Position numbers and translations under genes: made by a program
Source: a bacterium
Lineage (GTDB): Bacteria; AUK180
Length of the DNA stretch: 64,000 nucleotides
Assembly: GCA_023144005.1 (NCBI GenBank)
Contig: JAGLGN010000024.1
Coordinates: 1 to 64,000 of the forward strand
Direction: 5' to 3'
Shown: positions 1 to 64,000 of the stretch, piece by piece
How the letters are laid out: the number at the start of each line of letters is the position of its first letter
Position numbering within the stretch: position 1 is the first letter of the stretch
The notes under the pieces: model-generated
Told to the model about the DNA's origin: nothing
Database searches by the model: none
Seen by the model: only the letters and a program-made list of their open reading frames with translations

Positions 1-528
1 ATTGTAAATGGTATGGGTTTACTGAAGAATTTGGGATTGAAGATACTGACTAATAATAAGATCGAAAATCCTCAAAAAGGCAGGTGGTATAATCAACAGT
101 ATTGGCTGAATGCCTTTAAGCAGATTTCCGAGGAAATAGGAAGTTATACCCTTTTTGAAATTGGAAAATCAATTCCTGAAAATGCTGAGTTCCCTCCTCA
201 TATTGACAGCATTCACAGCGCTTTGGCGTCAATTGATATCGCTTATCATATGAATCATCGACTAAACGGAACACCTTTATATGATCCGATGACCGGAAAA
301 TTACGAGAAGGAATAGGGCATTATAAATATATTAAGATCGATGCTAAGCAAGCTGAGATGTTATGTGACAATCCTTATCCCTGTGATTTTGATCATGGGA
401 TTATTTATGCGATGGTTAACAAGTTCAAGCCGTCGAATAGCCAGATTGTGAATATCGAGCATGATTATGTGAAAAGTTGCAGAAGTAATGGGGACAACAC
501 CTGTAGTTATATAGTTACTTGGCGCTAA
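1..528 (+). CDS. Unrecognised conserved-looking protein, 5' end outside window
   Basis: The frame is open from base 1 with no stop before the first ATG at 13, so the true start may lie upstream of the window; from 13 the product is 171 residues. It has no signal peptide or membrane segment. The C-terminus carries Cys-x3-Gly-(Asp)-x2-Cys followed by aromatic residues (CRSNGDNTCSYIVTW), a pattern that recalls the tail of V4R / heme-NO-binding-like small-molecule sensor domains. That resemblance is weak and I do not assign a function. It is separated from the RDD operon by a 52-base spacer holding a promoter, so it is probably not cotranscribed with it. Confidence 0.6.
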   Translation: MVNGMGLLKNLGLKILTNNKIENPQKGRWYNQQYWLNAFKQISEEIGSYTLFEIGKSIPENAEFPPHIDSIHSALASIDIAYHMNHRLNGTPLYDPMTGKLREGIGHYKYIKIDAKQAEMLCDNPYPCDFDHGIIYAMVNKFKPSNSQIVNIEHDYVKSCRSNGDNTCSYIVTWR

Positions 529-543
529 CGCGAAGCGTGTCCA

Positions 544-572
544 TTGTCAATTGTCCGTATATTTGTTATAAT
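544..572 (+). promoter_or_regulatory. Sigma70-type promoter for the RDD-MoxR-DUF58 operon
   Basis: TTGTCA (544-549), a 17-base spacer and TATAAT (567-572). Only eight bases separate the -10 box from the ATG at 581 and no Shine-Dalgarno is visible, so the mRNA would be leaderless or nearly so. The -35 hexamer is part of a heptad repeat (ATTGTCA ATTGTCC) of the kind that fills other spacers in this window. Confidence 0.6.
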
Positions 573-580
573 CAACTATT

Positions 581-1339
581 ATGGGGAAACGTTACGGGGA
601 AAAACTTGATCTGGCGACTTCGCAGAATGTCGTGGTCGAATTACCGCTTGCCGGTTTAGGCACCAGGATACTTGCGAATATTATTGATACCCTGATAATA
701 TATTTCGCAATGATCTTCATTTTTATAGTGGCAAATATCAGCAATCTTTTTAAATATGTCGAAGCGCTACCGGAATGGGTAATTGCAATACTGATTATTC
801 TGCTATTTATTTTGTCATGGGGTTATTTCCCGCTCTGGGAGTTCTACGGCAACGGAAAGACCCCTGGAAAAAGGGCGCTGAAGATAAGGGTCCGCATGGA
901 TAACGGATCTCCATTGACCTTTTCCGCCACCTTGACACGCAATCTGATGCGCGTCGTCGATTATCTCCCTTACATATATGCCGTAGGAGTGCTTGCAATA
1001 ATTATTAACAAGAAGAATAAGCGGCTTGGTGATATGGTAGCCGGCACCGTTGTGATCACTGATCAAAAGTTTGATCTCAAGAGATATATGTCAGAGGAAA
1101 GCAATGGGATAGAGGCGCCGACTTTCAAGATCTCCGGCCTATCAGGCATTAAACTTTCTCATCACACCTATGAAACCCTGAATTCCTTTTTTCAAAGAAA
1201 GGAAAAGCTTCCCCCTGAAGTAAGGATCCGAATAGTGGACAATATGCTTTCAGCTCTTGCTTTGAAGAACCTGCCGGAAGGACTGCCATTGAAGGAGAAA
1301 GAAGCGATACTGTATAAGATATTTACAGAAGGTAATTAA
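581..1339 (+). CDS. RDD family membrane protein
   Basis: A 252-residue protein with the RDD domain at about residues 20-160: the Arg of GTRILANIIDTLI at the start of helix 1, helices near 30-55 and 65-85, the GNGKTPGKRALKIRV stretch and the closing GDMVAGTVVI. The C-terminal 90 residues are soluble. RDD proteins are small inner-membrane proteins of uncertain, possibly transport-related, function. It is the first gene of a seven-gene unit that runs through SpoIIM, a GYF-like membrane protein, DUF4129, DUF4350, MoxR and DUF58. The start has no ribosome-binding site, consistent with the leaderless promoter just upstream. Its stop abuts the GTG of the next gene. Confidence 0.88.
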   Translation: MGKRYGEKLDLATSQNVVVELPLAGLGTRILANIIDTLIIYFAMIFIFIVANISNLFKYVEALPEWVIAILIILLFILSWGYFPLWEFYGNGKTPGKRALKIRVRMDNGSPLTFSATLTRNLMRVVDYLPYIYAVGVLAIIINKKNKRLGDMVAGTVVITDQKFDLKRYMSEESNGIEAPTFKISGLSGIKLSHHTYETLNSFFQRKEKLPPEVRIRIVDNMLSALALKNLPEGLPLKEKEAILYKIFTEGN

Positions 1340-2341
1340 GTGAATATCCGAAAGTTCGTTCAAAGAAGGCAAGAAAAATGGGCAGAATACGAAGGTATTA
1401 TTAAGGAGCTGGACAAGAGTAAAACGCGATTTATACAGAAGCAAAGAATAAAGCAGTTCAGCAGATTATACAAGACCGTCTCTTCAGATCTCGCATATGC
1501 AAGAACATATTATCCCGCCAGTGATGTCGAGGATTATCTTAACTCTCTCGTGCTAAGAGGCCATACGCATTTTTATCATCCGAGGTTCACCGCGTTCAGG
1601 AATGTATGGGTATATATTTTCAATCGCTTCCCCGCGGTTTTTCGCGATACACGAAAAATGTTCTACCTTTCTTCTGTCGTCTTTTTTGGTTCGGGAATAC
1701 TTGCGTATTTTCTCACGATCATGAATGAGAAATGGGCATATATGGTATTGGGTTCCGGTATAATTCAGAATATCAAGAACGGTGAGATGTGGACCAATGC
1801 CATAGGGGTGATGATCCCTTCGTCTATTGCCTCCGCACGGATACTCACGAATAATATCGGAGTAACATTTCTTGTATTCGCTGCCGGTATGCTTTGGGGA
1901 GTAGGCACTTTTTACATTCTCATGATAAACGGGATGAATCTGGGAACGGTCATTGCCATGACCACCATGTATAATATGAACGGCGATCTTTTCAATTTCA
2001 TCATTGCTCATGGGATAACTGAGATATCAATGATACTGGTTGCCGGAGGTGCCGGTTTCCTTCTCGGAAAAGCATTGATAAATCCCGGAAATCTGAGCAG
2101 AAACGATGCTTTGAAGGAGAATGGGGCAAAGGCGGCAACCCTTATTCTTGGCGGCTTGCCTTTTCTTGTTATATGCGGATATATCGAGGGGTATATGTCT
2201 CCGGGAACCCTATTCCCCGGATGGTCCAAGTATCTGGTGGGTATCCTTCTGGGCGCGATCTTCTGGGGTATGCTCATCATACAGCCCTCTCCTACTGAAG
2301 ATTATTCTGAGATAAAAAGCAGTGATATAATAAAAAAATAA
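1340..2341 (+). CDS. SpoIIM (stage II sporulation protein M) family membrane protein
   Basis: A 333-residue protein with a soluble N-terminal helical region (about 1-100) and five or six membrane helices. The diagnostic C-terminal block is seen as a helix beginning AHGITEISMILVAGGAG (about 220-245), with the conserved His-Gly and Glu. SpoIIM proteins outside spore formers commonly sit beside RDD, DUF58 and MoxR genes, as here, so a sporulation role is not implied; a membrane partner of the MoxR chaperone complex is more likely (inference). The start is GTG directly after the RDD stop codon, with a weak AAGG upstream, suggesting translational coupling. Confidence 0.88.
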   Translation: MNIRKFVQRRQEKWAEYEGIIKELDKSKTRFIQKQRIKQFSRLYKTVSSDLAYARTYYPASDVEDYLNSLVLRGHTHFYHPRFTAFRNVWVYIFNRFPAVFRDTRKMFYLSSVVFFGSGILAYFLTIMNEKWAYMVLGSGIIQNIKNGEMWTNAIGVMIPSSIASARILTNNIGVTFLVFAAGMLWGVGTFYILMINGMNLGTVIAMTTMYNMNGDLFNFIIAHGITEISMILVAGGAGFLLGKALINPGNLSRNDALKENGAKAATLILGGLPFLVICGYIEGYMSPGTLFPGWSKYLVGILLGAIFWGMLIIQPSPTEDYSEIKSSDIIKK

Positions 2342-2350
2342 GGAGCATTG

Positions 2351-3466
2351 ATGGATATAAAAAATTACAGGATCAAGAAGAATGGCCGCGAGATCATGGT
2401 CGATGAAGATGCCCTGATCGAAGGGATAAAGGCGGGACATTATAATGGAAATGAGGAATACAAAGATCTGGAAGGCTCGTCCCCCTGGGTCAAATTGAAA
2501 AATGATGATGTGTTCAGAAAATACTTCAAGGACAGATCGGGCAGGGTTGTCTCCTCCTCCTTGGACCCCGCATTCATAGACGAGGAAGAGGATCTGATCG
2601 CAAATGCGACCGAAAAGGCTCTTTCTGATTTGAAGCCGCTTCGTATGGGACAATTGCTTGACAAGACTTTTTTCCTTTTCAAAAATAAATTCTGGCGGAA
2701 TTTCAAAATAGTTCTTTTTGTTCAGGTCTTCGTATATCTGATAAATCAGCTGATTAAATTTTCAAGTATTCATTTTCTCAAAGACACCAATTATGATTAT
2801 AATACCTTGAATGTTATTTCCTCGGCCCCCGGTATTATACTGTCATCACTGGCTTTCTTATTGATCTCCGCTGCCATTATCAAGGCGACCAGAGCGCAGA
2901 TATTCGGTTTGGATATGAAGCCGGGAGAAGCATATTCTGCAGGCAGATCAGCTATACTGCCTCTTTTGGGTACCGGATTGATCGCATGGTTTATGGTGAC
3001 CGGCGGCCTTATTCTGCTAATTATTCCCGGTATTATACTCGTGTTCTCGTATTTGATGTTCCAGGTGATCGTCGTGCTTGAACGAAAAAGCGGGTTCAAA
3101 GCGCTTGCCCGATCCAGAAAGCTTATGAGAACCAAGTTTGATAAAGGAATGGCGGGAAGTAATTCATGGCGGGGATTTCTGCTCTTTCTGGTGAACGCCT
3201 TCATCGCGGGTACGGTGACGTTCTTTCTCATTATTCCTCGGATGATCTTTACTGCTGTTGCCGGCATGCAGGGTTATTTCACTACTGAAACTACTGCGGA
3301 ACTCTACAAAACGCAGCTTGCTATGGCTCCATTTGAGCTCTTTGAGAGCCTGGGTTCCTCCGCGGTCGTTCCATTCCTTCTGATCGGATTGACCGTTATG
3401 TATTATGATACTCGCATCAGGGTTGAGGGGTTTGATCTATACATTGAATCAAAAAGGGTACATTAA
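2351..3466 (+). CDS. Membrane protein with N-terminal GYF/DUF4339-like domain
   Basis: About 371 residues. The first 60 residues (IKKNGREIMVDEDALIEGI then SSPWVKL) look like a GYF_2/DUF4339-type domain, which normally reads as a small protein-interaction module with a W-x-x-(L/V) core. An acidic linker follows and then four to six hydrophobic helices resembling DUF4013 or glycerophosphodiester-phosphodiesterase membrane domains (about 105-365). ATG 2351 is preferred over the TTG at 2348 because AAGGAG lies six bases upstream. It sits between the SpoIIM and DUF4129 genes of the MoxR operon, and its product probably belongs to the same membrane assembly. The family assignment is tentative. Confidence 0.75.
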   Translation: MDIKNYRIKKNGREIMVDEDALIEGIKAGHYNGNEEYKDLEGSSPWVKLKNDDVFRKYFKDRSGRVVSSSLDPAFIDEEEDLIANATEKALSDLKPLRMGQLLDKTFFLFKNKFWRNFKIVLFVQVFVYLINQLIKFSSIHFLKDTNYDYNTLNVISSAPGIILSSLAFLLISAAIIKATRAQIFGLDMKPGEAYSAGRSAILPLLGTGLIAWFMVTGGLILLIIPGIILVFSYLMFQVIVVLERKSGFKALARSRKLMRTKFDKGMAGSNSWRGFLLFLVNAFIAGTVTFFLIIPRMIFTAVAGMQGYFTTETTAELYKTQLAMAPFELFESLGSSAVVPFLLIGLTVMYYDTRIRVEGFDLYIESKRVH

Positions 3467-4493
3467 GGCATTTTTCGCCTTCCTCATCTTTCTATTTATT
3501 ACCGTTGCGGCATTTCCCCATTGGCTGGATGATATTGAAAAGAGTATTAAAGCGATCGACCTTTCCGTATATGAAATGACGAAAAAACAAAATAAAGAAC
3601 TCAACGATAAAAAGAAGGATGAAGTGCTGAAAAAGGTCAAGAAGAACGGCTTTGCGATCAGGCGTATCCTGAACAAGAATATACCCTCAGCCGAAAAGGG
3701 CATTTATTTCCGCTCCGCAAGGTCTTCTCTCGATGAATTATTCACAATAACCGATGCATCGGCCCAGTACCACCGCTCTTTAAAATTGATAAACGGGATC
3801 AAGACCGGCATCTTAAATGAAGTGATGATTCTCAGAGACAATCTCGGACATGAATTTCCGTCTCCTGAAGAAGAGGATAAAGAGCTGATCCGGAATATTC
3901 TTTCCTCAAAAGAGTTCATAGTCAGGAGTACTAAACAAAACACCTGGATGCTGAGTTTAAAAAGGTGGTTCCGCGATATGATGAATGAGGTCTTTCAATT
4001 AAATTGGGATATGGAGGATGTGGAAAAGGTCGCCAAGGGCGTGAATTATACCTTCTTCTTTTCATTTATCCTGATCGTACTCTATATCATTATTCGCCCG
4101 TATTTACGAAGAAAATCTCAAAATGAGGAGCACATATCCTTCCGTCGTTCTTCTCAATTGAATTCAAGCGACCTCAATCTGACCTATTCACAATTGAAGG
4201 GTGAAAAGAGATTTCGCGAGGGGCTAAGAGCATATTTTCTTTTCCTGATCTCCCGTTTTGAGGATGAAGGATGGTTATTTCTGGATAAAAGTCATACCAA
4301 TAATGAATACGCTCTCTTTCTCGCCGACGAGCTGGGCAAAAATAATACTGCCGTGGATGATTTCTACAAGATCAAGGATATATTTCAGGACAAATGGTAT
4401 GGCGTGAAAGATGTCGATGATAATGAGCTTCAGGAATTCGAGAATGCAGTGAATCATTTTATTGACGGGCTTCTGGGAGAGGCAAATGAGTAG
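3444..4493 (+). CDS. DUF4129-like membrane protein
   Basis: About 349 residues from the TTG at 3444, which gives a short N-terminal tail followed at once by a membrane helix (about 6-22); an in-frame ATG at 3405 would give 362 residues and a 62-base overlap with the previous gene. A soluble Lys/Glu-rich region follows, a second helix near residue 205, and a C-terminal cytoplasmic helical domain (about 250-345) of the DUF4129 type. DUF4129 proteins are recurrent neighbours of MoxR and DUF58, which supports the call. The start codon is uncertain, since the ribosome-binding candidate GAGGGG at 3425 is rather far from 3444. Confidence 0.72.
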   Translation: MNQKGYIKAFFAFLIFLFITVAAFPHWLDDIEKSIKAIDLSVYEMTKKQNKELNDKKKDEVLKKVKKNGFAIRRILNKNIPSAEKGIYFRSARSSLDELFTITDASAQYHRSLKLINGIKTGILNEVMILRDNLGHEFPSPEEEDKELIRNILSSKEFIVRSTKQNTWMLSLKRWFRDMMNEVFQLNWDMEDVEKVAKGVNYTFFFSFILIVLYIIIRPYLRRKSQNEEHISFRRSSQLNSSDLNLTYSQLKGEKRFREGLRAYFLFLISRFEDEGWLFLDKSHTNNEYALFLADELGKNNTAVDDFYKIKDIFQDKWYGVKDVDDNELQEFENAVNHFIDGLLGEANE

Positions 4494-5679
4494 AAAACGC
4501 TTTCTTTATCCCGCCGTACTTATCCTCATCTCAATTCTTGTCGTTATTGTCTCATCACTGCTGCGGCCTTATGACGAGGATCTTACTCCTACAGTTGAGA
4601 ATTGTGACCGCTTCGGTTATGCCGCCGCCAAGCGGTTCATCGAACAAAAAGGTTATGAGCCAATTATGCTGGACAAGAGCTTTGTCTCGCTCTCCGATGG
4701 GGGGCTTTTGATCATCGCGGGCCCTGATGTGACAGCTATTTCTGAAAAGGAAGTACCTGCCTTGATCAAGTGGGTAGAAAAAGGCAATTCGGTGATCTAT
4801 CTGTCTTCAAGGGGTAATTCCGCTACCGGGAAGGGAAGTCATTATTATGACCGGTATTCATCGGAATTGGAGAGATACCTTGGAGTGACAACCTCACCTT
4901 CAAAAAAATACAAGATCACCGCGTCGCTCAGTCCCATATTTGCTACGGCCTTTTCAAAGGATGTGAAAGAATTGGAGCTCAAGCATTGGTTTACTCATGA
5001 AATGAATACCAGAAAAGGCATTCTGATCCCCATCTTCAAGGAGCCAAGTGGAGATGTCAATATTTATCAGGCCAATTTCGGTAAGGGACGGCTTCTTTAT
5101 ATCCCTTCTACATATCTCTTTTCAAATGAGGCATTAAGAAGTGAGGGGAATGCAGCGTTCTTTATCAACACCCTCAATTCTCTTATTGTTGACAAGAGAG
5201 TGATCTTTGACAGGTACCATCATACCTTCCAAGAGGATTCATTCGAATTGAACCCGCTTCAAAGGCGGAGGATATGGTATATGATATTGATATTCTTTAC
5301 CGCATTCGTCATGCTGATCTTTTCCGGCTATTCACGATTCGGACCCATCTATTCTTTGGAGCCCGTAAAAACCGTTTCCATCCGTTCCTATATACTTTCT
5401 CTGGGTGATCTCTACAGAAGATCCGGTAAAGGCCCTGAGATCGCTGAAGATATGTACGCACTCTTTTTGAAGAAGGTTTGCCGCCGTTTCGGGATCAAAT
5501 ACTCTTTGAACACAGAAGACATGATCAAACAAATGAAACTTCGCTCAAAAGAATTTCATCAATTGCTCTTGGATATAGATGAAAAAATGAAAAAGCTTAA
5601 TATCTCCTTTAAGAATAAGGAGCTGGTTGAATTTGAAAAAATGCTTTCAAAGGCAGCCATTACAATGGGAATAAATTAG
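4486..5679 (+). CDS. DUF4350-like membrane-anchored protein
   Basis: About 397 residues from ATG 4486, which overlaps the previous stop by eight bases and has GGGAGAGG just upstream. A TM helix (about 6-24) is followed by a periplasmic region beginning with a conserved-looking block (YAAAKRFIEQKGYEP, about 45-60) and a Rossmann-like GLLIIAGPDV strand, typical of DUF4350 proteins, which have a GATase-like fold. A second TM helix lies near 265-283 and a cytoplasmic tail closes the protein. DUF4350, DUF4129, DUF58 and MoxR genes cluster together in many phyla. Biochemical function is unknown. Confidence 0.78.
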   Translation: MSRKRFLYPAVLILISILVVIVSSLLRPYDEDLTPTVENCDRFGYAAAKRFIEQKGYEPIMLDKSFVSLSDGGLLIIAGPDVTAISEKEVPALIKWVEKGNSVIYLSSRGNSATGKGSHYYDRYSSELERYLGVTTSPSKKYKITASLSPIFATAFSKDVKELELKHWFTHEMNTRKGILIPIFKEPSGDVNIYQANFGKGRLLYIPSTYLFSNEALRSEGNAAFFINTLNSLIVDKRVIFDRYHHTFQEDSFELNPLQRRRIWYMILIFFTAFVMLIFSGYSRFGPIYSLEPVKTVSIRSYILSLGDLYRRSGKGPEIAEDMYALFLKKVCRRFGIKYSLNTEDMIKQMKLRSKEFHQLLLDIDEKMKKLNISFKNKELVEFEKMLSKAAITMGIN

Positions 5680-5695
5680 ATATGGAGGTATCAAA

Positions 5696-6649
5696 ATGGA
5701 TAATCCTTTGATCTTGAAGGCTAACGCCATAATAAATGAAGTAAAAAAAGTGATCTTCGGACAGGATGAGGTCATAAGAGAGATCGCCACCGCCTTTTTA
5801 GCAGGGGGCCATGTATTGCTTGAAGGTGTCCCGGGCACCGCAAAGACCCTTTTGGCAAAATCCTTTTCCTTTGCTTCCGATATGAAGTACAAAAGGATAC
5901 AATTTACCCCTGATATGATGCCTTCCGACATTCTCGGAACCAATGTATTTGACATGCATGATAAGAAATTCACGCTCTTGAAAGGGCCCGTTTTCACAGA
6001 TGTCCTTCTTGCGGATGAAATAAACAGAACACCCCCTAAAACACAATCCGCCCTCTTGGAGGCAATGCAGGAGAGGCAGGTGACGATCGAAGGGAACAGA
6101 TATGACCTTGGCGATAATTTCTTTGTTCTCGCAACTCAGAATCCCGTTGAATATGAGGGCACTTACCCTCTGCCTGAGGCGCAAACGGATCGATTCCTGA
6201 TGAAGATATTGATAGAATATCCTTCTAAAGAAGCTGAGATCAAAATATTGAAAGAGCATTCTGCGGATTCCGGTAAACCCCAGCTTCTTGAGCAGATGAT
6301 CGAAAAGGTCATAAAACAGCAGGATATGCAGCAAATGCGTGCCGTCGTTGAAGATGTGCGTGTAGAAGAAAAGATCTACGAATACATATATCAGATCATT
6401 GAAGGAACGAGAGTATCTCCCCGGCTTACGCTCGGCGCTTCCCCTCGAGCCGGAATCTTCCTCCTGAAGACCGCAAAGGTGAACGCTCTGCTGGAAGATA
6501 GAGATTACATCATACCCGATGATGTCAAGAAAATGGCATATCCCGTATTGCGGCATAGATTGATGCTTAAACCTGAAACGGAAATGGATATGATCCTTCC
6601 CGACTCGGTAATTGAGGAAGTAATGGCTGAGGTGGAAGTTCCCAGATGA
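5696..6649 (+). CDS. MoxR family AAA+ ATPase
   Basis: A 317-residue AAA+ protein. Walker A GVPGTAKT is at about 44-51, Walker B LLADEINRTPP at about 104-114, and sensor-1 ATQNP near 143-147. The conserved PLPEAQTDRF segment follows. The C-terminal lid covers about 220-317. MoxR ATPases act as chaperones that insert cofactors or remodel partner proteins carrying von Willebrand A-like domains. The DUF58 protein encoded directly downstream with a four-base overlap is the expected partner. A GGAGGT ribosome-binding site lies upstream of ATG 5696, seventeen bases after the DUF4350 stop. Confidence 0.95.
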   Translation: MDNPLILKANAIINEVKKVIFGQDEVIREIATAFLAGGHVLLEGVPGTAKTLLAKSFSFASDMKYKRIQFTPDMMPSDILGTNVFDMHDKKFTLLKGPVFTDVLLADEINRTPPKTQSALLEAMQERQVTIEGNRYDLGDNFFVLATQNPVEYEGTYPLPEAQTDRFLMKILIEYPSKEAEIKILKEHSADSGKPQLLEQMIEKVIKQQDMQQMRAVVEDVRVEEKIYEYIYQIIEGTRVSPRLTLGASPRAGIFLLKTAKVNALLEDRDYIIPDDVKKMAYPVLRHRLMLKPETEMDMILPDSVIEEVMAEVEVPR

Positions 6650-7956
6650 GGCCTACCTTCCGGCTGATCGGAGCGATATTCCTTATTGGTGCAACGGTAT
6701 TCCTTGGAGGAATATTCCCCCAGGCCGACCGCTTGAGCGAGTTGTATGCCATGATCTTATGCGCTGCCGTTATACTGGACGCGCTGTACTTGAACAGGGT
6801 TAAGGTAAGCTCTGCCAAAAGAGAAGTGGAAACTTTATTATCTAATGGAGTTGAGTCAGCGGTCAAGGTAAGCATAGTTCTGAGCAGCGCTTCTTTTCTT
6901 CGGATAACCGCTATTGATTCAGTACCTGAGGATATGCTGCATAAAAATCCCCTGAAGATATTTCCGTTATCCACAGGTATTCTCAGGGAGTACAGCTATG
7001 AGATACTGCCAAGAAAGAGGGGAATATTTGATTTCGGAGAGATCCTCATCAAAGCGGAAAGTCCCATCGGGCTTTTCAGCAAAAAGATCAAAACTACAGC
7101 AACTCAGGAAGTTAAGGTGTACCCCGACATCTCAATATTCAAAAAATACGGATTGTTCATACAAAAGGGATTATCCCACCGTTCGGGAATCCGCCTGGGC
7201 AGAATGAGGGGCGAAGGAACCGAGATAGAGAGCCTCAGAGAATATCACCGGGACGATGATTTCCGCTGGATAGAGTGGAAAGCGACCGCAAGAAGGGGTA
7301 AACCCATCAGTAAGAATTTTCAGCCCGAAAAGAATCAATCCATCCTCCTGATGCTTGATGCCGGCAGAAATATGATCAATCGCGTCGGTGTGCATACGAA
7401 GTTCGATCATATGATGAATACCGCCGCATTGCTGATATATGTATCGCATCATTTCAATGACCGCATAGGCGTCATGGTCTTTGGCGATGAGGTAATAAGT
7501 TTTATCAAGCAGGACAAGGGCAAGACCTCTCCTATGCGCATCCTGGACAGAATATACAATCTTCAACCGCGCTTCTGCGAGTCAGATTATGAAACGGCGT
7601 ACGGCAGAGCTTTGACAGAACTCAAAAGAAGGACGCTCGTCGTGACCTTCACGGATCTACTGGACCCTTATTCTTCGGAAAGGGTCATTAAATACAATCA
7701 GATGATATCCTCGAAACATCTCCCGCTTGTGGTCTCTGTGTCCGACTCCGATCTTAAAAGTGAGACCTTGCGTGAGGCCTCACATCCCGGAGATGTTTTC
7801 AGAAAGTTCGCATCACAGGAACTCATGGAAGATTATAAAAGATCGGTTAAACTCCTTTCTGGCAGGGGAGTTGATGTGGTATCTGTCCCTGCTGCCGAAC
7901 TTTCGATTTCCACTATCAATAAATATCTCAAGATCAAGACCAGGGGACGGCTATAG
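6646..7956 (+). CDS. DUF58 domain protein, MoxR partner
   Basis: 436 residues: two N-terminal membrane helices (about 5-50), a beta-rich region, then the DUF58 signature at about 196-216, where REYHRDDDFRWIEWKATAR matches the family pattern R-x-Y-x-x-x-D-x-x-R-x-I-x-W-x-x-x-A-R. A vWA-like region with LLMLDAGRNM follows. DUF58 proteins pair with MoxR ATPases. The ATG overlaps the moxR stop as ATGA, indicating translational coupling. The stop codon at 7954-7956 lies on the outer edge of a perfect 29-bp inverted repeat, so the mobile-looking element downstream begins exactly where the gene ends. Confidence 0.92.
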   Translation: MRPTFRLIGAIFLIGATVFLGGIFPQADRLSELYAMILCAAVILDALYLNRVKVSSAKREVETLLSNGVESAVKVSIVLSSASFLRITAIDSVPEDMLHKNPLKIFPLSTGILREYSYEILPRKRGIFDFGEILIKAESPIGLFSKKIKTTATQEVKVYPDISIFKKYGLFIQKGLSHRSGIRLGRMRGEGTEIESLREYHRDDDFRWIEWKATARRGKPISKNFQPEKNQSILLMLDAGRNMINRVGVHTKFDHMMNTAALLIYVSHHFNDRIGVMVFGDEVISFIKQDKGKTSPMRILDRIYNLQPRFCESDYETAYGRALTELKRRTLVVTFTDLLDPYSSERVIKYNQMISSKHLPLVVSVSDSDLKSETLREASHPGDVFRKFASQELMEDYKRSVKLLSGRGVDVVSVPAAELSISTINKYLKIKTRGRL

Positions 7957-8082
7957 GGACGGTGGTTTACAGTGTTTACAGTTGACTTGAGCAGATATTC
8001 TCTGATCCCGGTATGTATTCAAGTATTCCATATCCGTAAAAAGGAAAGACTCAAACTGTAAACACTGTAAACCACCGTCCCT
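7955..8082. repeat. 128-bp element with 29-bp perfect terminal inverted repeats (MITE-like)
   Basis: The left arm 7955-7983 (AGGGACGGTGGTTTACAGTG...) is the exact reverse complement of the right arm 8054-8082, which ends in ACCACCGTCCCT. About 70 bases of unrelated sequence lie between. The ACCGTCCC core recurs at other intergenic sites in this window. The structure could be a non-autonomous insertion sequence or could fold in RNA as a very long hairpin between two convergent genes. There is no transposase inside and no clear target duplication. Confidence 0.8.
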
Positions 8083-8102
8083 GATTATTTTCTAAAACCT
8101 AT

Positions 8103-8134
8103 TGTCGCGTTGTCGTAATTACGACAACGCGACA
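8103..8134. repeat. Perfect 32-bp palindrome between convergent genes
   Basis: TGTCGCGTTGTCGTAA is followed immediately by its exact reverse complement, with no loop. It sits between the DUF58 stop and the ygeW stop, so it could act as a transcriptional boundary or a protein-binding site. It lacks the T-tract of an intrinsic terminator. The remaining spacer to 8225 contains a CGCAACTACCGT word at 8171 that is repeated at 10785, upstream of the next gene pair. Confidence 0.85.
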
Positions 8135-8225
8135 TCGTAACATCTGAACGCCCAAAGAGAATATCGTGGACGCAACTACCGTTCACACAAATCGCGTACT
8201 TCCTACTTCTTACCAACTTTCTCGG

Positions 8226-9446
8226 CTAGAGGAAGTTGTAATATCCAGTTCTCTTGTAGCCCAGGGTCACGATCTTGTCGATGTAGGCTACTGGATCTCT
8301 GAAGCAGTTCAGAAAGATCATCGATGCGATGATGAATGGTTTGTTTCGAGCTTCCTTGTATGTCTCTATCCTGAACTTTTCAAAGACGCCTTCGGAGACC
8401 TCTCCCTCTTCACAATTGACTCCCTGTACATCTGCGGGAAGGCAGTGAAGGTAAAGGGCGTTCCCGTCTTTAGTGGTCTTCATCATATCCTCATCGTAAT
8501 ACCAGTCCTTGTGCTTGGCGTTCTCCGCAAGGGCTTCTTTCTCAAGCTGTTTGAGGGCACCTTCGTTGTCGGGCTGCTTAATCAGTTCAGCCCTCTTCTT
8601 CATGACCCCGTACGGTGCCCAGCTTTTGGGATATACCACATCGGCGTCCTTGAAAGCCTCTTTCATGTTGTTCGTTACTGTGAATGATCCGCCGGATTCC
8701 TTGGCGAAACCACGGGCCTTATCCATCACTTCGGGAACGAGTTCGTATCCTTCGGGGTGTGCGAGGGTAACATCCATTCCGAACCTTGTCATAAGCCCGA
8801 TTATTCCCTGGGGGACCGAAAGGGGTTTTCCGTAACTCGCGGAGTATGCCCAGCTCATTACAATCTTTTTTTTCTTGAGATTTTCATAACTGCCGAGATA
8901 ATCCTTCACATGCATAAGATCAGCAAGGGTCTGAGTGGGGTGGTCCAGGTCGCACTGGAGGTTGATAACGGAAGGCCTGTGTCCCAGAACTTCTTTTTCA
9001 AAACCCTCGTCAAGCGCGGAGGCGACCTCTTTTTGAAAGTTGTGTCCCCTTCCGAGGTACATGTCATCTCTTATTCCTATTACCTGACTCAGAAACGATA
9101 TCATATTGGCGGTCTCCCTGACCGTCTCACCGTGGGCTATCTGTGACTTCGACTCGTCCATGTCCTGAACAGAAAGACCCAGAAGATCACACGCCGAGGC
9201 GAATGCCATCCTGGTTCTGGTCGACTTGTCTCTGAAGAACGACACTCCAAGACCGGTCTGGAATAACTTCAGTGAGACGTTGTGCCGATACAGGTACTTG
9301 ATTATCTCGGCAAGCTGAAGTACTGCCATGATATCGTCTTTGCTCTTGTCCCATGAGAGCAGGAAGTCTCTTCGGAACATGCTGAATTTCATCTTTTTGA
9401 ACTGGTAGAGTATCTGTTCCAGTTTCTGTGTATCTATGTTCATCAT
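8226..9446 (-). CDS. ygeW: YgeW family knotted carbamoyltransferase
   Basis: A 406-residue member of the aspartate/ornithine transcarbamoylase superfamily. The carbamoyl-phosphate loop SFFRDKSTRTR is at 69-79, HPTQTLAD at 169-176 and HCLPAD at 334-339. Length and motifs fit the YgeW branch, known from purine/selenium-linked clusters with YgeX, YgeY and xanthine dehydrogenase genes; its physiological substrate is not established. The start at 9446 overlaps the ygeY stop as ATGA and has AAAGGAG seven bases upstream. Being paired with ygeY and facing a molybdenum hydroxylase plus AllFGH, it probably handles carbamoyl transfer in purine or ureide breakdown (inference). Confidence 0.93.
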   Translation of the reverse strand: MMNIDTQKLEQILYQFKKMKFSMFRRDFLLSWDKSKDDIMAVLQLAEIIKYLYRHNVSLKLFQTGLGVSFFRDKSTRTRMAFASACDLLGLSVQDMDESKSQIAHGETVRETANMISFLSQVIGIRDDMYLGRGHNFQKEVASALDEGFEKEVLGHRPSVINLQCDLDHPTQTLADLMHVKDYLGSYENLKKKKIVMSWAYSASYGKPLSVPQGIIGLMTRFGMDVTLAHPEGYELVPEVMDKARGFAKESGGSFTVTNNMKEAFKDADVVYPKSWAPYGVMKKRAELIKQPDNEGALKQLEKEALAENAKHKDWYYDEDMMKTTKDGNALYLHCLPADVQGVNCEEGEVSEGVFEKFRIETYKEARNKPFIIASMIFLNCFRDPVAYIDKIVTLGYKRTGYYNFL

Positions 9447-10660
9447 TTTTTATCTCCTTTTATTTTAAGAAAGTTCTTCGGAAAAAGCGCGTACCATGCG
9501 GTGGCCTCAAGCAAATGGCTTATGGGCACATGTTCGTTGACAGCATGGGCGAATTTCTCGTTCCCCGGGCCGAAACCGATGGTGGGGATATCGAACATTC
9601 CGCGGGTAGCGACACCGTTGGTGGAAAAGGTCCAGATCCCGGGCTTGACCTTCTTTCCGTAAAGGTCCCTGCTTGTCTGCAGGCCTGCCTTCACCAGTGG
9701 ATGGCCCTCGGGCATGGCCCAGGCGGGGTAGTACTTCTCCGTGGGATAGCTGAGTCCCGTATAGCTGGGGGTATCGTATGTCAGTATTTCCACTTTCGCT
9801 TTCACACCGGTATTCTTGATCACGTCCTTTATCTGCTCCAGGACCTTCTTCTTCGGCTCGCTCATATTTATCCTTCTGTCAAGGTGAATATATGATCCGT
9901 CGGGGATGGCGCAGAGCGACGGGGTCTTGCAGTCGATGTATGTGACGGCAACGGATCCCTTTCCCAGAACCTGGTCATCGGAGTTCTTGAAAGTCGTATT
10001 CAGCTTCTCGATGGCACTGACGATCCTGCTCATCTTGTAAACGGCGTTGTCGCCTCGTTCAGGGGCTGAACCGTGCGCGGATCTTCCGCTGACGGAGATT
10101 CCTATTTCGACGCGGCCTCTCTGGCCTATATAGACGTTGGTGTTCGTTGGCTCCGTAATAATCAAGCAATCGGGTTTGATCTTTTCCTCTTTGTAAAGGT
10201 ACTGCCAGCACAGGCCGTCACAGTCCTCTTCCTGAACGGTTCCGGTAACATACAGGGTATAATCCCCGGTCAGTTCAAGGTCTTTTATGACCTTGCCTGC
10301 GTAAACCATACCCGCCATACCGGCTTTCTGATCAACAGCGCCTCTGCCGTAGATGTTTCCGTCCTCTACCTTTCCCTTGTGGGGATCCCACTTCCACAGA
10401 TCGGTATTACCGACACCCACGGTATCGATGTGAGCGTCCATTGCGATCACGGTCTTTCCTTTACCTATCCGGCCGATGACATTTCCCATCTTGTCGATCT
10501 TGACGCTATCGAAACCGACCTTCTTCATTTCCTCTTTTATACGCTGAGCAACCTTTTTTTCCTGACAGCTTTCACTGGGGATCGCGACTATGTCACGTAA
10601 AAATTTTACAATGTCCTTTTCGTATTTTTTCTTTATCATAGACAACAGTTCGTTTGTCAT
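9443..10660 (-). CDS. ygeY: YgeY family M20 metallohydrolase
   Basis: A 405-residue M20-type metallopeptidase/deacylase. The first metal ligand motif HID is at 77-79 within AMDAHIDTVG, the bridging Asp at 110 in GRGAVDQKAG, and the catalytic/ligand Glu pair at 144-145 in QEEDCDG; a dimerisation domain occupies the middle. It matches the YgeY hydrolases that accompany YgeW. These belong to a family with allantoate amidohydrolase and ArgE-like enzymes, so an N-carbamoyl or ureido substrate is plausible. GGAGGT lies eight bases before ATG 10660, behind a consensus promoter at 10713-10741. Confidence 0.93.
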   Translation of the reverse strand: MTNELLSMIKKKYEKDIVKFLRDIVAIPSESCQEKKVAQRIKEEMKKVGFDSVKIDKMGNVIGRIGKGKTVIAMDAHIDTVGVGNTDLWKWDPHKGKVEDGNIYGRGAVDQKAGMAGMVYAGKVIKDLELTGDYTLYVTGTVQEEDCDGLCWQYLYKEEKIKPDCLIITEPTNTNVYIGQRGRVEIGISVSGRSAHGSAPERGDNAVYKMSRIVSAIEKLNTTFKNSDDQVLGKGSVAVTYIDCKTPSLCAIPDGSYIHLDRRINMSEPKKKVLEQIKDVIKNTGVKAKVEILTYDTPSYTGLSYPTEKYYPAWAMPEGHPLVKAGLQTSRDLYGKKVKPGIWTFSTNGVATRGMFDIPTIGFGPGNEKFAHAVNEHVPISHLLEATAWYALFPKNFLKIKGDKK

Positions 10661-10712
10661 ATGTACTTACCTCCGGGCCTGATTTGACCTCTATTATGTT
10701 AAAATAGCATTG

Positions 10713-10741
10713 ATTATAATTTTATTATCCTTTTTTGTCAA
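10713..10741 (-). promoter_or_regulatory. Consensus sigma70 promoter for ygeY-ygeW
   Basis: On the minus strand TTGACA (10741-10736), a 17-base spacer and TATAAT (10718-10713), an exact match to both hexamers. The leader to ATG 10660 is about 45 bases and contains the GGAGGT ribosome-binding site. Confidence 0.8.
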
Positions 10742-10806
10742 TAGGGAGCCCAACTTTGCTGGGCCGTTGAGCGTGTATCGTTTCGCAACTACCGTCCCTG
10801 AGAATC

Positions 10807-10835
10807 TTGACTCTGAACCCCACAATCTTTATAAT
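10807..10835 (+). promoter_or_regulatory. Sigma70 promoter for the small barrel protein gene
   Basis: TTGACT (10807-10812), a 17-base spacer and TATAAT (10830-10835), followed by AGAGG and ATG 10855. It is divergent from the ygeY promoter 65 bases away, with an ACCGTCCCT repeat word at 10791 between them. Confidence 0.75.
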
Positions 10836-10854
10836 AAGTCAGCAGAGGTTGTAA

Positions 10855-11280
10855 ATGAAAAGAATTTTAGTTTTAATAATGATCGTTTTCGTACTTTCAA
10901 ATATCAGCAGCATTGGAATCGGTATCATGGCGGGTTCTCCCTCGGGACTGTCACTGAAATTCGGCAGGATGCATTTTGCCGTAGGATTCAGTACCTTCAA
11001 GGGTGAGAATTATGCGCTTCACTTCACTTATGAGATACCATTCAAAATAGATTTCAGTAACGGAAATGTGATCCCTATGTATATAGGCCTTGGAATATAT
11101 GGCCAGGATACCGGCGATTTCGGTCTGGGAGTTCGCTTTCCGATCGGTATTCAATTCTGGCTCGCCTCCAATCTGGTCTTCTTCGGAGAAGTGACCGCGG
11201 CATATTCGTTTATGCCCGAGACTAAATTCCATGTTTTCGGCGGCCTTGGGCTCCGGCTGCATTTCAAGATCACAAAATAG
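10855..11280 (+). CDS. Small secreted, probably outer-membrane beta-barrel protein
   Basis: 141 residues with an N-terminal signal peptide (about 1-20) and then alternating hydrophobic/aromatic strands, Gly-rich turns and a C-terminal strand ending in Leu-His-Phe-Lys. The pattern of about eight short amphipathic strands fits a small eight-stranded barrel such as those in OmpA/OmpW-like families, but no family motif is specific enough to name. It has its own promoter and a repeat-filled spacer downstream, so it seems monocistronic. AGAGG six bases before the ATG supports the start. Confidence 0.72.
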   Translation: MKRILVLIMIVFVLSNISSIGIGIMAGSPSGLSLKFGRMHFAVGFSTFKGENYALHFTYEIPFKIDFSNGNVIPMYIGLGIYGQDTGDFGLGVRFPIGIQFWLASNLVFFGEVTAAYSFMPETKFHVFGGLGLRLHFKITK

Positions 11281-11563
11281 TGCACGCTGCGCGGGCAAGT
11301 GCACAAGGCACAAGGGACAAGTGTACAAGGCACAAGGCACAGGGGACAAGAGCACAAGTGCAAAGTGGAAAAATACAATTAGAGAAGAGGTTAGAGGTTG
11401 GAGGTTGGTGCAGAGGGGAATAAGAGAAATTGACAATGGACAATTGACAATGGATAATTATTCTTAATACCCTCCCCATTGCTCCCTATACTTAAACCTA
11501 TCACCTTATCACCGTATCATCCTATCACCCATTTCGCTGCGCGCCACCGTGCAACGGCGGTGG
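11281..11563. repeat. Mosaic of heptanucleotide repeats, no gene
   Basis: Blocks in order: GGACAAG/GCACAAG heptads (11300-11360), GAGGTTA/GAGGTTG heptads (11387-11408), TTGACAATGGACAA heptads (11430-11458), a CTTATCACCTTATCACC block (11495-11535) and a CCACCG...CGGTGG hairpin (11544-11563). The sequence TTGACA, 17 bases, GATAAT (11430-11458) is promoter-like but lies about 160 bases from the next gene. The short open frames here are products of the 7-bp periodicity and are not genes. Confidence 0.85.
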
Positions 11564-11568
11564 AATAC

Positions 11569-11597
11569 TTGAAAATAAACAGTGAATGGGATAAAAT
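11569..11597 (+). promoter_or_regulatory. Probable promoter for the CreD-like/NlpC gene pair
   Basis: TTGAAA (11569-11574), a 17-base spacer and TAAAAT (11592-11597), followed by AAGGAGGT and ATG 11619. Confidence 0.6.
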
Positions 11598-11618
11598 AAA
11601 CAGTAAGAAGGAGGTCAT

Positions 11619-12824
11619 ATGGTAAAGAAGATCTTGCCAATTATCGCGATATTTGTAGTATCATGGATTGCATGGGGAATTCTCGGAAGTGTAACTTCCT
11701 TGAGATCAGGTAATATGTATTCATCGATCAAGAAATCGGTAGCATCTTTGTGGGGAAGCGAACAGGTTCAATATCAACCTATTATCAAATGGTTTACTTA
11801 TCAGCAGAAATTAGATAAGGACGGAAAGAGATATACTCATACGATAACTCACAATATTCCCCTTGATTCAAGTGATATTGATGTAAATCTGAATTACGAA
11901 CCCAGAAAGAAGGGCTTGCTCTGGTATAATCTTTATAAAGTGGCTTTTTCCGGTGAATATGTCTTCAATACCGAGAATGTCAATTCAAAGAAAGTTACTG
12001 TTTACTTCACTATGCCATCGGATAGAACGATATATGATGACTTCCGATTCTCGGTTAACGGTGAGCAGATCGACCTTGACATCAGTTCGAATGTTATCTC
12101 GTATGAGTTTAATATTAATAAGATGGAGAAGATAAGCTTCTCGGTCGCCTATGTGTCCCGTGGCAGCGACATTTGGGAGTATGGTTTTTCTCAGTATGAC
12201 AGTATTGGCAAGATAAAGAACTTTTCTCTCAATATAGGAACCGATTTCCTCGATTATGATTTCCCGGAGGATACCATATCACCGACCACGAAAACTGAAA
12301 ATGAGGGAAAAAATCTGCTCACATGGAAATTTGAGAATCTTCTTTCCGGCTTTAATATCGGGGTAAAGGTTCCTGATAAATTAAATCCGGGACCATGGGT
12401 CGCTAAGGTCAGTTACTTTGCGCCGGTATCCCTGCTTTTCTTTTTCATTGTGATCTTCGTAATAAGTCTTTTGGGAAAGATAGACCTTCACCCGATGCAT
12501 TTTCTTTTCCTTGCCGCATCATTCTTTTCTTTTCACCTGCTTTTAGCATATTTGGCGGATCACATACCGCTATTACTGGCATTCTCCATATCATCAGTTG
12601 TATCGATCTTCCTTGTCGTTTCATATCTGAGGATAGTAGCTGGCGCGAAATTCGCCTTTTTTAAGGCTGGGATAGCTCAGCTTATTTATCTGGTGATCTT
12701 TACTTATGTGCACTTTTTTGAAGGGTATTCAGGATTAATGGTAACTATTATGTCCATCATCACACTCTTTATACTGATGCAGCTCACTGCAAAAGTTGAT
12801 TGGAATAAGATCGGAAAGAATTAA
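11619..12824 (+). CDS. CreD-like inner membrane protein
   Basis: 401 residues: an N-terminal membrane helix (about 5-27), a beta-rich extracytoplasmic region (about 50-260), and five or six C-terminal helices. The C-terminal part has the order seen in CreD inner-membrane proteins: HPMHFLFLAASFFSFHLLL, then LADHIPLLLAF, paired helices, and a terminal LTAKVDW. CreD proteins are linked to envelope stress and beta-lactam tolerance in proteobacteria. This one is shorter in the periplasmic part and more diverged, so CreD-like is as far as I go. It is followed nine bases later by an NlpC/P60 lipoprotein gene. Confidence 0.7.
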   Translation: MVKKILPIIAIFVVSWIAWGILGSVTSLRSGNMYSSIKKSVASLWGSEQVQYQPIIKWFTYQQKLDKDGKRYTHTITHNIPLDSSDIDVNLNYEPRKKGLLWYNLYKVAFSGEYVFNTENVNSKKVTVYFTMPSDRTIYDDFRFSVNGEQIDLDISSNVISYEFNINKMEKISFSVAYVSRGSDIWEYGFSQYDSIGKIKNFSLNIGTDFLDYDFPEDTISPTTKTENEGKNLLTWKFENLLSGFNIGVKVPDKLNPGPWVAKVSYFAPVSLLFFFIVIFVISLLGKIDLHPMHFLFLAASFFSFHLLLAYLADHIPLLLAFSISSVVSIFLVVSYLRIVAGAKFAFFKAGIAQLIYLVIFTYVHFFEGYSGLMVTIMSIITLFILMQLTAKVDWNKIGKN

Positions 12825-12833
12825 GGGTATTAT

Positions 12834-13328
12834 ATGAAAAAAATATTTAAGACGAGAGTTCTAATCGGCTTATGTATTTTTACGGCAGTATTATTCTCCG
12901 GCTGTTCCGGCCTGGTGGTAATTGAGGAAACGGGCTTCATCGGTTCTTCCGGAGAATTCGGAAAACTTGTCGTAAAAAGAGCGATGAAATACAAGGGCTG
13001 TCCATACAAATACGGCGGTAAGGATAAGAAGGGATTTGATTGTTCCGGCCTTGTGTACAGAGTATTTTCCGACCTCGGCGTAACATTATCCAGATCTTCG
13101 AAGGATCAGGTCAAAGAAGGCAGGGAGATACCCAGAGGCAAAGAACGCCCCGGTGATCTGATATTTTTTCTGATCACATCCAAGACCAAGCCCAGCCATG
13201 TGGGTATCGTGGTCTCCAAAGGGAAGATGATACACAGCCCTTCAAGCGGCAAGAAAGTCAGTGTCTCCGAATATACCGGCAACCCTTATTGGGAGCCGAA
13301 GATCTTCAAGATTATACGGGTGAAATAG
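12834..13328 (+). CDS. NlpC/P60 family lipoprotein
   Basis: 164 residues with a lipoprotein signal (lipobox LFSGC, Cys at about 23) and an NlpC/P60 peptidase domain at about 45-160. The catalytic Cys is in FDCSGLVYR, the His in PSHVGIVV and a further conserved His in MIHSPSSG. Such enzymes cleave D-Glu-(m)DAP or related bonds in cell-wall peptides. It lies nine bases after the CreD-like gene, so the two form a cell-envelope pair. A GGTACAAG heptad block begins right at its stop codon. Confidence 0.93.
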   Translation: MKKIFKTRVLIGLCIFTAVLFSGCSGLVVIEETGFIGSSGEFGKLVVKRAMKYKGCPYKYGGKDKKGFDCSGLVYRVFSDLGVTLSRSSKDQVKEGREIPRGKERPGDLIFFLITSKTKPSHVGIVVSKGKMIHSPSSGKKVSVSEYTGNPYWEPKIFKIIRVK

Positions 13329-13595
13329 GTACAAGGTACAAGGGACAAGTAGAAGAAAGTGTGAAGTGTGAAGTAGGGAGAAAGACAAGATGAAAAAACT
13401 GGATGCCACGCTTCGCTCTGCATGACCGTTCCCAATCCTTCATTATAATCTGCTTCTTGTGTATCCCCTCTATTCATTTTTCTATACTTAAGCCTATCAC
13501 CTTATCACCTTATCATCCTACAACCTGGCTATCTATTTTCCCACTTTACACTTCACACATCACACTTCATACTAGCCACGCCCCTGCGGGGCTGC
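13329..13595. repeat. Mosaic intergenic repeats, no gene
   Basis: GGTACAAG/GGACAAG heptads, a GTGAAGT heptad block, a hairpin-type repeat (GGATGCCACGCTTCGCTCTGC, 13402-13421) also found at 48778, the CTTATCACC block near 13495-13525, a CACTTTACACTTCACAC block, and a GCCCC-TGC-GGGGC hairpin (13580-13592). The last abuts the xdh promoter. Confidence 0.8.
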
Positions 13596-13624
13596 TTGCC
13601 GTTATCCGCATAATATGGTATAAT
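13596..13624 (+). promoter_or_regulatory. Promoter for the molybdenum hydroxylase operon
   Basis: TTGCCG (13596-13601), a 17-base spacer and TATAAT (13619-13624). The first gene starts 36 bases later after AGGAGGT. Confidence 0.65.
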
Positions 13625-13660
13625 AAAGACCGTGTTAGGAAATAGGTACAGGAGGTCGTA

Positions 13661-14500
13661 TTGGAGAATTTTGAGTTCATAAGCCCGATCACTATCAAAG
13701 GTGCTGTCAACCAGTATAAAAAAGGTGCAAATAATTATTATCTTGCCGGAGGGACGGATCTTATCGTATTGATGAGAGAAGGAATACTTGTCCCGGAGAA
13801 GATCATCGACCTGAAAACAGCGGGATTGCCCTCGGGGATCAAAAAATTAAAGACCGAGATACGCATAGGTGCCCTGGCAACATTATCCGAGATCGAACAC
13901 TCTTCGTTTATCAGAAAAGAGATCCCGTTTTTGGCAGAAGCCGCAGGTAAGCTGGGATCTCCACTGACACGCAATCGCGCTACCATCGGTGGAAATCTCT
14001 GTAATGCCTCACCCGCCGCGGACACGGCAACTCCGCTTATCGCTGTGGAAGCGAAGTTCATTCTGAGCGACGGCAAAAAAGAGCGCAGGGTCAAGGCAGA
14101 GGAATTTTTCAAAGGCGTGAAACAAACAGATTTGAAAAAAGGCGAACTCTTAAAGGAGATCGTGATCCCAAGATCAGCGGGCAAAGGGATCTTCTATAAA
14201 AAATCAAGGATCAAATTAGTTGACCTTGCCACCGTTAATATGACGGTGTACAGGGCAAAGAAAAAATACCGCATAGTGATAGGCGCATGTCATATTACTC
14301 CGCTTCGTATCCGTGCCGCGGAAGAGAAATTAAACAAAGCCAAAAAGATCGATCTTGCTCTGATAAATGATGCGGCTGCGCTCGTTATCAAAACCATTAA
14401 ACCCATCTCGGATATGAGGGGTTCCGCGGAATACAGAAAGCAATTGGTGAAAACACATGTCACCCGGCTTATCGGTGAGTTAGCCGGTGTGGAGGTGTGA
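13661..14500 (+). CDS. Xanthine dehydrogenase-type FAD-binding subunit
   Basis: 279 residues, the usual length of a stand-alone FAD subunit (XdhB/CoxM type). The FAD-binding segments YLAGGTDLIVLMREG (about 27-41) and TIGGNLCNASPAADTATP (about 108-126) are clear, followed by the C-terminal CO-dehydrogenase-flavoprotein domain. It passes electrons from the iron-sulphur subunit to NAD+ or another acceptor. The start is a TTG at 13661, since AGGAGGT lies immediately upstream and no ATG is available before the conserved region. Its stop is followed two bases later by the iron-sulphur subunit start. Confidence 0.93.
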   Translation: MENFEFISPITIKGAVNQYKKGANNYYLAGGTDLIVLMREGILVPEKIIDLKTAGLPSGIKKLKTEIRIGALATLSEIEHSSFIRKEIPFLAEAAGKLGSPLTRNRATIGGNLCNASPAADTATPLIAVEAKFILSDGKKERRVKAEEFFKGVKQTDLKKGELLKEIVIPRSAGKGIFYKKSRIKLVDLATVNMTVYRAKKKYRIVIGACHITPLRIRAAEEKLNKAKKIDLALINDAAALVIKTIKPISDMRGSAEYRKQLVKTHVTRLIGELAGVEV

Positions 14501-14502
14501 AA

Positions 14503-14991
14503 ATGTCTAAGGATATCACATTAAATGTCAATGGAATAGATCATCATGTAAATATTCAGGGCAATGAGACCTTACTGAAGGTTCTGCGGGATAAATTGGG
14601 GCTCACCGCGGCAAAAGAAGGCTGCGGAGCCGGCGAATGCGGTGCCTGTGCAGTTATTTATAACGGGTCTCCGGCAAGTTCCTGCCTGATCCTTGCCATT
14701 GAAGCGGAGGGAGTCGAGATACTTACATTGGAAGGGATAACCCCAAAAGACCATCTTCATCCCATTCAGCAGGCCTTTATCGACAAGGGCGCGGTGCAAT
14801 GCGGATTCTGCACACCCGGTATGATCGTAACAACATATTCTCTCTTGAAATCCAATCCCGATCCCACCGAGGAAGAGATCAAAAAAGCCATAAGCGGAAA
14901 CCTATGCAGGTGTACGGGTTATGTGCAGATCATCGAGGCGATAAGGGAAGCGGCCCGCAGATTGAAAAGAAGCAAAGGGAGACGGAAATGA
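14503..14991 (+). CDS. Xanthine dehydrogenase-type 2Fe-2S subunit
   Basis: 162 residues. The plant-type 2Fe-2S cluster ligands are C41, C46, C49 (GCGAGECGAC) and C61. The second, helical-bundle cluster has QCGFC (about 99-103) and CRC (about 134-136). This is the small subunit of the molybdenum hydroxylase. ATG 14503 with GGAGG seven bases upstream is preferred to GTG 14497. The stop overlaps the large-subunit ATG by four bases. Confidence 0.95.
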   Translation: MSKDITLNVNGIDHHVNIQGNETLLKVLRDKLGLTAAKEGCGAGECGACAVIYNGSPASSCLILAIEAEGVEILTLEGITPKDHLHPIQQAFIDKGAVQCGFCTPGMIVTTYSLLKSNPDPTEEEIKKAISGNLCRCTGYVQIIEAIREAARRLKRSKGRRK

Positions 14992-17312
14992 AAAACTACA
15001 TCAATTTAGGCAGGGATGTTAATCGCCTTGACGGTTATGATAAGGTTTCAGGCAATGCAAAATATATCGCCGATTATGAATTTCCGGGTATGCTTTACGC
15101 AAAAGTGCTGAGAAGCCCACATCCTCATGCGGAAATAATTTCGATCAATACATCTGCCGCAGAAAAAATGGAAGGTGTTATCGCTGTTACACATTCGGGT
15201 AAATGCTCTCATAAAATGGGCCTTTATCTGGTTGACCGCCCGGTATTCGCAACTGGTAAGGTCCGTTTCAAAGGTGAGCCGGTCGCTGCTGTCGCCGCAT
15301 TGACGGAGGATATCGCTGCCGCAGCGATCAAGAAGATAAAGGTCAGATATAAAATGCTGCCTCTGGTTGACAATATAGAAGATGCCCTTAAGAAGAATGC
15401 TACACTGGTGCATCCCGACCTGATGAAGTATTCATATCTGCCCATATACTATCCCAAGAAGGGCACCAATATCTTTAATCATTTTCCCTTGAGAAAGGGC
15501 GATATAAAAAAAGGATTCAAGCAGTCGCATAAAATATACGAGAATGAATTCACATTACCTCAGATACAGCATGTTCCGATGGAGCCGCATGGCGCGCTCG
15601 CCAAGTGGGACAGAAACGATAAACTTACCGTTTATTCATCGGTGCAGTCTCCCTTTACTCTCCGCAATCTCTTGAGACTGGCATTCGGGCTTTCCCATAA
15701 GGATGTCCGCGTAATAGCCCCATATGTAGGCGGTGGTTTCGGTGGAAAGGCAGGTATCAATATGGAACCGCTTGCTGTTGCGCTCGCAAAAGAAGCCAAG
15801 GGCAAATGGATAAAATTGATCTTCTCCAGAGAAGAGGTCTTTTTAGGGACAACGGTGAGGCAGGCGATGAGAGCCAGGGTGAAAACCGGTATCTCGAAGA
15901 ACGGCCGTATCATTGCGGAAGATATCGAGATGGTCTTTGACGGCGGCGCTTATGCCGAATACGGGACAAATGTTGTCCGCGCGGCCGGGTACACCTGTAT
16001 AGGCCCGTATGATATTGAAAATGTCAAGGGCGATACATACGGAGTATATACCAATCATCTTGTCGGCGGCGCATTCCGCGGCTTCGGACATGGAGAGCTG
16101 CATTGGGCGGTAGAATCCCAGATGGATATCATTGCCAATGATCTGAAAATGGACCCGGCGGAATTCCGGCGGCTTAATGTGCTGAAGCCGGGCTCAATAA
16201 ACTCCATGGGTGAGAAGATAACGAAACACACCGGAAATATGGTGGCGTGTATCGATGCCGTTGCCAAGGATCTCAAATGGGGTAAGTCGTCAAAGAAGCC
16301 GGCTAAGCCGTATATCAAGAGAGGCAAGGGCCTCGCGGTACTGGAAAAAGCTCCCGCAATGCCCGCGAACGCAACCTCCTGTGCAAGAGTGAAATTCAAT
16401 GAAGACGCAACTGTCATCGTACATTTCTCCGGTATGGAGATCGGCCAGGGCTGTATAACCGCTTTGACGCAGATCGCAGCGGAGCGTCTGAAAATGGATG
16501 TTTCCAAGCTACACGCGGCAGGGCTTCCAGATACTGATTTTTCACCCTATGAATGGCAGACCGTCGCTTCAAGAATAACCTGGGCGGTCGGCAATGCTAT
16601 CATAAATGCGGTCGATGATGCCCACGCGAAGATCAAGAAGGTCGCGGCAAAGGTCTTGAAGGTAAAGACATCTCAACTGGATATTGACGGTGAAAAGGTT
16701 TTTGTCATAGGCAATAAAAGAAAGAGCATAGCATTACCTCTGATCATCATGGGATATCAATACCCGGACGGCCATACGATCGGCGGCCCGGTAGAGGGTG
16801 TTGGTACATTTACTCCCAATCTGACAAATCTGGACGCGAAGACCGGACAGGGGCATGCCGCCGCTGAATGGACCTTCGGATGTGAAGGCGCGGAGATCGA
16901 GGTTGATACCAGAACGGGCGAGATGAAGATACTGAATCTTGTCGGCGCTTTTGATCTTGGTACCGTTATCAATCCCTCGACCGCAAGAGGTCAGATAATC
17001 GGAGGAATGATACAGGGTCTGGGTTCTGCGGTTCTGGAAGAACTGAAGTACAAAGACGGAAAGATAGCTAATCCCTCATTTGTGGATTATAAGATACCTA
17101 CCGCAGCAGACCTTCCCGATAAGATCAAGCACATATTTATACAGACGCCGGATGACGGCGGTCCGTTCGGGGCAAGGGCGATCGGTGAGCATCCGATGAT
17201 CTCGATACCCCCCGCTATCGCCAATGCGATCTATGACGCGATCGGGGTACGAATAAAAGCCCTTCCGCTGACCGATGAGAAGATACTGTCTTCCCTGAAG
17301 GAGAAAAAGTAA
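14988..17312 (+). CDS. Molybdenum hydroxylase large subunit (xanthine dehydrogenase family)
   Basis: 775 residues from ATG 14988, which overlaps the previous stop as ATGA. The Mo-pterin binding loops GGGFGGKAG (about 248) and GAFRGFGHGE (about 360) are present, as is the catalytic Glu in GARAIGEHP (about 733). The family includes xanthine, nicotinate, aldehyde and CO dehydrogenases and motifs alone do not fix the substrate. Linkage to AllFGH, YgeW and YgeY argues for a purine. The next gene starts on the base after its stop, so this subunit is coupled to the AllH-like gene. Confidence 0.93.
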   Translation: MKNYINLGRDVNRLDGYDKVSGNAKYIADYEFPGMLYAKVLRSPHPHAEIISINTSAAEKMEGVIAVTHSGKCSHKMGLYLVDRPVFATGKVRFKGEPVAAVAALTEDIAAAAIKKIKVRYKMLPLVDNIEDALKKNATLVHPDLMKYSYLPIYYPKKGTNIFNHFPLRKGDIKKGFKQSHKIYENEFTLPQIQHVPMEPHGALAKWDRNDKLTVYSSVQSPFTLRNLLRLAFGLSHKDVRVIAPYVGGGFGGKAGINMEPLAVALAKEAKGKWIKLIFSREEVFLGTTVRQAMRARVKTGISKNGRIIAEDIEMVFDGGAYAEYGTNVVRAAGYTCIGPYDIENVKGDTYGVYTNHLVGGAFRGFGHGELHWAVESQMDIIANDLKMDPAEFRRLNVLKPGSINSMGEKITKHTGNMVACIDAVAKDLKWGKSSKKPAKPYIKRGKGLAVLEKAPAMPANATSCARVKFNEDATVIVHFSGMEIGQGCITALTQIAAERLKMDVSKLHAAGLPDTDFSPYEWQTVASRITWAVGNAIINAVDDAHAKIKKVAAKVLKVKTSQLDIDGEKVFVIGNKRKSIALPLIIMGYQYPDGHTIGGPVEGVGTFTPNLTNLDAKTGQGHAAAEWTFGCEGAEIEVDTRTGEMKILNLVGAFDLGTVINPSTARGQIIGGMIQGLGSAVLEELKYKDGKIANPSFVDYKIPTAADLPDKIKHIFIQTPDDGGPFGARAIGEHPMISIPPAIANAIYDAIGVRIKALPLTDEKILSSLKEKK

Positions 17313-18194
17313 TTGGAAAAACTCCTCGTTAAAGCCCAGGCCGTCACCGCTCAATTCCAACAGGAGAGCATTCTTTACGAAAGGGGAAAGATCTATTCGA
17401 CATTTCCGAATGCCGTAAATATTCTTCTGGACGGGACGGATGAACTGATAACCATTCAAAGGGAAGGGGTGCCGTATTCTCCCAATGCTATCTTTTGTAA
17501 TTGTGACGAACCGTATTCTCTTAAAAGAAACAGCGTATGTACATTTGAGGATGATATGATAAAATGCGGCAGCAAGGCGCTCTCTACCGCTTCATCTACG
17601 GTAATCGATAATCGCTTAACGAATCTCTCTCCTCCGCTGCGAATGGGATTGTCCGCCGCTACCAGAGAATATTTTACACAAGCATTTCCAGTTGAAAAGT
17701 GTAAATCGACCTTTTTATCATTTATACTGCACGGCAGGACTCCGAGTGAGGATCTTTTTTCAAAAGGAATAAAGCATCTGATTGACAAACTCAATCGTTA
17801 TATTAAATACCACCGCCCTGATGGAGCGATTTTCTTTCTGAACGAACATAAGGGCTTCGGAAGAGGATTGACCCCCGAGACCGATGATTTTTTTATCGGC
17901 TTGTTCGCCGCCTATATTCATTACTTGAAATACTTTCCTCTGATCAATATGACAGATCTGCTTCAGGTGAATAATGAAGCGATGAATATTTATTCGGTTA
18001 ATGTACAGAGGTCGATCCTGGGCGGATTCATGCCAGAACTTCTGATGGACGCGCTCGCGGGTGTGTCTTCCGAAGAAACAAAACAACTTGCCAAAGCTTC
18101 CCGGCTCATATCAAATTACGGGCATTCCTCAGGTGAGGATATGCTCTCCGGGATATTATTTTTCACTGCGCAGATGCAGCTCTTTTTAAGGTGA
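17313..18194 (+). CDS. allH: DUF2877 protein, AllH-like subunit of oxamate carbamoyltransferase
   Basis: 293 residues of the DUF2877 family (E. coli YlbF, later AllH). A conserved-looking block GFGRGLTPETDDFFIG is at about 188-203, and the GHSSGEDMLSG segment is near the C-terminus. In E. coli AllF, AllG and AllH together have been reported to form the oxamate carbamoyltransferase that turns oxalurate into oxamate and carbamoyl phosphate at the end of anaerobic allantoin breakdown; that assignment is from memory of the literature. The start is TTG at 17313 immediately after the preceding stop, with AAGGAG nine bases upstream. The stop overlaps the next gene region. Confidence 0.85.
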   Translation: MEKLLVKAQAVTAQFQQESILYERGKIYSTFPNAVNILLDGTDELITIQREGVPYSPNAIFCNCDEPYSLKRNSVCTFEDDMIKCGSKALSTASSTVIDNRLTNLSPPLRMGLSAATREYFTQAFPVEKCKSTFLSFILHGRTPSEDLFSKGIKHLIDKLNRYIKYHRPDGAIFFLNEHKGFGRGLTPETDDFFIGLFAAYIHYLKYFPLINMTDLLQVNNEAMNIYSVNVQRSILGGFMPELLMDALAGVSSEETKQLAKASRLISNYGHSSGEDMLSGILFFTAQMQLFLR

Positions 18195-18196
18195 GT

Positions 18197-19708
18197 ATGA
18201 AAAAGAACATAATTATACAAAAAAATTCTTATTTTGATTCGGTGGAATTGATGAAATTTTCAAAGGCCCTGAAAAAGCTTGAGAATATCAATGATGCCCA
18301 ATTGATCATGGGGACTGATGCCAATAAGAAATTCCTAATACAGATGGGACTGAAAGACGCGAAGATCGCTGACGCAGCACCGCTTGATCTGATCATCTAT
18401 ATGGAGAGTGAATCCGATCTTTCCGAGGAAGATATTATCCTCATGGTAGAGGAAGTGATGAGCAAAACGGCTTCCACCACTTCGTCGCTCTATGAGCCCT
18501 CATCAATTGATGGGGCTTTGAAGACATACAGGGATATGAATCTTGCTCTGATATCGGTACCCGGACAATATGCCGCATGGGAGGCATTGAACGCATTGAG
18601 AAATGATCTTCATGTTATGATATTCTCCGACAATGTTTCATTGGAAGATGAGATAAGATTAAAGACATTGGGAAAAGAGAAGGAACTTTTAGTGATGGGG
18701 CCGGATTGCGGGACCTCGATCATTAATAATATCCCACTGGGTTTTGCCAATCGCACGAATAAGGGCGGAGTAGGGCTCGTTTCCGCTTCCGGTACAGGCC
18801 TTCAGGCGGTAACCGCAATGGTGCATAATCTCGGCGGAGGCATATCTCAGGCGATCGGCACCGGCGGGCGAGACCTGTCTAAGGAAGTCGGCGGCATTAC
18901 TATGCTCATGGGTCTTGATGCCTTGATGGCGGATGAGAGCACCAAAATTATCGTCCTCATCTCCAAACCGCCCGCTACCGAGGTTGCCGACAAAATATTC
19001 AAGCGTGCTTCCGAGGGCTCTAAGCCCGTTATCATCTATTTCATCGGAGAGAATGTCGAGTCACCCCGAAAGGGAGATCTTTATTTCCCGAAAAACCTTT
19101 CTCATTGCGCTATAATGGCTGTAGCTCAGGAAAAATACGGCTCAATACCGGAGGAAATGCTTGATTATTCCACGGAATTCAGAAATACACCACCGCGCCC
19201 GGATACCGGCCTCTTTATCAGAGGGTTGTACACCGGAGGCACATTGGCGGACGAAGCGATAACCATACTTGCTTCAAACGGTGTTGATATCAATACCAAT
19301 CTTCATCATAAGGCGGCACGGCCTGTCAAAGACCCGCTTGTTTCGGAAGGCCATTGTATAATTGATCTGGGAGATGACTTTTTTACGCGCGGTAAGGCGC
19401 ATCCCATGATCGATCCGGCTTCACGGCAGGAGAGGTTACAAATGGAGATCAAAGACCCTTATACTGCGGTAATACTCCTTGATATCGTTCTTGGAGACGG
19501 TGCACATGAAGATATGGTCGACGCTCTTTCTCCCGCGCTGAGCGAGCACGGCGGCAAGATAATCTGTGCTTATGTATTGGGAACAGATCTCGATATTCAG
19601 GATATGGCCTCTCAACTCACAAAGTTGAAGGAGCTCGGAGTATTCTGTTTTGAATCACATTCTGATATGGTGGAATTCGCGTCAAAGGTCGTAGGGAGCT
19701 GGTCATGA
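18197..19708 (+). CDS. fdrA: FdrA / AllF, acyl-CoA-synthetase-like subunit
   Basis: 503 residues, closely following E. coli FdrA (AllF): ALISVPGQYAAWEA, MIFSDNVSLEDEI, LLVMGPDCGTSI (about 170-182), a Gly-rich ASGTGLQ, GTGGRDLSKEVGG and GLYTGGTLADEA. These are succinyl-CoA-synthetase-like CoA/ligase folds with the conserved Gly-Pro-Asp-Cys-Gly-Thr loop. It is one of three proposed oxamate carbamoyltransferase subunits. ATG 18197 with AAGGTGAG upstream is preferred over GTG 18191. Its end overlaps the start of a 63-residue gene by four bases. Confidence 0.93.
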   Translation: MKKNIIIQKNSYFDSVELMKFSKALKKLENINDAQLIMGTDANKKFLIQMGLKDAKIADAAPLDLIIYMESESDLSEEDIILMVEEVMSKTASTTSSLYEPSSIDGALKTYRDMNLALISVPGQYAAWEALNALRNDLHVMIFSDNVSLEDEIRLKTLGKEKELLVMGPDCGTSIINNIPLGFANRTNKGGVGLVSASGTGLQAVTAMVHNLGGGISQAIGTGGRDLSKEVGGITMLMGLDALMADESTKIIVLISKPPATEVADKIFKRASEGSKPVIIYFIGENVESPRKGDLYFPKNLSHCAIMAVAQEKYGSIPEEMLDYSTEFRNTPPRPDTGLFIRGLYTGGTLADEAITILASNGVDINTNLHHKAARPVKDPLVSEGHCIIDLGDDFFTRGKAHPMIDPASRQERLQMEIKDPYTAVILLDIVLGDGAHEDMVDALSPALSEHGGKIICAYVLGTDLDIQDMASQLTKLKELGVFCFESHSDMVEFASKVVGSWS

Positions 19709-19896
19709 AAAAGATCAATGAATTGTTTGTATCGAAGTTAAAGGTCTTGAATATCGGACTGAAGGATTTCAACGGAAATATTCTGAATTCCGGCGGAGAA
19801 TCTATTAATGTGAATTGGACACCTCCCGCGGACGGTGATCCGGAACTGCTTGAGATAATCCGAAAAATAAAAGAAAGTTCGGCGGCAGGGCAATAA
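19705..19896 (+). CDS. 63-residue protein resembling the AllG/FdrA junction module
   Basis: A small gene between fdrA and the DUF1116 gene, overlapping fdrA by four bases (ATGA) and ending ten bases before the next start. The protein has the pattern VLNIGLKDF...GGESINVNWTPPADGDPEL, which resembles a short segment (G-L-x-x-F ... V-x-W-x-P-P-A-x-G-D) that I recall from ends of larger FdrA or DUF1116 proteins. Here it would be a free-standing subunit. There is no signal peptide or membrane helix. Conserved order and coupling make it a real gene; its role is inferred only from context. Confidence 0.8.
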   Translation: MKKINELFVSKLKVLNIGLKDFNGNILNSGGESINVNWTPPADGDPELLEIIRKIKESSAAGQ

Positions 19897-19906
19897 GTTA
19901 GGAGTA

Positions 19907-21148
19907 ATGATGGATTTTAAAAAGATAAACGAGGAAGCTTTCAAGAAAATATTAGCGGCTGAGCCGGTGATCGCCGGCCTGGATATGGCAAAGAATGTGA
20001 TACCCGATCTGGACGACAGCACCTTTCTTCATGCAGGCCCTCCGGTTACCTGGGAAAAGATGTGCGGCCCTATGAAGGGCGGTATGATCGGCGGCATGCT
20101 GTATGAAGGACTGGCATCTACGGAAAAGGAAGCAGTAGAAAAACTGAGCTCAGGCGCGATCAATTTTGACCCATGTCATCATCATAGCACTGTAGGTCCG
20201 ATGGCAGGTGTGGTAACACCCAATATGCCGGTCTGGATAATAGAGAATAAAACCTATGGCAATAAGGCATACTGCACTTTGAATGAGGGCCTTGGCAAGG
20301 TATTGCGCTACGGCGCATTCGCTCCTGAAGTAATAGAGAGATTGAATTGGATGCGTGATATATTGTATCCGGTATTAAAAATGATATTTGAAAAATGCGA
20401 CCCGCTGTATATGAAGCCGATCATCGCCCAAGCTCTTCAGATGGGTGATGAGGGTCATAATAGAAATCGCGCGGGAACCTCTCTGTTTCTCAGGATAATC
20501 GGGCCTTATCTCATCGAAGCCGATATTCCCAATAAGGATAAGGTGGATGTCTTTAAATTCATCGACGCCAATGACCATTTCTTTTTAAACCTTACAATGC
20601 CCGCGGCAAAATGTACCACAGAGGCGATCGAAGGCATTGAAGGTTGTTCGATCGTTACAGTCATGGCGCGTAACGGCACCGACCTCGGTATCCGTATAGC
20701 GGGCCTTCCCGGTGAATGGTTCACCGGTCCCGCCCAATCCGTGGAAGGCTTATACCTTCCGGGCTTCTCCGAAGAAGACGCCAACCCCGATATTGGGGAT
20801 TCCACGATCACGGAAACCGGAGGCATCGGCGCATTCGCAATGGCGGCCGCTCCCGCGATAATAGGATTTGTGGGCGGTACCGTACAGGACGCGATTGATT
20901 ATACACTGAAGATGTATGAGATATCTGTCGGTGAAAATGATATCTTCAAGATCCCCGCCCTTGATTTCAGGGGAACTCCCACAGGCATTGATATAGTTAA
21001 GGTCGTGGAAAGCGGCATACTGCCGAGAATAAATACAGGGATCGCCCATAAAGACCCCGGTGTCGGGCAGATCGGAGCGGGCCTGACCTTCCCTCCGAAG
21101 AATGTATTTTCAGATGCTTTGAAGAGATTCGGCGAAAGGTACCTTTAA
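19907..21148 (+). CDS. allG: DUF1116 protein, AllG-like subunit
   Basis: 413 residues of the DUF1116 family (E. coli YlbE, later AllG). Visible landmarks are GPPVTWEKMCGPMKGGMIG (about 45-63), DPCHHHSTVGPMAGV (about 89-103), GDEGHNRNRAGTSL and NGTDLGIRIAGLPGEWF. This is the third proposed component of oxamate carbamoyltransferase. AGGAG lies upstream of a double ATG (19907 and 19910); either may be used. It is followed, after 39 bases, by a class III CoA-transferase gene in the same orientation. Confidence 0.92.
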   Translation: MMDFKKINEEAFKKILAAEPVIAGLDMAKNVIPDLDDSTFLHAGPPVTWEKMCGPMKGGMIGGMLYEGLASTEKEAVEKLSSGAINFDPCHHHSTVGPMAGVVTPNMPVWIIENKTYGNKAYCTLNEGLGKVLRYGAFAPEVIERLNWMRDILYPVLKMIFEKCDPLYMKPIIAQALQMGDEGHNRNRAGTSLFLRIIGPYLIEADIPNKDKVDVFKFIDANDHFFLNLTMPAAKCTTEAIEGIEGCSIVTVMARNGTDLGIRIAGLPGEWFTGPAQSVEGLYLPGFSEEDANPDIGDSTITETGGIGAFAMAAAPAIIGFVGGTVQDAIDYTLKMYEISVGENDIFKIPALDFRGTPTGIDIVKVVESGILPRINTGIAHKDPGVGQIGAGLTFPPKNVFSDALKRFGERYL

Positions 21149-21187
21149 TGGCTGCTTTGGATCTCAAGAATATTTACTGGAGATAAT

Positions 21188-22390
21188 ATGAAAAAGAAGA
21201 AAATTAAAGCCCCGTTTGAAGGCCTCCGTGTCCTTGATCTTTCAAGGGTACTCGCGGGTCCTTACGCGACAATGATGCTCGCCGAAATGGGCGCTGAGAT
21301 CATAAAGATAGAAATGCCCGTGACCGGAGATGATTCCCGTCATTTCGGGCCTTTCATCAATGGAAAGAGCGGATACTTCTCTTCCATTAACAGGGGTAAA
21401 AAGAGTATTACGCTGAATTTGAAAAAAGAAGAAGGGCTTCAGGTGTTCAGGGAATTACTGAAAACAGCGGATATAGTAGTTGAAAATTACAGGCCCGGCA
21501 CCACAAAGAAGCTGGGAATAGATTTCGAGGCCCTCAAGAAGATCAAAAAGGACATCATCTATGCGGCGTGTTCGGGTTTCGGACATTCTGGGCCTCTGTC
21601 AACTTTTCCCGCCTATGATATGATAGTTCAGGCAATGGGCGGGATCATGAGCATTACAGGAGAAGCGGGAGGCCAACCCGTAAGAGTGGGTACTTCAGTG
21701 GGAGATATCACAGCAGCATTATTTACCGTGAACGGCATTTCCGCCGCTCTCTATCACAGGGAGAAAACGGGCGAAGGCGCCTTCATCGATGTCGCTATGC
21801 TCGATTCACAGGTCGCGATATTGGAAAACGCGATAGTGAGGTATGTGACTTCGGGAGAATCGCCTACTCCACTGGGAACTCGGCATCCTTCCATTACTCC
21901 GTTCCAGGGATTTACCACAAAGGATTCTCATATCATTATCGCCGCAGGGAACGATCGTCTCTGGGAGGCCTTATGCAGGGCTCTGAAGCGTGAAGAGCTT
22001 CTGGACTCAGAAGATTACAAGACTAATGACCTGCGAACGGAAAATCATGATAAATTGATACCCGAACTGGAGAAAACGATACTCGGCAAAACAACACAGC
22101 AATGGATGGATATCCTTTCTGACGCGAAAGTCCCATCCAGCCCGATCAATGATGTTTCGGGTGTGTTTGCCAATCCGCAGGTCAAAGCGAGAAACATGCT
22201 TGTAAACGCAAGGGACTCGAAGGGAAAAGATCTTCCAATGGCAGGCAATCCCGTCAAAATGAATATCCTTGAAGATAAATCCACCAGGGCTCCAGCTCCA
22301 GATCTGGGAGAGAACACGGAAGAGATCCTGAGATCGATCGGATATGATGATAAAAAGATAAAAACACTGAAAGAACATGGTGTGATATAG
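21188..22390 (+). CDS. CaiB/BaiF (class III) CoA-transferase
   Basis: 400 residues. The N-terminal LRVLDLSRVLAGPYATMMLAEMGAEIIKIE is the family hallmark (about 13-42). The catalytic Asp that forms the acyl anhydride in formyl-CoA transferase corresponds to D173 in GTSVGDITAAL. Class III enzymes move CoA between carboxylic acids such as oxalate, formate and succinate. Next to AllFGH, an oxamate- or oxalate-related acid is a reasonable guess (inference). The start has a GGAG site and the gene ends the 13661-22390 operon; a repeat mosaic follows directly. Confidence 0.93.
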   Translation: MKKKKIKAPFEGLRVLDLSRVLAGPYATMMLAEMGAEIIKIEMPVTGDDSRHFGPFINGKSGYFSSINRGKKSITLNLKKEEGLQVFRELLKTADIVVENYRPGTTKKLGIDFEALKKIKKDIIYAACSGFGHSGPLSTFPAYDMIVQAMGGIMSITGEAGGQPVRVGTSVGDITAALFTVNGISAALYHREKTGEGAFIDVAMLDSQVAILENAIVRYVTSGESPTPLGTRHPSITPFQGFTTKDSHIIIAAGNDRLWEALCRALKREELLDSEDYKTNDLRTENHDKLIPELEKTILGKTTQQWMDILSDAKVPSSPINDVSGVFANPQVKARNMLVNARDSKGKDLPMAGNPVKMNILEDKSTRAPAPDLGENTEEILRSIGYDDKKIKTLKEHGVI

Positions 22391-22750
22391 TGAACAGTGA
22401 CAAGTATTCAAGTGTGAAGTGTAAAGTGTGAAGTGTAAAGTGGAAAAATACAATGAATCGGAAAAAAGAATGAATAATTGTGAGACTGAGAAGAATTATA
22501 TTTGTCATTCTGAAAGAGCGGTAGCGACCGAAGAATCCATCTGGTATTTGTTTCTTGTGTTTTCCTCACACTGTTCATTGTTCACTATTCACTATTCATT
22601 ATGCATATGCCTACAAACTTATCACCCTATCATCCTACAACCCGGCTATCTATTTCTCAACCTTGAACTTTTGAACCTTTCAACTTTTAAACCTGCGAAC
22701 CTGCGAACTTGGAACATTGGAATGAACAATGGAGAATGAACAATGAAATA
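22391..22750. repeat. Mosaic intergenic repeats, no gene
   Basis: In order: GTGAAGT/GTAAAGT heptads (22412-22442), a covarying hairpin-type repeat (about 22500-22550, GTCATTCTGAAAGAG ... GAATCCATCTGGTATTTG), GTTCATTGTTCACTATTCAC heptads, the CTTATCACCCTATCATCC block (22617-22640), a CTGCGAACCTGCGAACTT block (22693-22710). No coding potential beyond repeat-driven frames. Confidence 0.82.
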
Positions 22751-22762
22751 TGGAGGTATCTT

Positions 22763-23530
22763 ATGATATTTAACAAAATGTATGACCTGACCCAGCCGAT
22801 AGGTGTTCAGACACCACCGTGGCCGACCTATGAACCGCTTCAATTGAAATATTTTAAAAGATTGTCAAGCAACGGCGCAAATGGACAGGTGTTGACAACA
22901 TCCAATCATGTCGGAACGCATCTTGACGGCGAAAGGCATTTCTGGACAGCAGGCAGGGATATCGCGAGTTTACCGCTTGATTATCTGGTTTCTGACGGCG
23001 TTGTCGTGGATCTTTCCGATATGGCGGAGGATTACGGTATTTACACTTCGAAGGACATCGAAGACAGAGTTGAAGTAAAGGAAGGAGATATCCTTATCAT
23101 TAATACCGGCTATCACAAATATGCCTGGGACCAGCCGGAAGCGGATGAGCAGAGATATATGATGATGCATCCCGGCCCCGCGATGGAATTCGCTCATTGG
23201 GCGATCAAGAAAAAACTCAAATGGATCGGAGTGGACTGCGGAAGCGCGGATCATCCTTTCAATACCAAGATCAGAGATTGGCGGCCGGACCTCGCGAAAA
23301 AGGCGGATGCTTATCTTAAAGACAAATACGGCAAAGGGCTTGAAGAGATATTCCCCGGTGACCATTATCAATTAATGCATGTGGTCATGTTTCCCAAACA
23401 TATCATCCACGCTGAAAATCTGGGTGGTGAGATCGATGAAATACTGAACAGAAGACTGACAGTAGGATTCTTCCCATGGCGTTTTGTGGGCGGAGAATCT
23501 TCGATCGGCAGATGCGTGGCCTTTGAATAA
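22763..23530 (+). CDS. Cyclase family (PF04199) metal-dependent hydrolase
   Basis: 255 residues from ATG 22763, which is preceded by GGAGGT at five bases; the longer open frame upstream runs through repeats. The metal-binding motif HVGTHLDGERHF is at 49-60, matching H-x-G-T-H-x-D-x-P/x-x-H of the kynurenine formamidase/cyclase family, and a later Asp/His set is near IGVDCGSADHP. Members hydrolyse amides, imides or cyclic ureides such as isatin and N-formylkynurenine. In this neighbourhood a ring-opening amidohydrolase for a purine breakdown product is plausible but unproven. Confidence 0.9.
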   Translation: MIFNKMYDLTQPIGVQTPPWPTYEPLQLKYFKRLSSNGANGQVLTTSNHVGTHLDGERHFWTAGRDIASLPLDYLVSDGVVVDLSDMAEDYGIYTSKDIEDRVEVKEGDILIINTGYHKYAWDQPEADEQRYMMMHPGPAMEFAHWAIKKKLKWIGVDCGSADHPFNTKIRDWRPDLAKKADAYLKDKYGKGLEEIFPGDHYQLMHVVMFPKHIIHAENLGGEIDEILNRRLTVGFFPWRFVGGESSIGRCVAFE

Positions 23531-23775
23531 CGCGCTTCGCAGTAGCGCAGTGGACCCAGGGACAAGTGGACAAGGTACAAGGTATAAGGGACAAGGGACA
23601 AGGGACAGGGCACAGGGACAAGTGGACAAGGTACAAGTGGGGATAAAGAAATGAATAATGAAAAATTGGAAAGAGTATTAAGAGTAATTGTCCATTGTCA
23701 ATTGTCCATTGTCAATTTCTCAACTAACATCCAACCTCTAGCCTCTATTTGCGTATCAGAACACAAATTAAGGGA
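23531..23775. repeat. Heptanucleotide repeat mosaic, no gene
   Basis: A GCGCTTCGCAGTAGCGC hairpin-like word (23533-23549), long GGACAAG/GTACAAG heptads (23560-23640), then GTATTAAGAGTAATTGTCC followed by ATTGTCA/ATTGTCC heptads (23668-23715) and a CCAACCTCTAGCCTCTA block. The GTATTAAGAGTAATTGTC word recurs at about 51437 and, inverted, at about 11455. Confidence 0.83.
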
Positions 23776-23788
23776 GGTTAGTTAGGAA

Positions 23789-24610
23789 ATGAAAAAATTT
23801 ACCCTGGGAATAGTCCAGATATCATCCTCGGAAAGCATTGAAGCCAATTGCAAAAAGGCGTTCAGCTTTATCGATCAGTGCATTGATGAATGCGGCGCGG
23901 AATTGGTGGTGCTTCCCGAAACTGTGACGACAGGATTCAATCCGGGCATCTCCCCTGAAGCTCTCGCCGGGCTATCCCGGACACAATTGCCTGAGTGGCT
24001 CGATCGCGCAAAGAACAAGGCGAAGGAAAAGGGGATTTATTTGACCTGGCCCACATATGAATCATCCGAAGACAGCAAGGCAGTTTTCAATACGGTATAT
24101 TTGATCTCACCGTCAGGTGATATCGTAGGGAAGTATAGAAAGACACATCTCTTTCCGACGGAAAGGCCCGAAAATGGCGGCTGGTCCGTTGCGGGAAATG
24201 ATACCCCGGTATTTGACACTCCATTGGGAAAGATCGGTATCATCATCTGTTTTGACGGTGACTTCCCATTGCTCTCGATGAAATTGGCCGAAAAGGGCGC
24301 GCAGATCATTTTAAGGCCGTCCGCTTTTTTGAGAAGCTATGATATCTGGAAATTGACAAATCGTGCCCGCGCCTATGATAATCATGTCTTTGTAGCAGGG
24401 GCTAATTGTACAGGGACCGACCCGTCCGGAACCATTTACTACGGCAATTCAATGATCGTTTCGCCCACCGGACAGGTGCTCGCACACGCCAGAGGAGTTG
24501 AGGGAGTGATATATTGCGATATCGATCCGCAGGAGCTTGACAAGATAACTTTCGGCTCCTCGGAAAAGAGGATATTTGACCATTTAAAAGATCAAAATCA
24601 AAATATTTAA
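23789..24610 (+). CDS. Carbon-nitrogen hydrolase (nitrilase superfamily amidase)
   Basis: 273 residues with the complete catalytic triad of the superfamily: Glu44 in VLPETVTTGF, Lys118 in YRKTHLFPTERP and Cys154 in IIICFDGDFP. There is no signal peptide, so it is cytoplasmic. Such enzymes hydrolyse linear amides or N-carbamoyl compounds, releasing ammonia, which suits the adjacent nitrogen-catabolic genes. It is followed nine bases later by an S9 peptidase gene in the same orientation. A GGAGG sequence lies about 16 bases before the ATG and TAGGA is closer. Confidence 0.93.
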   Translation: MKKFTLGIVQISSSESIEANCKKAFSFIDQCIDECGAELVVLPETVTTGFNPGISPEALAGLSRTQLPEWLDRAKNKAKEKGIYLTWPTYESSEDSKAVFNTVYLISPSGDIVGKYRKTHLFPTERPENGGWSVAGNDTPVFDTPLGKIGIIICFDGDFPLLSMKLAEKGAQIILRPSAFLRSYDIWKLTNRARAYDNHVFVAGANCTGTDPSGTIYYGNSMIVSPTGQVLAHARGVEGVIYCDIDPQELDKITFGSSEKRIFDHLKDQNQNI

Positions 24611-24619
24611 GAGGGAAAT

Positions 24620-26629
24620 ATGAAAAGAGCTATCAGAGCTGAAGATCTCTACAAATTCAAAGAGATAGGGGGATTTGACCTTTCAAATGATGGGTCTAAA
24701 TGCATATATTCTGTTTCAAGGACCGACAGGAAAACGCTCAAGAAATATTCAGATCTATTTTTAAAGGAGCTTCCCTCCGGTAAAACAAAGAAGTTCACTT
24801 CCGGCAAATATGTGGACAGTGACGCTAAGTTCTCGCCTTGCGGAAAAACGATAGCCTTCCTGTCCAATCGGGAGAATGAGAAGATACCTCAATTGTATTT
24901 TATTGATGTTGACGGCGGAGAGGCAAAGAAGGTCACCGATATCAAGGGAAGCATATTGGAGTATGAATGGTCTCCCGACGGAAGCCGGATCGTCTTGACC
25001 GTGCAATTATTTGACCCGGAAACGATACAATTAATAGAAGACCCCAAGAAGAAGGAATTGGGGATAAGAGTTCGGCACATCAAGAGAGTACTGTTCAAAA
25101 TGGATGCCATGGGCTACCGTCAGAAGGAAAGAATGCATCTCTGGGTTCTTGAATCCAAGAGCGGAAAGCTGGAGCAATTGACATTCGGGGATATCCCGGA
25201 TGAGAGCTCTCCCGCCTGGAGTCCGGATGGAAAGAAGATAGCGTATATCACCAATCTGACATCTGATCCGGACCTTGACCCGAATAATGATGATATTGTT
25301 ATCATGTCGGTCTCATCACGCAGGAAAAAAGTATTGAAAACCCCTCGAGGAGCCAAGTGGGGAATAACCTTTTCAGAAGATGGAAAAGAGTTCATATATC
25401 TCGGCAAACCGGGATTGATTGAGGGCTGGCGCCATGCGCGGCTGTATAAATGCTCAATATCCGGTAACTTCGGTGTTACTGACTACTCAAGCAAATGGGA
25501 CCTTGATATCGGGGGCTGGACGATCAATGATCTCGCTGGATATTCCGGCAGCACCACACCTGTCTGGGACCACAAAAGCGGGACGGTCTATTTTACCGTA
25601 GCAAAAGAAGGTGAATCTCATCTATATTCTTTTAACCTCATAAGTAAAGAAGGCCCGGAACAGATCACCGAAGAGAAAGGCGTTCTTATCGGATTTTCAA
25701 TGGATTCGGATGTCTCCGCGATGGTGTATCTTTTCGGGAATATGACGGATCCCGGGGAACTCTATTTCAAAAAGCTCGAGGGCGATACGGCAAAGCGTAT
25801 CTCTTCCGTGAACACTACACTGATGAATAGTGTCGATCTGGGAACCATTGAAGAGACCTGGTTTAAAGGACCCTCGAGACAACCGCTTCAGGGGTGGATC
25901 ATCAAACCTCCTGATTTTGACCCGAAGAAGAAGTACCCTTCCATCCTTGAGATACACGGCGGCCCGAGAGTGCAGTACGGCAATCTGTTCATGCATGAAT
26001 TCTTCTTCCTTGCCTCAAAGGGCTATATTGTATATTTTTCAAACCCGCGCGGCGGCACAGGATACGGCGAAAAACACTCAAAGGCGATCTGGAATGCCTG
26101 GGGTACCGTGGACTATGATGACCTGATGGCATGGACTGACCGTATTTGCCAGGAGAAATATATCGACAGGAAAAGAATGGGTGTTACCGGAGGAAGCTAC
26201 GGCGGTTACATGACCAATTGGATCATCGGACATACCAAGAGATTCAAGGCGGCCGTTTCACAGCGTGGCGTCTCCAATCTGATCAGCATGTACGGCTCAA
26301 GTGATTTCAACTGGTGCTTTCAGATGGAATTCGGCAATGTTCCCCCTTGGGAAAATGTAGATAATTATTGGGAGCAGTCTCCGATGAAGCATATAGGCAA
26401 CGCGAAAACACCCACGCTCGTCATCCATTCTGAGCAGGATCTCAGATGCGCTCAGGAGCAGGGCGAACAGATATTCGTCGCCCTTAAAAAGCTGGGTGTT
26501 GACACCGAGCTGGTGCTTTTTCCCGCCGAACCTCACGGCCTCTCCCGTGGCGGGAGAACCGACAGAAGGATCTCCAGATTAGAACATATTCTCAGGTGGT
26601 TTGATCTGTATTTGAAATCAGCCAAATAA
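24620..26629 (+). CDS. S9 family prolyl oligopeptidase-like peptidase
   Basis: 669 residues: an N-terminal beta-propeller of TolB/WD40-like blades (about 1-400, with repeated SPDG/SPCG blade turns at KFSPCGKTIAF, WSPDGSRIVL and WSPDGKKIAYI) and a C-terminal alpha/beta hydrolase. The nucleophile is the Ser of GGSYGGYM (about 526), the Asp lies in SEQDLRC (about 607) and the His in EPHGLSRGG (about 638). There is no signal peptide, suggesting a cytoplasmic peptide hydrolase or acylaminoacyl-peptidase. It is coupled to the nitrilase gene and ends at 26629, where the palindrome-rich regulatory region begins. Confidence 0.95.
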   Translation: MKRAIRAEDLYKFKEIGGFDLSNDGSKCIYSVSRTDRKTLKKYSDLFLKELPSGKTKKFTSGKYVDSDAKFSPCGKTIAFLSNRENEKIPQLYFIDVDGGEAKKVTDIKGSILEYEWSPDGSRIVLTVQLFDPETIQLIEDPKKKELGIRVRHIKRVLFKMDAMGYRQKERMHLWVLESKSGKLEQLTFGDIPDESSPAWSPDGKKIAYITNLTSDPDLDPNNDDIVIMSVSSRRKKVLKTPRGAKWGITFSEDGKEFIYLGKPGLIEGWRHARLYKCSISGNFGVTDYSSKWDLDIGGWTINDLAGYSGSTTPVWDHKSGTVYFTVAKEGESHLYSFNLISKEGPEQITEEKGVLIGFSMDSDVSAMVYLFGNMTDPGELYFKKLEGDTAKRISSVNTTLMNSVDLGTIEETWFKGPSRQPLQGWIIKPPDFDPKKKYPSILEIHGGPRVQYGNLFMHEFFFLASKGYIVYFSNPRGGTGYGEKHSKAIWNAWGTVDYDDLMAWTDRICQEKYIDRKRMGVTGGSYGGYMTNWIIGHTKRFKAAVSQRGVSNLISMYGSSDFNWCFQMEFGNVPPWENVDNYWEQSPMKHIGNAKTPTLVIHSEQDLRCAQEQGEQIFVALKKLGVDTELVLFPAEPHGLSRGGRTDRRISRLEHILRWFDLYLKSAK

Positions 26630-26686
26630 TAAGGTTTTCTGCTTGATGGGAATGATACAAGTTCTGTGAAATATATATTGACTCGG

Positions 26687-26712
26687 CGTATCTTCGTATA
26701 TACGAAGATACG
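26687..26712. promoter_or_regulatory. 26-bp perfect palindrome, probable operator of the ArsR-like gene
   Basis: CGTATCTTCGTAT followed by its exact reverse complement. It sits between a TTGACT -35-like hexamer (26678-26683) and the regulator's ribosome-binding site, so a bound dimer would block transcription: the geometry of an autoregulated operator. The 37-bp stretch 26682-26718 is repeated with one visible change at 27036-27072, just past the gene's stop codon. Confidence 0.6.
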
Positions 26713-26740
26713 AAGATAGGGAATATGAAAAGAGGTAAGA

Positions 26741-27031
26741 ATGAAAATAAGTGAAATGGAAAAAAGAGCAATGAAGCTATTCAGTTTACTGAGTAATTCA
26801 ACTCGATTTATGATAATAAAAATCTTAAGAGTCAGTGATGAGAATGTAGGCACATTGGCTGAGTTGATCAATAAGGATGAAAGCACAATTTCAAAACATC
26901 TGAGATTGCTGCGTGACTTAGATATTGTATCCTTTAAAACTAATGAAAATAGAGTTATATATAGCCTTAAAAAGCGAGAAACTTTGAAATTAATTATAGA
27001 TGCAATGGAGTGTATGAAGAGAACTGAGTAA
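26741..27031 (+). CDS. ArsR-like winged-helix transcriptional regulator
   Basis: 96 residues with a winged-helix fold: the recognition region is EDESTISKHLRLLRDLDIVSF-like (helix around KDESTISKHLRLL, about 46-58), followed by a wing (NENRVIYSL). This is the compact ArsR architecture. No clear metal-binding Cys pair (CxC) is present, so it need not sense metals. AGAGGT precedes the ATG. Near-identical palindromes flank the gene on both sides, suggesting self-regulation and possibly control of the adhesin gene downstream, which carries a third copy beyond its operon. Confidence 0.88.
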   Translation: MKISEMEKRAMKLFSLLSNSTRFMIIKILRVSDENVGTLAELINKDESTISKHLRLLRDLDIVSFKTNENRVIYSLKKRETLKLIIDAMECMKRTE

Positions 27032-27035
27032 TCAG

Positions 27036-27150
27036 CTCGGCGTATCTTCGTATATACGAAGATGCGAAGATACCATTCGCCATTGGGATTATTGATACGA
27101 AAAATAAACTTAAAATGCAACAAAATATATCGCCGTCCCTATTTTGTTCT
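27036..27150. repeat. Direct repeat copy A with palindromic core
   Basis: A palindromic core (27041-27066, one mismatch), then CCATTGG...GATA...AAAATAAACT.AAAATGCAACAAAATATA..CCGTCCCTATTTTG. The same order of words is found at 33739-33847, on the far side of the adhesin and CsgG genes. The rest of the spacer to 27396 has a second ACCGTCCCTAT word (27169) and no recognisable gene. Confidence 0.75.
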
Positions 27151-27396
27151 GATGTCAACAATGTCAACCACCGTCCCTATATTTGATTCCCCAACAGGTC
27201 AAGGGATAGGGAGGGGAGGAGAAGGAGAAACACGAAAAAAGATACAAATAAGGAAATACAGAGAAGGATACAGAGAGGAGATGGATCTGAAAGTGTCAAA
27301 ATGCCAACCTGGCACGGTTGAATTGAAAATATATGAGAAATATGGTTTACTATTTATGGTTACAGAAGGGCAATATTATACGGAAAGGAGTGGCAT

Positions 27397-30300
27397 GTGA
27401 AAAAGGGAAGGATTTCTTTTGTTTTACTAATTCTGCTGATGCTGATATTTAGCAAAAACGCATATTCAATCTCGGTGATTGACGGATTTGATCCAAGCGC
27501 GAACGCAGCTGTAAGGGCCGTTGCGGTCGAATCTGACGGAGATATCCTCATTGGGGGGGATTTCACAACTATAGGACTGACGGCTAGAAACTATATTGCC
27601 CGGCTAGAGGTAGACGGAACATTGGACACCGGATTTGACCCGAATGCAGATGCAACGGTAAGGGCTCTCGCAGTTCAATCCGACGGCAAGATCATCATCG
27701 GCGGTGATTTCAGCATGGTCGGAGTTACATCAAGAAGCTACCTTGCGCGACTGAATTCAGACGGTTCACTTGATACGTCATTTATCACAAGTATTTCAAA
27801 TTCCGTTTACTCTGTTGCAGTTCAGGATGACGGTGGGATAGTTATCGGCGGTGATTTTACTACAGTAGGCGGAACTACAAGGAACCGCATTGCCAGACTT
27901 AATTCAGACGGTACTCTCGATACATCTTTTGATCCGAATGCCAGCGGTCAGATAACGACAATATCAGTTCAGGCAGATTGTAAGATAATTGTCGGAGGCG
28001 ACTTCACGGTAATTGATGGTACTGCGTGCAACAGAATTGCGAGGTTGAACACTGACGGCACCATCGATCCCGTATTTAATCCGGGAGCAGATGTCCATGT
28101 TAGGGCTTCAGCTATACAGGCTGACGGAAAGGTAATTATCGGAGGGTATTTCACCTCGGTCGATGGAACCGGAAGAAATTCCATTGCCCGTCTTAATACT
28201 GATGGTACCTTGGACAGCTCTTTTAATCCCAATGCCAGTAACAGTGTTCTTTCCATATCAGTTATGGAAAACGGAAATATCGTCATAGGGGGGGAATTTA
28301 CCACTGTCAGCGCGGTAGCGAGAGCCTATATAGCTCAGCTCGATCCCTCCGGTTCTCTTGTCACAACGTTTGATCCAGGTGCGGACGCAGCAGTTTTCGC
28401 CTCTGATACACAGAGGGACGGGAAGGTTGTTATCGGAGGGAGTTTCACGGATATCCAGGGCATAGGAAGAAACTATGTTGCACGGCTTGAAGCAGACGGA
28501 TCCCTGGACACCGCGTTCGATCCGGACGGGAATTCAACGATATCTGCTGTTGCCATCCAACCCGATGGAATGATACTTGTCGGCGGCTCATTTACCACGA
28601 TTTGCGGAACCAGTAGAAACCGCTTAGCCCGTTTATATCCTGACGGATCACTTGATACATCCTTTAATCCAAATCTCAATGGATCTTTGTATTCCATAGT
28701 ACTTCAAAATGACGGCAGTATCCTTATCGGCGGCTCATTTACCACTGTAGGAGGCACCGGTAGAAATTATATTGCCAGATTAAGCTCTAATGGAAGTCTC
28801 GATGCCGGTTTCAATCCCAATGCAAACGGCAACGTAATAACAATGGCGATTCAAACAGACGGCAAGATAGTTATTGGAGGAACCTTCACTATTGTCGGAG
28901 GGACAACAAGAAATCGTCTTGCCCGGATTAATTCAGACGGATCACTTGATGCGACTTTCAATCCTAATCCCGACAGGTTCGGAATATATTCTGTGACTGT
29001 CCAGCCGGACGGAAAGATCCTTGTCTCAGGTGACTTTTGGAGCATCGGTGGGAGTTTAAGTCATGATTACTTTGCACGCTTGAATTCAAATGGCTCACTT
29101 GACTCCGCATTTAATCCGGTTATAAACTATGATGTATATAACTGTGCAGTCCTATCAAACGGGAAGATAATAATCGTTGGTGGTTTTTCAAATGTCAACG
29201 GATTCCCCAGGTCCGATATAGCCAGATTGAATTCAAATGGAACTATAGATTCCTCATTTATTTCTTCACCTTCTTCATCTATTAATACTGTTATTGAGCA
29301 GACTGACGGCAACCTCATCATTGGGGGGAATTTTACATCTGTCTTCGGTACTACCCGGAATCGCATTGCCAGACTATCAGCTAACGGAGCGTTGGATGCC
29401 GATTTTGATCCTAATATAAATAACAGTGTGTATATGATATCTTTGCAGAATGATGGGAAACCCATTGCAAACGGAACATTTACTACAGCGGGCGGTGAAA
29501 CACGGAACCGAATTGCAAGGATAAGTACCGATGTGTCCGCAGTTCAGGAGATAACGGTTTCCAGTGATGGGACCAAGGTGACTTGGGGCCGCAGCGGGAG
29601 CCTGCCCGTTCTCCATTTTGTAACATTTGAAGAATCCACGGACGGAATCATTTGGACCCCGCTTGGAAATGGAACAAGGATCTCCGGCGGTTGGGAGCTT
29701 ACCGGTCTATCGCTTCCATTCTATCAGATAGGTTACATTCGTGCCCGGGGCCGCGCGGGAGAAAGCGGGGGCTCCATTATGGAAACGGTAAAGACCTACT
29801 ACCTCAGTTATTCTATTTCCGGCAACGTATCTTCCCTTGGCGGCGCGACTCTTGATCTGAGAAAGAACGGGGCCTGGGAAGGTTTCACGACCTCTGAATC
29901 GGATGGAAGTTATGTCTTTAATGCCCTTGAATCGGGCGCTAGCTATACCATCGTTCCGCAAATGGAGCACTATTCGTTCAGTCCTGAAAGTATTACATAC
30001 ACTTCCCTGGATGGAAATAAAACGAATGTGAATTTTACTGCGATCATAGATAAATGGGATCTCAGCGGAATTATTACTGACGGTTCAGATCCTATTCCAA
30101 ATATTACTGTCAATTTATCCGGAGGTAAGACCGCAAGCACAACCACGAGCGATACCGGGTACTACACTTTTCTTGAGCTTAATGCGGGTTCGACTTATAC
30201 TGTAACGCCCACCGCTGTGCATTGGATATTTTCACCCATTGAGACTACGCTTACGGATCTCTCAGCCGATCAGGCAAATGTTAATTTTACGGGTACTCTG

Positions 30301-32331
30301 GATACATGGAAGATCAGCGGAATCATTACGGACGGGACGGATCCTATTCAGGGCGTGCCGGTCGATCTTTCGGGCGGAAAAACCGACAGCACTACTACCA
30401 GTGATACCGGATTTTATTCATTTGCTGCTCTTGATGCCGGAGCAACTTACACTGTTACTCCCACCAAGACCCATTGGCAGTTTGTCCCTTCAGAACGAGA
30501 ATATTCTGATCTTTCAGCTGATCAGTCAAGTGCGGATTTTACAGGCACTCTGGATACATGGACGATCAGCGGTGTAATTACGGACGGAACGGATCCTGTT
30601 CAGAGTGTGACGGTTGATCTTTCGGGCGGGAAAACCGACAGTACTACGACCAGTGATACAGGATTTTATTCATTTGCTGCTCTTGATGCCGGGGCGACAT
30701 ACACTGTTATTCCATCAAAAGCTCATTGGCAGTTCACCCCGACCGATCGGGATTATTCTGACCTTTCGGCCGATCAGTCAAGTGCGGATTTTACCGGCCT
30801 CCTCGATACCTGGACGATCAGTGGAATTGTTACAGACGGTGTCTTGCCCATGATAGGGGAGACAGTAAATCTTTCCGGAGATTCAACCGCATCTACCACT
30901 ACCAGCGATACGGGGTTCTACTCTTTTCAAGATCTTCCTGCCGGATCCACATATGTTGTAACTCCTCAGAAGCAGTACTGGAGCTTCACTCCTGAATATG
31001 GAGCTTTTACTGATCTGAGTAATAATGAGACATCCGATTTTACAGGTACTTTGGATCACTGGGCAATTTCAGGTGTAGTTACATCCGGAGCAGTCCCTGT
31101 TATAGATGTGCTGATAGAGCTGACCGGAGATTCTACGAACAGCATTTCTACCAGTGATACGGGGTATTTTACATTTGACGGTCTTGAAGCCGGAGGGACA
31201 TACACCGTTACTCCATCCAAGACCAATTGGAGTTTTAATCCGTCAGAAAGTGTGTACATCGGACTTGATGCAAATGAAGATTCAACGGATTTTTCTGGAA
31301 CATTGGATCAGTGGTCGATTTCGGGAGTGATCGATGACAGTATCGACCCGCTTATGGGGATCACTGTCAATTTGACCGGGGATAAAACTGAAAGTACGAC
31401 CACAAGCAATACGGGATATTTTACCTTCAGTGAACTGGATGCCGGAGGTACTTACACAGTAACTCCTGATAAGGTTCATTGGTCTTTTAATCCCATTAGC
31501 ATTACCTGCGCAGATCTGACGGCAGATGAGGCAAGTGCTGATTTTACGGGGACTTTTAATCAATGGAATATCAGCGGAACGCTCACGGATTCCGATAGCA
31601 ATCCTTTGAGCATGGTAGATGTTTATCTAACCGGGGATAAAACAGCATCTACTACAACAAGCGATACCGGTTATTTCATCTTTGAGGACTTAAATGCAAA
31701 CGAAACCTTCACTATAACCCCTTCCAAGACCTTCTGGATATTTACTCCCGATAAACGGACATTCAGTGAACTTTTCGAAGATAAGCATTTGGTTTTCACC
31801 GGAACAATTGAGCAGTGGGAGATCAGCGGAATTGTTCTGGATGATGAAGGAATGCCGATGGAGGCGATCTCAGTGATGCTCTCCGGCGATTCCACGGGAA
31901 ATGCTATAACGGATATTTCAGGACAATATATATTCAGCAGTCTTGATGCTGGAGGAACATACATCATCACACCTGATGAGTCAGGTACAGTATTCATCCC
32001 TAAGTCGAGGGCCTTCACTCTTCTTTCCCAGAATGAGACAGGTGATTTTACACGGGCCTCAAATGCTACTGCAGAATCAGTTTTCGTATATCCGAACCCG
32101 GCGAAATCATATTTTATAATTGACCTTCTACCTCAAGGTACGGAAGTAGGACTGATAACCAGTGACGGGTACATGATCGAGAAATGGACGGTTGACGATT
32201 CCGATTTCAAGGTCTATTTTTCCGATCTGACCGATTTCAAATTCTACAGGGGACAATACTTATTGTACATCGAATTTCCTGATGGGAGTTCTGCTGTAAA
32301 ACCTCTTTATTATTACGGAGGCATGAAGTGA
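27397..32331 (+). CDS. Giant secreted delta-60-repeat adhesin with type IX-like sorting domain
   Basis: 1644 residues. A signal peptide (1-24) is followed by 14 delta-60-type (DUF5122) repeats of about 49 residues (about 27-712), each with DGKIIIGGDFT...RNRIARLNSDG, predicted to form beta-propellers. A short fibronectin-like link follows (about 715-800). Next are nine repeats of about 83 residues (about 803-1550) of carboxypeptidase-regulatory/SdrB-like type, each opening with W-x-I-S-G and containing STTTSDTGYYTF. The C-terminal 85 residues start with VFVYPNPAKSYF, the hallmark of type IX secretion sorting domains. The start is GTG with GGAG six bases upstream. Repeats at about 30298-30549 and 30550-30801 are nearly identical in DNA, showing recent duplication. 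The next gene overlaps it by four bases. Confidence 0.93.
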   Translation: MKKGRISFVLLILLMLIFSKNAYSISVIDGFDPSANAAVRAVAVESDGDILIGGDFTTIGLTARNYIARLEVDGTLDTGFDPNADATVRALAVQSDGKIIIGGDFSMVGVTSRSYLARLNSDGSLDTSFITSISNSVYSVAVQDDGGIVIGGDFTTVGGTTRNRIARLNSDGTLDTSFDPNASGQITTISVQADCKIIVGGDFTVIDGTACNRIARLNTDGTIDPVFNPGADVHVRASAIQADGKVIIGGYFTSVDGTGRNSIARLNTDGTLDSSFNPNASNSVLSISVMENGNIVIGGEFTTVSAVARAYIAQLDPSGSLVTTFDPGADAAVFASDTQRDGKVVIGGSFTDIQGIGRNYVARLEADGSLDTAFDPDGNSTISAVAIQPDGMILVGGSFTTICGTSRNRLARLYPDGSLDTSFNPNLNGSLYSIVLQNDGSILIGGSFTTVGGTGRNYIARLSSNGSLDAGFNPNANGNVITMAIQTDGKIVIGGTFTIVGGTTRNRLARINSDGSLDATFNPNPDRFGIYSVTVQPDGKILVSGDFWSIGGSLSHDYFARLNSNGSLDSAFNPVINYDVYNCAVLSNGKIIIVGGFSNVNGFPRSDIARLNSNGTIDSSFISSPSSSINTVIEQTDGNLIIGGNFTSVFGTTRNRIARLSANGALDADFDPNINNSVYMISLQNDGKPIANGTFTTAGGETRNRIARISTDVSAVQEITVSSDGTKVTWGRSGSLPVLHFVTFEESTDGIIWTPLGNGTRISGGWELTGLSLPFYQIGYIRARGRAGESGGSIMETVKTYYLSYSISGNVSSLGGATLDLRKNGAWEGFTTSESDGSYVFNALESGASYTIVPQMEHYSFSPESITYTSLDGNKTNVNFTAIIDKWDLSGIITDGSDPIPNITVNLSGGKTASTTTSDTGYYTFLELNAGSTYTVTPTAVHWIFSPIETTLTDLSADQANVNFTGTLDTWKISGIITDGTDPIQGVPVDLSGGKTDSTTTSDTGFYSFAALDAGATYTVTPTKTHWQFVPSEREYSDLSADQSSADFTGTLDTWTISGVITDGTDPVQSVTVDLSGGKTDSTTTSDTGFYSFAALDAGATYTVIPSKAHWQFTPTDRDYSDLSADQSSADFTGLLDTWTISGIVTDGVLPMIGETVNLSGDSTASTTTSDTGFYSFQDLPAGSTYVVTPQKQYWSFTPEYGAFTDLSNNETSDFTGTLDHWAISGVVTSGAVPVIDVLIELTGDSTNSISTSDTGYFTFDGLEAGGTYTVTPSKTNWSFNPSESVYIGLDANEDSTDFSGTLDQWSISGVIDDSIDPLMGITVNLTGDKTESTTTSNTGYFTFSELDAGGTYTVTPDKVHWSFNPISITCADLTADEASADFTGTFNQWNISGTLTDSDSNPLSMVDVYLTGDKTASTTTSDTGYFIFEDLNANETFTITPSKTFWIFTPDKRTFSELFEDKHLVFTGTIEQWEISGIVLDDEGMPMEAISVMLSGDSTGNAITDISGQYIFSSLDAGGTYIITPDESGTVFIPKSRAFTLLSQNETGDFTRASNATAESVFVYPNPAKSYFIIDLLPQGTEVGLITSDGYMIEKWTVDDSDFKVYFSDLTDFKFYRGQYLLYIEFPDGSSAVKPLYYYGGMK

Positions 32332-33653
32332 AAAGGGTAGTTATATTTCTTGTTCTGATTTCTGGTTTTACAAGCTACTCCTTAGATCTCCTGACCGTTT
32401 ACGATGCTTCATATTTCTGGAGCCAAAGCAGGTCAAATTCGATCGCCGGGATAAGCATTAATCCATCCTTCGGCGGACTTGGAGAAAGAGATCTGAACCT
32501 GAGATTCAACCACTTCAACGGTATCGCAGACGGAATGAGTATCTCATCAGGTATTTTTTCGGCGAAGATCAATGATGATCTGTCAGTCCATGCTGGGCTT
32601 GAAAGTTACAGCAAACCATCATTTGATGTTTACGACGAGACCGGGGAATTCATTCAGAATCTTGATGTTTCTGCAAATATCAAAGGTGATATTGGATTAG
32701 CATACAAGCTGCGCCCGGGTCTATTAATAGGATTTCAGTATAATCATTTTATCAATAATGTAGTCGGGGACGCGGGAGTAATTGATAAGGAGATCCTGAG
32801 TCTGGTCTCATTTGGATTTAATCTGAGTTTCCGTGAATTCCTGATCGGATTCACACTGAGGGATTTTAAGCTGTTTGAGTCATTGAAATATGAAGGGGAA
32901 TATCCTGAGCTTAGCAGCCTTGATTTTTCTGTCAGTAGAAGCTTTTTCAAGAACAATCTGAATACAAGTCTGATTTTTTCAAATGCTAACGGAAGGACAT
33001 CGGGTTATAAAGCAGCTTTGGCACTTGAGTACAGGTTGAGATACTTTTATCTAAGAACTGCATACCTCTATACTTCACAGTATCTTTCAATGCCATTTAA
33101 ATTTGGTTTCGGAATTAAATTCAGAGATATTGATCTGGACTACACCTTCTCTCCCGGGGAATTTCAGGGAAGTCATTACATCAGCCTCGGATACGGTTAC
33201 GATCTTCCCGAAAAAAGACAGCGGAGGAAACGCCCGGTCAATGATGCCGACAGGATCCTTGTTGCTGTACTTGATTTTGAAAAGCGCGATGTAGGGGAAG
33301 CGGAGGCGATCGTGATCACTGATTATCTGAGAAGTGAGATGATCAATTCCGGCTATTTCAAAGTCCTTGAGAGAAGCGCCATCGATTCTATACTTCAGGA
33401 ACTCAACTTCCAGCAGTCGGGATGTACTGATGCTTCATGTGCTGTTGAGGTTGGTAAGATACTGGCGGTTAGGAAGATGATTGTCGGCCGCCTTTCAAAA
33501 GTGAATGGAAAGTACTACATCACTGCACGGGTTGTTGATGTGGAGACATCCGAGATAGAATCTTCAGAATCGATTGAGGCTGCCGAGACTCTCGATGGAC
33601 TCAAAAAGAATCTGGGGGCCCTCGTAGACAGAATAGTGGATAATCTGAGATAG
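32328..33653 (+). CDS. Outer-membrane barrel fused to CsgG/LpoB-like domain
   Basis: 441 residues with a signal peptide (about 1-18). Residues about 20-285 are rich in amphipathic strands and resemble PorV/PorP-type barrels that accompany type IX secretion substrates. After a basic linker (about 290-300) comes a CsgG/LpoB-like alpha/beta domain (about 305-440): ILVAVLDFEKRDV, a helix with LRSEMI, FKVLERSAIDSIL, and then LNFQQSGCTDASCAVEVGKIL. The GTG start overlaps the adhesin stop as GTGA and has GGAGG six bases upstream, so the pair is translationally coupled. It probably helps export or anchor the adhesin (inference). Confidence 0.85.
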   Translation: MKRVVIFLVLISGFTSYSLDLLTVYDASYFWSQSRSNSIAGISINPSFGGLGERDLNLRFNHFNGIADGMSISSGIFSAKINDDLSVHAGLESYSKPSFDVYDETGEFIQNLDVSANIKGDIGLAYKLRPGLLIGFQYNHFINNVVGDAGVIDKEILSLVSFGFNLSFREFLIGFTLRDFKLFESLKYEGEYPELSSLDFSVSRSFFKNNLNTSLIFSNANGRTSGYKAALALEYRLRYFYLRTAYLYTSQYLSMPFKFGFGIKFRDIDLDYTFSPGEFQGSHYISLGYGYDLPEKRQRRKRPVNDADRILVAVLDFEKRDVGEAEAIVITDYLRSEMINSGYFKVLERSAIDSILQELNFQQSGCTDASCAVEVGKILAVRKMIVGRLSKVNGKYYITARVVDVETSEIESSESIEAAETLDGLKKNLGALVDRIVDNLR

Positions 33654-33738
33654 AGTATCACATCTTTACTTTTTACTTTTTTTGAACATGGAACACTGGA
33701 TCGGCGATCGCAGGCTCCATTCCTTCTAAAGTCTGTAC

Positions 33739-33847
33739 CTATCTTCGTATCTTCGTATATACGAAGATACGAAGATAGCCATTGGATTTCCTGATAATAA
33801 AATAAACTCAAAATGCAACAAAATATACCTCCGTCCCTATTTTGGTT
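33739..33847. repeat. Direct repeat copy B with perfect 40-bp palindrome
   Basis: The core 33739-33778 is CTATCTTCGTATCTTCGTAT joined to its exact reverse complement, an extended form of the operator-like palindromes at 26687 and 27041. The downstream part (CCATTGG ... AAAATGCAACAAAATATA..TCCGTCCCTATTTTGG) matches copy A at 27036-27150. Together they bracket the adhesin and CsgG genes. Confidence 0.8.
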
Positions 33848-34628
33848 GACAAAATATCAGGCGAAGGAGACAGGAAATACGGGAAAGAGAGAAAAAGAAA
33901 TTTCCAGAAGGATAATCCATCCCATCTATCATTCCCGACTTGATCGGGAATCCATCTGGTATTTACTCCTTGCGTTTCCCTCACTTGTGCACTTGTGCTC
34001 TTGTCACTTGTGCTCTGCGTAGCGTGTTCCACTGGGTCCACTTGTACCTGGGTCCACTGCGCAGCGTAACCTGTGAACTTGGCACCTGCGAACTTGCGAA
34101 CAATCTTATTCAACGACCGTCCCCATGTCACATTCGAGGCAGACAGCAGAAAGAAAGTCGAACAATACGTGAATTACTTGCGAAAACACGCTGTTTTCAT
34201 TCAACACTTTCAACCACCGTCCCCATGTCTGGTTGCGGGAATATCGGCCCGAAGGGGAAGGGAGAGAGGGGAGCGGAAATACGAGATGGGAAAGACAGGA
34301 GATCGGAATGAGGAGATCGGAGAGAGGGGATCAGAAAATGGAAACCGAGATCTTCCATACGGATTCCCTGTCATTCTGAAGGAGCTTGCGACCGAAGAAT
34401 CCAGTTTTATTTCACCCTGCCTTCTCCCACTTTACACTTTTCACTATCTTTTGTTCCACTGGGACACTGGGTCCACTTGTCCCTGGGTCCACTGCGAAGC
34501 GTGTCCCTTGTACCTTCTTTTTGGCTTCACGCTTCGCTTATGGTATAATGTCACAAGTGAGGGCTGTTTGAAAATGTTGATAAAAGAAAAATGGATAGAA
34601 AGTACGATACTTCATAAAAGGGGTTACT
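33848..34628. repeat. Repeat-filled spacer, no gene seen
   Basis: Covarying hairpin repeats at about 33925-33975 (core CATTCCCGACTTGATCGGGA) and 34373-34405, CTTGTGCTCTTG heptads (33985-34020), CCACTGGGTCCACTTG blocks (34030-34060 and 34455-34500), GCGAACTT words (34085-34100), and two ACCGTCCCCATGTC words (34116 and 34218). Open frames crossing this region are built from repeats. A probable start signal for the defence operon lies near 34540-34560 (TATGGTATAATG). Confidence 0.75.
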
Positions 34629-37600
34629 ATGGAAAATAAAAAATATACGAAAACGGAAGCTAAAGAGAGCGTCAAGAAACTAGTAGTTTCCTTCCACAAT
34701 GAATTTGGAGATACAGCAAACGCCGGACGAAAAGAAGCCCAGGTTGAAGACAAGTATATCAAACCTTTATTCTCTTTCTTAAATTGGAATATACATAGTC
34801 TCGGTATGGATCGAGGGCGCGAAGAATTCCGAGTCCAAACTTCTCAAAAATTGAGAACATCCACCAAGGAACCGGATTATGAGCTTTGGATACCAGATAA
34901 AGCATCACAAGAAATGAGAAGAATACTCTTCATGGAAGCCAAGGATCCCAAATACGACTTATCAAAGGAAGTAAAATATATAAGACAAGCGTATCAGTAT
35001 GCTCATAGTTCTTTAAGTTTGTCTGATAATCCTTCAAAGTGGACAAACCTTTCAATATTAACTGATTTTGAGGAGTTCAGACTATTTGATTGTAGAGATC
35101 CCTATCCGTTAATAGAGAATGATGTTAATATATTTAACAAGTATATAGTAAAACCCTTTGATATGAAATACCCTCAGTACATAACTGAATTTAACTTACT
35201 TTGGGATGTTTTTGAAAGGAACAATGTTTATAACGGAAGCCTAAGCGAATTCCAGGTTACTGAAAAAGATCTTAAAAAGAGCAGAATCGCTCCAGATCAA
35301 AGATTCTTGGACGATCTTCGTACTTGGCGGTTAGCTTTTGCGAAAAGTATGTATAAGTCAAATAAAGAAGTTTCAAACGAGTTCTTGACCGCAGCAACAC
35401 AGTTAATGATTAATCGAATCATTTTTCTGAAAATGTTGACAGATAGAGACATTGAAGAGGATTACCTCACTAAAATCCTCGATAAGATCAAAAATGAAAA
35501 GAAGGAAATATCAATCTATGATTCGTGTAGAGATATTTTTGAAGGTTTAAATAAAACATATAACGGAGATATTTTTCAGAGACGAGGAGAATTTGACTTC
35601 GTTAAAATTGAAAATGGGGTATTCAAATCCGTGATTGAATCTCTAATTCCGGAAAAATCTGTATATACCTTAGCTGCAATGCCAGTCGAGATTATCGGTA
35701 ATGCCTATGAGCAGTTTCTCGGTGAAGTGATAGTTCATAAGGGGCGAGGCATTAGTTCTGAGAGGAAACCTGAAGTTCAAAAGGCAGGAGGTGTGTATTA
35801 TACACCGAAGTATATTGTGGATTACATTGTTGAAAATACGGTTGGTGAGAAATTAAAGAGTTGCAAAAAACCAAGTGATGTAGAGAAAATAAAAATTCTT
35901 GATCCGGCCTGTGGCTCGGGCTCTTTCTTATTGGGTGCATATGAGTATTTGCTTAGCTGGCACGAAGCTTACTTTGTCAAGGAAATAGAGAAAATGTTAG
36001 AAAAAGGGAAGTCATCATCTAATATAACAAAAAAATTCAAAGAGGAAATTAAATATTACCCGATCTCCGAGGAAATTGGTGGTCACAAGTTTTTGATTCA
36101 TCTCACCAGTAAGGTTAAAAGGAAAATATTATTGAACAATCTCTTTGGAGTAGATATAGACTCAAACGCAATAGAAATCACGAAATTTAGTTTAAGTATG
36201 AAGGCACTGGAAGGATTGAATAAGCGTGAGATTGGCGATGATGTAACTCTTTTTCATGAACAAATTCTTCCTTCACTTGAAAACAACATTAAGTGTGGCA
36301 ATTCCTTAATTGGGAATGATTATTTTGAAGATAAACTACAATTTGACGATAGGGAATTGAAGGAGATAAATCCCTTTGACTGGGAAGCCGAATTTCCATA
36401 CATCTTCAATGATGGCGGATTTGACTGTGCAATAGGAAATCCTCCATATCTCCCCTTTCATCTTGGAAGCAAAGAAATCAAGAAATATTTTTGCACTAAT
36501 TATCAAAGCGCAATAGGTAAATATGATCAATATATTATTTTCACAGAGAAATCATTACAGCTGTTAAAGAATCAAGGGGAATTCGGTTTCATAATTCCAA
36601 ACAAATTCATCCATTCAAACTATGGAAAAGGATTGAAGAAAGTGATTCTTAAAAGGAATATCCGTGTAATAACAGACTTTGGCGACATCCAGATTTTCTC
36701 TAATGCGACAAATTATCCATGTATTCTAATCATTAGAAATAATGAGAAATGGGATTCTTTTAAATATAATAAAGTAAGTCATATTTTATCCGAAAGGTTC
36801 TCGTACAATGTACTTGAGATTAATCAGAAAACACTAAATACTGATTCTTGGTTGCTAATATCGGAACGTGAAGGCAAAATAGTAAAGAAAATAGTTTCAG
36901 ATAACATTCCCTTAAAGAAAATATCTATCGCAATAACCCAAGGAATAAGAACGGGCTTGTTAACAATTTTCTATAATAACATTAATAAGGAATTTGTTCG
37001 CTTAAGAAAAATAGAAAGGAAGTTAATCAAACCAATTTTCCATGGAAAAAATGTGAAAAGGTATTATTCAACAGTTGATTTTAACAATGATATAATGTTG
37101 TTCCCCTATAAAGACGACTGTAAATCACCTATTGATATCAATGAATTTCCAAATACTAAAATGTATTTAGAGGGATATAAAGAAAAGCTGTTATCTAGAA
37201 AGGATTCGGGTAAAGTATTTAGGAATGTTAACAAGAAATGGTTTGAATTTTGGGATTCGAAGTACATTTCGTTTACATCACCAAAAATCGTGTTCCCCGA
37301 CATATCAAAGGCCAATAACTTCTATTTAGATGAAGACGGGATAGGGTATTTAAACACTTGTTATGCTATTATTTTAAAAGAAGCAAGTATGTATAGGTTC
37401 GTTCTGGGAATATTAAACTCAACTTTAATTGAGTTTTTTATAAAGAAAAACAGTCCTTACATTAGAGGGGGATATTACCGCTATAAGACAAAGTATATTG
37501 AGAAAATACCAATTCCTTATATAGATAATTCTGACTTGAATTTCATCCCATCGTACAACAAGATAGTTGATTATGTAGATCGGATGCTTCTGTTCCAAGG

Positions 37601-37751
37601 GAAATATCATTCAGCAAAGACGGAACAGGACAAAGAACTCTATCAGAAACAAATTTACGTCTTAGATAGGAAGATCGATGACCTTGTTTATAAATTGTAT
37701 GGATTGACGGATGAAGAGATTGAGATTGTAGAGGGAAAATTTAAGAATTGA
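34629..37751 (+). CDS. Type IIG-like restriction enzyme/adenine methyltransferase
   Basis: 1040 residues. The N-terminal region has a PD-(D/E)xK nuclease pattern, EPDYELW (about 81-87) and FMEAKDP (about 103-109), like type I R-subunit N-domains. The N6-adenine methylase follows: motif I DPACGSGSFLLGAYEYLL at about 425-442 and motif IV NPPY at about 604-607. The C-terminal 350 residues would be the target-recognition domain. Eco57I/type IIG enzymes have this plan. PglX of BREX is an alternative but there are no BREX partners here. The start follows AAAGGGGTTACT. The region is visibly AT-richer than neighbouring operons and the SIR2 gene overlaps its end by four bases. Confidence 0.9.
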   Translation: MENKKYTKTEAKESVKKLVVSFHNEFGDTANAGRKEAQVEDKYIKPLFSFLNWNIHSLGMDRGREEFRVQTSQKLRTSTKEPDYELWIPDKASQEMRRILFMEAKDPKYDLSKEVKYIRQAYQYAHSSLSLSDNPSKWTNLSILTDFEEFRLFDCRDPYPLIENDVNIFNKYIVKPFDMKYPQYITEFNLLWDVFERNNVYNGSLSEFQVTEKDLKKSRIAPDQRFLDDLRTWRLAFAKSMYKSNKEVSNEFLTAATQLMINRIIFLKMLTDRDIEEDYLTKILDKIKNEKKEISIYDSCRDIFEGLNKTYNGDIFQRRGEFDFVKIENGVFKSVIESLIPEKSVYTLAAMPVEIIGNAYEQFLGEVIVHKGRGISSERKPEVQKAGGVYYTPKYIVDYIVENTVGEKLKSCKKPSDVEKIKILDPACGSGSFLLGAYEYLLSWHEAYFVKEIEKMLEKGKSSSNITKKFKEEIKYYPISEEIGGHKFLIHLTSKVKRKILLNNLFGVDIDSNAIEITKFSLSMKALEGLNKREIGDDVTLFHEQILPSLENNIKCGNSLIGNDYFEDKLQFDDRELKEINPFDWEAEFPYIFNDGGFDCAIGNPPYLPFHLGSKEIKKYFCTNYQSAIGKYDQYIIFTEKSLQLLKNQGEFGFIIPNKFIHSNYGKGLKKVILKRNIRVITDFGDIQIFSNATNYPCILIIRNNEKWDSFKYNKVSHILSERFSYNVLEINQKTLNTDSWLLISEREGKIVKKIVSDNIPLKKISIAITQGIRTGLLTIFYNNINKEFVRLRKIERKLIKPIFHGKNVKRYYSTVDFNNDIMLFPYKDDCKSPIDINEFPNTKMYLEGYKEKLLSRKDSGKVFRNVNKKWFEFWDSKYISFTSPKIVFPDISKANNFYLDEDGIGYLNTCYAIILKEASMYRFVLGILNSTLIEFFIKKNSPYIRGGYYRYKTKYIEKIPIPYIDNSDLNFIPSYNKIVDYVDRMLLFQGKYHSAKTEQDKELYQKQIYVLDRKIDDLVYKLYGLTDEEIEIVEGKFKN

Positions 37752-38713
37752 GAAGCAGAAGAGAAAAACCAATTGATTTCTCATCAGAAGAATACAGAGA
37801 ATTTGTGTCCAAGGTTAAAGTTGAAGGTGCATATTTCTTTATTGGTGCGGGTTTTGCCAAATTATTGGATTTTCCATTATGGTATGGATTAGTAAATGAG
37901 CTTGTTCAATATTTCTGGGAGAATCGCAGTCAAATTAAACGAAAAAAACTTACATTTAGCCATATAGAGAGTCTGAAGAATAATCAGAGATATGCATATG
38001 TCATGGATTATCTCTTTTCGCTAAATAAAGAGTTGTTTTACAGTGGAGTAGAAGAAAGCCTAGGAAAAGAACTCAAATCCGAGGCGAAAGAAAAAATTTA
38101 TTTCCTTCGAAAACTTTGCAGAGCCCGCTTTCCAGATAAAACTCCAAAATATCCTATATTGACAACGAATTTAGATACATCTATCGAAAAATGTTTTAAC
38201 ATTTCTAATGTTAATTATTCTCAAGAGACATTTATTGATGATGTGACAAGTCAGATATTTTATCTACATGGGAGAATCCATTCACAAAAATGTGATGATA
38301 GGGACCGAAGAAAAGACTGGATATTGACTCAAGAGGATTATTTGAATCAATATCTAAGTGAAATCAGTAAATTAAATGTATTTCTTCAAAATATATTTAA
38401 TAAGAAAACAGTTATCTTTGTTGGTTATGGTTTAAAGGAATTCGAAATTCTTCAGGCGATTGCGAAAAGAAATTCAATTGCAGAGAAAGAATTCAGAATT
38501 CAGCATTACGCATTTCAAGCGATTTATAAATTAAACGAAAACGAAGTAGAAGTAAATGAAAAGGTCTTGAAAGATCGGTTCAATATACATTTATTGAAAT
38601 TTGGCATTGAACTATCAGGATGGGATGGACTAATGCATAATTTTAGTTATTTAGTTGATGCAATATGTGATGAAGAATATCCAGAGCCAGGAGATAGTAA
38701 AAGTGAGCAGTAA
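37748..38713 (+). CDS. SIR2-like NADase, putative defence effector
   Basis: 321 residues, a SIR2 domain nearly from end to end: FIGAGFAK (about 31-38) is the NAD-binding Gly-Ala-Gly loop, TTNLD (139-143) carries the conserved Asn/Asp, LHG (173-175) the catalytic-type His, and GYGLKEFE (226-233) the late Rossmann motif. Bacterial SIR2 proteins in defence loci degrade NAD+ on phage infection. No SLOG or other sensor domain is visible, unlike ThsA. The start is TTG, overlapping the methylase stop. The next frame begins eleven bases before its end. Confidence 0.88.
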   Translation: MRSRREKPIDFSSEEYREFVSKVKVEGAYFFIGAGFAKLLDFPLWYGLVNELVQYFWENRSQIKRKKLTFSHIESLKNNQRYAYVMDYLFSLNKELFYSGVEESLGKELKSEAKEKIYFLRKLCRARFPDKTPKYPILTTNLDTSIEKCFNISNVNYSQETFIDDVTSQIFYLHGRIHSQKCDDRDRRKDWILTQEDYLNQYLSEISKLNVFLQNIFNKKTVIFVGYGLKEFEILQAIAKRNSIAEKEFRIQHYAFQAIYKLNENEVEVNEKVLKDRFNIHLLKFGIELSGWDGLMHNFSYLVDAICDEEYPEPGDSKSEQ

Positions 38714-41700
38714 AGTATTTATATCGTACTCGAGTAAAGATAAAGAATTTGTAAAAAAACTTATAAGAGAATTGAACAGGAAAAAAGTAAATATCTGGAT
38801 AGATGAGTTTGAGATAAAAGTAGGTGATAGCATAATTGAAAAAATCACGGAAGGCTTATCCGAAAGTTCATATTTGATTATTGTGCTTTCAAAGCATTCT
38901 TTGAAAAGTAAATGGGTTGAAAAAGAGCTAAAGATCTCGTTAATGCTTCAACTCAACAAGGGAGCAATAAAAATCTTCCCGCTATTGTACAAAATAGACT
39001 TTGACGAAATCCCACTATTTTTGCAAGACATTAAAGGATTAAAAATTGATGATGAAATTTCTGAAAACGCTATATCTGGGTTGATAGAACCAATATTACA
39101 CTCTCAAAAAGGTGTAAGCGTTCTAGAATTGCAAAGTACCTTTTTTCGGGGGGCGGAATATATTGATGAGATTCTACTTGAAGAGAATCCTTCAATAAAG
39201 AAAGTTAATGTGGTAATCGAATTACTATCAAAGGATTCTTTTAGGAATTATTTTCTAAAGAGAGTGAATAGTGTTGAGTGGTTGAGTTTATTGCAGAAAC
39301 TAGGTTACTTTAATCCTATAAATATTCCAAATGTCGAAGAGCAAGTAATTCGAGGGCAAAAAACGAGAATGATTCCATTTTGGCGGCCCTTGACTTATTT
39401 GGAGCTTCTATCATCCAGACCTTCAAATGATAGACGAATTCAGGATAGTTTGGTAGGAATTATAAAAGATGTAAGTGAATATATTTATACTCATGAAGAG
39501 AAATATGATAATAGAATCTTCTGGTATTTCATAAAAATATTAAGCAATTTACCAGAAGAGCTAATCACAAATGATGTTATTGAGCTTATTCCAAATTGGG
39601 TTAGACTAAATTGGGATCGTCATTTAATCTCTTCTGAAATAATGGAGAACTTGTTACCCAAATTGTTAAATGAAAATCAGAAAAAAGCTTTAAAACTTAT
39701 TCAAATTATAACTAGTGTTGTAAAGATCAAAGAGGAGAAATCAGTGTTTTCTCCAGGATATTCTTTTGAATTGCTTCTAGATAAATATTGGCTTGAAGAA
39801 GGATTCAAGAAAAACTCAGAATTGATTACAGAGAAATGTGGAGTTCATGCAATAAAGAAAATATTAGAAAACATTGATGTAATTTTAAGGAAAAGTGAAA
39901 CAAGTATATATTTCGATGAGGATGAAAAGGAATTAGTATTTAAAGAAAGGAAAACTCATTATATGCTATCCTATGAAAGTAGGCAGGTCGATATTAAAAA
40001 AAATGAGATTGATAATATATTTAGTGATATATTGGAAAAGGAACCCTTGAGGGTTCTATCTTCTTCCAAGGAATTCAAGTATATTAATTCAAAGGTTCAT
40101 AAATTGATGAGAAATCATTTCGGTCTTGGAACTTGGAATAGTTTTTGGGACGACAAGGAATATGCACTTGATTCATTAGATGTATTAACGAAAATAATAA
40201 AAAATTTAGCTCTGGAAATTGTGAATATGGAAGAATACTTGGATGACCTGTTTAAATTACTTCCGGAATTTCTAATAGAGAATTATTTATATTACCCGAA
40301 ATTTGCATTATATATTATTGGCTGTAATGTCAAAGCTTTCTCCGAAGTGTTTGTGCAATTTGTCGGTGAGAAGTATTTGTATATATTCGAATCAACTGAA
40401 TTTCACGATGAAATCCGACACATTTTGGAAGGTCTTCAGAATTATAAAGAGGAAATATTAACAGGAAACATTTTAGAAAAGTTGGAAACTCTTATTAACA
40501 AGATACCACAGTATCATTATTATCTTGATGATCCTGATGGCTATGGAGAAGACGTTCGGCAACGTTACTATAATGCTCTTTCATGGTGTCCCAAATATGA
40601 AAAAATGATTACAAAAGAAACTAAATTGGCACCAATAATTGGCAAAGCAATAGTTACAACAGGTATCCCCGAAAAAGATCAGTACATAATATCAATTGAG
40701 GAGCTTAATCGAAAGAACAATAATGAGATTTCAAAAATATTGAAGAATAAGAAAACATCAAATAGTGAGTTCTGGCGGATATTTGAAACAGCAATATCAA
40801 TAGAACCTTTTAAATATAGTATTGACATGAAACCTTTTCGGAAAGCTCCATATTGCCAGTTAGAAGCTCTTTTTAACGGATTTGAGAAGGCAATAAAGGA
40901 TGGAAATAGGGATAAGATTAAATTCGAAAATCTATTGAACTTTATTCAAGAAATGCTTGAAGATGAGGAATTTTGGCTAGATAAGTATAACACTAAGAAT
41001 TATTGGGGCTCCTCTAAGCATACCGATGTTTTAAGAGAGATTTACGACTTGTTATCCAAAATACTGCATGAGACCACAGAAATTTATGCCAATTACTCTG
41101 AAATGATTATAGACATATTGTCTAGATTACTAAAATCGGAACTTTCAGAGATTGGCTTGAAGAGAAATTTGGAAGTAACAGGGGACAGAGACATTCTAAA
41201 CTTCATTATGTTAAATAACTCAGCTTCTGTACTTAGAGTGGGATTTTTCCTGCTATTAAAGCTAATGAATTTGAAGAATCCCAAATATTCTGAAAATATA
41301 AGACATCTCAAAGGGATTCTGCTAAAAGAAATGGATATTTTGATAAAAACAAAGAACGTGGTGGGATATTCAATACTTGGATATTTTGCTACAAATTTTC
41401 TTGCAATAGATAAGGAATATATTGAAAGGCATGTAAATAGTGCAATGCGTCTGAATGATATTGAAATATGGAAGTACTTTATGGAGGGATATATTTGCCG
41501 TTCACTATTGAATGAAGATTCATATCTTCTTATGAAAGAGAATCTGTCTTATGCACTGGATAATATGGACATTATTGAAGTAAATTCAAGAGAACGCTTG
41601 ATTCAGCAGCTATCACTGTACTATTTATGGGGATATGAAGGCACCTCATCAGGTTTATTATATAATCTGCTTATGAAAAATAATCCTGAATACATAACAG

Positions 41701-42221
41701 AACTGCTATATTATTTATGGTCATTGAAAGATGAAATTCTCATGAGGGATAGAGAAAGGGGAGAAAAGGGAGGATCGAGGATACTAGAAATCTGGAAATG
41801 CATTTACGAGGAGTATAAGGAAATCCCGAAAGAAGAATTGACAGATGATCAGAAAAAGATGCTATCAGTTTTGGGAAATCTTGCGGTTTATTTGGTTGAG
41901 CTTAAGAAGTCATTTAAATTGCTCAAACTATCAGCCCCTTGGAGTGATTATTATTATAACTCCCACTACTTCATAGAATATATAAATAATTTAAAAAATA
42001 AAGGTAATAATCATACAGAATCTGCAAAGTACATAAGTGAAATCTATTTAGCGATGCTTGCTGAGTCAACGCCAACATACTACGAAGAACACATAATCGA
42101 AATAGTTGAATACCTGTATCGAAATCCACCCTCAAAGAAAGATGCAGATAGGATTTGCAATATTTATGGAGAAAGGGGTAATAACTTCTTGAAACCAACT
42201 TATGATAAATATAATAAATAA
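38703..42221 (+). CDS. TIR domain protein with ~1000-residue helical C-terminal region
   Basis: 1172 residues from GTG 38703 (AGGAGA eight bases upstream; it overlaps SIR2 by eleven bases). The TIR domain spans about 3-135: KVFISYSSKDKEFV (4-17), IWIDEFEIKVGDSI (31-44) and WVEKEL (71-76), with Glu75 in the position of the catalytic NADase glutamate. The rest is a long, Leu/Ile/Lys/Glu-rich helical region of solenoid character, including NSVEWLSLLQKLGYFNP and MIPFWRPLTYLELL (about 200-250), like ends of some NACHT/STAND defence proteins. I see no P-loop, so it appears to lack the NTPase of STAND sensors. Confidence 0.88.
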   Translation: MSSKVFISYSSKDKEFVKKLIRELNRKKVNIWIDEFEIKVGDSIIEKITEGLSESSYLIIVLSKHSLKSKWVEKELKISLMLQLNKGAIKIFPLLYKIDFDEIPLFLQDIKGLKIDDEISENAISGLIEPILHSQKGVSVLELQSTFFRGAEYIDEILLEENPSIKKVNVVIELLSKDSFRNYFLKRVNSVEWLSLLQKLGYFNPINIPNVEEQVIRGQKTRMIPFWRPLTYLELLSSRPSNDRRIQDSLVGIIKDVSEYIYTHEEKYDNRIFWYFIKILSNLPEELITNDVIELIPNWVRLNWDRHLISSEIMENLLPKLLNENQKKALKLIQIITSVVKIKEEKSVFSPGYSFELLLDKYWLEEGFKKNSELITEKCGVHAIKKILENIDVILRKSETSIYFDEDEKELVFKERKTHYMLSYESRQVDIKKNEIDNIFSDILEKEPLRVLSSSKEFKYINSKVHKLMRNHFGLGTWNSFWDDKEYALDSLDVLTKIIKNLALEIVNMEEYLDDLFKLLPEFLIENYLYYPKFALYIIGCNVKAFSEVFVQFVGEKYLYIFESTEFHDEIRHILEGLQNYKEEILTGNILEKLETLINKIPQYHYYLDDPDGYGEDVRQRYYNALSWCPKYEKMITKETKLAPIIGKAIVTTGIPEKDQYIISIEELNRKNNNEISKILKNKKTSNSEFWRIFETAISIEPFKYSIDMKPFRKAPYCQLEALFNGFEKAIKDGNRDKIKFENLLNFIQEMLEDEEFWLDKYNTKNYWGSSKHTDVLREIYDLLSKILHETTEIYANYSEMIIDILSRLLKSELSEIGLKRNLEVTGDRDILNFIMLNNSASVLRVGFFLLLKLMNLKNPKYSENIRHLKGILLKEMDILIKTKNVVGYSILGYFATNFLAIDKEYIERHVNSAMRLNDIEIWKYFMEGYICRSLLNEDSYLLMKENLSYALDNMDIIEVNSRERLIQQLSLYYLWGYEGTSSGLLYNLLMKNNPEYITELLYYLWSLKDEILMRDRERGEKGGSRILEIWKCIYEEYKEIPKEELTDDQKKMLSVLGNLAVYLVELKKSFKLLKLSAPWSDYYYNSHYFIEYINNLKNKGNNHTESAKYISEIYLAMLAESTPTYYEEHIIEIVEYLYRNPPSKKDADRICNIYGERGNNFLKPTYDKYNK

Positions 42222-42230
42222 GGAGCAAAA

Positions 42231-43361
42231 ATGAATCTGAATGTCTTCCATGATAAGGCATTGAAAATACCAATTAATTATGCTGGAAATATTATTAATC
42301 AATTGGACAAGCAATACAAGAAATACTTCGATTTCCTAGAAACAAACAAAAACCATGAATTGTTTAAAGAAGTGTGGAAAGAAATAAGAACTATCAGAAA
42401 TATTTCAAAAGTAATTATCAAATCAATAGAATATTTCTATCATGGCAAAAAGAATGAGGGATATCGTGGTGTCAAGCATATATTTGATAAATACCAACAC
42501 CATGCTGCATATCTATTGAAACCAGTCACGGGTCCTTTATTTCGTATCCGTATAAGCTCGAATTATTCTCTCGATATTTGTGACCTCCTTCATATTCCTT
42601 TTGAGAAAAGATACTTAATTTCTAATCAGAGATACAGTATTTCAGGAATCCCGTGCTTATACTTGGGGAGTTCAATGTACGTGTGCTGGGAAGAGATGGC
42701 GCGACCCAACTTTAATGACATTCATTGCATTTGCCTAGTTCCCAAGGAAACTATTTCGATACTTGATTTTAGTAAGACACCTCTTGATTATATCAAAGAT
42801 TTTGATCTTAGGAATCGTCCTTCAGAGAATGGAATACCACCAGAAGAAATTAAATATGCAATTTCTTACTTCATATTTTTCCCACTTATAATCTCCTGCT
42901 GCTTAATACCCCAATATCGTAATTCAACATTTTTTCCAGAATATATAATTCCACAATATCTTATGGAATATCTAATCCACTCAGATATCGACGGTGTTTC
43001 ATATACATCAGTGAGGAAAAATAGTGAAAATTCTGATAGCAGATTATGCGCAAATTACGCATTTCCAAGCAAAACGCCGAAAAAGAAAGGAATAGACAGA
43101 AAACTTATGGAGAAGTTCTACACCACAACGCCATATTCATATTATTGTTCGTTTTTGGAAACAATGCATTTCAAATCAACACCCTCAAGGAGGGATAATC
43201 AGGGATGGCGATTGTATTTAACATCAAATACAGGTGCTGCACATTATGAGTTTACGGAATTTCACTTATTCGAAAGCTTTATGATAGAAAAATATAGGCG
43301 TGATAAATACTACTTAAACCGACAAACATGGAAGAAGGCATTAGAAGGAGTTAATAAATGA
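42231..43361 (+). CDS. RES domain protein (putative NAD+-degrading toxin)
   Basis: 376 residues. An N-terminal helical domain (about 1-95), possibly one of the HEPN/RES-associated types, precedes a RES domain: LFRIRIS (103-109), YSISGIPCLYLGSS (135-148), the conserved Glu in CWEEM (about 154), PQYLMEYLI (241-249) and DGVSYTSV (254-261), giving the Arg-Glu-Ser trio that names the family. RES toxins of Xre-RES toxin-antitoxin pairs degrade NAD+. No Xre antitoxin gene is nearby. AAGGAG lies before the ATG, nine bases after the TIR gene, and the stop overlaps the next ATG by four bases. Confidence 0.82.
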   Translation: MNLNVFHDKALKIPINYAGNIINQLDKQYKKYFDFLETNKNHELFKEVWKEIRTIRNISKVIIKSIEYFYHGKKNEGYRGVKHIFDKYQHHAAYLLKPVTGPLFRIRISSNYSLDICDLLHIPFEKRYLISNQRYSISGIPCLYLGSSMYVCWEEMARPNFNDIHCICLVPKETISILDFSKTPLDYIKDFDLRNRPSENGIPPEEIKYAISYFIFFPLIISCCLIPQYRNSTFFPEYIIPQYLMEYLIHSDIDGVSYTSVRKNSENSDSRLCANYAFPSKTPKKKGIDRKLMEKFYTTTPYSYYCSFLETMHFKSTPSRRDNQGWRLYLTSNTGAAHYEFTEFHLFESFMIEKYRRDKYYLNRQTWKKALEGVNK

Positions 43362-44914
43362 TACAAGAAATAGTACTAAATAATAACAAAGGGATCAAGA
43401 AATTAAAGCTATCTAACTTAGGAAAGATAAATGTCTTTGTAGGTAGAAACAATTCCGGAAAAACTGCCATATTAAATGCAATACTGGAAAAACACCTTAT
43501 TCAAGCAATGGAGGCTATGTTTAATATAGGAATTTACCAGGAACTGTATGCTAGTTTGGACGACAAGTCTAAATTTGATTTTGAATATTTTTATCAGTTT
43601 ATGAAGTCATTTGAAAAATACTTCAAGCAGAATATAGGAGAATTTTCATTCAATCGAAATCGAGAATCGGAGGCAACCTTTCTAATTCAAAGACTTAAAG
43701 GTTTCGTTGGCATATCTAATTCAAAAGTTCGAAGTGATTATTTGGGTAAACAAACAAAATTTAATACTACTCTTAAGAATGAATTTCAGAAAAATAATAC
43801 GGTAGTATTCTTTGATTCAAAAAGGGCTTTAGCCGATGAATTTTCAATTTCCAATTCGTTCAATTATGTAGATATTATTAATCCAAAACAATTGGATGGA
43901 AAAGAATTCCTAACTTATTTACACTACGGTCGCAACCGGAAGAAGAGCTCATCTGAAAATAAAATATTTGCATTTATCAATGATTTGTTCGCAGAAATCA
44001 CGCAAAATGCTGAATTCGAAATGGACTTAGAAGAGCAAAATCACAATACTAAGAATATTATTCTGTATTTCAAAGAAAGGTATCAAGATGATAGTTATCC
44101 TTCAAAATATTGTGGAACTGGATATAAAGAGATTCTTCTCCTATTATTTGCGGCAGCAAATCCGAAATTCAAAACAGTTATCATAGATGAACCAGAGAAT
44201 TTTCTCCATCCTGAATTCCAGAGAAAGTTATTAGCTATTTTTAAAGATAAATCAGATAAACAGTATTTCATTGCCACACATTCTTCGGTTCTTTTAGATG
44301 AAAGATATGTTGATAGGATATTTCAAGTAAATAACTCTGGAGAAATCACTGCTGAAGAGATAACAAGCAAAGCGATCGTTCTAAATGAATTAGGATATTC
44401 ACCAATCGATAATTTGACATCAGATTTGATAATTTTATGCGAGGGACCTTCGGACAAAAGAGTAATTAACGAAGTATTAGAAAAAATGGAATTAACCGAC
44501 AAATATAGTGTAAAATATTTGTTCTTGGGCGGTGATATCATGTCTCAAGTTGATGTCGATGTAGTTCTTCAGATAAGCAAAACAATCGCAATAATTGATT
44601 CAGATCCAGGGAGTAGAAAGGAAAGAAATCGTTTTAAAGAATTGTGCAAGGAGAATGGAATCCCATGCTATCAAACAAAAAGGTACGCCATTGAAAACTA
44701 CTTCACAGTAGAAGCATTGAGGGAAGCGTTTGGTAGTAAAATTCCTTCAGAAATTGAAGAAATCAATCCAGATGAAAAACTGGAAAAGCAGATCGGGATT
44801 AACGTAAAAAAAGGTAATCAGAAGATTATTAAGGCTATGGCTATCGAGGATATCAAGGGAACGGATATCTATGAAGGTTTCTTTTTAAGAGTAAAAGAAT
44901 TATTGGAGAGATGA
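43358..44914 (+). CDS. OLD family ATPase with C-terminal TOPRIM nuclease domain
   Basis: 518 residues. The ABC/SMC-type ATPase has Walker A GRNNSGKTA (29-37), Walker B TVIIDEPENFLHPEF (about 272-286) and the switch His in IATHSSVLLD (about 305-314). The TOPRIM domain has the Glu of LCEGPSDK (about 360-367) and the DSDPGS aspartates (about 413-418). This is the plan of OLD nucleases and Gabija GajA. No UvrD/GajB helicase is beside it. The ATG overlaps the RES gene stop (ATGA), placing both in one translational unit. A 93-base gap follows before the DUF2971 gene. Confidence 0.92.
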   Translation: MIQEIVLNNNKGIKKLKLSNLGKINVFVGRNNSGKTAILNAILEKHLIQAMEAMFNIGIYQELYASLDDKSKFDFEYFYQFMKSFEKYFKQNIGEFSFNRNRESEATFLIQRLKGFVGISNSKVRSDYLGKQTKFNTTLKNEFQKNNTVVFFDSKRALADEFSISNSFNYVDIINPKQLDGKEFLTYLHYGRNRKKSSSENKIFAFINDLFAEITQNAEFEMDLEEQNHNTKNIILYFKERYQDDSYPSKYCGTGYKEILLLLFAAANPKFKTVIIDEPENFLHPEFQRKLLAIFKDKSDKQYFIATHSSVLLDERYVDRIFQVNNSGEITAEEITSKAIVLNELGYSPIDNLTSDLIILCEGPSDKRVINEVLEKMELTDKYSVKYLFLGGDIMSQVDVDVVLQISKTIAIIDSDPGSRKERNRFKELCKENGIPCYQTKRYAIENYFTVEALREAFGSKIPSEIEEINPDEKLEKQIGINVKKGNQKIIKAMAIEDIKGTDIYEGFFLRVKELLER

Positions 44915-45007
44915 GAAATCATAATGTGAAAGGGGTTCTTTGAAAGCAATTGGTCAGGATTGAAGCAACGCTTTACTTGCACCGTGGATAGATAAAAGGA
45001 GGAGAAT

Positions 45008-45760
45008 ATGTGGGAACATCACGTCGCGTTTTCAAGACCAGATGAAGAAGCTAAAATCTGGAGATACATGAACATACCAAAGTTTTTATCTATAATAACG
45101 AGGAATCAACTTTTCTTTCCGAACTTATCTACATTCGATGATCCCTGTGAGGGACTAACTCCAGCAGAGACAAGAAAAGATTATGAAATATTTTTTGAGC
45201 CCTATATTCATAGTGAAGATGATCAAGAGAGAGTGAACAAGCAAATTGAGAGCTTGATGAAGTTGCCTAGCGCTAATAAAGATTTGTATTATGTATCTTG
45301 TTGGCATTTGAACATAGGAGAGTCTGATGCGATGTGGAGGCTGTATTCAAAACTTGGCGAAGGAATAGCTATTCAATCCACTTATGATAGATTCAGAAGA
45401 AGCCTAAATAGTGCAGAAATTCCGATTCACATTGGGATGATCAAATATATAGACTATTCAAAAGAGAAAGTCCCAATTGGCAATATATTTTTTCCACTTT
45501 TACGAAAACGATTAAGTTTTATACACGAGCAAGAAATAAGGGCTGTGGCACAAATTGAGAGGGAAGATCAAAAGGGCTTTACCGCCCTCACCGCTCGTGG
45601 AATTTATTTCCCTATCGATTTAGATATCTTAATTGATTCTATTTATATCTCTCCAAAGTCTCCTTTATGGATAAAGGAAATGGTGATGGACATACTTGAG
45701 AAATATGAGATCAAGAAAAACGTAATTCAATCTGATTTATATTCAGAGAATCTATACTAA
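45008..45760 (+). CDS. DUF2971 family protein
   Basis: 250 residues matching the DUF2971 pattern: IWRYMNIPKFLSIITRNQLFF (about 17-37), a DDPCEG turn, SCWHLNIGESDAMWRLYSKLGEGIAI (about 97-122) and FIHEQEIRAVAQ (about 176-187). Members are frequent in prophage and defence neighbourhoods and their activity is not established to my knowledge. AGGAGG lies immediately before ATG 45008. It is eleven bases from the next gene and in the same direction as the TIR/RES/OLD genes, so I include it in the same unit, although the 93-base gap before it could hold a separate promoter. Confidence 0.82.
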   Translation: MWEHHVAFSRPDEEAKIWRYMNIPKFLSIITRNQLFFPNLSTFDDPCEGLTPAETRKDYEIFFEPYIHSEDDQERVNKQIESLMKLPSANKDLYYVSCWHLNIGESDAMWRLYSKLGEGIAIQSTYDRFRRSLNSAEIPIHIGMIKYIDYSKEKVPIGNIFFPLLRKRLSFIHEQEIRAVAQIEREDQKGFTALTARGIYFPIDLDILIDSIYISPKSPLWIKEMVMDILEKYEIKKNVIQSDLYSENLY

Positions 45761-45771
45761 AAGGAGGAAAG

Positions 45772-46323
45772 ATGGCAATTGAATTATTTAAAAATCAACA
45801 AATTAGTTGTCATGATCACGGTTATGTTAGGAAAAACGTGGAAAAGAGCGAATACCATCTTCATAAAACTTTTGGAAACAGAAAAGATCAATGGGTAAAG
45901 ATCTACCCCTTCCGAAAAGAGAAACTTGAATTTCCCAAAAACATTGACCTTGAAGAGAGAAAGTTAATCAAAAAGAAATTGGATAAAGAAATAGAACAAA
46001 ATCCAGAAAAAATACAAAAGATATTTGAAAAACTCTATGATCAAGTAAAGCAATTGAAATCTTCAATGTCGGATGAATCTCTGATAAAATTCGCGAATGA
46101 GTTAGCAACTGAGTTGGGGCTTTCGAAGGCGATGAGTGTGTTTAAGAAGTCCTTGAAGAAATATATAGAATTTAGTACTACACATCAGGACAGAAATAGG
46201 ACATACTATATTTCCCAGAAAATTTCAGCTCTAGACCCCAAAATTACAGTTGGAGAGGGTAAAATTGTTTATTATAAAAGCACCAAATATAACGGGAGAA
46301 GGAGTAAGGGCAAAACTTACTGA
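45772..46323 (+). CDS. Basic hypothetical protein at end of defence unit
   Basis: 183 residues, strongly Lys-rich (runs such as ERKLIKKKLDKEIEQ), with a central helical stretch (about 60-130) and no signal or membrane segment. I recognise no family. AGGAGG precedes the ATG, eleven bases after the DUF2971 stop, so the two are probably cotranscribed. The N-terminus has a CHDHGYVRKN stretch with closely spaced Cys/His, which might bind metal but is too short to call. Confidence 0.7.
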   Translation: MAIELFKNQQISCHDHGYVRKNVEKSEYHLHKTFGNRKDQWVKIYPFRKEKLEFPKNIDLEERKLIKKKLDKEIEQNPEKIQKIFEKLYDQVKQLKSSMSDESLIKFANELATELGLSKAMSVFKKSLKKYIEFSTTHQDRNRTYYISQKISALDPKITVGEGKIVYYKSTKYNGRRSKGKTY

Positions 46324-46620
46324 AATCTGTACTTGATCTTCTACTACAATGGTATCGGCTCTTTACTTTTTACTCTTTTTGAATCCAAAATTTGATAATA
46401 TATTTGCAAAGTAGGAGATGAATACAATTGACAATGGACAATGGACAGTTGACAATGAATAGCAAGTGGAGCCTGCGAATCAGCATATCAGTAAAACAAG
46501 GAAAACGGATGATCAGCGCACAATGAAACATGGAGAGATTCAGATTGTGAAGGATAGGTTACTTAGATATCGAGTAAGTTTGAATCTCTCGATAGTAACG
46601 GCTTCAATTGACTCCTAAAT
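46324..46620. repeat. Repeat-bearing spacer, no gene
   Basis: Contains the CTTTTTGAATCC/ATTTGATAATATATTTG repeat unit (about 46355-46420), shared with about 47950 and 48155, followed by ATTGACAATGGACAATGGAC heptads (46428-46460). The end carries a GAGAGATTCA...TGAATCTCTC inverted pair (about 46533 and 46572-46581). Confidence 0.7.
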
Positions 46621-47805
46621 CTAGCTATTTTCATTACTTGCTTCCCAATTCATCTTTTTCAACACATCTATATATTTTTCTAATGCCTTGCAGAAGAATT
46701 CTGCTTTTTCTACATTACTAAACAAATATCTCTCATGCAATCCGCTTTTTGTCCTTATTTCAAAATCATAATACAATGCTATTGGAACCTTGGGATTGTA
46801 CTTATATCGATTATCCGGTTTTCCGTTCTTATTTACATATGTCCATGTATGGTCAACAACTTTGGAATCCTTAGGTACAATAGATCTTTCGTGAAAATGT
46901 ACTGATTTATGAATGATTTCTATATCCCGGAAGTCAATTAAACCAAATTCATCAGAAAATGTATCTTTCATTAGAATAAATCCGGGATAGATAAATAAGT
47001 GCCCGCCATTTGCATTTCCCATTCTTAACGCCTCGTAATCACATTTTACTATTTCAAGATTATCATGTGAGAAACGAACAGGAGTAAGTGTTACGAAATA
47101 ATCAGCCTTTGTTCTATCTACCTTCTGATTAGCTGTTTGAGAAGTCCTAACATCCCATATTCTTTCCATATTTGATGCATTTAGAAAGGTTTTCTTCAAG
47201 GTTATATAATCATTTTCAATTTCTTTATCGAAGTTAACGTCAATCTTCATGTTGAATTCAGAATATACTTTTTGAGCTTCTTCAACCAGTTTCATTTTCT
47301 CATCAAAGTCCCTTTTGAAGGATTTGAATATAAATCCAAATAAGAATATATGTGAAAATAATAAGGTGCTCTTAGCAATTCTGAGATTTTCAATAGCGTC
47401 ATCTCTTTCCTCAAATAACTCAGTTTTAATTTCTTGTGCATTAATTATTGATTCTTTGAGACCAAATAACCCATCTGATGTAATCAACTCCGGATTATAA
47501 CTCCTTATTTCAATTAGATCACTCTCATCATTGAGTTGTCCAATATCAGAAGATTCACTTTTATTAGGAAACCCATTGTTGCTTCCGTCACATGCGTTAT
47601 TAACATCGTCATTCTTTGGAAAATCTCCAATTTTGGTTCTATTATATATTCCACTACCAGGAATTCCTGTGTTTAAATAAGCACCATTTTTACCTATATT
47701 TGTACTGAGTCCCTTTATTCCTATAGTGGCACTCATTCCCGACTTACTTAGATTCAAATAGAATCCAGGTAAAATCCTAATTTTCTTTCTGAATTTTATC
47801 CCCAT
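46621..47805 (-). CDS. DUF4236 domain protein
   Basis: 394 residues from ATG 47805 (GGAGG five bases upstream; an upstream ATG at 47829 lacks support). The first 55 residues are a DUF4236 domain: MGIKFRKKIRILPGFYLNLS, then SGMSATIGIKG and NTGIPGSGIYNR. The middle has a helical, charged region with a hydrophobic patch (about 138-160, LFSHIFLFGFIF). The C-terminal 200 residues form an alpha/beta domain with TPVRFSHDNLEI and PGFILMKDTFSDEFGLIDFRDI that I do not recognise. It is convergent with the defence operon and has no evident partner. Confidence 0.78.
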   Translation of the reverse strand: MGIKFRKKIRILPGFYLNLSKSGMSATIGIKGLSTNIGKNGAYLNTGIPGSGIYNRTKIGDFPKNDDVNNACDGSNNGFPNKSESSDIGQLNDESDLIEIRSYNPELITSDGLFGLKESIINAQEIKTELFEERDDAIENLRIAKSTLLFSHIFLFGFIFKSFKRDFDEKMKLVEEAQKVYSEFNMKIDVNFDKEIENDYITLKKTFLNASNMERIWDVRTSQTANQKVDRTKADYFVTLTPVRFSHDNLEIVKCDYEALRMGNANGGHLFIYPGFILMKDTFSDEFGLIDFRDIEIIHKSVHFHERSIVPKDSKVVDHTWTYVNKNGKPDNRYKYNPKVPIALYYDFEIRTKSGLHERYLFSNVEKAEFFCKALEKYIDVLKKMNWEASNENS

Positions 47806-47829
47806 GGTTTCCTCCATCTTTCCGATCAA

Positions 47830-48205
47830 CAGTAGTTAATTTCACATGTAGTGATAGTCATAATTCCCGCTGCATCTGTGTGATGATATCACAATTTCAC
47901 TTCCTTTTCAATTTCTTCTTTTTCCATATTCAAGGTTTAAAGTATCTTCTTTACCATTTTTTGAATCCGAAATTTGAAAATATTATTTAAATCAAGTAGA
48001 TGAATACAATTGACAATTGACAGTGGACAATTACGCTACGCAGAGCACAAGTGCACAAGTGACAAGAGCACAAGCTATGCTTCGCAGTGACCCAGTAGCC
48101 CAGTGGACCCAGTGTCCCAGGGACAAGCTACGCAAGGTACCGTGTCTTTGCTTTTTACCTATTTGAATCCGAGATTTGATAATAATTTAGCAAAATGATA
48201 GAGTA
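47830..48205. repeat. Repeat-bearing spacer, no gene
   Basis: Two copies of the TTTTTGAATCCGAAATTTGA-type unit (about 47957-48010 and 48160-48190) flank ATTGACAATTGACAGTGGAC heptads (48008-48031), ACAAGTGCACAAG heptads (48045-48072) and CCCAGTGGACCCAGTG blocks (48090-48125). Confidence 0.75.
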
Positions 48206-48223
48206 TTCTGAGAGGAGGTAGGG

Positions 48224-48577
48224 ATGGAGAAGAAACCTTTTAACTGGGTGAAACTGATAGTAGCAGTTCTTTTGCTGATGTGTTCAATTGCAATGCCCGT
48301 ATACTCGATCATCTTCGTGGGATTCACGGTAATGATCCTGGTAAATTGGGGAATTGGAGCGGTAGTAGGATTCTTTCTGATATTCTTTTTGTACAAGATC
48401 CCATCGAAAAAAGTTCAGACGATAATGTGGTTTACACTGTTCGCCCTCTGGATCATATTGTCGGCTATCTTTAAGATGGATGTTTTTGTGAGTAATAGCG
48501 GCTTCCTTTTCGGAATAGTGATTTCCGGGCTGGTCTGTAAACAGAAAGCACAGGATAAAATGAAGAATGAAGAATGA
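48224..48577 (+). CDS. Small integral membrane protein
   Basis: 117 residues with four hydrophobic helices (about 6-24, 27-47, 58-74 and 78-98) and a short charged tail. No family motif is visible. AGGAGG lies eight bases upstream of the ATG. The last codons and the TGA stop are supplied by the first units of a GAAGAAT tandem array, so the C-terminus is repeat-derived. The gene stands alone between repeat mosaics. Confidence 0.7.
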   Translation: MEKKPFNWVKLIVAVLLLMCSIAMPVYSIIFVGFTVMILVNWGIGAVVGFFLIFFLYKIPSKKVQTIMWFTLFALWIILSAIFKMDVFVSNSGFLFGIVISGLVCKQKAQDKMKNEE

Positions 48578-48668
48578 AGAATGAAGAATGAAGAATGAAA
48601 AATGAAGAATGAAGAATGAAGAATGAAGAATGAAGAATGAAGAATGAAGAATGAGAAATGAAGAATGA
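48560..48668. repeat. Tandem heptanucleotide array (GAAGAAT)n, about 15 units
   Basis: About fifteen nearly perfect units with two substitutions (GAAAAAT and GAGAAAT). Since seven is not a multiple of three, every reading frame meets TGA within a few units, so the array ends any gene that runs into it. The long antisense frames here are repeat artefacts. Confidence 0.92.
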
Positions 48669-49045
48669 CGCTGCGCAGTGCACAAGCAATGCTGAGCTTG
48701 CTCAGCAAGTGTGAAGTGGAAGTCTGAAGTATAAAGTAAAGAATCGAGAAAAGACAATATATGAGAGATAGACTGGATGCCACGCTTTCGCTCTGCATGA
48801 CATGATCGTTCTCGCTATGAACGAAGTGTGAAGTCTGAAGTGTGAAGTGTAAAGTGGGAAGGCACAAGAGGTAAATACCAGATGGATTCCCGATCGGAGT
48901 CGGGAATGACGAAAAATAGTGAAAAGTGGGGGAAACACAAGAGGTAAATACCAGATGGATTATCGAATCAAGTTCGATAATGACAGATACAGGGATTATT
49001 TCCTTCCCAAACTAGCCTCCAACCTCTAACCTCTAGCCTCTTCAT
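48669..49045. repeat. Mosaic intergenic repeats, no gene
   Basis: GCTGAGCTTGCTCAGC hairpin (48691-48706) followed by AAGTGTGAAG; a GGATGCCACGC hairpin repeat (48776-48802); GTGAAGTCTGAAGTGTGAAG heptads (48826-48857); two covarying hairpin repeats in reverse orientation (about 48873-48915 and 48943-48985); a CCTCTAACCTCTAGCCTC heptad block (49018-49041). Confidence 0.85.
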
Positions 49046-49052
49046 ATATTTG

Positions 49053-49081
49053 TTGATTTAGAAACAAATTTAAACTATAAT
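49053..49081 (+). promoter_or_regulatory. Promoter of the CsgG-FGE gene
   Basis: TTGATT (49053-49058), a 17-base spacer and TATAAT (49076-49081), 27 bases before ATG 49109. Confidence 0.7.
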
Positions 49082-49108
49082 AAAGCGAATCGGGGGTACA
49101 TTGAACCT

Positions 49109-50344
49109 ATGAAACGATTACTGGTATTCTTTTGTTTCACAATCTTAAGCATTACTATGTTCGGACGAACCATAATAGCGGTACAGGATTTTACCGTAAC
49201 GGATGTTCCTGAAAGCGCTGGAATGGTGTGTTCCGAAGAGATCAGGAACGTTCTAGTCAATAACGACACCTTAGAGGTCCTGGACAGGGGATCAATGACG
49301 GCGATCATGGCGGAGCAGAACCTCCAGCAGTCCGGCTGTACCGACGCTGCGTGTGCCGTTGAACTGGGTAAACTTCTGGCTGCTAACATGATAATCTTCG
49401 GATCCGTTACCAAGCTCGGTAAAACCTATTATTTGAATGTCAAGGGTGTGAATGTGGAGACGGCAAGGATAACTTTCTCAAAGAGCAGTCACAAAAAAGG
49501 TGAGATCGATGCGGTCATTGAGATGGCTCATAACATCGCTGTCGAGATCGACAACGAGAACTTCGGTGGTGAACAGGAAAAGGTCACTGCAGAGAAGGAA
49601 GAATTGAAGGCGGCGAGTACAGGGGTATCTCCGGCAAAGGACCTTTATCCGCGGATGATGACGATACCGGCAAAGAAAGGAAAGAAAGCCGAAAAGATCC
49701 CGTCATTTGCCATTGGCGTTTATGAGGTTTCTAACCACCAGTATTTCGAGTATCTGAAGGATAGATCGAACGAACTTGCGAAAAAGGCCGCCAAAACGGG
49801 TGATAAGGAACTGTCCAAAAAGGCGAAGCGTCTTCAGGAGATGATGACATGGAAAAGATGGAAGGAGCCCGAGAAACCCGCCGCTGAACTTAGATACGAA
49901 GAGGTTTTGGACTACTGTGAATGGCTTTCGACGAAAATGGGAAACACCTTCAGGCTGCCCACCGTAAAGGAATGGATCCACGCAGCTTCGGGTGAAAATA
50001 AAGACTTCCTCTACCCCTGGGGAGATGATTTTGACGGCACACGGTGCTGGTACAGGCTGAATACCGAGGATAAGATACAAGAGATAGGAAAACTCCCGCC
50101 CACCGGGTATGGCCTTTATGACATCATCGGGAATGTATGGGAATATACAAGTGACATCAAATACAATCAGAAGGACATTGAAAAAAAATCAAAATATCCC
50201 CAGCACGAGGTCTATGTAAAAGGCGGATCATATCATTCGTATGTGGATGAGATGCACCTTAAATATGAAAAACTCCTTCGGATCAGAAGTTACTACAACA
50301 ACGTTGGTTTTCGGGTTTTGATGGAAAATCCGAAGAAACGATAG
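49109..50344 (+). CDS. CsgG/LpoB-like domain fused to FGE-sulfatase (SUMF1) domain
   Basis: 411 residues with a signal peptide (about 1-19). Residues 20-150 form a CsgG/LpoB-like domain: IIAVQDFTVTDVPESAG, LEVLDRGSMTAIM and LQQSGCTDAACAVELGKLL. After a linker, residues about 165-408 form a formylglycine-generating-enzyme-type domain: SFAIGVYEVSNHQYFEYL, TFRLPTVKEWIHAA, YPWGDDFDG, GNVWEYTSD and VKGGSYHS, closing with NNVGFRVL. The CsgG-like domain is a paralogue of the one at 33240-33650, sharing the QQSGCTDA(S/A)CAVE block. It is probably an outer-membrane-associated accessory protein rather than a sulfatase maturase. Confidence 0.9.
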   Translation: MKRLLVFFCFTILSITMFGRTIIAVQDFTVTDVPESAGMVCSEEIRNVLVNNDTLEVLDRGSMTAIMAEQNLQQSGCTDAACAVELGKLLAANMIIFGSVTKLGKTYYLNVKGVNVETARITFSKSSHKKGEIDAVIEMAHNIAVEIDNENFGGEQEKVTAEKEELKAASTGVSPAKDLYPRMMTIPAKKGKKAEKIPSFAIGVYEVSNHQYFEYLKDRSNELAKKAAKTGDKELSKKAKRLQEMMTWKRWKEPEKPAAELRYEEVLDYCEWLSTKMGNTFRLPTVKEWIHAASGENKDFLYPWGDDFDGTRCWYRLNTEDKIQEIGKLPPTGYGLYDIIGNVWEYTSDIKYNQKDIEKKSKYPQHEVYVKGGSYHSYVDEMHLKYEKLLRIRSYYNNVGFRVLMENPKKR

Positions 50345-50538
50345 GCGAATCGAATATGCTGAGCTTGCTCAGCAAGTGTGAAGTGTGAAGTCTGAAGTGT
50401 AAAGTGGATAAGTACAATGAACAATTAATAAATGAACAATGAACAATGACCAGTAAGTAGCCCAGTAGCCCCAGTGGAACAGTTTTTTAAAGCGAAAAAC
50501 GAATGTGTTTTATAAATATTCAATTATCAATAGTATTT
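50345..50538. repeat. Mosaic intergenic repeats, no gene
   Basis: GCTGAGCTTGCTCAGC hairpin (50358-50373) followed by AAGTGTGAAGTGTGAAGTC heptads, the same order as at 48691; then AATGAACAATGAACAATG heptads and AGTAGCCCAGTAGCCCCAG units to about 50475. Confidence 0.8.
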
Positions 50539-51339
50539 TCATAGTTTCTTACCTAATTTTTTAGCAATATATAGAACGGCAAGATATGGTCTTGTTACTA
50601 CACCGTCATATTCATTCTCAATCAAAGTCTTGATACCAGAAAACAGTGCTAATCTTCTTTTTTCATCTAAACATCGGTGATCAGAATATGTATTAAGGAG
50701 TTTGATATATTGATCTGTTTTATATTCTTCCGTCCAGGAATACCGCTTCACCAGTACTTTTTCAAACAAACCAGTTTTGTTTATGTAATTCACTGTAGAT
50801 TTGATCTTGTTTTCGGTGGGTGGTCCATTGCAGGGATCTCTCCATTCAGGTATGACGTTCCGGTACACCTTTTGTACCGCTTGAAAAAACCCAGTGTATG
50901 GAGTCGGATGAAGATTAGAAAAAATAGCTATATATCCGGAATCTTTTAGTATTTGAGTTGCTTTGCGGTAGCCAATCTCTGGAGATATCCAGTGAAATGC
51001 CGTTGCAGAAATGACAATATCAAACGAATTCATCTCAGGCTTCCATTCTTCAAACGATATTGGATAGACATGCACCCGTGAGTATTTTTGACAATTATTT
51101 TTACATAATGCAACCATATTTTTTCCAATATCCAAACAAGTCATGTAATAGCATCGTTTGGCAAAAGGGATCGTAGCCTGTCCTGTCCCACACCCGATTT
51201 CAAGAATTCTTCCATCTTCAGGAATACAGGAAATAGAAATAATATCTTCAATTAATTTATTGGGATAACCCGGGCGTACTTCATCATAATCCTTAGCAGT
51301 CTGATCAAAGACAATTTTACGAGAGGATTTCATATTCAT
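50539..51339 (-). CDS. Class I SAM-dependent methyltransferase
   Basis: 266 residues. SAM motif I is ILEIGCGTGQATIPFA (about 46-61), the acidic motif is CLDIGKNM (about 69-76), motif IV is FDIVISATAFHWI (about 105-117) and a post-motif LKDSGYIAIFSN follows. The start KIVFDQTAKDYDEVRPGYP is typical of YcgJ/UbiE-like methyltransferases of unknown substrate. The start context is poor in ribosome-binding sequence, and the gene is isolated by repeats on both sides, which suggests an acquired gene. Confidence 0.88.
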   Translation of the reverse strand: MNMKSSRKIVFDQTAKDYDEVRPGYPNKLIEDIISISCIPEDGRILEIGCGTGQATIPFAKRCYYMTCLDIGKNMVALCKNNCQKYSRVHVYPISFEEWKPEMNSFDIVISATAFHWISPEIGYRKATQILKDSGYIAIFSNLHPTPYTGFFQAVQKVYRNVIPEWRDPCNGPPTENKIKSTVNYINKTGLFEKVLVKRYSWTEEYKTDQYIKLLNTYSDHRCLDEKRRLALFSGIKTLIENEYDGVVTRPYLAVLYIAKKLGKKL

Positions 51340-51506
51340 ACTATTGGCTCATTTTGATTTCGGTGACAAATAGGGACGGTCGATGCATTTCTTGCAAATT
51401 TATCTTTTGGATGTTTCGTATTTAGCTTGGATAAGGTATTAAGAGTAATTGTCAACTGTCAATTGTCCATTGTCAATTATATTCTCATCGCGTGACGCGT
51501 CCAGCG
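51340..51506. repeat. Repeat-bearing spacer
   Basis: A GACAAATAGGGACGGTCG word (51363-51380, inverted member of the ACCGTCCC family) and a GGTATTAAGAGTAATTGTCA word with ATTGTCC heptads (51436-51480). No gene is seen. Confidence 0.75.
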
Positions 51507-52604
51507 TTACGAGATGGGAATATAGAGAGTCTGTCCCGGTCGTATCTTTTTGGCGTTTGAGATGTTGTTGATGCGCATTAATTTCTTGTAGCCCAGATTG
51601 AATTTTCTTGAGATCGCATAAACGGTATCGCCTTTTTTGATCTTGAGTTTGATGACCTTTCCGTCCGCTCTGTTCTGACTTTTCAGTTTTTTCAATTTGG
51701 TATAGTACTTTTCCGGTACTCTGATATAATTAGTTCCCTTAAGCAGATATCCGTGCTTATACTCGGGATTGAGCTTCTTTAATGTCTTTCTGCTGAAATG
51801 GAGTTTATATGCGATCTCTTCCAATTCCCAATATCCTTTCATGGGATACTGTACATAGACTTCGTCGTCTTCGTTGTCGATCCTTGCGAATTCATATTCG
51901 TTGAAAAGTTGTATCAATGCTTTGATCTTGACTAAAAATGACCTGGTCTCCCTGGGGAGTTCGTCATAACATTCCGGAATGCCGTATTCGCGGATCTTGC
52001 GCTTGAGTCCGTATTCGCCGTAATTATATGCCATGATAACGAGATCCCAATCTCCAAGCATTCGGTATAGTTTTTTGAAGTAACTCATAGCCGCCTGCGT
52101 GGACTTGTCGGGATTAAGCCTCTCATCTATCCACCAATTGACTCTGAGCCCGAAGCTTCTCGCTGTGTGCGGCATAAATTGCCAGACCCCTACAGCTCCC
52201 GCATGTGAACGGGCGTTGGGATTGAAATAGCTCTCTACAAAGGCTACAAAGGCCAGCTCTTCCGGCAGGTCATTCTTTCTGAATATCTCTTTGATCTCGG
52301 TGATCTTATGCTGTCTTTTTAAAAGGACTTCAACCTGCGCTCTTCCCTGAGGGTTATTTGAAAAGAAGTTCTTCCATTTCCTGACACCATGTGTTTCGGA
52401 ATAGAGCGGAAATCTCTTATCCTCATGAATGAAGAGCTCTGCCGCCTTGCTCAAGTTAAGTTCAAGCTTTATTTCCGCCGGTTGTGTTTTGAAGCTGAAC
52501 TCCGGATTGATCATATAGTTACCGGAGAAAAAACACGACGAAAAGCTAAGTAGTAGAAATAAGATTATTAAGGACTTGATCGATCTTGTTATTAAATTCA
52601 TCAC
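51507..52604 (-). CDS. MltD-like lytic transglycosylase lipoprotein with LysM
   Basis: 365 residues. A lipoprotein signal (lipobox SFSSC, Cys about 24) precedes an SLT goose-lysozyme-like domain at about 105-235: the catalytic Glu of FVESYFNP, then GVWQFMPHTARSFGL and AYNYGEYG. The C-terminal LysM is KIKKGDTVYAISRKFNLGYKKLM...GQTLYIP (about 320-364). It cleaves peptidoglycan between MurNAc and GlcNAc at the outer membrane. The start at 52604 gives a 59-base overlap with the upstream TPR gene; no later start keeps the signal peptide. Confidence 0.93.
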   Translation of the reverse strand: MMNLITRSIKSLIILFLLLSFSSCFFSGNYMINPEFSFKTQPAEIKLELNLSKAAELFIHEDKRFPLYSETHGVRKWKNFFSNNPQGRAQVEVLLKRQHKITEIKEIFRKNDLPEELAFVAFVESYFNPNARSHAGAVGVWQFMPHTARSFGLRVNWWIDERLNPDKSTQAAMSYFKKLYRMLGDWDLVIMAYNYGEYGLKRKIREYGIPECYDELPRETRSFLVKIKALIQLFNEYEFARIDNEDDEVYVQYPMKGYWELEEIAYKLHFSRKTLKKLNPEYKHGYLLKGTNYIRVPEKYYTKLKKLKSQNRADGKVIKLKIKKGDTVYAISRKFNLGYKKLMRINNISNAKKIRPGQTLYIPIS

Positions 52605-53331
52605 TGTTTGTATAGCGTTTCGCTATCTGTAATTCCTCTCTTGCATTATCTGCTTTGTTGTTCTTGTAATAGGAGACCCCGATCACATAATGAGCTAAAG
52701 CGAACAGAGAAGAGAAGTCCCCCTTCTTGGGGATCTGCTCCAACGCTGTTTTCTCGTTTATTATGGCTTCTTCAAGTTTTCCTAATTTCATTTGTGCATA
52801 GCCCAGGTTGATCAGAACATTGTATGTGGTTGTAAGCTGTGAGTTCTCAAGGATATCCTTATAGATCTCTTCGGCTTTCTCCAATTGCGTTTCTTCCTCA
52901 AGGTAGATAGAGGCGATATTAGAGCGGACCACATCGGACTTGTCCGGATGTTCCTTCAACAGGGCTTCGTAGATATTGATCGCTGCTTTGTGATCGTCTG
53001 AAAGGAAAAAGGCATAGCCCTTCATCATCTTTGTTGTAAAAGAGGCCTTACCCGTCTTTTCCACCTTATCGATGAGTTTGATCGCCTTCGAATATTGTCC
53101 GGATGCAAGAACAAGGTTCAAGAGTGCCATGAAGCCCTGTTCGCTGAAGCTGTTCGCGACAGATTTCTCCAGTACATCGATGGCCTGATCAGTTTTTCCA
53201 TCTGAGACAAGTCCGGAAACATCCTTGAGGACGGATTCCTTCTGTCTTGTTTTGAGGATACTGATTATCTGATAGACCACCCAGGCTAGAACTATCCCTA
53301 ATAAGGTGTATAGCGCAATTTTCAATACCAT
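52546..53331 (-). CDS. Membrane-anchored TPR protein
   Basis: 261 residues: an N-terminal membrane helix (about 5-26) and then tetratricopeptide repeats over about 45-250, with helical pairs such as SKAIKLIDKVEKTGKA, HKAAINIYEALLKEHPDKSD, EKAEEIYKDIL and LGYAQMKLGKLEEAIINEKTAL. Likely a scaffold for envelope complexes, possibly for the transglycosylase encoded next to it. The -10 box at 53345-53340 lies only eight bases before the ATG, so the mRNA looks leaderless. Its 3' end overlaps the transglycosylase start by 59 bases. Confidence 0.87.
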   Translation of the reverse strand: MVLKIALYTLLGIVLAWVVYQIISILKTRQKESVLKDVSGLVSDGKTDQAIDVLEKSVANSFSEQGFMALLNLVLASGQYSKAIKLIDKVEKTGKASFTTKMMKGYAFFLSDDHKAAINIYEALLKEHPDKSDVVRSNIASIYLEEETQLEKAEEIYKDILENSQLTTTYNVLINLGYAQMKLGKLEEAIINEKTALEQIPKKGDFSSLFALAHYVIGVSYYKNNKADNAREELQIAKRYTNSDEFNNKIDQVLNNLISTT

Positions 53332-53339
53332 AACCTTTT

Positions 53340-53369
53340 ATTTTATCACATTTGTTATGCAGATGTCAA
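53340..53369 (-). promoter_or_regulatory. Promoter for the TPR-transglycosylase pair
   Basis: Minus strand TTGACA (53369-53364), an 18-base spacer and TAAAAT (53345-53340). The start codon at 53331 is eight bases past the -10 box. Confidence 0.65.
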
Positions 53370-53375
53370 ATACAT

Positions 53376-53404
53376 TTGAAAATCTTTCTTAATAATGATA
53401 AAAT
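53376..53404 (+). promoter_or_regulatory. Promoter for the M50-trpS-scpAB operon
   Basis: TTGAAA (53376-53381), a 17-base spacer and TAAAAT (53399-53404), then TTGGAG and ATG 53425. It is divergent from the TPR promoter, their -35 boxes being seven bases apart. Confidence 0.65.
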
Positions 53405-53424
53405 AACAAAATTGGAGTAATTAA

Positions 53425-54114
53425 ATGGAATCTGTCTTAGTGATAATATCACAAGTACTCATTTTGCTGGTGTCAATATCCTTTCATGAGTCGGCTCATG
53501 CATATGCCGCGTATAAAATGGGGGACCCCACAGCGAAGAATCTTGGTAGAATAACAATGAATCCCATAAAGCACATCGATCTATGGGGAACCATTATTCT
53601 TCCTATTCTGATGTTGTTCCTAATGCGTATTCCATTAGGTTACGCAAAGCCCGTCCCTGTGAATCCCAATAATTTTCATGACCGGAAAAAAGGCGAGATA
53701 ATAGTATCACTTGCCGGGCCGGGATCCAATCTACTGCTTGCTGTTTTCGCTGCGGTGATATTACGGCTCCTGCTCCGTGCTTTGAAACTGGACCATTATG
53801 CCGATCCGCAATTGCTGAAATCGATGCAGCCGCTCTTTATGCTGCTTTTCTATTTCTATCTGATAAATCTCTTTCTCGCGATCTTCAATTTGATACCGCT
53901 TCCTCCTTTGGACGGTTCGCATGTACTTAGAGAGTTCCTTTCATATAAGGCAAAGGCTGTGTTTGACAGGATAAGGCCTTTTTCTTTCATTATCATCCTT
54001 GTTCTTCTCAATGTCGGCATATTAACCTCGATCATGTATTTCTTTGTAAATGTCCTCTCTAAGCTATTTCTGGGGAACGATATGGGCATGATCAATTATA
54101 TCCTGGGAGCATAG
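53425..54114 (+). CDS. Site-2 protease family (M50) membrane peptidase
   Basis: 229 residues, with the zinc motif HESAH (about 22-26) in an N-terminal helix, then the conserved GRITMNPIKHIDLWG and the second metal-ligand motif NLIPLPPLDGSH (about 154-165). Four to six helices. This is the short, PDZ-less M50B type found in many bacteria, often beside trpS and scpA, as here. It heads an apparent operon reaching to 63333. Confidence 0.94.
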   Translation: MESVLVIISQVLILLVSISFHESAHAYAAYKMGDPTAKNLGRITMNPIKHIDLWGTIILPILMLFLMRIPLGYAKPVPVNPNNFHDRKKGEIIVSLAGPGSNLLLAVFAAVILRLLLRALKLDHYADPQLLKSMQPLFMLLFYFYLINLFLAIFNLIPLPPLDGSHVLREFLSYKAKAVFDRIRPFSFIIILVLLNVGILTSIMYFFVNVLSKLFLGNDMGMINYILGA

Positions 54115-54115
54115 C

Positions 54116-55147
54116 ATGAGAAAGAAAGTATTATCAGGAACAAGGCCGACCGGTGATCTGCATATCGGACATCTGATCGGCGCATTGAGCAATTGGGTGA
54201 AACTTCAAAAAGATTACGATGCCTATTATTTTGTTGCGGATATACATTCTTTCACCAATAATCTTTCCACAGACAAGAAAGGCTTTTATTACAGCATAGT
54301 CAAAGATATGCTGGCAGCAGGTCTGGATCCCGAAAGATCCACTATCTTTGTTCAATCAGAAGTGCCGGAGCATGCCGAGCTTGCCACTTACCTTTCGATG
54401 GCTACTCCTTTGAGCTGGGTCGAAAGATGCCCCACATTCAAGGATGCCATCAGGGACCTCAGGGCACAGGGTGTGGTAACAAGAGACAGCCGTGGACAGG
54501 ACAGCAAGGCCGGTGATGAGGTTCAGGAAAATGTGGTTTCGGTTGGACTTCTTTCATATCCCATATTAATGACATCCGATATAGTACTGTATGACGCTGA
54601 TTTTGTACCTGTCGGAAAGGATCAGATGGCTCATCTGGAGATATCCAGAGAGATAGTCAGAAGGTTCAATCACCTTTTTGGCGAGACCTTTGTTGAGCCG
54701 GAAGGGCTTCTTACAAAATTTCCACTACTTCTGGGGCCGGATAGAAGAAAGATGAGCAAGTCATATGGCAATTGCATCTCTCTTAATGAAGAAGCGGATG
54801 TAATAAACAAGAAAGTGATGTCCATGATCACCGATCCCGAAAAGATAAGAAAGGACGATCCCGGGCATCCCGAAATATGTAATGTCTTCACCTATCACAA
54901 GATATTCGGGACCACTGAGCTCGACCGGATCTCAGCCGAATGTGCTTCTGGCGAATTGGGCTGTGTCGCATGCAAAAGAAATTGCGCGCAAACCCTTTCG
55001 AAAATACTCTCGGAGCATCAGGAAAAACGCGATGATCTGAGTGATGCAGAGATCCGCCGCATACTGGACCGCGGACGGGAGAAGGCGAGAGAGGCCGCCT
55101 CCGCGAAAATTGATAAAGTAAAAAAGAATATGGGGCTGATCATATAA
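54116..55147 (+). CDS. trpS: Tryptophanyl-tRNA synthetase
   Basis: 343 residues, the usual bacterial length. The class I signature TGDLHIGHLIGAL (about 12-24) and KMSKSYGN (about 208-215) are intact. A Cys-rich GCVACKRNC segment lies near 281-289, as in many bacterial TrpS. It charges tRNA-Trp. The start is one base after the M50 stop, and the stop overlaps the scpA start by one base. Confidence 0.97.
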   Translation: MRKKVLSGTRPTGDLHIGHLIGALSNWVKLQKDYDAYYFVADIHSFTNNLSTDKKGFYYSIVKDMLAAGLDPERSTIFVQSEVPEHAELATYLSMATPLSWVERCPTFKDAIRDLRAQGVVTRDSRGQDSKAGDEVQENVVSVGLLSYPILMTSDIVLYDADFVPVGKDQMAHLEISREIVRRFNHLFGETFVEPEGLLTKFPLLLGPDRRKMSKSYGNCISLNEEADVINKKVMSMITDPEKIRKDDPGHPEICNVFTYHKIFGTTELDRISAECASGELGCVACKRNCAQTLSKILSEHQEKRDDLSDAEIRRILDRGREKAREAASAKIDKVKKNMGLII

Positions 55148-55899
55148 TGTACGAGATACATACAACAGGGTTTGAAGGCCCGTTAGACCTCCTTGTCGAC
55201 CTTGCCAGAAAGCATGAGGTCGATATTCTCCACATACGGATACTCGGCATCATAAACGGCTTCGTCGATTATGTTGAATCGGTCAAGGATATGGAAATTC
55301 AACTGACCGCGGATTTCCTTTCGATGGCGTCATACCTTGTTCTTTTGAAAACAAGATTGATGCTTCCAAAAACAGAAGAAGAGGAAGAAGAGGCCATGTC
55401 GGAAGTAAGCGACCTCCTGGATGTCATAAAAAAATATGAGCTGATCAAAGAGGCGTCAACCGAATTGGTCGAATACAGGGATCTTCAGGATAAGATACAT
55501 TTCAGATTCTCGCAGAATCTGGAGGGGTATATTGATTCCTCCAACCTTTCGATGGATGAGATGGACCCTTATGTCCTTACCAAGATAGTGATAGATTTCC
55601 TGGAAAGATCATCCGGAGAAGAGGCTTTCGCGCGCATTGCCCGGGATAAATTCAATATAGAAGATAAATTGATGGAGCTCTTTGAATATTTTAAGAAGCG
55701 TGAATATGCGGAATTCAGCGAGATGGTGGAGGGTGAGGAGAAAAGTGAACTGGTAACAGCATTTTTCGCCCTCCTCATTCTGATCAAGAGACAGCTTCTG
55801 ACCTTCACTCAGAAGGAGAATTTCGCTAATATCTACCTTCACTCTCAGATCGGCGATGATTCGGTATTGGACATGGAGGTGGTTTCGGATGAGCTATGA
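55147..55899 (+). CDS. scpA: Segregation and condensation protein A
   Basis: 250 residues. The N-terminal FEGPLDLLVDLARKHEVDILHI (about 7-28) is the ScpA hallmark, with FLSMASYLVLLKTRLMLP following (about 58-75). ScpA is the kleisin that bridges SMC heads with ScpB. The ATG shares its A with the last base of the trpS stop. scpB begins eleven bases before its end. Confidence 0.96.
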   Translation: MYEIHTTGFEGPLDLLVDLARKHEVDILHIRILGIINGFVDYVESVKDMEIQLTADFLSMASYLVLLKTRLMLPKTEEEEEEAMSEVSDLLDVIKKYELIKEASTELVEYRDLQDKIHFRFSQNLEGYIDSSNLSMDEMDPYVLTKIVIDFLERSSGEEAFARIARDKFNIEDKLMELFEYFKKREYAEFSEMVEGEEKSELVTAFFALLILIKRQLLTFTQKENFANIYLHSQIGDDSVLDMEVVSDEL

Positions 55900-56473
55900 C
55901 AATACAGCAGAAAATATAAAAAGGGTTGAAGCGGTTCTCTTCGTTTCAAACAAATCCATCTCCCTTAAACGCCTGGTCGAGGTATTGGCAATGCCGCCTG
56001 ATGCTATCGTTTCTTCCATCGCGGAATTAAATGCCCAGTATTCCAAGGCAAGAAACAGCTTTTTTATTGAAGAAGTCGCCGGCGGATATGTTTTCGCTAC
56101 CCGTCCGGAATATAATGACCTTATCCGGGGATTCTATAATCTTGAAGAGAAATTCTCTTTGACGCAGTTGAATCTCGAAGTGCTTTCAATAGTCGCCTAT
56201 CATCAGCCCACAACGAGAATAGAGGTTGACGCGATAAGAGGGAATATTGACTCGACATTTCATGTCAGAACCCTTCTGGAAAAGGGCTTTGTGAAGATAA
56301 TCGGAAGAAAGAAAGTGCCCGGAAGTCCGTTTTTATATGGAACTACAAAACAGTTTCTGACCATTTTTGGTTTGAAATCCCTGAGCGAACTCCCGAAAGT
56401 TGATGAGATAAAAGAAGAATTTAAGATAAAGGAAAGAAAGCATGAAACTGATACGCTTCCTGGTTTTGAATAA
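55889..56473 (+). CDS. scpB: Segregation and condensation protein B
   Basis: 194 residues from ATG 55889 (GGAGGT eight bases upstream). Two winged-helix domains: the N-terminal one opens with IKRVEAVLFVSNKSISLKRL, and the second contains the typical LEVLSIVAYHQPTTRIEVDAIRG and LLEKGFVKIIGRKKVPGSPFLYGTT. Partner of ScpA in the condensin complex. It overlaps scpA by eleven bases and the pseudouridine synthase gene by 32. Confidence 0.96.
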   Translation: MSYDNTAENIKRVEAVLFVSNKSISLKRLVEVLAMPPDAIVSSIAELNAQYSKARNSFFIEEVAGGYVFATRPEYNDLIRGFYNLEEKFSLTQLNLEVLSIVAYHQPTTRIEVDAIRGNIDSTFHVRTLLEKGFVKIIGRKKVPGSPFLYGTTKQFLTIFGLKSLSELPKVDEIKEEFKIKERKHETDTLPGFE

Positions 56474-57242
56474 TATTGATTCCAGAAGGAATTGTCTGAA
56501 ACTTCTCGATAATGAGAAGGTTATGGTAAACGGAAAGATCTGCCGTTCAACCGCATTTGAGATCGACCCGAATTCCGATCATATTATAGTGAACGGCCTG
56601 CCGCTTCGAGGATTGCCGGAGATGTTCTATATTGCCTTGAATAAACCGAGAGGTGTTGTAGTTACCAAGCATGACCCCGGAGAAAGGGCGACCATATACG
56701 ATTATCTTTATGATAAGGGTATGTTCCGCGTCGCAGCCGATGCACGTTGGTCCGGGCTTTCAGAGCGGAAGATCTATGCAAAATTCAAGACCTTTCTGAA
56801 ATCCAATCTCCTCTATGCCGGCCGTCTGGATATCAATACGATGGGCCTGCTCATTGTCACGAATGATTCAGAAATGATCAATCGATTGACACATCCCTCT
56901 TTCGGCAAAGACAAGGTCTATAGAGTGAAGATATCTCATCATCTGAAACAAAAAGAGATAGATACCTTTAAAAAAGGCATATATCTGGCGAATGAGAGCG
57001 GTAAGAGATCAAAATTTACCTGCAAATTCATACGGATCACATCACAAAGAAGTGATACGGTTGTGGTAATATCGGTGAGATCCGGTGAGAATCGTATCAT
57101 TCGCCGTGCATTCAAACAGATGGGCCATCCCGTGATCACTCTCAAAAGAATTGAACATGGCGGAATACGCCTGCAGGGGATCAAGATCGGAGCGTATCGT
57201 TTCTTAACGGAAAAGGAGGTGACCCAATTAAAGGCAAAATGA
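56442..57242 (+). CDS. RluB/RsuA-type pseudouridine synthase
   Basis: 266 residues with an N-terminal S4 RNA-binding domain (about 3-60) and the RsuA/RluB catalytic domain. The active-site Asp is in AGRLDINTMGLLIVTND (about 127-143) and the following R-x-Y-R-V is seen as KVYRVKISH. Modifies rRNA uridines; typically next to scpB, as here. An insert of about 25 residues (MFRVAADARWSGLSERKIYAKF) precedes the catalytic motif. Confidence 0.93.
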   Translation: MKLIRFLVLNNIDSRRNCLKLLDNEKVMVNGKICRSTAFEIDPNSDHIIVNGLPLRGLPEMFYIALNKPRGVVVTKHDPGERATIYDYLYDKGMFRVAADARWSGLSERKIYAKFKTFLKSNLLYAGRLDINTMGLLIVTNDSEMINRLTHPSFGKDKVYRVKISHHLKQKEIDTFKKGIYLANESGKRSKFTCKFIRITSQRSDTVVVISVRSGENRIIRRAFKQMGHPVITLKRIEHGGIRLQGIKIGAYRFLTEKEVTQLKAK

Positions 57243-57889
57243 TCATCGCGATCGATGGCCCCGCGGGAAGCGGCAAGTCAACTATCGCGCGTCTTCTTTC
57301 AGAGAAATTGGACCTTCCGTATATAGATACAGGGGCATTCTACCGCTGTGCGGCTCTGCACTCATTGAGAAATCCCGGGTCATCAGAAAAGGATATCTCC
57401 CTATTTGTCAATGAGATGCGTATCAGGATTGGTACTCCGAACGACCCGGCGGTCATTATTCTTAATGATGAGGATGTTTCCGAAAAGATCAGAACGCCTC
57501 AGATAGCTATGGAAGTATCAAATATCGCGGATATGAAGAATGTCCGCATCGAGATCAATAATAAATTAAGAGCTTCGGCAGAGGCGACGGGAGGCATACT
57601 GGAAGGAAGAGATATACAAACTCTGGTCTGCCCTCAAGCGGATGTGAAGTTCTTTTTAACCGCGACACCGGAAACAAGGGCGAAGCGGAGATTAGGGGAT
57701 TATGAAGGAATGAAAATCGATAAAACCCCGGAAGAAGTGCTGGCTGATATTAAAAGGCGTGACAAGAGGGATTATCAAAGGGATTACGGCCCTCTGAAGA
57801 AAGCCGATGATGCCGTGGAGGTCGACACCTCCGATATGACGCTTTCTCAAGTTGTTGACAGAATGCTTGAGATCATCAGGGGGAGTTGA
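57239..57889 (+). CDS. cmk: Cytidylate kinase
   Basis: 216 residues. The P-loop is IDGPAGSGKSTIARLL (about 4-19) and the CMP-binding YIDTGAFYRC (about 31-40); later GRDIQTLVCPQADVKFFLTA and RRDKRDYQRDYGPLKKADDAVEVDTSD are typical Cmk. The ATG overlaps the previous stop by four bases. It phosphorylates CMP/dCMP. Confidence 0.97.
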   Translation: MIIAIDGPAGSGKSTIARLLSEKLDLPYIDTGAFYRCAALHSLRNPGSSEKDISLFVNEMRIRIGTPNDPAVIILNDEDVSEKIRTPQIAMEVSNIADMKNVRIEINNKLRASAEATGGILEGRDIQTLVCPQADVKFFLTATPETRAKRRLGDYEGMKIDKTPEEVLADIKRRDKRDYQRDYGPLKKADDAVEVDTSDMTLSQVVDRMLEIIRGS

Positions 57890-57895
57890 TTTAAA

Positions 57896-57916
57896 ATGAG
57901 TTATACTGTACAATGA
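57896..57916 (+). CDS. Six-codon leader frame overlapping the plsC start
   Basis: ATG at 57896 follows GGGGGAG (57880-57886) and encodes MSYTVQ, ending in a TGA (57914-57916) that overlaps the plsC ATG (57913) as ATGA. plsC itself has no ribosome-binding site, so translation may depend on termination and restart here. A tiny frame of this sort can also arise by chance. Confidence 0.35.
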   Translation: MSYTVQ

Positions 57917-58548
57917 ACACATTTGATTATTATATTTATCACTTAGCGGGTATATTAATAAGGTTCTTTGTTAGACTATTATTGAATTTCAGGATATTGA
58001 GGCTTGAAAGGCGTTTTTCCATCAGGAATAAAGTTCTAGTGGTTTCGAACCATCAAAGCCTTCTAGATCCTCCTCTTATCGGCGCCTTCCTCGATGAACT
58101 GAAACTTTCTTATTTTGCAAAATGGGAGCTCTTCCAGGTTCCTTTTCTGGGTAAGTTTATCAGCATGATGGGTGCTTTTCCTGTGAAAAGGGGAACGGCA
58201 GATCTGGAAGCGATACGCACAGCGACCTCCATTTTACAGAATAACGGAAGATTGATCATGTTTCCCGAAGGTACACGAACCCTTGACGGTTCGATCAAAC
58301 CATTTAAAAAGGGTGCCGGATTCCTCGTCGCGAGGACACAATGTAATGTTGTTCCGGTATTGCTTGAAGGATGGTTCCAGGTTCTGCCTAAATACGGCCG
58401 CCGCAGGTTAAGATACCCTGTACGGGTCGTTGTGGGAAAGATGATAACATATGAAGAGTTAATGGCAGCGGTCCCCAAAAGGAACGATTACACTGCCATT
58501 TCCGAATATTTATACGAGAAGGTGAAATCCTTGTCGACGGAGGTATGA
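57913..58548 (+). CDS. plsC: 1-acyl-sn-glycerol-3-phosphate acyltransferase
   Basis: 211 residues. The catalytic H-x4-D is NHQSLLDP (about 47-54), with the second motif GAFPVKRG (about 92-99) and FPEGTRT (about 117-123). It acylates lysophosphatidic acid at the inner membrane. The start has no Shine-Dalgarno but overlaps a six-codon frame as ATGA. Between cmk and the S1-protein gene it takes the place often occupied by ispH/plsC in cmk-rpsA clusters. Confidence 0.95.
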   Translation: MNTFDYYIYHLAGILIRFFVRLLLNFRILRLERRFSIRNKVLVVSNHQSLLDPPLIGAFLDELKLSYFAKWELFQVPFLGKFISMMGAFPVKRGTADLEAIRTATSILQNNGRLIMFPEGTRTLDGSIKPFKKGAGFLVARTQCNVVPVLLEGWFQVLPKYGRRRLRYPVRVVVGKMITYEELMAAVPKRNDYTAISEYLYEKVKSLSTEV

Positions 58549-58552
58549 TTGT

Positions 58553-60619
58553 ATGATTGACAATCCAGCACAAGCGAAAAGAGGTGACATTGTAGATGTA
58601 ACGGTAGTAGTTATTACATCGGATAGTATTATGGTTTCCACGGATCTTAAACATGATGGCGAGATCCCTACTTCGGACTTTACTGAAAGAGAATTAAAGG
58701 CATTAAAACCCGGTGCGACCCTAAAGGTCATGGCGCTTAGAGGCGGCAAAGACGGACTTTATATTTTTTCCAAGAAAGCAGCGGAGAAAGAAGAGAACTG
58801 GGAAATGGTCTATAAGACTTATAAGGACAAAGCTCCCATTTTAGTTGACTTCAAAAAGCGCGGAGAGCACTTCATATTCTGGGGAAAACAACCCAGAAAG
58901 AAAAAGATGGTACAGGGATACTGGGGAAAATATCTTGAATTTGAGGTCTTCATCTCAGATTACGATGTTTCAAAGGAAACTTCAAGAAAGAACAAGGATC
59001 TCGTGGGATTAAAGCTTCCAGTGAAGGTCGTTGGACTTCAGAGAAGAGAAAAGGTCATTATCGCGTCCGAAAGGCTTTTCATGATGGAAGAGCAGTACAA
59101 AAAGAGATCTGAACTTCTGGAAAGTCTCGATATCGGTGTTATCGTTGAGGGCCGTGTGATCAAATCCTCTCCTAAAGAGAAAGCTTTTATAGTTGATCTT
59201 GGCGGTGTTATCGGAAAATTGAAATATGAAAATGTTTCATGGGACAGATATCAGAACCCGAGAGAGATCATCGAGCACAGAGAAGATGTGAAACTGGTCG
59301 TTATAGATTTTAATAAAGAAGACAAAGAGGTCTGGCTGAGTCTCAAGGACCTGACAGATGATCCATGGGAAGATATTGAAGATAAATTCCGCATAGGGGA
59401 AGTAGTTGAAGGTGCTGTGTACAGGATATTTGATTTTGGAACGGTAATAAATCTTTCCGATGAATTCAGAGCTCTTATTCCAAATGACGAACTTACCCTG
59501 ACAAGGATCGTGAGGAACCCCTCTGAAATGGTTTCTGTGGGTGAAACACTTAAAGGGATCGTCAAAAGGATCGATATTGACAATCGGAAGATCATCGTCT
59601 CCGTCAGAGATTATGTTCTTGAAAAATACAATGTAGGCGATGTCGTTAAGGGAAAGGTCGTGAAGGTTGAAAAATACGGTGCTTTCATTGAGCTTGAGCC
59701 CGGTGTCACCGGCCTTCTGAAGGTCGAGGATATCTCCTGGAGTCAGAAGTTCAGGAACGCCAAACAGATGATCAAAGAAGGCGAGATCGTGGAAGCGAAG
59801 ATACTTGCCATTGATTCGCGCAAGCGTCAGATCGATTTCGGCGTAAAGCAGATACTGCCTAATCCATGGGATGAGATCGAGGAGAAATTCCCTGTCGGTT
59901 CCAAGGTTACGGGAAAGATCGTAAAGATCATCGATGCGGGCGCCTTTGTCAATCTGGACGAGAACTTCGACGCATTCCTGCATTTTTCAAAGGTACCTTC
60001 AGACGAAGGTCAGGATTGGAAAGAGAAGATATCTGTGGACCAGGAAGTGGAAGGAACTATCATTCACATTAATGTAAGGGACAAACGCATACAGATCTCA
60101 TTGATGAAAGAGGAACATATCGAAACAAAAAGGGCTGAAAAAGCCGATGTGAAGAGCTATATGGACGCTTCCGACAGTAGTGAAGAAGAGGTTACCATGG
60201 GCGATACAATGTCAGAGGAATTATTCGCCGCCCTCAAGCAGAAGGCTGAGCAAAAATCTGATGCTCCCGCTGATAAGAAGAAAGCAAAGAAAGAGAAGAA
60301 AGCAATCGTAGAGGAAGTCAAAGAAGAAGAGAAGGAAGAAATAGCAGAAGAAGTGAAAGAAGAAGTCAAAGAAGAAGAGAAGGAAGAAATAGCAGAAGAA
60401 GTGAAAGAAGAAGTAAAGGAAGAAGAAACGAAAGAAGATGTAAAAGAAGAAGAGAAGGAAGAAGAAGTGAAAGAGGAAGTGAAGGAAGAAGAAGTGAAAG
60501 AGGAAGTGAAGGAAGAAGAAACGAAAGAAGACGAAAAGGAAGAAGAGAAAGAAGAAGAGGAAACGAAAGAAGACGAAAAGGAAGAAGAGAAAGAAGAAGA
60601 AGGTGAGAAGGAAGAGTAG
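58553..60619 (+). CDS. rpsA: S1 domain RNA-binding protein (ribosomal protein S1-like) with Lys/Glu tail
   Basis: 688 residues. At least four or five S1 OB-fold repeats cover about 8-525; the clearest are GDVVKGKVVKVEKYGAFIELEPGVTGLLKVEDISW and GSKVTGKIVKIIDAGAFVNLDENFDAFLHFS. The last 130 residues are almost only Lys and Glu in EVKEEEKEE-type repeats, encoded by GAAGAA-rich DNA. It lies downstream of cmk and plsC, as rpsA often does. The tail is unusual for S1; it may contact basic partners. ATG 58553 follows GGAGGTATGATTGT. Confidence 0.9.
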   Translation: MIDNPAQAKRGDIVDVTVVVITSDSIMVSTDLKHDGEIPTSDFTERELKALKPGATLKVMALRGGKDGLYIFSKKAAEKEENWEMVYKTYKDKAPILVDFKKRGEHFIFWGKQPRKKKMVQGYWGKYLEFEVFISDYDVSKETSRKNKDLVGLKLPVKVVGLQRREKVIIASERLFMMEEQYKKRSELLESLDIGVIVEGRVIKSSPKEKAFIVDLGGVIGKLKYENVSWDRYQNPREIIEHREDVKLVVIDFNKEDKEVWLSLKDLTDDPWEDIEDKFRIGEVVEGAVYRIFDFGTVINLSDEFRALIPNDELTLTRIVRNPSEMVSVGETLKGIVKRIDIDNRKIIVSVRDYVLEKYNVGDVVKGKVVKVEKYGAFIELEPGVTGLLKVEDISWSQKFRNAKQMIKEGEIVEAKILAIDSRKRQIDFGVKQILPNPWDEIEEKFPVGSKVTGKIVKIIDAGAFVNLDENFDAFLHFSKVPSDEGQDWKEKISVDQEVEGTIIHINVRDKRIQISLMKEEHIETKRAEKADVKSYMDASDSSEEEVTMGDTMSEELFAALKQKAEQKSDAPADKKKAKKEKKAIVEEVKEEEKEEIAEEVKEEVKEEEKEEIAEEVKEEVKEEETKEDVKEEEKEEEVKEEVKEEEVKEEVKEEETKEDEKEEEKEEEETKEDEKEEEKEEEGEKEE

Positions 60620-60632
60620 GAGTTCTATTCAT

Positions 60633-61388
60633 ATGAAGGACTTCTTTCTTCTGAAAGACCTGAATATCTCCGGCAAGCACATCCTGCTTGCCGGAATTTC
60701 TAAGACCAATACCCTGGACATATTACGGTCAAAAGCGAAAAGGGGCAATTACGATTTCAGAGTTAAGGTTATTGACCATAATGGTGCCCAGATCAATAAG
60801 TACAAAGAAAAATTCGCGGATCTGTCGGATCATTTTGATTTTTCCGCCGCGGACCTTTCGGATATTTCATTCATTGAGGATGAGGTTTACGATATCGCCG
60901 TCCTGCCTTCCATTTTATCCTCGCTTAACATGAGGCCTTTGAAGGCCATTCAGGCGATGTTCGAGGTCCAACGAGTATTGTCTTCCGATGGGCTCGTAAT
61001 AATTCAGGAGAAGATATCGATTGAGCACAATAATCGCCCGGAATACGCTTTTTTAAACTGGTATAGAAGCCGAAAGAATTTGCTCTATAATCTTTACAAG
61101 AATAAGACAGAGCCGCTGAAATCGCATTTCTATCTTGAGGACCTGAAGTTCGCTTTGAAAGCGCTGGGTTTGAATATAGATGAAACGAATGTTCTTGAAG
61201 GCGAGCTTATTTCCGGAGATGAAAAACAGCGTCTTTTCAATGAGATGCTTCCCGCCGATATCCAAGAGGAGAATGATCCTTTTTCCCGGGTTATCTCGAT
61301 CATACGGACGGAATTCGACGAAATGAAGAAGAAACCATCGAATTTCCCGCCGTATTCCATTATAAAATGCTCAAAGAAATTGCCTTAG
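60633..61388 (+). CDS. SAM-methyltransferase-fold protein
   Basis: 251 residues from ATG 60633 (AGGAG ten bases upstream). The fold looks like a class I methyltransferase: a first strand HILLAGIS without the usual Gly-rich loop, the acidic turn VKVIDHNG, YDIAVLPSILSSLNM in place of motif IV, and the VLSSDGLVIIQEKI strand after a helix. The SAM-binding glycines are poor, so catalysis is doubtful. An 11-bp hairpin (60669-60695) lies in its first codons. It overlaps the next frame by 22 bases. Confidence 0.72.
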   Translation: MKDFFLLKDLNISGKHILLAGISKTNTLDILRSKAKRGNYDFRVKVIDHNGAQINKYKEKFADLSDHFDFSAADLSDISFIEDEVYDIAVLPSILSSLNMRPLKAIQAMFEVQRVLSSDGLVIIQEKISIEHNNRPEYAFLNWYRSRKNLLYNLYKNKTEPLKSHFYLEDLKFALKALGLNIDETNVLEGELISGDEKQRLFNEMLPADIQEENDPFSRVISIIRTEFDEMKKKPSNFPPYSIIKCSKKLP

Positions 61389-62377
61389 GCCTGCTTTCCG
61401 ATCCCGATACCCTCAGTTTTTGCGGACTCCTGGGCAAAAAAGGCCAATTATTAAAGAAAACAGCTTATGTATTGTCTCCCTGGGACCTTGAATTGCCGTC
61501 TCCATATAGGAGCTACAATAAGCAAAAGAATATTAAGATAATTATCGTTTTGTTCCCGCATCTCTTTATGGATAGGGAAGGTATAATAAAATTGAAAAAC
61601 GCCCTTGTATCTGTGGGCGGAGTGATCGTCCTGATCGACCATTTCCACAGATCATTGCGCAATCCCGTAGATTTTCCGAATGTGACAGGCGAAAACGGAA
61701 GCAACATTTATGAAGGGGTCTTCACGATAGAGAATATCCGCAAGGATTTCAATCGTTTGAAATTCACCTTGAAAAAGAAAGACCTCAAAGACGGTCTATG
61801 GTTAGTGAAATTATCCAATCAAGTACTCTTGAATGTTGACAGAAATGCGGATTATGACCTCACCGTCTATCCATTCTCTTCTGTGATGAGGTCAAAGGAA
61901 AGCCGATTGATAATGGAGATGATGCAGGCTACCGGGAGTGAAGCCGTTCTTTTTGACGGTAAGCCCTTGACCACGGGGATCAAAACATATGATCTTTATG
62001 GCAACGCGCCGCATATTTGCTGTAAGAAGCTCCTTCTCGCGCCGCATCTGCTGAACGCCGCAAAGAGCGAAGGAAAGGTTAAAAGAGCCCTTCAGAATTG
62101 GCCGGGAAATACAATATTCATACCTGTTCTTGACGATGATCATATCAGGACGAAGATGGAGTTTCATGTCGTTTCCGAAGTGAATGAAAAGATCTTTGTG
62201 TCCACCGGCATACAGAAAAGAGATCATGGATTCATCTATCAGCAGGAAAAGGACAAGGATGGCATGCACGGTGAATATTATATACTGGGTATAAAGAAAT
62301 TGAGGAAAATATTTAATAAAAAGGGTACGGATACAGGCATTTGTATCCCCCCGTTCCACATATGGAGGTATGAATGA
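61367..62377 (+). CDS. Unrecognised cytoplasmic protein
   Basis: 336 residues with no signal or membrane segment. It has alternating strands and helices: IKIIIVLFPHLFMDREGIIKL (about 56-76) then VGGVIVLIDHFHRS (about 87-100), suggesting an alpha/beta fold. A late domain contains NAPHICCKKLLLAP. I cannot name a family. It overlaps the gene before by 22 bases and the lipoprotein gene after by four, so it belongs to the operon and probably works with one of them. Confidence 0.75.
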   Translation: MLKEIALGLLSDPDTLSFCGLLGKKGQLLKKTAYVLSPWDLELPSPYRSYNKQKNIKIIIVLFPHLFMDREGIIKLKNALVSVGGVIVLIDHFHRSLRNPVDFPNVTGENGSNIYEGVFTIENIRKDFNRLKFTLKKKDLKDGLWLVKLSNQVLLNVDRNADYDLTVYPFSSVMRSKESRLIMEMMQATGSEAVLFDGKPLTTGIKTYDLYGNAPHICCKKLLLAPHLLNAAKSEGKVKRALQNWPGNTIFIPVLDDDHIRTKMEFHVVSEVNEKIFVSTGIQKRDHGFIYQQEKDKDGMHGEYYILGIKKLRKIFNKKGTDTGICIPPFHIWRYE

Positions 62378-63333
62378 AAATGCGAAATTTAATGAGAGTT
62401 ATGATCCTTTTGCTGGTGCTGGTGACTTTCTTGTCCTGCGGAGATAAGGAAGGTGATTCCTATGTTATGGATGACAGCTCAGTTACAACGGCAGCCGCAA
62501 TGGGCATTTCCGCTCTGCCGCTGAAGGATGCGGTGAGTTATATCAGATTTAGCGAAAATACTATGAATTACGGCGAAGGTATGGTCGTGAGTGGATATGC
62601 TGAAGTTGTATATACCTTACAATATACCGGAATAAGCGATTCCGGAAATGCTATCATAGAAGTGAAATTAAATTCAGTGGACCTCTCTATCCCTCAACAG
62701 AACGATACATTTGAATACAGTTCCGAAGAGGAAGCAGATGAAGATAAGCTGGGTAAAGATGCCCTCTTCGGCTACAATATACTTCTCTCAAAAACTGCTA
62801 AAATGGAATATCATCCCGAAAAAGGATGGGTTTCAGTGCTTAACTGGGAAGAACTTTTCGATTACGGCCGGACAAAATTCATGCTCTTTCCCGCAAAAGA
62901 AGATCAATATCGCGAAGGCTTTCTTTATGTTGTGTCTCAGATAGCGGATATTCCCTTTGTTGAGAGAAAGGATGCCGCTCCCGGTTCGCCTTTCAAGGTC
63001 ATATCCCGCTCTCCCATAGAGGACGGCCTTGATATGGTTTTCGAGTATCTTTTTAAACCTGTCAGCAATGACAGAAAGAAAGCTGTTTATAAGTTAAGCG
63101 GTTCGGTTGTTGAGAACGCGGTCTTTTCAACCACTGATCAAGGTGTCAAAATTGATGTTGATCTCTCCGATACCACATTTTCGGGCGAAATTGTATTTGA
63201 CCTGAAAACGGGAGTTATGAAGGAGTGGAAATATAAAGTAAAGGGCACAAGGAATATGACTTATTCAAAGGATGATAAAACACAATCATTCAGCATTAAA
63301 TACGACGATGTCGTTTCGGTGAAAATACAGTAA
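62374..63333 (+). CDS. Lipoprotein of unknown function
   Basis: 319 residues with a lipoprotein signal (lipobox FLSCG, Cys about 22) and an acidic, beta-rich mature domain (repeated strands such as AVSYIRFSENTMNYGEGM, YAEVVYTLQYTGI and KYKVKGTRNMTYS). It resembles DUF6263-type or other lipoproteins that bind hydrophobic ligands only in overall character. GGAGG precedes the ATG, which overlaps the previous stop by four bases. It is the last gene of the operon before a repeat mosaic. Confidence 0.8.
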   Translation: MKMRNLMRVMILLLVLVTFLSCGDKEGDSYVMDDSSVTTAAAMGISALPLKDAVSYIRFSENTMNYGEGMVVSGYAEVVYTLQYTGISDSGNAIIEVKLNSVDLSIPQQNDTFEYSSEEEADEDKLGKDALFGYNILLSKTAKMEYHPEKGWVSVLNWEELFDYGRTKFMLFPAKEDQYREGFLYVVSQIADIPFVERKDAAPGSPFKVISRSPIEDGLDMVFEYLFKPVSNDRKKAVYKLSGSVVENAVFSTTDQGVKIDVDLSDTTFSGEIVFDLKTGVMKEWKYKVKGTRNMTYSKDDKTQSFSIKYDDVVSVKIQ

Positions 63334-63870
63334 TCACAGTGTAAAGGGAAGTGTGAAGTGTGAAGTCTGAAGTGTAAAGTGGGAAACGCAAGAAGTAAAT
63401 ACGAGATGGATACTTCGCAAAAAGCTCAGGATGACTCAGAAATATTAATAACATTCGAAGATGTGTGGAGAATATTTCCGTTTGATTATAACGGGGCGTA
63501 GAGTGTACAATTGTTTCACAATTTTCAACTCTCCGCTTGGTACTTTTACATCGGGACAGACGGTCGTTCGGCACGAACGAAGTGTGAGGTGTGATGTGTC
63601 ACGTGTGAAGTGAGGATAGGAAAGGGGATGGATTCCCAATCGAGTTGGGAATGACAGATATGTGTCTATTTTATCTCGCAATTGTTCATTGTCAATTGTA
63701 CATTGTTCATTGTCCTTAGGGGTGCGGCGTGATATGATTGTAACAGAATAAGTAATGGGTTAAACGAAATATTGATTTTCCGGTTACGGATGTGTTTCTT
63801 TTCCACATTCTCCGATTAGCCTCTATCCTCAATTTATAAATCAGAGCATTAAAGGCAAATCCCGTAGGGA
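63334..63870. repeat. Mosaic intergenic repeats, no gene
   Basis: GTGAAGTGTGAAGTCTGAAG heptads (63350-63381), covarying hairpin repeats in reverse orientation (about 63383-63437 and 63620-63662), CGGTCGTTCGGCACGAACGA hairpin near 63561-63580, GTGTGAGGTGTGATGTGTCAC heptads, ATTGTTCATTGTCAATTG heptads (63678-63713) and a CCTCTATCCTC block. No coding region. Confidence 0.8.
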
Positions 63871-63875
63871 ATTTC

Positions 63876-63904
63876 TTGACTTTTCATTTAATAAAGTCCA
63901 TAAT
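63876..63904 (+). promoter_or_regulatory. Promoter of the last, partial gene
   Basis: TTGACT (63876-63881), a 17-base spacer and CATAAT (63899-63904), followed by AGGAG and ATG 63934. Confidence 0.65.
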
Positions 63905-63933
63905 TTATGATAAAGTAAGAAATAGGAGTTCAT

Positions 63934-64000
63934 ATGAAGAAAACCGTCGTGTTTTTACTTCTTTTGGCTATCTGCGTATCAGCTAATGCGGCTTTTGAGA
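63934..64000 (+). CDS. Start of a secreted protein gene, truncated by the window
   Basis: Only 22 codons are visible: Met-Lys-Lys-Thr, a hydrophobic core (VVFLLLLAICVS) and an Ala-Asn-Ala cleavage site, a textbook signal peptide. AGGAG five bases upstream and a promoter at 63876 support the start. The mature product is outside the window. Confidence 0.75.
   Translation, partial: MKKTVVFLLLLAICVSANAAFE

Follow-up and report, generated by a model that had tools for sequence, protein, structure and literature searches.

Organisation of the locus

The window (the whole stretch of DNA analysed, 64,000 nucleotides) belongs to contig C17 of a 2.67-Mb genome (G000) and holds a variable segment between a conserved peptidase gene and a conserved transglycosylase gene. 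Within it, a two-gene operon for an adhesin-like and a CsgG-domain protein is bracketed by two direct repeats, L and R, next to a small arsR gene:

26605-51494, hypervariable segment, delimited by comparing G000:C17 with contig C92 of a second genome of the same genus (G001); conserved flanks are the peptidase gene (left) and the transglycosylase gene (right)
26687-26718, palindrome CGTATCTTCGTATATACGAAGATACGAAGATA upstream of arsR
26741-27031, + strand, 96-aa ArsR/SmtB-family helix-turn-helix (HTH) protein, forming with its two flanking palindromes a unit of ~400 bp
27036-27146, + strand, L, the left-hand copy of the composite direct repeat; the palindrome within it (27041-27072) also serves the arsR unit as its downstream one
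27101-27146, + strand, 46-bp core of L, ending in CCGTCCCTATTTTG and 93% identical to the core of R (33799-33844)
27150-27259, + strand, left internal boundary piece, a TGTCAACAATGTCAACCACCGTCCC end plus a purine-rich spacer
27397-32331, + strand, adhesin-like protein of 1644 aa with delta-60/DUF5122 propeller repeats and CarboxypepD_reg-like (carboxypeptidase-regulatory-like) domains
32328-33653, + strand, 441-aa protein with a C-terminal CsgG/LpoB-like domain, its N-terminal part having been read as of barrel type
33739-33844, + strand, R, the right-hand copy, with palindrome (33739-33778) and core (33799-33844)
33845-33980, + strand, right external boundary piece
34100-34223, + strand, two more CCGTCCC-type terminal repeats, ACAATCTTATTCAACGACCGTCCC and TTCAACACTTTCAACCACCGTCCC
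34629-46323, + strand, neighbouring low-GC defence-like module (type IIG RM, SIR2_2, TIR, RES, AAA_21 and others)
49109-50344, + strand, CsgG/formylglycine-enzyme fusion gene on the right side of the hypervariable segment

A sequence-only reading of the window had proposed that an adhesin-CsgG pair is framed by direct repeats with nothing else between them, and both parts of this description held. L and R align with 84% identity over 106 bp (E 3e-26), and their similarity is not due to chance: the alignment score of 129 compares with maxima of 31 at 1,697 other window positions and of 32 in 2,000 shuffles. Between them lie only the adhesin and CsgG genes, which overlap by 4 bp, and we found no recombinase or transposase gene in this interval. 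Each repeat is a composite of a TTCGTAT/ATACGAA palindrome (CTATCTTCGTATCTTCGTAT/ATACGAAGATACGAAGATAG in R), a CCATTGG spacer that occurs as two subtypes, and a 46-bp core (AAAATAAACTCAAAATGCAACAAAATATACCTCCGTCCCTATTTTG) terminating in CCGTCCC; the longest stretches identical between L and R measure ~18 bp. Repeats of this full-length type number two in the whole genome, namely L and R themselves, and the palindrome is found at only six sites (three in the window, two on C9 and one on C37), those on C9 and C37 sitting within another type of repeat of ~270 bp. An Rfam scan of the window gave no match, no intrinsic terminator was detected in the region scanned around arsR and L, and the exact core and palindrome patterns were not found in viral contigs.

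The best homologue of the CsgG protein (57% identity) is encoded on contig C30 of genome G004, and the G001 proteins include no close homologue, the best full-length match being 36% identical and the matches to the adhesin being confined to partial repeat-domain hits. Additional matches to the two proteins were found side by side in the window genome, G001 and G004, and the pair thus looks like a member of a paralogous operon family. Neither the palindrome nor the core accompanies the closest homologous pair in G004, whose contig begins within the adhesin gene. A compositionally foreign origin of the pair was not supported, as its GC content (42-47%) is like that of the left flank; the defence-like module has a GC content of 31-34% from 36 kb onwards.

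A sister genome carries other content in place of the operon

Collinearity between G001 and the window extends to position 26604 and is restored from 51495 onwards, mostly at 92-96% identity, whereas gene content and order differ between these points. The adhesin-CsgG pair is missing from G001 as a unit at this otherwise collinear locus, which supports the proposal of the sequence-only reading that the two genes are gained and lost together. Both boundary pieces are retained there in the same order: the left internal piece (27150-27259) matches G001:C92:33541-33432 at 94.5%, against 81-89% for other dispersed copies, and the right external piece (33845-33980) matches G001:C92:32011-31875 at 94.2%, against 83-90% for the others. 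Between them lies a 228-aa gene, whose product, judged by its sequence, is a putative treble-clef protein. As the sister genome thus carries a different gene at the same spot, the pair acts like a module that can be exchanged, and as that gene occupies the space between the same two boundary pieces, G001 does not present a simple empty site. The CsgG/formylglycine-enzyme gene, which lies on the right side of the variable segment in the window genome, is found at its left edge in G001.

The G001 locus holds a single repeat, which resembles L to the left of AAAATAAACT and R to the right of it, the pattern that a hybrid left by insertion or deletion would be expected to show. We treat this mosaic as suggestive only, because its palindrome is of another type (TTTCGAATTTAGCTAATTACGAAA), so that the left flank is not simply that of L, and because the left-side likeness to L is common to a subfamily of core copies. 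The sequence-only reading had suggested searching relatives for an allele with one repeat and no pair; G001 provides this in part, but with other cargo upstream and a different palindrome, and neither an intermediate nor an exact empty site was seen among the compared genomes. The comparison covers two loci in one other genome of the genus, with fragmentary assemblies; chimeric joins are possible, since the records of G001 and of a further genome, G002, are MAGs, and both compared loci lie within contigs of 57-117 kb.

Core copies lie at the edges of other variable genes

The examined G001 contigs contain 11 copies of the core, which lie in islands, have varied left flanks and bracket other variable genes too; within a cluster they are often spaced at 2-9 kb and point the same way. 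On G001:C154, a 275-aa gene and a Fic-type gene lie between two cores; both genes are missing from the corresponding locus on G000:C16, where different genes and no core are found and beyond which collinearity picks up. The two C154 cores form part of longer direct repeats, of 348 bp (90% identity) and of 137 bp (98.5%). As a general mechanism, simple deletion between directly repeated copies finds no support at C154/C16, and it fails to explain C16 because the genome without the cargo retains no copy of the core. Repeats turning up at numerous unrelated places without any preference for flanking mobile genes would have spoken against the original proposal; the core is indeed scattered in G001, but at each of the two comparable loci it marks the borders of variable genes.

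On balance, we favour the explanation that copies of the composite intergenic repeat and related spacer blocks bound interchangeable gene modules in hypervariable loci of the two sister genomes, and that the adhesin-CsgG operon is one such module, exchanged by recombination between shared spacers. This reading is the best supported since it needs no dedicated enzyme, explains why alternative cargo lies between conserved boundary pieces, and fits the dispersal of the core. Incoming DNA and the chromosome would share spacer repeats, and recombination between these spacers, whether homologous or microhomology-assisted, would be the most likely route by which the operon at the peptidase/transglycosylase locus could be gained, lost or replaced as a unit; no enzyme encoded by the unit itself would be required. 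The repeats, the alternative content of the sister genome, its matching boundary pieces and mosaic repeat, and the dispersal of the core are observations; spacer recombination as the mechanism, and likewise the direction of change, we infer. L and R look like general module-boundary sequences and not like dedicated transposon ends. A search of the literature on repeat-bounded hypervariable loci returned nothing directly matching.

The locus offers a concrete and testable case in which dispersed intergenic repeats may divide hypervariable loci into exchangeable modules, such as an adhesin/secretion pair or defence genes. If the palindromes are exchange points, the turnover of surface-protein and defence genes in this lineage should be predictable from repeat positions. 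The ~18 bp of identity between L and R is short for RecA-type recombination, an observation that counts against the exchange account.

Appreciably less probable, but still a serious alternative given how few genomes could be compared, is that L and R belong to a dispersed class of non-autonomous repeats and inserted independently on either side of the operon, the turnover of cargo being unrelated. Core and palindrome are both dispersed in intergenic DNA, the palindromes on C9 and C37 lie inside a different element, the closest homologous operon (G004) has no such repeats, and any intergenic insertions necessarily bracket some gene. Yet the sole two full copies of the genome share one orientation and are separated by 6.7 kb, the sister genome keeps both boundary pieces around exchanged content, and C154 shows a similar situation.

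Relation to transposon ends and to recombination sites

The genome encodes five Y1_Tnp (HUH transposase) genes, four of which have inverted GGGACGG/CCGTCCC ends ~0.9 kb apart. A tandem 9-bp repeat adjoins CCGTCCC, and its sequence agrees at the two ends of each of these four flanked genes; across the 107 distinct ends in the loci examined, the period-9 signal amounts to 5.5 matches out of 9, against 2.4 in shuffles. CCGTCCC ends are common and dispersed in the genome. The arrangement is akin to that of TIRtrons, or TIRYT (TIR-associated Y1 tyrosine transposases with dispersed TIR repeats), whose published motif is GGGGWSAS (PMC3733652): the same four genes are flanked by inverted GGGGACGG.../...CCGTCCCC-type ends, such ends are dispersed, and GGGGACGG fits 7 of the 8 motif positions, being one base off. 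Unlike those elements, L and R bear the CCGTCCC-side end only, in direct orientation and with no transposase; the 9-bp tandem repeat beside CCGTCCC finds no mention in the description consulted. The likeness to REP/BIME mosaics (PMC2817692, PMC3733652) extends to short palindromic, dispersed, intergenic and mosaic repeats tied to Y1 transposases, whereas here no GTAG tag was seen and palindrome and transposase-type end are separable modules.

We rejected the idea that L and R are the two ends of one transposon, since their CCGTCCC ends are direct, not inverted, and the interval holds the adhesin and CsgG genes with no transposase. An Xer-type reading of the window palindrome was also rejected, on spacing: the palindrome is gapless (TTCGTAT/ATACGAA), so that 11-bp XerC-like arms would overlap, and two such arms separated by a 6-bp spacer are not what is found. 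There is nonetheless a resemblance to the dif modules and pdif sites of Acinetobacter plasmids (PMC13141974), in which genes are bracketed by short inverted-arm sites, with a half-site resembling TTCGTATA, and are exchanged module by module. The differences from that system are that the present repeats lack the 11-6-11 architecture, have a perfect palindrome within long composite repeats, carry a palindrome sequence that tracks an ArsR gene, and lie at a locus not known as a plasmid.

We regard it as unlikely that the operon is a dedicated mobile cassette whose core or palindrome would be the target of site-specific recombination, L and R being att-like sites and the mosaic repeat of G001 the unoccupied one. 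The switch from L-like to R-like sequence in AAAATAAACT, the C154 cores that likewise bracket cargo missing from the sister, and the resemblance of the palindrome arms to XerC arms of pdif sites (e.g. GCTTCGTATAA) would all fit such a cassette, but the boundary pieces in G001 enclose other cargo, C16 is left without any core copy, the unit has no recombinase, the main palindrome has no 6-bp spacer, and, core left-flank subfamilies being variable, the pattern among L, R and the G001 repeat may equally reflect subfamily membership. For the transferable cassette first envisaged speak the absence of the pair as a unit from G001, the mosaic repeat there and the other variable genes bracketed by the core; against it, there is no clean single-repeat empty site, no repeat at C16, no recombinase or transposase, the ends are direct, and the closest homologous pair, in G004, is without palindrome and core as far as its contig reaches.

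A palindrome-flanked arsR gene at the left repeat

The 26741-27031 protein scores above the cut-offs of two family HMMs (NF033788, 57.7 bits against 55; HTH_5, 37.8 against 22, 1.7e-9), and the third palindrome copy at 26687-26718 means that arsR is flanked on both sides, by the palindromes at 26687 and 27041. A search of GTDB genomes for this ArsR family returned seven loci, distributed over three related genomes. The intact copies in G001 and G002, five in number, are all flanked by palindromes on both sides, and no such palindrome stands on either side of an AUK180 arsR copy or of a G002 pseudogene; another G001 locus has a decayed arsR with the same ends. The type of palindrome tracks the ArsR subtype: ATCTTCGT palindromes are found in the window and G002 (ArsR proteins 74% identical), ATGTTCGT with a G001 copy whose ArsR is 50% identical, and TTTCGTATTTAGCTAAATACGAAA or TTGCGTATTTGGTTAAATACGGAA with G001 copies at 40-43%. 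In two near-identical G001 arsR copies the palindromes are inverted, and those of the ATCTTCGT and ATGTTCGT types appear direct by eye. In two comparisons (window 26672-27075 with G002; L152 3908-4318 with L154), homology runs out at the palindromes or close to them, near-identical copies of the unit sharing 13-60 bp of additional sequence. In G001, no arsR intervenes between the orthologous peptidase gene and its next neighbour. The ArsR gene with its flanking palindromes looks like a discrete and possibly mobile unit. No relatives of the ArsR protein were detected in viral contigs, and the literature on ArsR, palindromes and mobile elements yielded nothing directly matching and no description of a ~400-bp unit.

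The cognate ArsR protein probably binds to the palindromes. It is very improbable, however, that these are primarily ArsR operators, with the adhesin operon and other palindrome-adjacent genes as an ArsR regulon and the bracketing secondary. In favour of such a role, each of the six intact copies with flanking palindromes has one within ~100 bp 5' of arsR, palindrome type follows the ArsR subtype, the 26741-27031 protein passes the ArsR/SmtB model, and members of this family bind to inverted repeats close to promoters (PMC8790569). Against it, the adhesin start lies ~325 bp downstream of the nearest palindrome, solo palindromes are mostly found 130-900 bp away from start codons, and neither the downstream palindrome copies nor the CCGTCCC cores are accounted for.

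A further idea, which we consider rather unlikely, is that the ~400 bp of palindrome, arsR and palindrome constitute a minimal element, mobile or self-propagating, in which a 96-aa ArsR-type protein would spread with its cognate palindrome and leave solo palindromes that, fused to transposase-type ends, would become boundaries for module exchange, as at the adhesin-CsgG operon. Like the autoregulators of the ArsR/SmtB family (PMC8790569), the unit combines a small ArsR protein with a palindrome just 5' of its start codon; unlike them, it has a second palindrome copy directly downstream, and cognate palindromes are dispersed elsewhere.

Palindrome-bounded arsR units

In the window and in several other stretches compared (L labels, coordinates local to each), an arsR gene lies between two palindromes, which in the window are of the TTCGTAT/ATACGAA type:

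window 26687-27072, palindrome-arsR-palindrome unit, ~400 bp
L144 8977-9363, palindrome-arsR-palindrome unit, ~400 bp
L143 5973-6378, palindrome-arsR-palindrome unit, ~400 bp
L142 7493-7897, palindrome-arsR-palindrome unit, ~400 bp
L152 and L153, around 3908-4318, palindrome-arsR-palindrome units, ~400 bp

Throughout these units ArsR subtype and palindrome type go together, and the palindromes mark the limit, exact or near, of homology between copies. The window's arsR-flanking palindrome is also contained in a ~270-bp element that brackets a single TPR gene on C9, a contig of the same genome (G000):

L036 3991-4028 and 5792-5829, ~270-bp palindrome-containing element around the TPR gene, contig C9

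A dispersed repeat of ~272 bp (e.g. L134 1105-1378) occupies about 40-45 places in G000, its copies being about 84-91% identical.

Y1 transposase ends

At the TIR-type ends of Y1 transposase genes (L046, L048, L051), and at CCGTCCC ends in the loci examined, a tandem 9-bp repeat adjoins CCGTCCC; the 9-mer is the same at both ends of one transposase and differs from transposase to transposase.

Defence-like module and differences from the sister genome

window 34629-46323, low-GC defence-like module

This module encodes a type IIG RM protein, a SIR2_2 protein, a RES-domain protein, an AAA_21 ATPase and a TIR protein whose C-terminal part is DSR1-like, and contains a PDC-S31 match. In the sister genome G001, the CsgG/formylglycine-enzyme fusion gene (window 49109-50344) is placed elsewhere within the variable segment, and about 5.8 kb of extra DNA is present at window 13342-13529.
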